DNA of 33,285 bases from Alphaproteobacteria bacterium. GTDB lineage: Bacteria; Pseudomonadota; Alphaproteobacteria; Sphingomonadales; Sphingomonadaceae. Below the pieces are notes generated by a model. It worked only from the letters and a program-made list of their open reading frames with translations, was not told the DNA's origin and did no database searches. A program made the position numbers and the translations under genes. The stretch lies in the NCBI GenBank assembly GCA_018828205.1, contig JAHJWA010000229.1, positions 1 through 33,285 on the forward strand, written 5' to 3'. Positions 1 through 33,285 of this stretch are shown here, piece after piece; position 1 is the first letter of the stretch, and every line of letters begins with the position of its first letter.

Positions 1-5
1 ACCCC

Positions 6-1343
6 ATGCCGATCGCCATCAAGATGCCCGCCCTGTCCCCGACCATGGAGGAGGGCACGCTCGCCAAATGGCTGGTGAAGCCGGGCGACACGATCAGCTC
101 GGGCGACATCATGGCCGAGATCGAGACCGACAAGGCGACGATGGAATTCGAGGCGGTGGACGAGGGCGTGCTGGCCTCGATCGCGGTCGAGGAAGGCAGC
201 GAGGGGGTCAAGGTCGGCACCGTGATTGCCATGCTCGCCGAAGAGGGCGAAGATGTGGACGCGGTGGCGAAAGCGGATGCGCCCGATAGCTCTTCCGACG
301 CGAGCGAGGAAAGCGCGCCTGCCGCGAAAGCCCCGGAACCGGCGGATGACGATGCGGAGCGTGCGGACGAGCAAGCGGCGCCCCAGCCCGACTCCAAACC
401 CGCTTCCAACGGCGCACCCAAACCCTCGGGCGATCGCATCATCGCCAGCCCGCTGGCCAAGCGGATCGCCGAACAGCGGGGGATCGACCTCGCCAGCGTG
501 ACCGGCAGCGGCCCCAATGGCCGGATCGTCAAGGCCGATGTCGAAGCTGCCGAGGCGGGCGCTGCCGCACCCGCTAAACCGCGGGACGACGCTACTGCCG
601 AGATGGCCGCGCCGCGCGCACCCTCCAGAACGCCTGCGGAGAGCGAATTCGGCGCACCCTACGAGGAAGAGAAGCTTTCCAGCGTCCGCAAGATCATCGC
701 GCGGCGGCTCACCGAGAGCAAGCAGCAGGTCCCGCATTACTATCTCGCGGTCGATGTCCGGCTCGATGCGCTGCTCGACCTGCGCAAGCAGCTCAACGCC
801 GGGCTCGAGGCCGATGGGGTCAAACTTTCGGTCAACGATCTGCTGATCAAGGCGCTGGCGCGCGCGCTGATGCGGGTGCCGCAATGCAACGTCAGCTTCC
901 AGGGCGAGACGATCCACAAATATTCCCGCGCCGACGTCTCCGTCGCGGTCGCCGCGCCCAGCGGGCTGATCACCCCGATCATCACCGAGGCCGATACCCG
1001 CGGGCTCGCCGCGATCAGCGCGACGATGAAGGCGCTGGCCGAGAAGGCGCGCGAGGGCAAATTGCAGCCGCACGAATATCAGGGCGGTACCGCCAGCCTG
1101 TCCAATCTGGGCATGTTCGGGATCAAGCAGTTCGACGCGGTGATCAACCCGCCGCAGGGCATGATCATGGCGGTCGGCGCGGGCGAGCCGCGGCCCTATG
1201 TGGTCGACGGCGCGCTGCAGGTGGCGACCGTGATGACCGCCAGCGGCAGCTTCGACCACCGCGCCATCGACGGCGCCGACGGCGCGCAACTGATGGAAGC
1301 CTTCAAGAACCTGTGCGAAAACCCGATGGGGCTGGTGGTTTGA
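6..1343 (+). CDS. pdhC: Pyruvate dehydrogenase complex E2, dihydrolipoamide acetyltransferase
   Basis: N-terminal lipoyl domain ([17 protein letters not shown]), E3-binding segment ([34 protein letters not shown]), C-terminal catalytic motif ([14 protein letters not shown]). Confidence 0.95.
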
Positions 1344-1366
1344 TCGCGGCGCGCTCCACGAATAAG

Positions 1367-1849
1367 ATGCTGAGCCTTTCGGTCCCGCTGCTGTTTCTCG
1401 CCGCCTGCGATTATCAATCGGACCCGGAAGAAGCGCGGACCTATGACGTGCCGACCGGAGAGGACGCGGCGGGGAGCGCCGTGCGCCCGGTCCAGATCGG
1501 CTTCGACGGGCCGCGCTTTGCCGCCTGCGCGGGCAATGGCGAGGTCACCAATATCACCGAGGCGCTCAGCGTGCGCGCCGCTCCGTCCGGCAGCGCTGCG
1601 GAGACCGACCAACTGGCCCCCGGCAGCCGGGTCGCCATGTGCCAGAAGGTCGGCGGCTGGTTCGGCATCGTCTATTCGCCGCCGCCCGCCCCGACGCCAG
1701 AGGTCGGGCAGGACGCCGAGAGCGAAGACATCCCCGGGCGCCCCGATTGCGGGACTGGCGCGCCTGTCGCGGATGTCCGCAATTACGACGGCCCCTGCCG
1801 CTCCGGCTGGGTCCATGACGATTACATCAAACTGGTGGCGGGCCGATAA
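1367..1849 (+). CDS. Putative lipoprotein with SH3-like domain
   Basis: ATG at 1367 in the 884..1849 frame gives MLSLSVPLLFLAACDYQ with a LAAC lipobox; SH3-like LSVRAAPSGSA...GGWFGIVY and C-terminal SGWVHDDYI. Confidence 0.65.
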   Translation: MLSLSVPLLFLAACDYQSDPEEARTYDVPTGEDAAGSAVRPVQIGFDGPRFAACAGNGEVTNITEALSVRAAPSGSAAETDQLAPGSRVAMCQKVGGWFGIVYSPPPAPTPEVGQDAESEDIPGRPDCGTGAPVADVRNYDGPCRSGWVHDDYIKLVAGR

Positions 1850-2278
1850 ATGACCGAACGCATTCCGATGATCCGCGCCACCGCGATGCCCGCCGACACC
1901 AACCCCTATGGCGGGGTGTTCGGCGGCTGGCTGATGAGCCAGATGGCGCTGGGCGCGGGTGCGCTCGCCAGCCGCGCGGGGCAGGGCAAGGCGGTGGTGG
2001 TCTCGGCCAGCGACTTCGCCTTTCCCGGCGCCATGGCGGTGGGCGACGAGCTCTCGGTCTATTGCGAGATCGCCGCGGTCGGCCAGACCTCGATGACGGT
2101 CGAGGCCGAGGCGATCGCGCGCGAGCGCAACGGTGCGGCGACCACCCGCGTCGCCGAGGGGACGTTCAAATTCGTGCTGCTCGACGACGAAGATCGCCCG
2201 CGACCGGTGCGGCTCTCCGCCGAGGCCGCACTGCCGCGGCGCGAGAAGGCCGGTGCCGGGGCGCAGAACGATGTCTGA
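1850..2278 (+). CDS. Acyl-CoA thioesterase, hotdog fold (YciA-like)
   Basis: NPYGGVFGGWLMSQMALGAG..A motif; start directly adjoins the preceding stop (TAAATGA). Confidence 0.8.
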   Translation: MTERIPMIRATAMPADTNPYGGVFGGWLMSQMALGAGALASRAGQGKAVVVSASDFAFPGAMAVGDELSVYCEIAAVGQTSMTVEAEAIARERNGAATTRVAEGTFKFVLLDDEDRPRPVRLSAEAALPRREKAGAGAQNDV

Positions 2279-2400
2279 GCGCTTTCCTACAGGGGTGCCA
2301 ATGCGCCATGGTCGACGCATGATTCACAACCAGTCCGTCGCAGCGCCGCGTCCCTCTGGGGCTTTCGCGTGCGCCGAGCACAGAAACACGCAAGGTTCGC

Positions 2401-3810
2401 ATGGCTGAGAAATACGATCTGATCGTGCTGGGGAGCGGACCCGGCGGCTATGTCGCGGCGATCCGCGCGGCGCAGCTCGGGCTGAAGGTCGCGATCGTCG
2501 AGCGCGAGCTGCTCGGCGGGATATGCCTCAACTGGGGCTGCATTCCGACCAAGGCGCTGCTGCGCTCGGCGGAGATTTTCCACTACCTGCAGAACGCCGG
2601 CGATTACGGGCTCAAGGCCAAGGAGATCGAGGCCGATCTCGACGCGGTGGTCAAGCGCAGCCGCGGGGTGGCCAAACAGCTCAATCAGGGCGTCACCCAC
2701 CTGATGAAGAAGAACAAGATCACCGTCCACATGGGCGAGGGCCGGCTGACCGGCCCGACCGCTCTGACGGTCGAGACCGACAAGGGCGAGCAAAAGCTCG
2801 AGGCCAAGCACATAATCGTCGCCACCGGCGCGCGGGCGCGCGAGCTGCCCTTTGCCAAATCCGACGGCGATCGCATCTGGACTTATCGCCATGCGATGAC
2901 GCCCAAGGAAATGCCAAGCAAGCTGCTGGTGATCGGCTCGGGCGCGATCGGGATTGAATTCGCCAGCTTCTACAATGATATGGGCGCCGAGGTCACCGTG
3001 GTCGAAATGCTCGACCGCGTGGTTCCGGTCGAGGATGAGGAGGTCTCCGCCTTTCTCCAGAAATCGCTCACCAAACAGGGCATTGCGATCAAGACCGGTG
3101 CCGGGGTCGAGGATATCAAGGTCGCGGCTAAGGGCGTGACCGCCAGGATCAAGGGCAAGGACGGCAAGGTCGAGACTGCCGAGTTCAGCCATGTGATCGT
3201 CGCAGTGGGCATCGTCCCCAACACCGAGGATATCGGGCTCGAGAAGCTCGCTGAGATGGATCGCGGCTTCATCCAAATCGACCCTTACGGCCGCACCAAG
3301 AGCAAGGGCCTGTGGGCCATCGGCGATTGCACGCCCGGGCCCTGGCTGGCGCACAAGGCCAGCCACGAGGGCGTCACCGCCGCCGAGGCGATCGCGCAGG
3401 AGCTCGGCAACGAAGAGGTCGCACCGCACGCGCTCGACCGCGACAACATCCCCGGCTGCACCTATTGCCACCCGCAAATCGCCAGCGTCGGACTGACAGA
3501 GGTCAAGGCCAAGGAGGCCGGGTACGAAGTCCGCGTTGGCAGCTTCCCCTTCATCGGCAATGGCAAGGCGATCGCGCTCGGTGAGGCCGAGGGCTTCGTG
3601 AAAACGGTGTTCGACGCGAAGACCGGCGAATTGCTTGGCGCGCATATGATCGGAGCAGAGGTCACCGAACTGATCCAGGGTTACACTGTCGGCAAGGTTC
3701 TCGAGACCACCGAGGCCGAGCTGATCCAGACGGTCTTCCCGCACCCGACCCTGTCGGAGATGATGCACGAAAGCGTACTCGCGGCCTACGGGCGCACGCT
3801 GCATATGTAA
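2401..3810 (+). CDS. lpdA: Dihydrolipoyl dehydrogenase (E3)
   Basis: FAD motif GSGPGGYVAAIRAAQLG, redox motif GGICLNWGCIPTKALL, C-terminal HPHPTLSEMMHE-type motif. Confidence 0.95.
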   Translation: MAEKYDLIVLGSGPGGYVAAIRAAQLGLKVAIVERELLGGICLNWGCIPTKALLRSAEIFHYLQNAGDYGLKAKEIEADLDAVVKRSRGVAKQLNQGVTHLMKKNKITVHMGEGRLTGPTALTVETDKGEQKLEAKHIIVATGARARELPFAKSDGDRIWTYRHAMTPKEMPSKLLVIGSGAIGIEFASFYNDMGAEVTVVEMLDRVVPVEDEEVSAFLQKSLTKQGIAIKTGAGVEDIKVAAKGVTARIKGKDGKVETAEFSHVIVAVGIVPNTEDIGLEKLAEMDRGFIQIDPYGRTKSKGLWAIGDCTPGPWLAHKASHEGVTAAEAIAQELGNEEVAPHALDRDNIPGCTYCHPQIASVGLTEVKAKEAGYEVRVGSFPFIGNGKAIALGEAEGFVKTVFDAKTGELLGAHMIGAEVTELIQGYTVGKVLETTEAELIQTVFPHPTLSEMMHESVLAAYGRTLHM

Positions 3811-3906
3811 GGACCTCCGACGCTTGGGCGCACAAAATCCTCGTTTCGTCGTAAGCCCCTGCGCCCGTTGCTCTTTTCAGCAGTTGAAGCTGCGAGGAGA
3901 CGACAG

Positions 3907-4080
3907 ATGGAATATGAGATCGGCGACGACCCGCAGGGCGAAAAGGACGAGAATCTCGGCGACCGCGATGGCGGCATCGTAGAGGATCACAGCGCGCTCA
4001 AGAACCAGTCGAGTGTCGAGGCGGAGGAGTACCCGGCCAAGGATCGCCGCAACCAGTCGCTGGTGAACAAGAAAGACTAA
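3907..4080 (+). CDS. Small acidic hypothetical protein (57 aa)
   Basis: ATG at 3907 in the 3868..4080 frame with purine-rich GAGGAGACGACAG upstream; MEYEIGDDPQGEKDENLGDRDGGIVEDHSALKNQSSVEAEEYPAKDRRNQSLVNKKD. Confidence 0.5.
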   Translation: MEYEIGDDPQGEKDENLGDRDGGIVEDHSALKNQSSVEAEEYPAKDRRNQSLVNKKD

Positions 4081-4297
4081 CTCCGCTACGGCTGGGAAGT
4101 GCGGAGCGTTGATGGTGTCGCCGGCCCGCCAGGCGCTGGCTGTCTTCTGTCATTTAAAGGATCCAGCCGCCGGCGGCGGTCAGGGCGAGGGATTGAGCCG
4201 CAGGCGCCGGGCGCTCGCAAATTGCGTCCTTCTGTAGCAAAAAAACCAATCGATATAGCATTCTCGAATCACGTTGGAGGGGCTACCCGTTTTCAGG

Positions 4298-4801
4298 ATG
4301 GGGGTTACCAATCTGAAAACCGGTCTGCTGCGCAAATATGCAGCATGGTGCGGTGAGCGTATTCAGCTCCAGAAGAAGATCGCCAAGATCGAGGCTGAAT
4401 ACGAAACTCTATCCGAAAAACGTGATCGGGTTTCGCGCCTAGATGAGCTGACCGAAGCGACAATAACAATCATGGGCGAACTCAATCCTGCCTGGGGACC
4501 GGATGATACGCCGCCCAAGCTGCCGAAAGCCCAGCGAATTCCTTTCGAGCACGGCGCTACCACGGTGACCGCTTTCTCGATCATGCGCGAACTTGGCCGC
4601 GGCACAAACCCTGCCGAACTTGCTCCACTGGTTATAGAGAGACTCGGTGGAGATGCGAAAGATGACGATCTGCGCGACGCCGTTAAGTCGGCAATCGACG
4701 CGAGCCTGCGATCCGCCAGCGAAGAAGTCCGCATCGTCAGCCGGAGACCCACACGCTGGGAAATCATTCCGCCCGAGGAGTGGAAGGATCCTTACGCCTA
4801 G
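4298..4801 (+). CDS. Hypothetical protein with N-terminal coiled coil
   Basis: ORF 4274..4801; ATG at 4298 preferred over TTG at 4274. RKYAAWCGERIQLQKKIAKIEAEYETLSEKRDRVSRL is coiled-coil-like. No family recognised. Confidence 0.5.
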   Translation: MGVTNLKTGLLRKYAAWCGERIQLQKKIAKIEAEYETLSEKRDRVSRLDELTEATITIMGELNPAWGPDDTPPKLPKAQRIPFEHGATTVTAFSIMRELGRGTNPAELAPLVIERLGGDAKDDDLRDAVKSAIDASLRSASEEVRIVSRRPTRWEIIPPEEWKDPYA

Positions 4802-5823
4802 AACGGAAGCCGATTCTTGTGACGCTGCCAGTAACCGGTGAAGCTAGATCTGCCTGCGCGCATAAGGCAGCTGATAATCATGTCGATCTGAGCCCCGTTG
4901 TCGACGAACCTGTTTTCTTCTTTCCATGCAAGCTCAACGCCATACTGCTCGGCATACCGGGGCCACCAGTATCGATAGACCCCACGCTCAGCTGCGCGAA
5001 CACGTGAGAAGAAGCTCTCTGCCCAGTTGGTGCAGGCACCGTTCTGGCTGTAGGATACCGAGTGATTAACGCGCATGAGCTTGAAATGCATGTTCAGGCG
5101 CAACCACTGGTTACCATAATCAACGTGGACGATCGTCCCCGGTTCGAGGACGGATTTTACGAACGCGACGGCAGCTGCCTCGCTTTCCCTATGGATAACC
5201 CTGAGTCGTCCGGGCTTGCTGCCGCCTTCTGACGGCCGCTCTCTCACCACGACTAGGGAAGTCTGTTTCTTGCGATAAAGGTCGTAGAATTTCTCGAGTT
5301 CGGCGTCGTTCGTGATCGGGAACGGCGGTTTCACCTTTTTGCTGCCAACGAACAAACCATCGACCTCAACCACACCATTGAGTTTCTGGTCGTAGTCCAC
5401 CTTGAGCGCTTCTCGGATCTTGTGCTGGAACACGAACGGCGTCTTATAGGAGCTTCCCTCCCACCGCTTCATCCTAAGGGCGGCAGTGCCCATCACGCCG
5501 TTCACGAACTCGGCAATGGAGACGAGAATATCGGAGAACGAGCGCTTCCGGCTATGGAGCGGCGTCCGGCTGGTGACGGTGTATTGCAAATGGCACTTGC
5601 CCGTCCCGCCGGTAACGGGATCGGTAGTCACTCCTTGGCACTTCCACCTGCGACCACCTTTCAGCGTCCAGGATTTATTGGATCCACAGTCCGGGCACGT
5701 CGGCATGCCATCGGGCCACTTGATCGATTTGAACATCTCATAGGCCTCGTCCTCCGTCATGCGGAATATATCGCGCATGGTCAGCGAGCAGATCGCTGGA
5801 GAGAGAAGAGGATGCTGTGCCAC
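4798..5823 (-). CDS. IS1595-family (ISXO2-like) transposase
   Basis: Zinc ribbon CPDCGSNKSW...WKCQG..C; ISXO2-like domain GVVEVDGLFVGSK...IVHVDYGNQW...CTNWAESFFSRVRAAERGVYR. Confidence 0.85.
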   Translation of the reverse strand: MAQHPLLSPAICSLTMRDIFRMTEDEAYEMFKSIKWPDGMPTCPDCGSNKSWTLKGGRRWKCQGVTTDPVTGGTGKCHLQYTVTSRTPLHSRKRSFSDILVSIAEFVNGVMGTAALRMKRWEGSSYKTPFVFQHKIREALKVDYDQKLNGVVEVDGLFVGSKKVKPPFPITNDAELEKFYDLYRKKQTSLVVVRERPSEGGSKPGRLRVIHRESEAAAVAFVKSVLEPGTIVHVDYGNQWLRLNMHFKLMRVNHSVSYSQNGACTNWAESFFSRVRAAERGVYRYWWPRYAEQYGVELAWKEENRFVDNGAQIDMIISCLMRAGRSSFTGYWQRHKNRLPF

Positions 5824-5841
5824 GGTATATGATGTCCTGCG

Positions 5842-5860
5842 TCATCATATATGGTGATGT
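5842..5860. promoter_or_regulatory. Operator-like palindrome 1: TCATCA-N7-TGATG(T)
   Basis: CATCA (5843-5847) - TATATGG - TGATG (5855-5859), in the divergent transposase/DUF6471-like intergenic region. Confidence 0.4.
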
Positions 5861-5880
5861 CATTGCCGTGTCCCTTAAAA

Positions 5881-5901
5881 ATCATCATCGTTTGTGATGA
5901 T
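5881..5901. promoter_or_regulatory. Operator-like palindrome 2: ATCATCA-N7-TGATGAT
   Basis: Perfect 7-bp arms, 7-nt spacer TCGTTTG; same half-site and spacer as palindrome 1, centres 40 bp apart. Confidence 0.45.
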
Positions 5902-5989
5902 GCTGATCACGCAAAGTGACTACAACCCACTTGGCATGCTCGCCGATTCAATCCTACAAGGTGTCTTTAACCTTCAAGGATGTGACGCG

Positions 5990-6289
5990 ATGCCAATCGA
6001 AGAAAAGGTCTGGGAAGAAATGGTGAAGAACATTCTGCGCGCCGAAATGATGCGGCGCGGCGTGTCCTACGCTGGCCTCGCCGAACGGCTCCAGGAGCAT
6101 GGAATCGAAGACAACGAGCTCAACCTTCGCAACAAGGTCAGCCGCGGCCGGTTTACGGCCGTCTTCTTTATGCAATGCATGCAGGCCCTTGGCGTCGAGC
6201 TGCTGCAGATCCCGCAGGCTATCGAAGAAGCTGCACGGAAGGGTGGGGCTCAAGCCCTCGCTAAAAGCAAGGCACAGAAAACGAATTAG
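5990..6289 (+). CDS. DUF6471-like small protein, possibly HTH-type regulator
   Basis: MPIEEKVWEEMVKNILRAEMMRRGVSYAGLAERLQEHGIEDNELNLRNKVSRGRFTAVFFMQCMQALGVELLQI; ATG at 5990 preceded by AAGGA. DUF number from memory, not searched. Confidence 0.7.
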   Translation: MPIEEKVWEEMVKNILRAEMMRRGVSYAGLAERLQEHGIEDNELNLRNKVSRGRFTAVFFMQCMQALGVELLQIPQAIEEAARKGGAQALAKSKAQKTN

Positions 6290-6305
6290 CTGTAGAAACC
6301 GACGG

Positions 6306-9300
6306 TCACGGCTTATCGCGCTTCATCTTTAAGAGAAGCTGTTCACGCTGCAAGCGGGCTATCTGCTTGCTCTTTCGATCAGATCGTTCCTTCTTAGATC
6401 CGCCCCCAATGTCGGCGATCGCTGAAGCGGTGGGAGGCATCAGGGCCTTCACGTGGTCTTCCCGGATGCGGTCATGACGGCGCAAGTGACTTAGATGAAC
6501 CACGAAAGACCAAAGCAAATACGTGTTGTCACGCAGAGTGCCGACTAGGTCGCTCACTGCTCCGGGAGTCTCATCAAGGCGTAATTCCGTGATGAGACCG
6601 ACCCTAAACATCTTGATGACCTTCGGTTCCAGCCCTTCCTCCAGATCCGGTTCGATCAACTGCTTACGCAGTTTCTCGGTGCCCATTGTGGTCGCGATCA
6701 TGCGGATCATCGCATGTGGCAAAGTAATCAGTAACTGCTTGAGCACCGCAGCATCAGTCATGCCCTTGGGTGCCTGCAACTCATAAAGAATGCCATTCAT
6801 GCGGATCTTTCGCTCGGCCGCAAGGCGCGGTGCGAAGCGAGCATTCTCAAGCATAACCGTTCCCCAACTGCGCCAGATGTGCCCCAAGTGCTCCCGCTTC
6901 TTCGCGTCGGTCATGTGCTCGAAATTGCGAAGCATGCCCGAGTAGAGCATCAGCGAAAACATCAGCGCCTCGTGAACGTTGGCGACCTTTGGCCGGAAGA
7001 CTTCCTGCCGCCCTTCCTCGTCCCTAGGTATGTCCAGATCGAACTCTTCGTCCTTCTCTTCCGCCGTAAGTGGCGGCGTGACAATCCGCTCAGCGGCGTC
7101 CTCGATGGTCTCTCCATCGTCATCTCTGGGCAGGACATAATCATCGAAGACATTGAGGTCGATCGGCTGGAGATGTTTGGTTGCCTCCCCGAAAATCGCC
7201 AGATGACGATCGCGCACGAGGTCGATCAGACTCGGGTCATTCCTCGTCTTACCGGCATAGTAGAGCAGCTCATTCACAAACGTGAGATAGCGGTCCTCTT
7301 CCATGACCCACTCCTTGAACGCAGAGTCCACGGTCATCCGGTAAGCGATGAAATATTCCATGACGCCGCGGTAGCGAAACGCGACCCTATTTTCAGAACG
7401 GCGCTCGAAGATTTTGGCCGACAGGAACTCGTCCATCAGCTCATCAAGCGGGGGCGCATCCAGGCCCATCTCGTCGAGACAGGTCCGCATCGCTCCGCGC
7501 ACATCTTCTCGAAGCGGAACATACTGGTTCTCGCGGGCCATCCACGCTGCGACGTAGGAAAGCAGATTGGCTTTGTTGTTGAAGTCGAAGGTGGCCCGGT
7601 AGCTCTGATTCTCGGCAGCTTTCTCCAACGTGGTCTCGACGAACTGTTCCATCAGCACCGCCCGATTGACGGGCGCGAACTTTCCATTCGAGCCGAAGAT
7701 TTCCAGTAGGATGGTGCCATTAGCGGCCGTGAAAGGAAGATTGATTTCGCGGAACTGATCTTGCAACCGGTCGAGCCATCCCTCCACGTCGTCGCAGTGC
7801 TCGAACTTGGTGATTAGCTGGCGCATGTTGCGGCGCTTGAGTTCCTGCAGTTCAATGAAATTGAATCGCACCGGCATCTCTGGATTTACTTTGGCCCCGA
7901 ACCTGTAAACCGCATCCCAGTTGCTCGAGAACACATACCTAGCTTTGGGATATGCTCTGACAAAATCGCGCAACAATCGCATGCGCCTGTTATCGTCAAA
8001 CTGAACGTCATCGACCATGACACACAGGTGGCCCAACTTGAGAAGGGCTTCCGTGTCATGTCTGTCTGGCAGCGGTGCAGCGGCCCCGCGAACCAATCCG
8101 AGCACTTTGGTCACGTTCTGAGCGATCTGCGAGAAATCGATGATAACAGGAAGACGCGGAAACTCACCGTCAGCTACATCGCGCACCATGCGGTGCCGCA
8201 GTTCGCGGAGGAGGCTGGTGCGCCCGTATTCGGGACGCGCATAAATGATCGCATTCCGGCTGCTGGTCACAAGGTCATCGAACGATACTGGCACTTGGAT
8301 TTCTGCAGGTGCATCAGTCGTCTTCGCGTCGATGATCGAAGTCTTCATCATAGGCGGTTCTATGAACCGCTGATGCAATTCCGCGTCACCACCCGGCGCC
8401 GCATCCTCCTCATCTAACCGAGCCTTAAATTCTCCAACGAGATGCGCCCGAAACTCATCAAAATCGACCGGGGCAGCTATCTTGCGGAAGTGCTGACGGG
8501 CTTCGTTGTCCTTATACCATTTCCCACCCTCGTGGATGTCGGTGCCTTCGTCGAACTCGTCCCGCTCTTTGTAGTAGGAGCGGATCAAAACCTCGGTGTG
8601 ATCGGTCGCCCTGTCGATCGTGATCAAAGAATAACCGTTGTAATATTCCTTCCGGGCGGTGAAAATCGCTCCCGCTTGATCGGTGAAAACTTCTCCGCGC
8701 AGGCCCGACACACTCCTGGGCTTAGGATCGTGCATATGCCCGAACAGGTGGTAATGCGCGTGTTTAGTGATCTGGTCTTCGAGGTAGCGAGAAGACGCCT
8801 CGCTGAGCGACGCCAGTGGGTGGTGCGTCGTGAAGATTCGCAGCGATCCCGGCGTCAACGCTTTCACCGCTTCCATGATCGCGTATTCCGGCACTGCCAG
8901 ATTGCGCTCGTCGCTGTCGAACTTGTCGCTTCCTCCGGTCGAAAACACCGCGGTGTTGAAAGTTACGATGTCCACGTTGAGCGCTTCTACCCGATCGACG
9001 CGAACGAAGGCGTTCTCAATTTTGCGGATGTGCTCGTGGTCATCACCCCGCAAATAAGCTTCAAGGTCGTTAAACGCCGCAAACTTATCTTTCGCCAGCT
9101 CATCGTATTCACCGGCATCGAACCGGCGATTTAGCAAGGTCATTTCGTCGTTCTTGCCAAGGTCACCGCGCCATTCTCGATGGGTTTCAGCTGCGCCCTC
9201 AGTCACCCCGCGGGAAAGATCGTGATTGCCCGGGGTAAGGAAAATGCGATCGTCGCTCGTTCCCGTGGCCTTTGAGATGCGCTCGATGAAGAAGTCATAC

Positions 9301-9500
9301 GCCTCATCGTGTGGATCCACGCCTGCAGCTTGGACCAGATCGCCGGTGAAAAGGATCAGGTCGGGCTTGCGATGCCCGATGCACAGCTTCTTCAAGTCAT
9401 CGATCAAGGCATCGACGACGATGCCTTGTTCCCGTGCCTTGCGCTGGGCGTAATGGAAATCGCTGATATGCAGGATGGTGATAAGATCAGGATCGGTCAT
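6306..9500 (-). CDS. Calcineurin-like metallophosphoesterase fused to STAND/NACHT-like P-loop NTPase
   Basis: Start at CAT 9498-9500 gives MTDPDLITILHISDFHYA. Phosphoesterase motifs DFH, FTGDLV, PGNHD, THHP, GHMHD. P-loop-like ARPEYGRTSLL, Walker B-like LCVMVDDVQ, NACHT/STAND-type FRYRGVMEYFIAYRM. Confidence 0.8.
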   Translation of the reverse strand: MTDPDLITILHISDFHYAQRKAREQGIVVDALIDDLKKLCIGHRKPDLILFTGDLVQAAGVDPHDEAYDFFIERISKATGTSDDRIFLTPGNHDLSRGVTEGAAETHREWRGDLGKNDEMTLLNRRFDAGEYDELAKDKFAAFNDLEAYLRGDDHEHIRKIENAFVRVDRVEALNVDIVTFNTAVFSTGGSDKFDSDERNLAVPEYAIMEAVKALTPGSLRIFTTHHPLASLSEASSRYLEDQITKHAHYHLFGHMHDPKPRSVSGLRGEVFTDQAGAIFTARKEYYNGYSLITIDRATDHTEVLIRSYYKERDEFDEGTDIHEGGKWYKDNEARQHFRKIAAPVDFDEFRAHLVGEFKARLDEEDAAPGGDAELHQRFIEPPMMKTSIIDAKTTDAPAEIQVPVSFDDLVTSSRNAIIYARPEYGRTSLLRELRHRMVRDVADGEFPRLPVIIDFSQIAQNVTKVLGLVRGAAAPLPDRHDTEALLKLGHLCVMVDDVQFDDNRRMRLLRDFVRAYPKARYVFSSNWDAVYRFGAKVNPEMPVRFNFIELQELKRRNMRQLITKFEHCDDVEGWLDRLQDQFREINLPFTAANGTILLEIFGSNGKFAPVNRAVLMEQFVETTLEKAAENQSYRATFDFNNKANLLSYVAAWMARENQYVPLREDVRGAMRTCLDEMGLDAPPLDELMDEFLSAKIFERRSENRVAFRYRGVMEYFIAYRMTVDSAFKEWVMEEDRYLTFVNELLYYAGKTRNDPSLIDLVRDRHLAIFGEATKHLQPIDLNVFDDYVLPRDDDGETIEDAAERIVTPPLTAEEKDEEFDLDIPRDEEGRQEVFRPKVANVHEALMFSLMLYSGMLRNFEHMTDAKKREHLGHIWRSWGTVMLENARFAPRLAAERKIRMNGILYELQAPKGMTDAAVLKQLLITLPHAMIRMIATTMGTEKLRKQLIEPDLEEGLEPKVIKMFRVGLITELRLDETPGAVSDLVGTLRDNTYLLWSFVVHLSHLRRHDRIREDHVKALMPPTASAIADIGGGSKKERSDRKSKQIARLQREQLLLKMKRDKP

Positions 9501-9768
9501 TATAACCGCATAAGGAACAGCCAGTGAACATGCAATATGGCTGGAAAGTAGGTGCCACTTATTTGGCGATAACAATTCGCCGTCCTACAAGTCGCTAGTG
9601 ATCAGGGAGAATTCGCGAGTGAAGATCTGAAAGGCACTATTCGCAGCCGCAGACAGGATCCGCGATGCAACTGATGCGAGGGGTATGCGATCGATCTCAC
9701 GAAGAGGGCAATCAAGAATCATCCGACAGGCCGAGGCGCTCGGTGGTAACCTACGATAAGGGGTATTC

Positions 9769-11028
9769 ATGTTCACAGTAGACTTCGGGGACGACGCGGG
9801 AGGGCAGCGATCCTTTGCGGATGTCGACAGCCTCATAGGCTATCTGCGCGAGCAGAAGCAGCTTTGGAACGAACACGTGCTGCTGAAGGGAAGAAATAAT
9901 CAGCCTGGTCATGCCGATCTGAAGTCACTCCCACAAGCATGGGCAAATCTCGAATCCGCAGTCGTTCAGGCCCAGGCGCAGTCGCCGAACCGTCTCGAGC
10001 GCTTGCCTGGGGTCATCCAAGGCAATGGACATTTAAAGCAGGCCCTAAGGGCGGACTCGCCACCCGGAAAGATAGTCGCGTCAATTGCCGAGGAAATTGG
10101 TTTTGAGGAAGCCGGCGGAGCTGCAAAATTCTACCTCGCCCCCCACAATATCCAAATATTCCAGCAGCTGACCAAAGGTCAGGCGATCGGAGCCATTGAA
10201 TTCCAACAACGAATGGCGGGTCTCACCTCAAAAGCAGTGCGAACCGCGAGAGACGCATCACGGGATGCTCTTAGATCGTTCAACGACGATGTCGTTGCGC
10301 ATAGCGCGCATTTGGACGACGCCAGAACGAAGCACACCGAAACCCTTGATCAACTGATTGCTGATGGCGAGACCTTCAAATCCGAAGTGGCAGAATGGCG
10401 AACGAATACGGATGAAGCAATCGCTGCGCAGCGCGAGGAATGGGAAAATAAGTATCAGGCGACCTATGAGGATTTCACCGAGAAACTCAAGCTTGAGTCA
10501 GCCGTGAAATTATGGAACGACAGGTCAGAAGAGCACAAGAAGGGAGCAAGGTCTTGGCAGAAAATTTCCGCGGTAACAGCGGTTTTAGGCTTGATCGTTG
10601 CGCTTGCTATCTCCTTCGGTGCACTGCAACTAGCGGAATGGTTGTTCGCTGACGCATTTGTCGTTGTAGAAGGATCTCCGCTTCCTTCCGGCTTAAGGCC
10701 AACCTGGCGCTATGAGGTCATTTTCGCTTCGGCTGCGACCCTTCTCTATCTTACAATGTTCTTCTGGATCATGCGTATCGTCGTGCGCATATACATGACA
10801 GAACACCACTTGGGGATAGATGCCCAGTCCCGTTCATCAATGGCAGAAACATATCTCGCATTGACGAAGGAGGACGCTGCAACAGATCAAGATCGTGCAA
10901 TCGTGCTGGCATCTCTGTTTCGTCCCCAAGCGGACGGGATCGTGAAGGATGACGGCTTGCCGGCGATCACACCCGCAGCCATTCTCTCGGGATTGGCAAT
11001 TGGCAAACCCGGCGGGTCGTCGTCCTGA
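9769..11028 (+). CDS. Coiled-coil protein with two TM helices, DUF6161-like
   Basis: Long central helical region; TM segments ISAVTAVLGLIVALAISFGALQLAEWLF and YEVIFASAATLLYLTMFFWIMRIVVRIYM; C-terminal MAETYLALTKED...ILASLFRPQADGIVKDDG. Family name from memory. Confidence 0.6.
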   Translation: MFTVDFGDDAGGQRSFADVDSLIGYLREQKQLWNEHVLLKGRNNQPGHADLKSLPQAWANLESAVVQAQAQSPNRLERLPGVIQGNGHLKQALRADSPPGKIVASIAEEIGFEEAGGAAKFYLAPHNIQIFQQLTKGQAIGAIEFQQRMAGLTSKAVRTARDASRDALRSFNDDVVAHSAHLDDARTKHTETLDQLIADGETFKSEVAEWRTNTDEAIAAQREEWENKYQATYEDFTEKLKLESAVKLWNDRSEEHKKGARSWQKISAVTAVLGLIVALAISFGALQLAEWLFADAFVVVEGSPLPSGLRPTWRYEVIFASAATLLYLTMFFWIMRIVVRIYMTEHHLGIDAQSRSSMAETYLALTKEDAATDQDRAIVLASLFRPQADGIVKDDGLPAITPAAILSGLAIGKPGGSSS

Positions 11029-11156
11029 AACTCATGAAAACAGTATCACTGTAACGGAGGCACCAGCACCGGCTAACATCCCCATATCAGGATCCGCTGG
11101 ATCAAAGTCACTTATGAGCTGAAGATTGGTTTTTCTGCTCCATAAGGACGGCAAAT

Positions 11157-11244
11157 TGGCGGACAGGGTGGGATTCGAACCCACGGATGCTTGCGCATCG
11201 GCGGTTTTCAAGACCGCTGCATTCGACCACTCTGCCACCTGTCC
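11157..11244 (-). tRNA. tRNA-Ser (anticodon UGA), CCA encoded
   Basis: Reverse complement GGACAGGTGGCAGAGTGGTCGAATGCAGCGGTCTTGAAAACCGCCGATGCGCAAGCATCCGTGGGTTCGAATCCCACCCTGTCCGCCA: acceptor stem GGACAGG/CCTGTCC, long variable arm, TGA anticodon. Confidence 0.95.
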
Positions 11245-11390
11245 GCGTGGGCTTCGCCGTTAATGGGCGCGCGCGGCATTGTCACGCCCTGACGCGACGC
11301 GATCATCGCTCCTGCCGGAACAAGCCCGAGCGTGGTGGATAGGACACGCAAGACATATCGCGTTCATTGGCGATGTGCGAGGGAGCGCTC

Positions 11391-12425
11391 ATGAAAGTCA
11401 AACGTCCGATGCTCACCCGGTTGAGCAAGTCGATCGCCATCGCTGCGGCGATATTCGTCGCCCAGCCCGCCTATGCGCAGGACATGTCCTTCGATGCCTA
11501 TGTGCAATTGCTAATGGCCAAGGCGCGGGCGCAGGGTGTCAGCGAGGGCACGATCACGCGGATGACGGCAGGTCTCCAGCCCAATCGCCGGGTGATCGAG
11601 CTCGACCAGGCGCAGCCGGGCTCGCCGACGCGGTCGGGCTATCCGCCGCTGTCCGACTATATCGCGCGCCATGTCGATCAGGCGCGGATCGGCCCCGGTC
11701 GCCGCGAATATGCCAGCGCCCGCAGCACCCTCGGCGCGATCGAGCGCGAATACGGCGTCCCGGGAGAGATCCTGATCGCGATCTGGGGTCACGAGACCGC
11801 CTATGGCAATGTCCGCGGCGGGTTCGACCTCTCGCAGGCGCTGGCGACGCTGGCATGGGAAGGGCGCCGCCGCGATCTGTTCGAGGGCGAGTTTCTTGCC
11901 CTGCTGAAGGTTGCCGATCGCGGCTTCTCGCGCTCCGAGCTGCAGGGCAGCTGGGCCGGCGCCTTCGGCAATCCGCAATTCCTCCCCAGCGTCTATCTGC
12001 GCCTCGCGACCGATGGCGATGGCGACGGGACGGCGAACATCTTCACCAACCGCGCGGACACGCTGGCCTCGATCGCCAATTATTTTCGCGACGCCGGCTG
12101 GCGCACCGGCCAGCCCTGGGGCGTAAGCGCCTCGGTGCCGCGCGGCTTCGACATCGCCTCGGTCAGCACCGAGCTGGTCGCGCCGATCTGCCCCCGCGTC
12201 CACGAACGGCACAGCCAGTTCAAGAGTGTGGCGGAGTGGCGCGAACTGGGCGTGCAGCCGCTCAGGCCGCTGGGGGAAACCACGATGGCCTCGCTGTTCC
12301 AGCCCGATGGGCCCGGCAGCCCTGCCTGGCTGTTAACGTCAAATTATCGGGTTATCCTCGAATATAATTGCTCCAATTACTACGCCATGAGTGTGGGTTT
12401 GCTGGCAGATGAGATTACCCGTTAG
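11391..12425 (+). CDS. Lytic murein transglycosylase (MltB-like)
   Basis: Signal peptide ending AYAQD; GVPGEILIAIWGHETAYGN, QGSWAGAFGNPQFLPSVYL, DGDGDG motifs. ATG at 11391 preferred over 11367. Confidence 0.88.
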   Translation: MKVKRPMLTRLSKSIAIAAAIFVAQPAYAQDMSFDAYVQLLMAKARAQGVSEGTITRMTAGLQPNRRVIELDQAQPGSPTRSGYPPLSDYIARHVDQARIGPGRREYASARSTLGAIEREYGVPGEILIAIWGHETAYGNVRGGFDLSQALATLAWEGRRRDLFEGEFLALLKVADRGFSRSELQGSWAGAFGNPQFLPSVYLRLATDGDGDGTANIFTNRADTLASIANYFRDAGWRTGQPWGVSASVPRGFDIASVSTELVAPICPRVHERHSQFKSVAEWRELGVQPLRPLGETTMASLFQPDGPGSPAWLLTSNYRVILEYNCSNYYAMSVGLLADEITR

Positions 12426-13416
12426 AAACCTGATCCGCTTCGGTTCGGCAGCACTCGGCTTTGCGCTTGCTTCCTGCGTGCCCGGAGCCGGCGCGGTCGA
12501 GAGTGAGCTCGCACCGTCCGACGCCCTGATTGCCAACGCGGTGCCCACGGGGCCGCAGGCGGATTATCCGGTCGTGGTGGGCGAACCCTTCACCATCGAC
12601 GGCATCACCCACACCCCGGTCGACGTGCTCAATTACGACGAGGTCGGCTATGCCACCATCGACGAGCCGGGCGCCATCGGGATCAGCGCGGCGCACCGCA
12701 CGCTCCCGCTTCCCAGTTACGTCGAGGTAACCTCGCTCGAGAGCGGGCAGACCATCCTGGCCCGGGTCGAGCGGCGCGGTCCGATGACCAATGCGCGACT
12801 GATCGCGCTGTCGCCCGATGCCCGTGGCCAGCTTGGCGTGAGCGAAGGCACCCCGGTGCGGGTGCGCCGGGTCAATCCGCCCGAGGAAGACCGCGCCGAA
12901 CTGCGCGCCGGGCGTACGGCAAGCTTGCGGATGGAAACCCCGCCCGGCCTGCTCGACGTCCTCAAACGCAAGCTTCCCGCGGTCGGATCGGCGTCGTTGA
13001 GCCGCGCCGAAACCGAGGGCGCGCCTGCGCTTGACGCGACGGCGCCTGCAGCGATCCGCTCGGTGGATCCCGACAGCGGTATGCCCTCTAGCCGGGTTCC
13101 GCTCGAGGACGATGTAACGAGCGGTACGCTAGCCGCCACCAGCACGGCTCCGGCGCCTCCCCCTGCAGCGGCCAAGACATCCGAACCGGATCCCGAGCCC
13201 AGCGCTGCCGGAAATTACGTGGTGCAGGCCGGCGCCTATTCGTCCAAGGCCGCGGCCGAGCGCGTCGCCGAAAGCATCGGCGGCTATCTCGAACCGGTCG
13301 GCAGGCTGTGGCGCGTGCGGGCTGGGCCTTTCGCGACCCGTGGACAGGCCGCGGCCGCGCTCGCCAAGGTGCGCGGTGCCGGTTATAGCGGTGCCCAGAT
13401 TTTCACGCTGAGATAA
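12409..13416 (+). CDS. rlpA: RlpA-like lipoprotein (double-psi beta-barrel plus C-terminal SPOR domain)
   Basis: Lipobox LASC; AAHRTLPLPSYVEVTSLESGQTILARVERRGPM matches the RlpA core; C-terminal NYVVQAGAYSSKAAAERVAESIGG...VRAGPFATRGQAAAALAKV is SPOR. ATG at 12409. Confidence 0.82.
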   Translation: MRLPVRNLIRFGSAALGFALASCVPGAGAVESELAPSDALIANAVPTGPQADYPVVVGEPFTIDGITHTPVDVLNYDEVGYATIDEPGAIGISAAHRTLPLPSYVEVTSLESGQTILARVERRGPMTNARLIALSPDARGQLGVSEGTPVRVRRVNPPEEDRAELRAGRTASLRMETPPGLLDVLKRKLPAVGSASLSRAETEGAPALDATAPAAIRSVDPDSGMPSSRVPLEDDVTSGTLAATSTAPAPPPAAAKTSEPDPEPSAAGNYVVQAGAYSSKAAAERVAESIGGYLEPVGRLWRVRAGPFATRGQAAAALAKVRGAGYSGAQIFTLR

Positions 13417-13424
13417 GCCGCCGG

Positions 13425-14603
13425 GTGCTCCCGGAGGCGGGAGCACAATTGATCCGAACCGTCGCCCTATGCCTGGCAGCCGTGATGCTGGGCGCTGCCA
13501 GCCCTTCCGTTCGGGACCCTGCTCCGCTCCCGCCGAGCGAGCAGGATGCGCCGATCGCCTTGCTCGTCGACCTGTCGAGCGGCCAAACGCTGTTCGCGCG
13601 CGAGACCGAGCGGCGTTTCATGCCCGCCTCGATCACCAAGGTCATGACCGCGCTGCTGGCTTTCGAGCGGATCGAGGACCACCGCCTCTTCCCCGAACAG
13701 GTGATGACGATCCGTCCCGAGACCTTCGAGCGCTGGCACCGGGTCGGTTCGACCATGTACCTTCCCCACGACGCGCGGGTGACGGTCGACGAACTGCTCC
13801 ACGGCATCACCACGGTCTCGGGCAATGACGCGTCGGTCGTCCTGGCCGAAGGCGCGGCGGGATCGGTGGCGCAATGGCTCGAGGGGATGAACGCGACCGC
13901 AGCAAAATACGGCATGCGCGACAGCTATTTCAACACCCCCAATGGCTGGATGGACGATGGCAGGACGTTCACCACGGCGCGCGATCTGGTGACGATGGGC
14001 AGCGCGCTGGTGCGACGCCATCCTGCGAAATACCGCCACTTCTTCGGCGCCGAGGGACTGGAATACAACGGCATCATCCAGCGCAATCATGACCCGATCA
14101 CGGGTAAGGTTGCGGGCGCCGACGGGATCAAGACGGGTTTTACCAATCAGGCTGGCTACGGCTTTCTGGGCAGCGCCGAGCGCAACGGCCGGCGGCTGAT
14201 GATGGTGGTCGCGGCAAGCCCCACCGGGCGGGCGCGCAACGAGGCGTCGCGCGAGTTGATCGAATGGGGCTTTGCCAATTTCGACAGCATCCGTCTGTTC
14301 GAGAAGGACGAGACGATCGCCGAGGCGCGGGTGCAGAATGGTAGCTCGCGAGCCGTGCCCCTGGCGGCGCGCGCGCCTGTCCGACTCTCGCTTCCGCGCG
14401 ACCGCGAGGCCGAGATCGATCTCGCCATCCGCTACGAAGGCCCCTTGCGCGCGCCGATCGAACAGGGTGAGGAGGTCGCTCGGCTGCTGGTCAGCGTGGA
14501 TGGCGAGCAAGTCAATTCGGTGCCGCTGGTCGCGACCCAGACCATCGTCGAGGCCAATCTGCTGCGCCGGGTGTTCAACGGATTGGCCGGGTGGGTCGCT
14601 TGA
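13425..14603 (+). CDS. D-alanyl-D-alanine carboxypeptidase (PBP5/6 type)
   Basis: SxxK in PASITKVMTAL, SGN in VSGNDAS, KTG in DGIKTGFTNQAGYG. Exact start uncertain. Confidence 0.92.
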   Translation: MLPEAGAQLIRTVALCLAAVMLGAASPSVRDPAPLPPSEQDAPIALLVDLSSGQTLFARETERRFMPASITKVMTALLAFERIEDHRLFPEQVMTIRPETFERWHRVGSTMYLPHDARVTVDELLHGITTVSGNDASVVLAEGAAGSVAQWLEGMNATAAKYGMRDSYFNTPNGWMDDGRTFTTARDLVTMGSALVRRHPAKYRHFFGAEGLEYNGIIQRNHDPITGKVAGADGIKTGFTNQAGYGFLGSAERNGRRLMMVVAASPTGRARNEASRELIEWGFANFDSIRLFEKDETIAEARVQNGSSRAVPLAARAPVRLSLPRDREAEIDLAIRYEGPLRAPIEQGEEVARLLVSVDGEQVNSVPLVATQTIVEANLLRRVFNGLAGWVA

Positions 14604-15244
14604 ACCCCGGCCGGTTCGTTGCGCTCGAGGGCGGGGAGGGTACGGGCAAGTCGACCCAGGCCCGGCTGCTGACCGATGCGCTTGCGGCGCGCGAGATCGA
14701 CGCCGTGCTCACCCGCGAACCGGGGGGGACCCCGGGCGCCGAAGCGATCCGCGCCCTGCTGCTCGATCCGCCGGGCGAGGGCTGGGGAATGCGCGCGGAG
14801 GCGCTGCTGTTCGCGGCGGCGCGCTCTGACCACGTCGAGCGGCTGATCCGCCCCGCGCTGGAGGCCGGGCGCTGGGTGGTGTGCGACCGCTTTCTCGATT
14901 CAAGTCGCGCCTACCAGGGCAGGGCCGGAATGCTCGGCGACGAACTCGTTCGCGCGCTCCACGAACAGGGAAGCGAAGGACTCCTGCCCGATCTGACGCT
15001 GGTGATCGCGGTCGAGGGCGCCACCGCCGCCGCGAGGTTGTCCGCCCGCGACGGTGCGGTTTCCGATGCGATCGGCGGGCGCGACGCGACCTATCACTCC
15101 AGCGTCAACGCCGCCTTCGTCGAATTCGCGGCAGCGGAGCCCGGCCGCTTTGCCATAATCGATGGCGAGGGCTCGGTGGAGGAAGTCCATGCCCGCATCC
15201 TCGCCGCTATCGAACCGCTGCTCGCAAGGGGTTCGAGCGCATGA
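14591..15244 (+). CDS. tmk: Thymidylate kinase
   Basis: RFVALEGGEGTGKSTQARLL, TREPGGTPGAEAIR, CDRFLDSSRAYQG. Confidence 0.95.
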   Translation: MGRLNPGRFVALEGGEGTGKSTQARLLTDALAAREIDAVLTREPGGTPGAEAIRALLLDPPGEGWGMRAEALLFAAARSDHVERLIRPALEAGRWVVCDRFLDSSRAYQGRAGMLGDELVRALHEQGSEGLLPDLTLVIAVEGATAAARLSARDGAVSDAIGGRDATYHSSVNAAFVEFAAAEPGRFAIIDGEGSVEEVHARILAAIEPLLARGSSA

Positions 15245-16188
15245 TCGGCCACGACGACGCCTGGAGCGCGTGGCGCGATGCGATGGCGGGCGAGCGGATG
15301 CACCACGCCTGGCTGCTGGCGGGCAAGTCGGGGCTGGGCAAGATGCACTTCGCGCTCGCCGCTGCGCGCGAGCTGGTGGGGGCCGATCCGGGTGCCGAGC
15401 ACCATCCCGACATCTATATTCTCACGCATCTTCCCAAGGACGACAAGGAGGAGCGCAAGCGCGAGGAGGGCAAGCCCTTCGAGATCAAGCGCAACATCAC
15501 CATCGGCCAGATCCGATCGATGCAGCAGCGCCTCAACACCCGCCCGACGATGGGCGAGCGGCGCGCGATCATCGTCGATCCTGCCGACGATATGGAGCGC
15601 AACGCCTCCAACGCGCTGCTCAAGAGCCTGGAGGAGCCGCCGGTGGGCACCTTCTTCCTGCTGGTCAGCCATCGCCCGGCCAAGCTCCTCCCGACCATAC
15701 GTTCGCGCTGCCGCACGCTGCGGTTCCACGCGCTCGCCGATGAGGAGATCGCACAGCTGCTCGCGCGGCTGGCCCCCGATGCGAAGGATGCGACCCGCGC
15801 CGCTGCGCTTACCGCTGCCGCCGGTTCGCCCGGGCGCGCGCTGGCCTTCGTCGAACTCGGTCTGGGCCCCGTGGCCCAGATCCTGCACCTGATCGCGGAG
15901 CAGGGGGATCCCGAATTCACCCTGCGCGGCGAGCTGGTGTCGGCCATCGGCACGCGGCCCGATCGCGCCCGGCTCGAGGCGGTGCTCGAACTGGCGCGCT
16001 CGATCCTCGACGAGGGCCTGGCCGATCTCGACCGCAAGGTTGTGTCCCAGCGGATCGCCGCGCATGCCGAACTCGTCCGCCTCTCGGGCGAGATGCCGAC
16101 CTACAATTACGATCCGGGGCTGCTGGTGATGGAAATCGGCACCTTGCTCGCGGGCGCGGCGCAGTCTAGCGGAGGCCCCCATGGCTGA
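15241..16188 (+). CDS. holB: DNA polymerase III subunit delta'
   Basis: ATG at 15241 overlaps the tmk stop; HHAWLLAGKSGLGKMHFALAAARELV, NASNALLKSLEEPPVGTFFLLVSHRPAKLLPTIRSRC. Confidence 0.9.
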   Translation: MIGHDDAWSAWRDAMAGERMHHAWLLAGKSGLGKMHFALAAARELVGADPGAEHHPDIYILTHLPKDDKEERKREEGKPFEIKRNITIGQIRSMQQRLNTRPTMGERRAIIVDPADDMERNASNALLKSLEEPPVGTFFLLVSHRPAKLLPTIRSRCRTLRFHALADEEIAQLLARLAPDAKDATRAAALTAAAGSPGRALAFVELGLGPVAQILHLIAEQGDPEFTLRGELVSAIGTRPDRARLEAVLELARSILDEGLADLDRKVVSQRIAAHAELVRLSGEMPTYNYDPGLLVMEIGTLLAGAAQSSGGPHG

Positions 16189-17737
16189 GCCCTTCTACAT
16201 TACCACTGCGATCAACTATCCCAACGGTCGCCCGCACATCGGCCACGCCTATGAGGCGATCGCCGCCGATGTCATCGCGCGCTTCCAGCGGTTGCGCGGG
16301 CGCGAGGTTCGGTTCCAGACCGGGACCGACGAACATGGGCTCAAAATGGCGCGCAAGGCCGCCGAGCAGGACCGCACACCGCGCGCTCTAGCCGATGAAA
16401 TGTCCGGATATTTCAAGGCAATGGATGACGCTCTTGATATTTCCTACGACCGCTTCATCCGCACGGTCGAGGACGATCACCACCGCGCAAGCCAGGCGAT
16501 CTGGCGGGCGATGGAGGCCAAGGGCGATCTCTATCTCGACCGCTACGAAGGCTGGTATTCGATCCGCGACGAGGCCTATTACGACGCCAGCGAGCTGAAC
16601 GAGACCGAGGCCGGCGAGAAGCTTTCGCCGCAGGGCACCCCGGTCGAATGGACCGTCGAGGAAAGCTGGTTCTTCCGCCTGTCGAACTATCAGGACAAAT
16701 TGCTCGAACTGCTGCGAACCCCGGGCTTTCTCGAGCCCGAGAGCCGGCGCAACGAGATGATTTCCTTCGTCGAGGGCGGATTGCGCGACCTCTCGGTCAG
16801 CCGCACCAGCTTCGACTGGGGGGTCAAGGTCCCGGGCAGCGACGAGCATGTGATGTATGTCTGGGTCGATGCGCTGACCAATTATCTGACCGGACTGGGC
16901 TATCCCGAGGACACCGGGGACTGGCGCCGCTTCTGGCCCGCCAGCCTGCACCTGATCGGCAAGGACATCGTCCGCTTCCACACGGTCTACTGGCCCGCCT
17001 TTCTGATGAGCGCCGATCTGCCGCCACCGCGCAAGGTCTTCGGCCACGGCTTCATCCTCAACCGCGGGCAGAAGGAATCCAAATCGCTCGGCAATGTCAC
17101 CGATCCGCTCGCGTTGGCGGAGAATTTCGGGGTCGACAATCTGCGCTATTTCCTGATGCGCGAAGTCGCCTTCGGACAGGACGGCAGCTATTCGGCCGAG
17201 GCGATCGTGGCGCGCTGCAACGCCGAGCTTGCCAACAGCTTCGGCAATCTGGTCCAGCGCGCCTTGTCGATGGTGCACAAGAATCTGGACGGCGCGCTGC
17301 GCGCCTTTTCTCAGACCGATGCGGACCGGGCGCTGCTGGCAACGGTGCGCAAATCCTGCGGCGAAAGCCTGCCCGAGCGCTTCGAGGCGCTCGATTTCAG
17401 CCAGGGGATCGAAGCCTGGATGCAGGCGGTCTGGGCCTGCAATCAATATGTCGATGAGCAGGCGCCCTGGGCGCTCAAGAAGACCGATCCGGAGCGGATG
17501 GAAGCGGTGCTGCTGACGCTGGTGCTCGCCATTCGCGATCTCGCGCTGGCGATCCAACCCGTGATCCCGACCCGCGCCGGTGCGGTGCTCGACATGCTCG
17601 GGATCCGCGATGACGAGCGCAATTATGCCGATCTCGACAATGCGGGCTGGTACGACGCGCTGGTCGCGGCCGGACACGTTATCGCCAAGCCCGAACCGAT
17701 GTTCCCGCGGCTCGAACTCGCCACCGAGGACGCGTGA
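16181..17737 (+). CDS. metG: Methionyl-tRNA synthetase
   Basis: FYITTAINYPNGRPHIGHAYEAIAADV, GTDEHGLK, ESKSLGN (KMSKS-type). Confidence 0.95.
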   Translation: MAEPFYITTAINYPNGRPHIGHAYEAIAADVIARFQRLRGREVRFQTGTDEHGLKMARKAAEQDRTPRALADEMSGYFKAMDDALDISYDRFIRTVEDDHHRASQAIWRAMEAKGDLYLDRYEGWYSIRDEAYYDASELNETEAGEKLSPQGTPVEWTVEESWFFRLSNYQDKLLELLRTPGFLEPESRRNEMISFVEGGLRDLSVSRTSFDWGVKVPGSDEHVMYVWVDALTNYLTGLGYPEDTGDWRRFWPASLHLIGKDIVRFHTVYWPAFLMSADLPPPRKVFGHGFILNRGQKESKSLGNVTDPLALAENFGVDNLRYFLMREVAFGQDGSYSAEAIVARCNAELANSFGNLVQRALSMVHKNLDGALRAFSQTDADRALLATVRKSCGESLPERFEALDFSQGIEAWMQAVWACNQYVDEQAPWALKKTDPERMEAVLLTLVLAIRDLALAIQPVIPTRAGAVLDMLGIRDDERNYADLDNAGWYDALVAAGHVIAKPEPMFPRLELATEDA

Positions 17738-18513
17738 TGCTGGTCGATAGCCACTGCCATCTGGAATATAAGGGCCTCGTCGAGGAACAGGCTGCGGTGC
17801 TCGATCGAGCGCGCGCCGCGGGGGTGAAGACCTTCCTCAACATCTCGACCAAGCGCTCAGAATGGGGTCAGGTCGTGGGCACCGCCGAGCGCGAGCCGGA
17901 CGTTTACGCCAGCGTCGGGATCCACCCGCACCACGCCGACGATCACCAGGATCTGACCCATGCGGAGCTGCGCGAAGCCACCGACAACCCGCGGGTCATC
18001 GGGATCGGCGAGACCGGTCTCGACTATTATTACGAGCATTCGGATCGCGCGGCGCAGCAACGCCTGTTTCGGCTTCATATCGCGGTGGCGCGCGAGGTGC
18101 AGCTGCCGGTGATCATCCACACCCGCGACGCCGAGGACGACACGCTCGCCATTCTCGAGGACGAGCTGGGGAAGGGCGGTTTCCCGGCGCTGATCCACTG
18201 CTTCACCGCCTCGGCGCAATTCGGCGAGAAGGTGCTCGCGCTGGGCCTTTCGATCTCGATCTCGGGGATCGTCACCTTCAAGAACGCGCGCGATCTGCAG
18301 GCGGTGGCGAAGACCGTTCCGGGCGACCGGCTGCTGGTCGAGACCGACAGCCCGTTCCTCGCACCCGTGCCGCATCGCGGCAAGCCTTGCGAGCCGGGCT
18401 TCGTCCGCGACACCGCGGCCTTCCTCGCCGAATTGCGCGGCGAGAGCCTCGACCATCTCGCCGAGACCACCACGCGCAATTTTCATGCCTTGTTCGCGAA
18501 GGCCGCGGCGTGA
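17734..18513 (+). CDS. TatD-family hydrolase/DNase
   Basis: VDSHCHL, GIGETGLDYYY, HCFTAS, LLVETDSPFLAPVPHRGKPCEPGF. Confidence 0.92.
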   Translation: MMLVDSHCHLEYKGLVEEQAAVLDRARAAGVKTFLNISTKRSEWGQVVGTAEREPDVYASVGIHPHHADDHQDLTHAELREATDNPRVIGIGETGLDYYYEHSDRAAQQRLFRLHIAVAREVQLPVIIHTRDAEDDTLAILEDELGKGGFPALIHCFTASAQFGEKVLALGLSISISGIVTFKNARDLQAVAKTVPGDRLLVETDSPFLAPVPHRGKPCEPGFVRDTAAFLAELRGESLDHLAETTTRNFHALFAKAAA

Positions 18514-19277
18514 AGCTGCTGATGCTCGGCTCGGGCACCTCGACCGGGGTGCCGCGGATCGGCAACGATTGGGGCGAATGCGACCCCGCCGAACCGCGCA
18601 ACCGCCGGACCCGCGTCTCGATCCTGGTCGAGAACGACGCCGGTCAGCGGATCCTGATCGACACCTCGACCGATCTGCGCCAGCAATTGCTGACCAACGG
18701 CATCGACCGGGTCGACGCGGTGCTGTGGACGCATGATCATGCCGATCATTGCCACGGGATCGATGATCTGCGCGTGATGCGCTACGACCGCAGCAATGCG
18801 CTGCCGGGCTATGCCGATCCCAAGACCGCGCGGAACCTGCGCCGAAGGTTCGACTATGTCTTCGAAGGCCAGCATGGCTATCCGACACTGATCGAGCTGT
18901 CCGACCTGCGCGACCAGCGACTGGTCGCCGGCTTCTCGCTCGAATGGGTCGAGATGCCGCACGGACCGACACACAGCACCGGGTTCCGGCTCGAGGCCGA
19001 TGGCGCGTCGCTGGTCTATGCGACCGATTACAGCGAAATCACGCCGCAGATGCTGTCCTGTTTCGCCGGGGTCGATCTGCTCGTGAGCGATTGCCTGCGC
19101 CGCGCGCCGCATCCCACGCATGCCAGCCTGGGCCTGGCGCTGGAGCTGGCTTCGAAAACCAAGGCGAAGAAGACCGTGTTGACCCATCTCGACAAGAGCA
19201 TGGATTACCGCGCCTTGTCCCAGGAAGTGCCCAAACGCGTCATCGTCGGCTACGACGGCCTGGAACTGGCGGCATGA
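18510..19277 (+). CDS. MBL-fold metallo-hydrolase (PhnP-like)
   Basis: GTG at 18510 overlaps the tatD stop; LGSGTSTGVPRIG, WTHDHADHCHGIDDLR, LTHLDKSMDY. Confidence 0.85.
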   Translation: MKLLMLGSGTSTGVPRIGNDWGECDPAEPRNRRTRVSILVENDAGQRILIDTSTDLRQQLLTNGIDRVDAVLWTHDHADHCHGIDDLRVMRYDRSNALPGYADPKTARNLRRRFDYVFEGQHGYPTLIELSDLRDQRLVAGFSLEWVEMPHGPTHSTGFRLEADGASLVYATDYSEITPQMLSCFAGVDLLVSDCLRRAPHPTHASLGLALELASKTKAKKTVLTHLDKSMDYRALSQEVPKRVIVGYDGLELAA

Positions 19278-19444
19278 GCCAATTCGATGTCGTCTCGATC
19301 ATCTCGTTGGTGGGTTTTCTGGTGCTGGCGATCAGCGCGCTGTCCGCGCATCGGCTGTCGCTCAGGAAGGGCGTGGTCATGGCTTTGGCCTGGGCCGCGA
19401 TCTTCGCGATCGTTGTGCTGTTCATCAGCCTGATCGAGGGATGA
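19274..19444 (+). CDS. Small membrane protein (56 aa, two predicted TM helices)
   Basis: ATG at 19274 overlaps the preceding stop; MSQFDVVSIISLVGFLVLAISALSAHRLSLRKGVVMALAWAAIFAIVVLFISLIEG. Confidence 0.7.
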   Translation: MSQFDVVSIISLVGFLVLAISALSAHRLSLRKGVVMALAWAAIFAIVVLFISLIEG

Positions 19445-19474
19445 CCGCCCTCTGCGCCCCGCCTCTTGTTTAAC

Positions 19475-19488
19475 ATAATATATATTAT
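19475..19488. promoter_or_regulatory. Perfect AT-only 14-bp palindrome ATAATATATATTAT upstream of mazG
   Basis: Self-complementary, 9 bp before the mazG ATG, within AT-rich DNA in an otherwise GC-rich region. Confidence 0.4.
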
Positions 19489-19497
19489 CATTCCAAT

Positions 19498-20268
19498 ATG
19501 CCCGACGCATCCAGCCAACTGACCCGCCTCCTCGCCGTCATGGCCCGGCTGCGCGATCCCGAGCGCGGCTGCGAATGGGATCTGGCGCAGGACTTCGCCT
19601 CCATCGCGCCCTATACGATCGAGGAAGCCTACGAAGTCGCCGATGCGATCGAGCGTTCCGACATGGACGATTTGCGCGGCGAACTCGGCGACCTGTTGCT
19701 TCAGGTCGTGTTCCATGCGCGCATGGCGGAAGAAGCCGGACATTTCGCTTTCGCCGATGTCGCCCGATCCATCGCCGACAAGATGGAAGCCCGCCACCCG
19801 CATATCTTCGGCGACGAGGCCGGCAGCATGGCCGAGACGCGCTGGGAAAACCTCAAGCAGTCCGAGCGCGAGGCGGCCGGGGCGACCAGCGCCCTGGATG
19901 GGGTGGCCAAGGCGCTTCCCGCGCTGATGCGGGCCCAGAAACTGCAGAAACGCGCCGCACGCATCGGCTTCGACTGGCCCGATGTCGCAGGCCCCAAAGC
20001 GAAGATTTTCGAGGAAATCGAGGAACTTGAAAGCGCCTCGTGCGAAACCCGCGAAGAGGAAGCCGGCGACCTGCTGTTCGCGGCGGTCAATCTGGTCCGC
20101 GCTTATGGGATGGATGCCGAAGAAGCGCTTCGCGCCGCCAATACCAAATTCGAACGGCGCTTCCGGGCGATGGAAGAGCTTGCTCATGGCGACTTCGCCG
20201 ATCTCTCGCTCGACCAGCAGGAAGCGCTCTGGCAAGCCGTTAAACGCGGCGAGAAAAACGCCTCCTAA
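19498..20268 (+). CDS. mazG: Nucleoside triphosphate pyrophosphohydrolase
   Basis: LLAVMARLRDPERGCEWDLAQDFASIAPYTIEEAYEVADAIE, GELGDLLLQVVFHARMAEE. Confidence 0.95.
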   Translation: MPDASSQLTRLLAVMARLRDPERGCEWDLAQDFASIAPYTIEEAYEVADAIERSDMDDLRGELGDLLLQVVFHARMAEEAGHFAFADVARSIADKMEARHPHIFGDEAGSMAETRWENLKQSEREAAGATSALDGVAKALPALMRAQKLQKRAARIGFDWPDVAGPKAKIFEEIEELESASCETREEEAGDLLFAAVNLVRAYGMDAEEALRAANTKFERRFRAMEELAHGDFADLSLDQQEALWQAVKRGEKNAS

Positions 20269-21584
20269 AGCGAGGAAAACCTACCAAATTCCTTCGGCGT
20301 CAACCGGACAGACAGCAGCCGCACGGGACCTTCGCCCAGATCGGCGCTCTGTTCCTCGATGACCTGGCCATGCTGATGCAACCAGGCACTGCGCATCCCG
20401 TCTCCCGCGGTCAGCTCGATCTCATAAGTGCGCGAATCCTGCGTCAGCAGCGCATCGATCCGCTCGAGCAGGGTCTCGACCCCCTCCCCCGTCAACGCCG
20501 AGATCGGAATGCTTCGGTCGTCATGCGAGGCGATCTCGGTGAGTTCCGCCCGCCGCTCGTCAGGCAGTGCGTCGAACTTGTTCCAGGCTTCCAGCATCGG
20601 GATCTCGCTTGCCCCGCTTTCGCGATCGATCACCTCGAGATCGGTCAGAATCTGCAGAACCTGCTGCTTCTGCGCCGCGGCATCGGGATTGGCCATGTCG
20701 CGGACATGGACGATCACATCGGCGCCCGTGACCTCTTCGAGAGTCGCGCGGAAGGCTGCGACCAGCTGGGTGGGCAGATCGGAGATAAACCCGACGGTGT
20801 CCGACAGAATCGCCTTCTCGATCCCGGGCAGCTCGATCGCGCGCATCGTCGGATCGAGCGTGGCGAACAGCAGATCTTCCGCCATGACGTCGGAGCCGGT
20901 CAAGCTATTGAATAGAGTGGATTTCCCGGCGTTAGTATAGCCCACCAGCGCGATCACCGGCCAGGGCGCCCTGCCCCGTCTGGCGCGATGCAGCGCGCGC
21001 GTCTTGCGGACCTGCTCCAGCTCCTTGCGCAGCTGCCCCATCCGCCCGCGGATCAAACGGCGGTCGGCCTCGATCTGCGTTTCGCCCGGACCGCCGAGGA
21101 AGCCGAAGCCGCCGCGCTGACGCTCGAGGTGGGTCCAGCTGCGCACCAGCCGACTCTGCTGGTAATCCAGATGTGCCAGCTCGACCTGAAGCCGGCCCTC
21201 GGCGGTCGCGGCGCGTTCGCCGAAGATTTCGAGAATCAGTCCGGTGCGATCGATGACCTTGCGCGCCAGCTTGTCTTCGAGATTGCGCTGCTGGATCGGG
21301 GTCAGCGTCCCGTCGACCACCACCAACTCGGCCTCTTCCTGTTCGCACTGGATGCGGATGTTGTCGACCTGGCCCGAACCGAACATCAGATTCGGCTTCA
21401 CCTGCCGCACGGGCAGCACGAAAGCCTCGGCGATCTCGATGCCGATCGCGAGCGCCAGCCCCTTCGCCTCCTCGAGCCGCGATTCGGCATCGAGTTCGTA
21501 GGACTGGCCGCGAATATCGGGACAGATGACGAGAGCCCGCGCACCGCGCGAGACTTCACCCAGCAGGTCGTCGTCGAAGCTCAG
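20265..21584 (-). CDS. hflX: Ribosome-associated GTPase HflX, likely CTG start
   Basis: GTPase motifs [32 protein letters not shown]. The frame stays open upstream of the GTG at 21419 with HflX-like sequence [53 protein letters not shown]; the CTG at 21584-21582 is the most likely start. Confidence 0.85.
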
Positions 21585-22138
21585 TTTTCTTCACCTTCCC
21601 AGTCGTCCGACAGATCGACCGCGGTGGCGGGCTGGATCGTCGAGACGGCGTGTTTGTAAGCGAGCTGAACATAGCCCTCGCGTTCCAGCAGCATGCAGAA
21701 CAGATCATAGGCGGCGATCCGACCCTGGAGCATCACGCCGTTGACGAGGAACATCGTCACCTGCGCCTCGGCCTCGCTTACCCGGCTCAGAAACACATCC
21801 TGCAACAGGCGCTGCTTCGCGCCCGAACCCTGCCGGGCGAACTGGTCCGCATCGAGCGGCGAGCCGGGCATGATCGTCGAAATCGCGTGCTTGTAGACCA
21901 GCTGCGCCTGGCCATCGCGGCGCAGCAGGATCGAGAAATTGTCGAACCAGGTGATGATGCCCTGCAGCTTGACGCCTTTGACCAAGAACATGGTGACGGG
22001 CACCTTGTTCTTGCGCAGCAGGTTGAGGAAGCCATCCTGGAGGTTCTGCGGCTTGCCGCCAGATTGTTTGGCCGCGGGCTTTTCCGCCTCCACAGGCTTT
22101 TCCGCGCGCGGGCGTGCGGATAGGGTCTTCTCGGACAT
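21581..22138 (-). CDS. hfq: RNA chaperone Hfq with two tandem Sm/Hfq domains
   Basis: Domain 1 [58 protein letters not shown]; domain 2 [58 protein letters not shown]. Confidence 0.95.
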
Positions 22139-22309
22139 GAATCTGCCTCCTGTTGTTGGCGGCCGCTACGCGCAGTCCGCAATCTGGAGAGCCCACCCGG
22201 CCCGCTGCCGGATGCGCTACCCGTGTAATCTGCGCGAATGTGGGTCGTGCCGCCCAAAACACAAATGCTTTTAGCGCCGCCGCGTTCCGCGTCTAGTCGG
22301 CGAGGGGGC

Positions 22310-23695
22310 TCAAGAAGTCCCCTCCCCGCCCTTGCGATCGGTCATTCCCAGCATCTTGAGTTTGCGATGCAGCGCCGATCGCTCCATCCCGATGAAATTG
22401 GCGGTCTTGGAGATATTGCCCGAGAAGCGGCGAATCTGGACCGCGAGGTACTCGCGTTCGAAATTCTCGCGTGCTTCGCGCAAGGGGGCGCCCATCATCG
22501 CGGCCATCGCCTGACCGCCACCGATCTTGCCATCGGTCACCTCACCCGAGAGCATGGCGGGCTCGACCCTTTCGAGCTCGTCGCGCGGAGTCAGGATGAT
22601 CGTGCGTTCGACGACGTTGCGCAGCTGGCGGACGTTGCCCGGCCAGTCGTAGGCCTGCAGCGCAGCCATTGCCTCCTCCGTCACCTGCGGCGGCGAGAGA
22701 CCCTGTTCGGCGGCGTAGCGGGCGAAGAAATGCTCGGCCAACACGGGAATATCGTCGCGCCGTTCGGACAGCGACGGCACCTCCACCGGGACCACGTTGA
22801 GCCGGTAGAACAGATCCTCGCGGAAACGCTTCTCCTCCATCTCGCGCTGCAGATCGCGCGCGGTCGAGGAGACGACCCGGACATCCACGCCGATCTGGCG
22901 CGAGCCACCGACCCGGACGAAGCTTTGCTCGGTCAGCACCCGCAGGATTCGCGCCTGGGTCGAGAGCGGCATGTCGGCCACTTCGTCGAGATAGAGCGTC
23001 CCGCCATCGGCCATCTCCAGCAGACCCGCGCGGACCAGCTTCCCATCCTGCTCCTCGCCGAACAATTCATGCTCGAAACGTTCGGGGGTGATGCGCGCCG
23101 AATTGACCGTGACAAAGGCGTGATCGGCGCGCGGGCTCCAGCTGTGGAGCAGTCGCGCGGCAACTTCCTTGCCCGCTCCCGCGGGGCCGTAGATCAGCAC
23201 CCGGCTACCGGTGCCCGCCACCCGTTTGAGCGTCGCGCGCACCTGCGTGATCGCCACCGAATTGCCGGTAAATTCGTCCTCGGTACCGAGATAGCTCTTG
23301 AGCCGCGTGTTCTCGCGCCGAAGTCGTTCGGTCTCGGTTGCCCGCTCGACGAGGAGCAACAATCGCTCCGCCTCGAACGGCTTCTCGATAAAATCGAGGG
23401 CCCCGCGGCTGACCGCGGCGACCGCGGTGTCGATATTGCCATGGCCGGAGAAGATGATCACCGGCAGCTGCGGCTCGCGGATCTTGATCTCGTCGAGCAC
23501 CTCGAGCCCGTCCATCGGGCTGCCGTGCAACCAGACGTCGAGCAGGACCACGCTGGGCCGTTTCTCGTCGATCGCGGCGAGTGCGGAGGTGCTGTCGCCC
23601 GCGGTGCGGCATTCATAGCCTTCGTCGCTGAGCACGCCCGCGACGAGTTCTCGAATGTCGCGCTCGTCATCGACGATCAGGATGTCCAGGGCCAT
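22310..23695 (-). CDS. ntrX: Response regulator NtrX (AAA+ NtrC-family architecture)
   Basis: Receiver domain ILIVDDERDIRELVAGVLSDEGYE; AAA+ YGPAGAGKEVAARLLH, GTLYLDEVADMP; Fis-type HTH; next to ntrY. Confidence 0.9.
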   Translation of the reverse strand: MALDILIVDDERDIRELVAGVLSDEGYECRTAGDSTSALAAIDEKRPSVVLLDVWLHGSPMDGLEVLDEIKIREPQLPVIIFSGHGNIDTAVAAVSRGALDFIEKPFEAERLLLLVERATETERLRRENTRLKSYLGTEDEFTGNSVAITQVRATLKRVAGTGSRVLIYGPAGAGKEVAARLLHSWSPRADHAFVTVNSARITPERFEHELFGEEQDGKLVRAGLLEMADGGTLYLDEVADMPLSTQARILRVLTEQSFVRVGGSRQIGVDVRVVSSTARDLQREMEEKRFREDLFYRLNVVPVEVPSLSERRDDIPVLAEHFFARYAAEQGLSPPQVTEEAMAALQAYDWPGNVRQLRNVVERTIILTPRDELERVEPAMLSGEVTDGKIGGGQAMAAMMGAPLREARENFEREYLAVQIRRFSGNISKTANFIGMERSALHRKLKMLGMTDRKGGEGTS

Positions 23696-23706
23696 GCTAA
23701 GCTACC

Positions 23707-25962
23707 TCATTCTTGCGATTGCGGAGTATCGGGCGCGGGTTGCGATCGCGGCGCGCCGGATGCGGGTCGATCGGTCGGATCGCGCGCAAAGCGCATCCTG
23801 ACGCAGGTGCCCCCGCCGTCACGGGCCGAGAAGCCCATTTCGCCCCCATGCTCCTCCACGATCTTGTTGACGATGGCCAGTCCCAGCCCGGTGCCCTTGT
23901 CGCGCGTGGTGACATAGGGTTCGAGAATGCGTTCGCGGTCCTTGGGCAGCCCGACCCCATTGTCTTCGACGGTGATCGTCAGCGCGGTATCGTCCGCCTC
24001 GACCACCACCACGATCTTGCCGCGGTAGTCGACCGGCGCCTGACCCGCCTGCGCCTCGACCGCTTCGCCCGCGTTCTTGAGCACATTGGTGAGCGCCTGC
24101 CCGAACTGATGGCGGTCGCACTGGATGGTGATCGGGCCATCGGTTTCGACCGACAGTCCGTAATCCACCTCGGGATGACCGACTTCCTGCAGGAAGAGCG
24201 ATTGCCGCACGAGGTCGAGCGCATCCTCGGCGCGGAAGACCGGCTTGGGCAACCGCGCGAAGGAGGAAAATTCGTCGACCATCTTGCGCAGATCGCCGAC
24301 CTGCCTGACGATCGTGTTGGTCAAATCGTCGAACAGCTCGCCATCCTGCAGGATCTGCTTGCGATAGCGGCGCTTGAGCCGCTCGGTGGCGAGCTGGATC
24401 GGGGTGAGCGGGTTCTTGATCTCATGCGCGATCCGGCGCGCGACATCCGACCAGGCGGCCTGCCGCTGATCGAGCAGTTGCCGGGTGATGTCCTCGAAGG
24501 TGATCACATGGCCATCGCGCTCGGGGCCGATCTTGACCGCCAGCGTCAACAGGTCGGCGCCCTTGGAATAGCTGACCACCCCCTTTTCCAGCCCTGCCTC
24601 GACCATCACCGCGATCTGAGGCGCGAGATCGTAGATGCTGCGAACCCCGCCATCGGCGTCGCGGCTGGCATCGCCCAGCAAAGCCTGCGCCGGTCCGTTC
24701 ATCAGCAGGATCGCGCCCTCGCGATCGATCGACATCACGCCCGCGCTGACCGATTCGAGCACCGCCTCGATAAAGCTGCGGCGCTCCTCGATCTGGCGAT
24801 TGGCGGTAACCAGCGCGTCGGTCTGGCGCTCGAGCTGCGCGGTCATGCGATTGAAGGCGCGGTTGAGCAGCCCGATCTCGTCGCCCCTCGTGCGCCCCTC
24901 GACGCGCAGCGCGAAATTGCCGCCGCCGACCTCGCGCGCGGCGGCGACAAGATCGGTGAGCGGCTCGACCTGGCGGTCGGCGAGCCGCAGCGCAAACCAC
25001 ACCGCGAGACCGACCAGACCGAGGCTGACAAAGAACAGCGCGAGGTTGAAACGCAATTGCAGCGCCCGGGCGCGCTGCGTGAGATCGTCATAGGCCTGCG
25101 TGATCGAGCGCGCGCTTTCCCAGCTGCGGAAGCTGTCGCCTTCGGAATTGCGCGCATTGTAGAGATAAATGCCGGCGTCGCGATCGATCGGCGCCAGCGC
25201 CTCGATCCGCTCCTCCGAGCCCTGGACCACCACCGGTTCGCCCGCCCCGAGCGTTTCCGCGCTGCGTTCGGCAAACCCCACCGGATCGCTGCCTTCGCTC
25301 AGTCCGTAGACCACCGCGGTGCGCATGCTGCCATCGGGCATCGCCTGGAGGATCGCGCTCTCGTTCACATCGCGCGGCTGCGCCTGATATTCGTAGACCA
25401 GCGCGAAATTGGGATCGGTGACCGCCACCTGGCCCAGGATGCTGCGCATATCCATCGCCATCGAGACGGTCTCTTGCGACAGGTCGAGCTGGTTCTCGTC
25501 GTAATAATTCTGCGCCAGGCTGTTGGTGTTCTCCATCAGTCCGCGCGAGCTGTCGGAGAACCAGAAATCCACACCCGACTGGAACAGAAACGCCGCAAAC
25601 CCCGCCACCAGCAACGTCGGCACCGCAGCGATCAGCGAGAAGAAGAACACCAGCCGGACATGCAGCCGCGCCGTGCTGCCCGCCGCGCGGCGCAGTGCCA
25701 TCCGCCGGCCCAGCAACACCAGCAGCGCCATCGCCGGGACCAGCGTGCCGATCAGCAGGCCCGCGACCTGTTGCGACGGCAGCAATTGTCCGTCGGGCGG
25801 CGCGTTGGTGAAGGCGAGATAGGCGCTCGCGACCATGGCCACCACGGCCAGCCCAGAAGCGATCTCGAGCCAGGCGAACAGGTTCGAGCGGCGCGATGTC
25901 ACCACAAAGCGGCGCAACCAGCGAGGGGTCTGTCGGAGGGGTGAGTGCGCCTGGCTGGCCAT
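23707..25962 (-). CDS. ntrY: Sensor histidine kinase NtrY
   Basis: N-terminal TM segments, HAMP and PAS-like regions, H-box [28 protein letters not shown], ATPase motif DNGVGLPKDRERILEPYVTTRDKGTGLGLAIV. Confidence 0.92.
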   Translation of the reverse strand: MASQAHSPLRQTPRWLRRFVVTSRRSNLFAWLEIASGLAVVAMVASAYLAFTNAPPDGQLLPSQQVAGLLIGTLVPAMALLVLLGRRMALRRAAGSTARLHVRLVFFFSLIAAVPTLLVAGFAAFLFQSGVDFWFSDSSRGLMENTNSLAQNYYDENQLDLSQETVSMAMDMRSILGQVAVTDPNFALVYEYQAQPRDVNESAILQAMPDGSMRTAVVYGLSEGSDPVGFAERSAETLGAGEPVVVQGSEERIEALAPIDRDAGIYLYNARNSEGDSFRSWESARSITQAYDDLTQRARALQLRFNLALFFVSLGLVGLAVWFALRLADRQVEPLTDLVAAAREVGGGNFALRVEGRTRGDEIGLLNRAFNRMTAQLERQTDALVTANRQIEERRSFIEAVLESVSAGVMSIDREGAILLMNGPAQALLGDASRDADGGVRSIYDLAPQIAVMVEAGLEKGVVSYSKGADLLTLAVKIGPERDGHVITFEDITRQLLDQRQAAWSDVARRIAHEIKNPLTPIQLATERLKRRYRKQILQDGELFDDLTNTIVRQVGDLRKMVDEFSSFARLPKPVFRAEDALDLVRQSLFLQEVGHPEVDYGLSVETDGPITIQCDRHQFGQALTNVLKNAGEAVEAQAGQAPVDYRGKIVVVVEADDTALTITVEDNGVGLPKDRERILEPYVTTRDKGTGLGLAIVNKIVEEHGGEMGFSARDGGGTCVRMRFARDPTDRPASGAPRSQPAPDTPQSQE

Positions 25963-26023
25963 CGTTGCCGGGTTACAACGATACTGTGGCCATTATGCAA
26001 GCTATTAATCGGCAGTCCGCGCG

Positions 26024-27429
<1,406 letters not shown>

Positions 27430-27433
<4 letters not shown>

Positions 27434-28503
27434 TCACCCTCCCCCTTGGATGCCACCGGCAGGTTGATCCGGAACAGCGTCAGCCCGGCCCGATCGTCGC
27501 GCTCGTGCGCGATCCGCCCGCCCATGTCGCGGACCAGCTTGCGCACCAGCGCGAGGCCCAGCCCCTGCCCCTGCGGCTTGCTCGAGACGAAGGGCTCGAA
27601 GACATGGTCGCGCAACGCCGGATCGATCCCGGGGCCGTTGTCGATCACGCTGACCTCGATCGGCAGCCGCGTGGCCTTCCCCAGCCGGATCGCGTTGAAC
27701 ACCAGCCCGCCGGTGAACCGCGTTCGCACCTCGACCTGAGGGCTGGCCCCTCCGCGGCTCGCATCGCAGGCGTTGGCGATGAGGTTGATCAGGATCTGCT
27801 CGAGCGCCGCGCGGTCGGCGAGCACCAGCGGGAGCGAGGGATCGAATTCCTCGACGGTCTCGACCTCGTCCCCGCGCGAGGTGCGAACCGTGCTGACCGC
27901 ATTGCGGATCGCCTCGTGCAGATTGCAGGGCGCGGAGACCACGGTCGCGGCGCTGCCGAGCTGCTGCATCCGGTCGACCAGCTGCGCGATCCGGTCCACT
28001 TCGGTCGCGATCAATTGGGTCAGCGGCTTGTCCCTTTCCGATGCGCGGCGGGTGAGCAATTGGCTTGCGCCGCGGATCGCCGCGAGCGGGTTCTTGATCT
28101 CATGCGCGAGCACCGTGGGGGCGCGCAGCTCGATCCGCTCGGCATCGCGATCCTCGTCCTCCTGGCCCGCATCCGAAAGCGTCACGATTCGCCAGCCGGG
28201 ATCGCCGGCGATTGGCGAGCAGGTGAGATTGACCCTTCGCTCCCGCCTCCCGACCTCGATAGCGAGCCCCCGCGCGATCATCTGGCCATCCGAACCGCGC
28301 AAGGCATCGGCCACGCGGGAATCGGCGATGGCGACGATGTCGAAAAAGGAGCGCCCGACCAACCGCACCGCGCTGCTCCCGAGCAGTTCCTCGGCGGCGG
28401 GATTGGCCTCGCGGACGGTACCGGTGGAGTCCAGCAGGATGACGGCAAAGACGATCGAAGCGAGCTGCGTGCGCGCATCGGGCGCCCCGGCCGTCCCTTT
28501 CAC
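27430..28503 (-). CDS. ntrB: Nitrogen regulation sensor histidine kinase NtrB
   Basis: PAS domain, [53 protein letters not shown]. Confidence 0.92.
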
Positions 28504-29519
28504 GCGGCGCGCCGCTGCCGGAAGGGTTCGTAGAACCGTTCGATTTCCGCAAGAACATCAACGGGATCGTCGATGAAGTTGGCGCGATTGCGAAACTCCG
28601 CCGAACCGTGCATCCCCTTGGTGTACCAGCCCAGATGCTTGCGCGCGAACTTCACCCCGACATCCTCGCCGTAATGCTCGAGCATCGCGCGGTAGTGTTC
28701 GACCAGCACCGAATATTGCTCGTCGAAGCCTGGGGGTGCCAGCACCTCGCCCGTCTTCCACCAGTGCATCACCTGCGCCAGCAGCCAGGGGCGGCCATAG
28801 GCGCCGCGCCCGATCATCAGCCCGTCCGCGCCCGACTGTTCGAGCGCCGCAGCGGAATCGGCGATGCTGCAGATGTCGCCATTGACGATCACCGGGATCG
28901 ACACCGCTTCCTTGACCTTGCGCACGAAGGCCCAGTCGGCGCTGCCCTTGTACATCTGGTTGCGGGTGCGGCCGTGGACGGTGATCATCTTGACCCCGAC
29001 ATCCTCGGCGATCCGTGCCAGCTCGGGCGCGTTGAGGCTGTCGTGGTCCCAGCCCATGCGCATCTTGACCGTGACCGGGACATCGACCGCCGCGACGGTC
29101 GCTTCCATCAGCCGGACCGCCAGCGGGACCTCGCGCATCAGCGCCGAGCCCGCGAGCCCGTTGACCACCTTGCGCACCGGGCAGCCGAAATTGATGTCGA
29201 TGATCTGCGCCCCGCGATCGGCGTTGAGCCGCGCGGCCTCGCCCATCGATTCCGGGTCGCAGCCGACCAGCTGCATCGACACCGGCTCCTCGATCGGATC
29301 CCAGGCGGCCTTCTGGATGCTCTGCCGCGTCTCGCGGATCGCGGCCTGGCTGGCGATCATCTCGGTGACGTTGAGGCCCGAGCCGTAGCGGCGCACCAGC
29401 CTGCGGAACGGCAGATCGGTGACGCCGGTCATCGGCGCCAGCACCACCGGCGTGGCGATGGTCACGGCGCCGATCTGGATCGGCTTCGGCGGAACCGGAG
29501 GGAGGGGATGCGCGCTCAT
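28500..29519 (-). CDS. dusB: tRNA-dihydrouridine synthase
   Basis: [57 protein letters not shown]; dusB-ntrB synteny. Confidence 0.94.
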
Positions 29520-29588
29520 GAGGGGGATTTCTGCCTAATTCTTGGGCAGACATAGTGCATTGCGGCAAATTCGGCAAGCGGCTAGCCG

Positions 29589-30746
29589 TTGCCGCCCATG
29601 CTTGACATGCCCCCCCTTCCCTCCTTTGCCGCCGTCGTGGTCGCCGCCGGCAAGGGCCTTCGCGCCGGGCAGTCGACGCCCAAGCAATTCGCGAACTGGC
29701 GCGGCAAGCCCGTCGTGCGCCATTCGGTCGAGGCGCTGCTGGGCGCTGGTGCCTCTCCGGTGGTGGTGGCCATTCCCGACGATGACGACGAGGCCGCGCG
29801 GCTTGCGCTCGCGGGACTGGACGGGATCGAGCTCGTCACCGGCGGCGAGACGCGGCAGGCATCGGTTGCCAAAGCGCTCGAACAGCTGAGCGCAAGCTCC
29901 TGCCAGAACGTGCTTATTCACGACGCGGCCCGGCCGAACCTGCCCCGCGAAGTCATCGCGCGGCTGCTGGCGGCGCTTGCCGATCATCCCGGCGCGATCC
30001 CCGTCCTGCCGGTCGTGGACAGTCTCGCGCTCGACCACGACGGGCTGATGGCGGGAGCGGCCGATCGCGAAAGCCTGCGCCGGGTGCAGACCCCGCAGGC
30101 GTTCCGCTTCACCGATATTCTCGCCGCCCATCGTCGGTGGTCCGGCGATCCTTCGGCCGGAGACGATGCGCAGGTGCTTCGCGCCGCCGGTGGCGCGGTC
30201 GCTCTGGTGGCGGGCGACGAGAAACTCGCCAAGCTGACCTATGCGGAGGATTTCATGACCGCCCTGCCCCCCATCCGCACCGGAATGGGCTACGACGTCC
30301 ATCGCCTTGCCGCCGGAGAGGAACTCTGGCTCGGCGGGATCCGGATCGAGCACGATCTGGGGCTTGCCGGGCACAGCGATGCCGATGTCGGGCTCCACGC
30401 ATTGGTCGACGCCATTCTGGGCGCGATCGGCGCGGGCGATATCGGCAGCCATTTTCCGCCAAGCGATTCCCAGTGGAAGGGCGCCAGCAGCGACCGCTTC
30501 CTCACCCACGCCGCCAGCCTGGCCCGCGAGGCGGGCTACGGGATCGGCAATGTCGATCTCACGCTGATCTGCGAGGCGCCCAAGATCGGCCCGCACCGCG
30601 ACGCCATGCGGGCGCGCATCGCCGAGCTGCTCGGCGTTGACATCACCCTTGTATCGGTGAAGGCCACCACCACCGAGAGACTGGGGTTTGCCGGGCGCGG
30701 CGAAGGGATTGCCGCGCAGGCGATCGCCACCCTGATCCGCGAATGA
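29589..30746 (+). CDS. ispDF: Bifunctional IspD/IspF
   Basis: N-terminal IspD (VVVAAGKGLRAGQSTPKQFANWRGKPVVRHSVEALL), C-terminal IspF (RTGMGYDVHRLAAGEELWLGGIRIEHDLGLAGHSDADVGLHALVDAILGA). Confidence 0.95.
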   Translation: MPPMLDMPPLPSFAAVVVAAGKGLRAGQSTPKQFANWRGKPVVRHSVEALLGAGASPVVVAIPDDDDEAARLALAGLDGIELVTGGETRQASVAKALEQLSASSCQNVLIHDAARPNLPREVIARLLAALADHPGAIPVLPVVDSLALDHDGLMAGAADRESLRRVQTPQAFRFTDILAAHRRWSGDPSAGDDAQVLRAAGGAVALVAGDEKLAKLTYAEDFMTALPPIRTGMGYDVHRLAAGEELWLGGIRIEHDLGLAGHSDADVGLHALVDAILGAIGAGDIGSHFPPSDSQWKGASSDRFLTHAASLAREAGYGIGNVDLTLICEAPKIGPHRDAMRARIAELLGVDITLVSVKATTTERLGFAGRGEGIAAQAIATLIRE

Positions 30747-30783
30747 CGAGGCCGGCCAGCATGCACTCCGTATCGACAGCGAC

Positions 30784-31284
30784 GTGACCGAAGGTCTGCT
30801 CCCCGAACCGATCGTCCGCCTGGCAGAGCGGGTGGTCGAGGAAAATGCCGCCACGGGGCGCAAGCTCGTGGTTGCGGAAAGCTGCACCGGCGGTCTGGTC
30901 GCCGCGGCGCTGACCGAAATCCCCGGATCGTCTTCCGTGCTCGATCGCGGTTTCGTGACCTATTCCAACGAAGCCAAGATGGAGATGCTCGGAGTGCCGA
31001 GCGACATTATCGAGACGTTCGGCGCCGTGTCGGTGGCCTGTGTCTGGGCGATGGCCAAGGGTGCGCTCGAGCGCAGCAATGCCGATGTCGCGGTGGCGAT
31101 CAGCGGCGTCGCGGGGCCCGGCGGCGGCTCGCCGCACAAGCCGGTCGGGACGGTGGTCTTCGCCCGCGTTACCCGCGATTCGCACAAGGACCCCGAGGGC
31201 GAGCTCAGGCTGTTCGAGGGTCCGGGCCGCGCGGCGATCCGCCACGAGGCGACGATCTGCGCGCTGGAACTGCTGCTGCCCTAG
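30784..31284 (+). CDS. CinA-family nicotinamide-nucleotide amidase
   Basis: LVVAESCTGGLVAAALTEIPGSSSVLDRGFVTYSNEAKMEMLGV, AISGVAGPGGGSPHKPVGTV; GTG start at 30784. Confidence 0.9.
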   Translation: MTEGLLPEPIVRLAERVVEENAATGRKLVVAESCTGGLVAAALTEIPGSSSVLDRGFVTYSNEAKMEMLGVPSDIIETFGAVSVACVWAMAKGALERSNADVAVAISGVAGPGGGSPHKPVGTVVFARVTRDSHKDPEGELRLFEGPGRAAIRHEATICALELLLP

Positions 31285-31736
31285 GCATTGCCGGGCGCGG
31301 CTTCGCGTCCGTAGAGATCGTCGGCACGCTTTTCGAAAGCCTCGACCATCTTGCGGAAGGCGCGGTCGAAATACTGGCCGGCGATCGCTTCGAACACCGC
31401 GTTGCGAAAGGTAAACTCGACCGCGAAATCGATCTCGCAGCCCCCGTCCTCGGTCGGGCGGAAGCTCCAGCTGTTGTCGAGATCGCGCAAGGGGCCGTCG
31501 AGATAATGGACCTCGATCCGCTCGGGCCGAGACTTGTCCACCCGCGAGGTGAACTTCTCGCGGATCGCCTTGAAGCCCACCAGCATGTCGGCGACCATCT
31601 CGGTCTCGCTGTCCGAGCGCACCCGGGTCGCCACGACCCAGGGCAGGAATTCTTCATAGCGCGCGACATCGGCGACCAGATCGAACATCTGCTCGCAGCT
31701 GTAGGGAAGCCGGCGGGTTTCGCGACTGCCGGGCAT
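31281..31736 (-). CDS. Coenzyme Q-binding protein, COQ10/RatA START family
   Basis: ATG at 31736 in the 31281..32543 frame: RRLPYSCEQMFDLVADVARYEEFLPWVVATRV...FRNAVFEAIAGQYFDRAFRKMVEAFEKRA. Confidence 0.88.
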   Translation of the reverse strand: MPGSRETRRLPYSCEQMFDLVADVARYEEFLPWVVATRVRSDSETEMVADMLVGFKAIREKFTSRVDKSRPERIEVHYLDGPLRDLDNSWSFRPTEDGGCEIDFAVEFTFRNAVFEAIAGQYFDRAFRKMVEAFEKRADDLYGREAAPGNA

Positions 31737-32701
31737 CAGCCGCCGGTCCTGGCGCGCTCCTTGGCCAGCCGGGCTTCTCGCGCCGCCCTCATCTCGGCAA
31801 AATCGTCGCCGGCATGATAGCTGGAACGGGTCAGCGGGGTCGAGGCGACCTGCAGGAAACCCTTGGCGCGGGCGATCGACCCGAAGGCGGTGAAGGCCTT
31901 GGGGGTCACGAATTCCTCGACACTGGCATGCTTGGGCGTGGGCTGGAGATACTGACCCATGGTCATGAAATCGACGTCCGCGCAGCGCATGTCGTCCATC
32001 ACCTGGTGCACCTCGAGCCGCTGTTCGCCCAGCCCGAGCATGATGCCCGATTTGGTGAAGATCATCGGGTCGTGGCGCTTGACCTCTTCGAGCAGCCGCA
32101 GCGAGGCGTAATAGCGCGCGCCGGGGCGGATCGTCGGGTAGAGCCGCGGGACGGTCTCGAGATTGTGGTTGTAGACGTCGGGCCCCGCCTCGCAGATCGC
32201 CTCCACCGCCGCGCGCATCTTGCCGCGAAAATCGGGGGTCAGGATCTCGATCGTGGTGCCGGGCGTCGCGCGCCGGATCGCCTGGATCACCTTGACGAAG
32301 TGCCCCGCTCCGCCATCGGGCAGATCGTCGCGATCGACGCTGGTGATGACGATGTGTTCCAGCCCCATCGTCGCTGCGGCGGTGGCGACGTGCTCGGGCT
32401 CGAGCGGATCGACGATCCGCGGCATCCCGGTCTTGACGTTGCAGAAGGCGCAGGCGCGGGTGCAGACATCGCCCAGGATCATCATCGTCGCGTGCTTCTT
32501 CTCCCAGCATTCGCCGATGTTGGGACAGGCGGCTTCCTCGCACACGGTCGTCAGGTCGAGCCCGCGCATCAGCTGGCGGGTCTCGTGATAGCCCTTGCCG
32601 GTCGGGGCCTTGACCCTGATCCAGTCGGGCTTGCGCTGGCGGGCGGGGCGCTCGCCCTCGGGCTTGGGTGCGGTGGAAAGATCATTCATATCGAGCCCCA
32701 T
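31736..32701 (-). CDS. lipA: Lipoyl synthase
   Basis: [13 protein letters not shown], radical [38 protein letters not shown]. Confidence 0.96.
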
Positions 32702-32752
32702 CTAGGCATCGTGCTTGCCATAGGCAATGCCGCGCGGCAGGAGCTTTGACCC

Positions 32753-33285
32753 ATGAAGAGCTATGACGAATTGATCGACGGCTACCAGCGCTTTCGCACC
32801 GGTACCTGGCAGACGCAGCACGCCCGCTGGGAACAGCTGCGCGAGGGGCAGGCGCCCCGGGTGATGGTTATCGCCTGTTCGGACAGCCGGGTCGATCCGG
32901 CGCAGATCTTCGATGTCGACCCCGGCGAGATCTTCGTGGTCCGCAATGTCGCGGCGATGGTCCCGCCCTACGAGACCAGCCCCGGGCAGCACGGCGTTTC
33001 CGCCGCGCTCGAATTCGCCGTGCAATTCCTCAAGGTCGAGCATGTCGTCGTGATGGGCCACGGGCTGTGCGGTGGCTGCCAGGCGGCGCTGACGCAGAAT
33101 CTGCATGGCAAGCCGCTCGGTCAGGGCGGTTTCGTGGCCGAGTGGATCGGGATGCTCGACGAGGTGCGCGAGGATGTCGTTCGCAAGTTCGGCACCACCG
33201 GTCGCGATGCCGAGCGCGCCATGGAGCACGCGGCGGTCAAGAAGAGCCTCGAGCAATTGCGCACCTTCCCTTGCGTCCAGGAGAA
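32753..33285 (+). CDS. can: Beta-class carbonic anhydrase (truncated by window end)
   Basis: Not in the ORF track because there is no stop before the window end. Translation MKSYDELIDGYQRFRTGTWQTQHARWEQLREGQAPRVMVIACSDSRVDPAQIFDVDPGEIFVVRNVAAMVPPY...VMGHGLCGGCQAAL. Confidence 0.92.
   Translation, partial: MKSYDELIDGYQRFRTGTWQTQHARWEQLREGQAPRVMVIACSDSRVDPAQIFDVDPGEIFVVRNVAAMVPPYETSPGQHGVSAALEFAVQFLKVEHVVVMGHGLCGGCQAALTQNLHGKPLGQGGFVAEWIGMLDEVREDVVRKFGTTGRDAERAMEHAAVKKSLEQLRTFPCVQE

Follow-up and report, generated by a model that had tools for sequence, protein, structure and literature searches.

The question raised by this locus is whether a long open reading frame in the window (the whole 33,285-nt stretch of DNA analysed) encodes an immune protein, and on what vehicle it is carried. 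The original prediction, a candidate NLR-like sensor/effector, was supported by the NACHT fold, by the genomic contexts of relatives, and by the distant relative DS-8, an anti-phage protein requiring both of its domains (PMC13092281). Three observations went beyond that prediction: the architecture had already been described, the P-loop Lys is replaced, and the gene lies within an IS1595-type transposon.

Gene, domains and predicted fold

The metallophosphoesterase-STAND gene was a single intact open frame on the minus strand, running from an ATG at nt 9500 to a stop at nt 6306 (Table 1); an in-frame TTG at nt 9575 is a possible but less likely start. Purifying selection was strong in every domain, with a dN/dS of about 0.03–0.04 against close relatives (an approximate ratio, dS being >1), and a chance ORF was thus ruled out.

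Table 1. Features of the transposon and of the metallophosphoesterase-STAND gene in the window
Feature	Position (nt)	Strand	Evidence
Left 8-bp target site duplication, GCAAATTG	4217..4224	.	
Left terminal inverted repeat, 27 bp, 89% complementary to the right end	4225..4251	+	
Transposon-core 175-aa ORF, no Pfam family, possibly coiled-coil	4274..4801	+	Homologues in sister elements
IS1595-family transposase with zinc ribbon	4798..5823	-	Pfam DDE_Tnp_IS1595 7.8e-25, Zn_ribbon_IS1595 2.4e-11
DUF6471 protein, transposon core gene, perhaps a regulator	5894..6289	+	PF20075 5.3e-31
Metallophosphoesterase-STAND fusion protein, 1064 aa	6306..9500	-	Pfam, PADLOC, NCBIfam, alignment, model
Helical C-terminal region, about residues 731-1064, presumed sensor	6306..7309	-	Model, hhalign
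NACHT/STAND NTPase and winged helix, about residues 380-730, Walker A Arg for Lys	7310..8363	-	
Calcineurin-type metallophosphoesterase domain, about residues 1-343	8472..9500	-	Pfam, alignment, domain model
Upstream region of the STAND gene, probable promoter region	9501..9768	-	Partly conserved with Sphingopyxis granuli (L003)
DUF6161 protein, AbiZ-like, second cargo gene, divergent from the STAND gene	9769..11028	+	PF19658 2.3e-23
Right terminal inverted repeat	11124..11150	-	
Right 8-bp target site duplication, GCAAATTG, reaching the tRNA-Ser 3' end	11151..11158	.	

The N-terminal part gave a Pfam Metallophos match (E = 7e-13, residues 8–259) and possessed, in order, all of the DxH, GDx, GNHD, H and GHxH motifs of calcineurin-like metallophosphoesterases, namely SDFH (residues 13–16), GDL (53–55), GNHD (91–94), HHP (226–228) and GHMH (254–257). 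The N-terminal set proposed to be intact (DxH, GDL, GNHD, HHP, GHMH) was therefore complete, and it was invariant or nearly so in the relatives having that region, as seen when 12 full-length or near-full-length sequences were aligned, among them those from S. meliloti, Sphingomonas, Klebsiella and Paracoccus plasmids, and prophage-type contigs. The predicted Walker B-like VMVDD was located at about residues 494–498, with D497 invariant among the relatives aligned, and MEYFIAYRM, which had been read as a winged-helix-type segment of a NACHT/STAND module, fell inside the match to Pfam nSTAND_NTPase4 (PF24406; E = 1.7e-7, above its cut-off; residues 675–718). No Pfam match to TPR or LRR was found in the C-terminal part, which AlphaFold2 predicted to be helical at low confidence, in agreement with the helical region, lacking obvious repeats of these two kinds, that had been read there.

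The full-length AlphaFold2 model, built with seven sequences, was of moderate confidence (pLDDT 66.8, pTM 0.44), with pLDDT values mostly of 70–90 in the NTPase and winged helix and often below 50 in the C-terminus. In a Foldseek search of this model against the PDB, NACHT structures came first (NLRP3, 1.4e-11; NLRC4, 8e-11; NOD2, 2e-10), and the model thus bears out the STAND fold proposed for the middle region and supports its assignment as a NACHT/STAND module with a winged helix. The full-length model also matched YydB (2.8e-11), which is presumed to be a phosphoesterase because the enzyme domain alone matches it too. A search of a viral structure library gave as best match a phage protein named NLR-like (2e-9), followed mostly by AAA ATPases and SbcD-like nucleases, and was uninformative. 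A sensor role for the C-terminal region is an assumption, given the low confidence of the model there.

The enzyme assignment also agreed with a check on the domain alone, which was modelled with a pLDDT of 74 and a pTM of 0.82 and matched YydB (2e-17), Lmo2642 (6e-11) and the cyclic-nucleotide phosphodiesterase Rv0805 (9e-9). Further matches were purple acid phosphatases, GpdQ and SMPDL3B/A, and most Mre11/SbcD structures ranked lower; this order weakly favoured a phosphodiesterase whose substrates are small molecules or nucleotides over a nuclease that acts on DNA. Motifs and models together showed a protein composed of an intact binuclear-metal phosphoesterase, a predicted NACHT/STAND switch and a predicted helical C-terminal region.

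Known systems, altered P-loop and relatives

Across this architecture, the PADLOC profile PDC-S60 (PDLC05051), itself a phage defence candidate of PADLOC, matched residues 7–868 (E = 1.1e-89, 300 bits) over 847 of its 1027 positions (1–847). The literature searched contained no published mechanism for PDC-S60 and likewise nothing useful on nSTAND4 or calcineurin-CE. The NCBIfam profile DS8_antiphage (NF053861) matched residues 11–573 (6e-26) with 90.4 bits versus a curated cut-off of 790, and because of this score the window protein is classified as a relative of DS-8, not as DS-8. DS-8 (DefensePredictor system 8), published in 2026, is a single anti-phage protein consisting of a metallophosphatase and NACHT, with a substrate that is not known; catalytic and NACHT mutations each abolish defence, and the enzyme was compared to the cGAMP phosphodiesterase SMPDL3A (PMC13092281). 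Like DS-8, the window protein is one polypeptide with an N-terminal metallophosphatase and NACHT, homologous over the residues matched by the profile, but it has Arg for Lys in Walker A and rides an IS1595 transposon.

No DS-8-like gene was found in the E. coli DNA searched, and DS-8 was compared through its profile and TIR-STAND relatives only. By hhalign, the window family was aligned with the TIR-STAND set possessing a DS-8-type C-terminus (99.5%, E = 8e-23) over the NTPase, winged helix and C-terminal region. Proteins with the DS-8-type STAND and C-terminal region had a different N-terminus in the four genomes sampled, identified by Pfam as TIR in all three that were scanned. Effectors swapped on related STAND cores included TIR (L028, L030, L032), SIR2 (L062) and PNP (L052), and the phosphoesterase was also found joined to NACHT (L039) or to FGE-sulfatase domains (L035); such modularity is typical of NLR-like defence. 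Identity to the more distant full-length relatives was only about 20–25%.

Other systems were similar in part. The DS-9A phosphoesterase (NF053862) has a homologous metallophosphatase domain (37 bits), but DS-9 consists of two genes, one of them for a HAD phosphatase, and no STAND is described for it (PMC13092281). The bacterial NLR-like STANDs Avs and bNACHT share with the window protein an effector, an NTPase and a presumed C-terminal sensor, whereas the window protein falls in the nSTAND4 clade and bears a phosphoesterase effector; no Avs or bNACHT profile was among its PADLOC matches. Calcineurin-type domains were already listed as effectors of STAND-type conflict systems in earlier computational work (PMC8195603, PMC7159879). 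The phosphoesterase-STAND architecture is already known, and the window protein is a divergent branch of it.

The predicted P-loop-like segment proved to be real but atypical. It reads ARPEYGRTSLL, in which Arg427 replaces the Walker A Lys, and so departs from the consensus GxxxxGK[ST]. The Walker B Asp is intact. EYGRT was common to the window protein and L003, L002, L005/G166 and L024, which are 92% to 43% identical; Lys was kept in L054, L025, L026, L033, L055, L056 and L057, and the position was occupied by Ser in L027 and by Gly in the IS-broken copy of G210. Because of its fold and its homology to the Lys-bearing relatives, the protein was placed in the NACHT/STAND superfamily as a P-loop variant. 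Conservation of the Arg over this range of identity suggests a function. Since the Walker A Lys is Arg throughout the clade, its switch, judged by how P-loops work in general, probably operates by binding or exchanging nucleotide while hydrolysing it weakly or not at all; ATP hydrolysis by the window protein may not be normal, and the Arg could mark a crippled switch. No mention of a conserved Lys-to-Arg P-loop of this kind was found in the literature searched, which was incompletely covered.

Across the genomes searched, 251 from the same family and 301 from the same order, its distribution was sporadic. The gene was absent from all listed same-genus genomes besides its own, and the phage genome records searched gave no match. 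The G166 relative was found inside a Tn7-like element with TnsB/TnsC/TniQ-like genes (by eye), adjoining genes matched by the PADLOC profiles DUF1156_MTase (1182 bits), DUF499 (1027 bits) and PLD_Helicase (621 bits), and was interrupted by a transposase-like gene. In Sphingopyxis granuli (L003), the neighbours were Hsp70-like, IetA-like AAA and DUF4062-like genes (by eye except AAA); the copy in Erythrobacter colymbi (L002) was truncated at its 5' end and flanked by transposase genes; the S. meliloti relative was on a conjugative megaplasmid that also bore an IS256 element, toxin-antitoxin genes and an integrase; and L054 was on a prophage-type contig adjacent to a cytosine methyltransferase (by eye). 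Homologues thus occurred on transposons, islands, plasmids and a prophage, one of them beside defence-type DUF1156-MTase/DUF499/PLD-helicase genes, and a housekeeping context, the setting that would have told against the prediction, is excluded by these sequenced neighbourhoods. In G210, a natural two-gene version was considered and rejected, as an IS3-type transposase (by eye) separates the two halves. Because two relatives (G166 and G210) are split by insertion sequences, the gene is dispensable or costly in places. Comparison of the copies showed that selection has maintained the gene and that it has passed from one mobile element to another.

The host transposon and its sister elements

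A complete IS1595-family transposon of 6.9 kb, which has tRNA-Ser as its insertion site (at the 3' end), carried the STAND gene as cargo. At its ends, 19 of 22 terminal bases matched together with a perfect 8-bp repeat, versus a maximum of 17 in shuffles (n = 200), and 8 bp is the target duplication length of the IS1595 family. GC content was 0.55 in the transposon segment versus 0.66 in the flanks. A tRNA-integrated island with att repeats was also considered and rejected, as no repeat of the tRNA-Ser 3' end was found in the window; the boundaries are explained instead by the inverted repeats and target site duplication. A second copy of the transposase end was not found in the genome, nor was a perfectly clean empty site in the relatives searched; G1182 lacked the element, and its alignment was interrupted some 150 bp to the left of where the element is inserted.

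The transposase scored 93.2 bits against NCBIfam NF033547 (cut-off 75). The DUF6471 protein (131 aa as listed from GTG, domain at residues 40–102) is encoded in nearly all sister elements. The DUF6161 protein possessed a coiled coil and predicted membrane segments (by eye) and matched the PADLOC profile for AbiZ, a Lactococcus abortive infection protein, over a central stretch of about 126 aa only (8e-13, 46.5 bits). As a partner of the STAND protein it was rejected, not being adjacent to the genes of close relatives.

Related transposases were present in 22 of 251 same-family genomes. In 17 of 18 related loci, the ends matched at 19 to 22 of 22 bases with a perfect 8-bp duplication, delimiting elements of 3.0 to 10.3 kb; at the remaining locus (G053), the ends, at 8731 and 20291 of a merged contig stretch, were perfect over 22 bases and the duplication was shifted by one base. 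In the transposase tree, the window element grouped with L109, L110, L111 and G1220 (branch support 1.0). Type I restriction-modification genes were the cargo of L109 and G1220 and, together with DUF4365, of L110, while L111 carried a C5 methyltransferase, an LlaJI-type endonuclease and an AAA protein that was matched by a profile for restriction enzymes. Defence-type cargo was thus present in all five complete elements of the clade, a small sample from one bacterial order, with restriction-modification in the four closest sisters recovered; G1145, which has the 175-aa ORF, was cut by a contig end and left out of this count. Elements outside the clade were mostly smaller, a few carrying AlbA_2/Schlafen, Fic, NYN or SocA/Panacea genes (cargo spot-checked).

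Passenger genes are known in IS1595 elements in general. The window element shares with the family the DDE_Tnp_IS1595 transposase with zinc ribbon, the inverted repeats and the 8-bp duplication, whereas its clade differs in a multi-gene defence cargo of restriction-modification or STAND genes. Because the four closest sisters all bear restriction-modification systems, it looks like a defence-carrying IS1595 clade. Speculatively, it might even be a dedicated carrier of immune systems (type I/II restriction-modification and phosphoesterase-STAND) with a STAND cargo that, as a natural P-loop variant, signals by nucleotide binding, with little or no hydrolysis. No such clade was found in the literature searched, where the matches were general insertion sequence surveys only and coverage was incomplete.

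Proposed function and alternative explanations

The reading preferred here, at a probability of roughly 0.68, is that the protein on its own forms an NLR-like system against phages (or other invaders), in which a switch activates an enzyme, and that an IS1595-family transposon is its carrier. That the protein serves defence against phages or other invaders, taken by itself, is likely. In the resting state, the NACHT module would keep the enzyme inactive; for the following steps, we infer by analogy C-terminal sensing, oligomerisation, phosphodiester cleavage and abortive infection. The C-terminal region would recognise some component of the phage or invader, the protein would open under the action of nucleotide and oligomerise, its phosphoesterases would thereby be clustered and activated, the active enzyme would cleave a phosphodiester, and the infected cell would arrest or die before phage release. 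The bond cleaved is probably that of a nucleotide-type small molecule rather than of genomic DNA or other nucleic acid.

The points counted for this model were homology to PDC-S60 and DS-8, the NACHT fold, the invariant active site, effector swapping, the defence contexts, patchiness and dN/dS; those counted against it were a score far below the DS-8 cut-off, the low identity to the more distant full-length relatives, the moderate full-length model, the Walker A Arg and the IS-split relatives.

The same NLR-like switch might instead govern an Mre11/SbcD-like nuclease degrading phage or host DNA or RNA, as could be read from a weak match to the NCBIfam SbcD profile (4.6e-5), the Mre11/SbcD structures in the Foldseek list, and a related PADLOC profile labelled 'Effector, Endonuclease' (57.7 bits). 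However, YydB, Lmo2642, Rv0805, purple acid phosphatases and GpdQ outranked Mre11/SbcD, and DS-8 was likened to SMPDL3A (PMC13092281); a nuclease is considered rather doubtful. That the protein guards the transposon or host against competing plasmids or mobile elements instead is also considered unlikely. The carriage of relatives on mobile elements throughout and the restriction-modification systems of the sister elements, active on any incoming DNA, would be consistent with such a role, whereas the characterised relative DS-8 targets phages (PMC13092281); the observations on the window protein fit either role. Improbable in turn is a regulatory or housekeeping STAND protein, or a transposon addiction module, with no immune role: STAND proteins also function in regulation and the gene is one of a divergent pair within the transposon, but genes of defence type lie beside several of the relatives and in the sister elements, effectors are exchanged with TIR/SIR2/PNP, the distribution is sporadic and there is no conserved partner gene, all of which argue otherwise. 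Finally, a decaying gene with a dead switch and a non-working protein, as the Lys-to-Arg change in Walker A and the IS-disrupted copies in G166 and G210 might suggest, is most improbable in view of an Arg common to five sequences down to 43% identity, an intact Walker B, metal ligands all intact where the region is present, and a dN/dS near 0.04.

DS-8 is so far the one published anti-phage example of the phosphoesterase-STAND architecture, and a divergent member with a naturally altered P-loop makes it possible to ask directly if ATP must be hydrolysed for a bacterial NLR-like switch to work. Should the IS1595 clade prove to be a defence carrier, defence systems would gain a new class of vehicle in transposons that are small and simple, and the core genes (transposase, DUF6471 and the roughly 170-aa ORF) would provide a handle by which undiscovered systems may be found through their cargo.

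Window transposon and its cargo

The entire low-GC segment of the window was a complete IS1595-family transposon whose insertion site was the 3' end of tRNA-Ser. The element was bounded by 27-bp inverted repeats, which were flanked by a target duplication of 8 bp. In most elements of this type, the transposase was accompanied by a 175-aa ORF and a DUF6471 protein. The divergent DUF6161 gene was AbiZ-like, with a coiled coil and predicted membrane segments (both judged by eye), and is a candidate second defence cargo.

Coordinates of the transposons, their genes and the interrupted STAND-gene relatives
Feature	Locus	Position
Complete transposon	Window	4225-11150
175-aa ORF	Window	4274-4801
DUF6471 protein	Window	5894-6289
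DUF6161 gene	Window	9769-11028
Sister transposon	L109	8314-18572
Sister transposon	L110 (merged with L136)	8731-20291
Sister transposon	L111	8527-14855
Sister transposon	L137/L138 (G1220), merged	17490-26452
Distant element	L142	733-7048
Distant element	L144	930-5668
Distant element	L118	
Distant element	L125	
Interrupted relative	L082	10565-12237
Interrupted relative	L083	8115-9600

Related elements

The sister transposons carried type I or LlaJI-type restriction-modification genes. Additionally, an MvdD/RimK-like ATP-grasp protein was encoded in one sister transposon and DUF4365 in another. In more distant elements of this type, AlbA_2/Schlafen-type, Fic/Doc, NYN or SocA/Panacea genes were present.

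Relatives of the STAND gene

Two genomes contained STAND-gene relatives that insertion sequences had split, which may reflect a cost of the gene. In proteins from four loci (L028, L029, L030 and L032; TIR confirmed by Pfam in L028, L030 and L032), TIR replaced the phosphoesterase N-terminal to STAND and C-terminal regions like those of DS-8, a distant anti-phage relative; these proteins offer a ready comparison for effector swapping.
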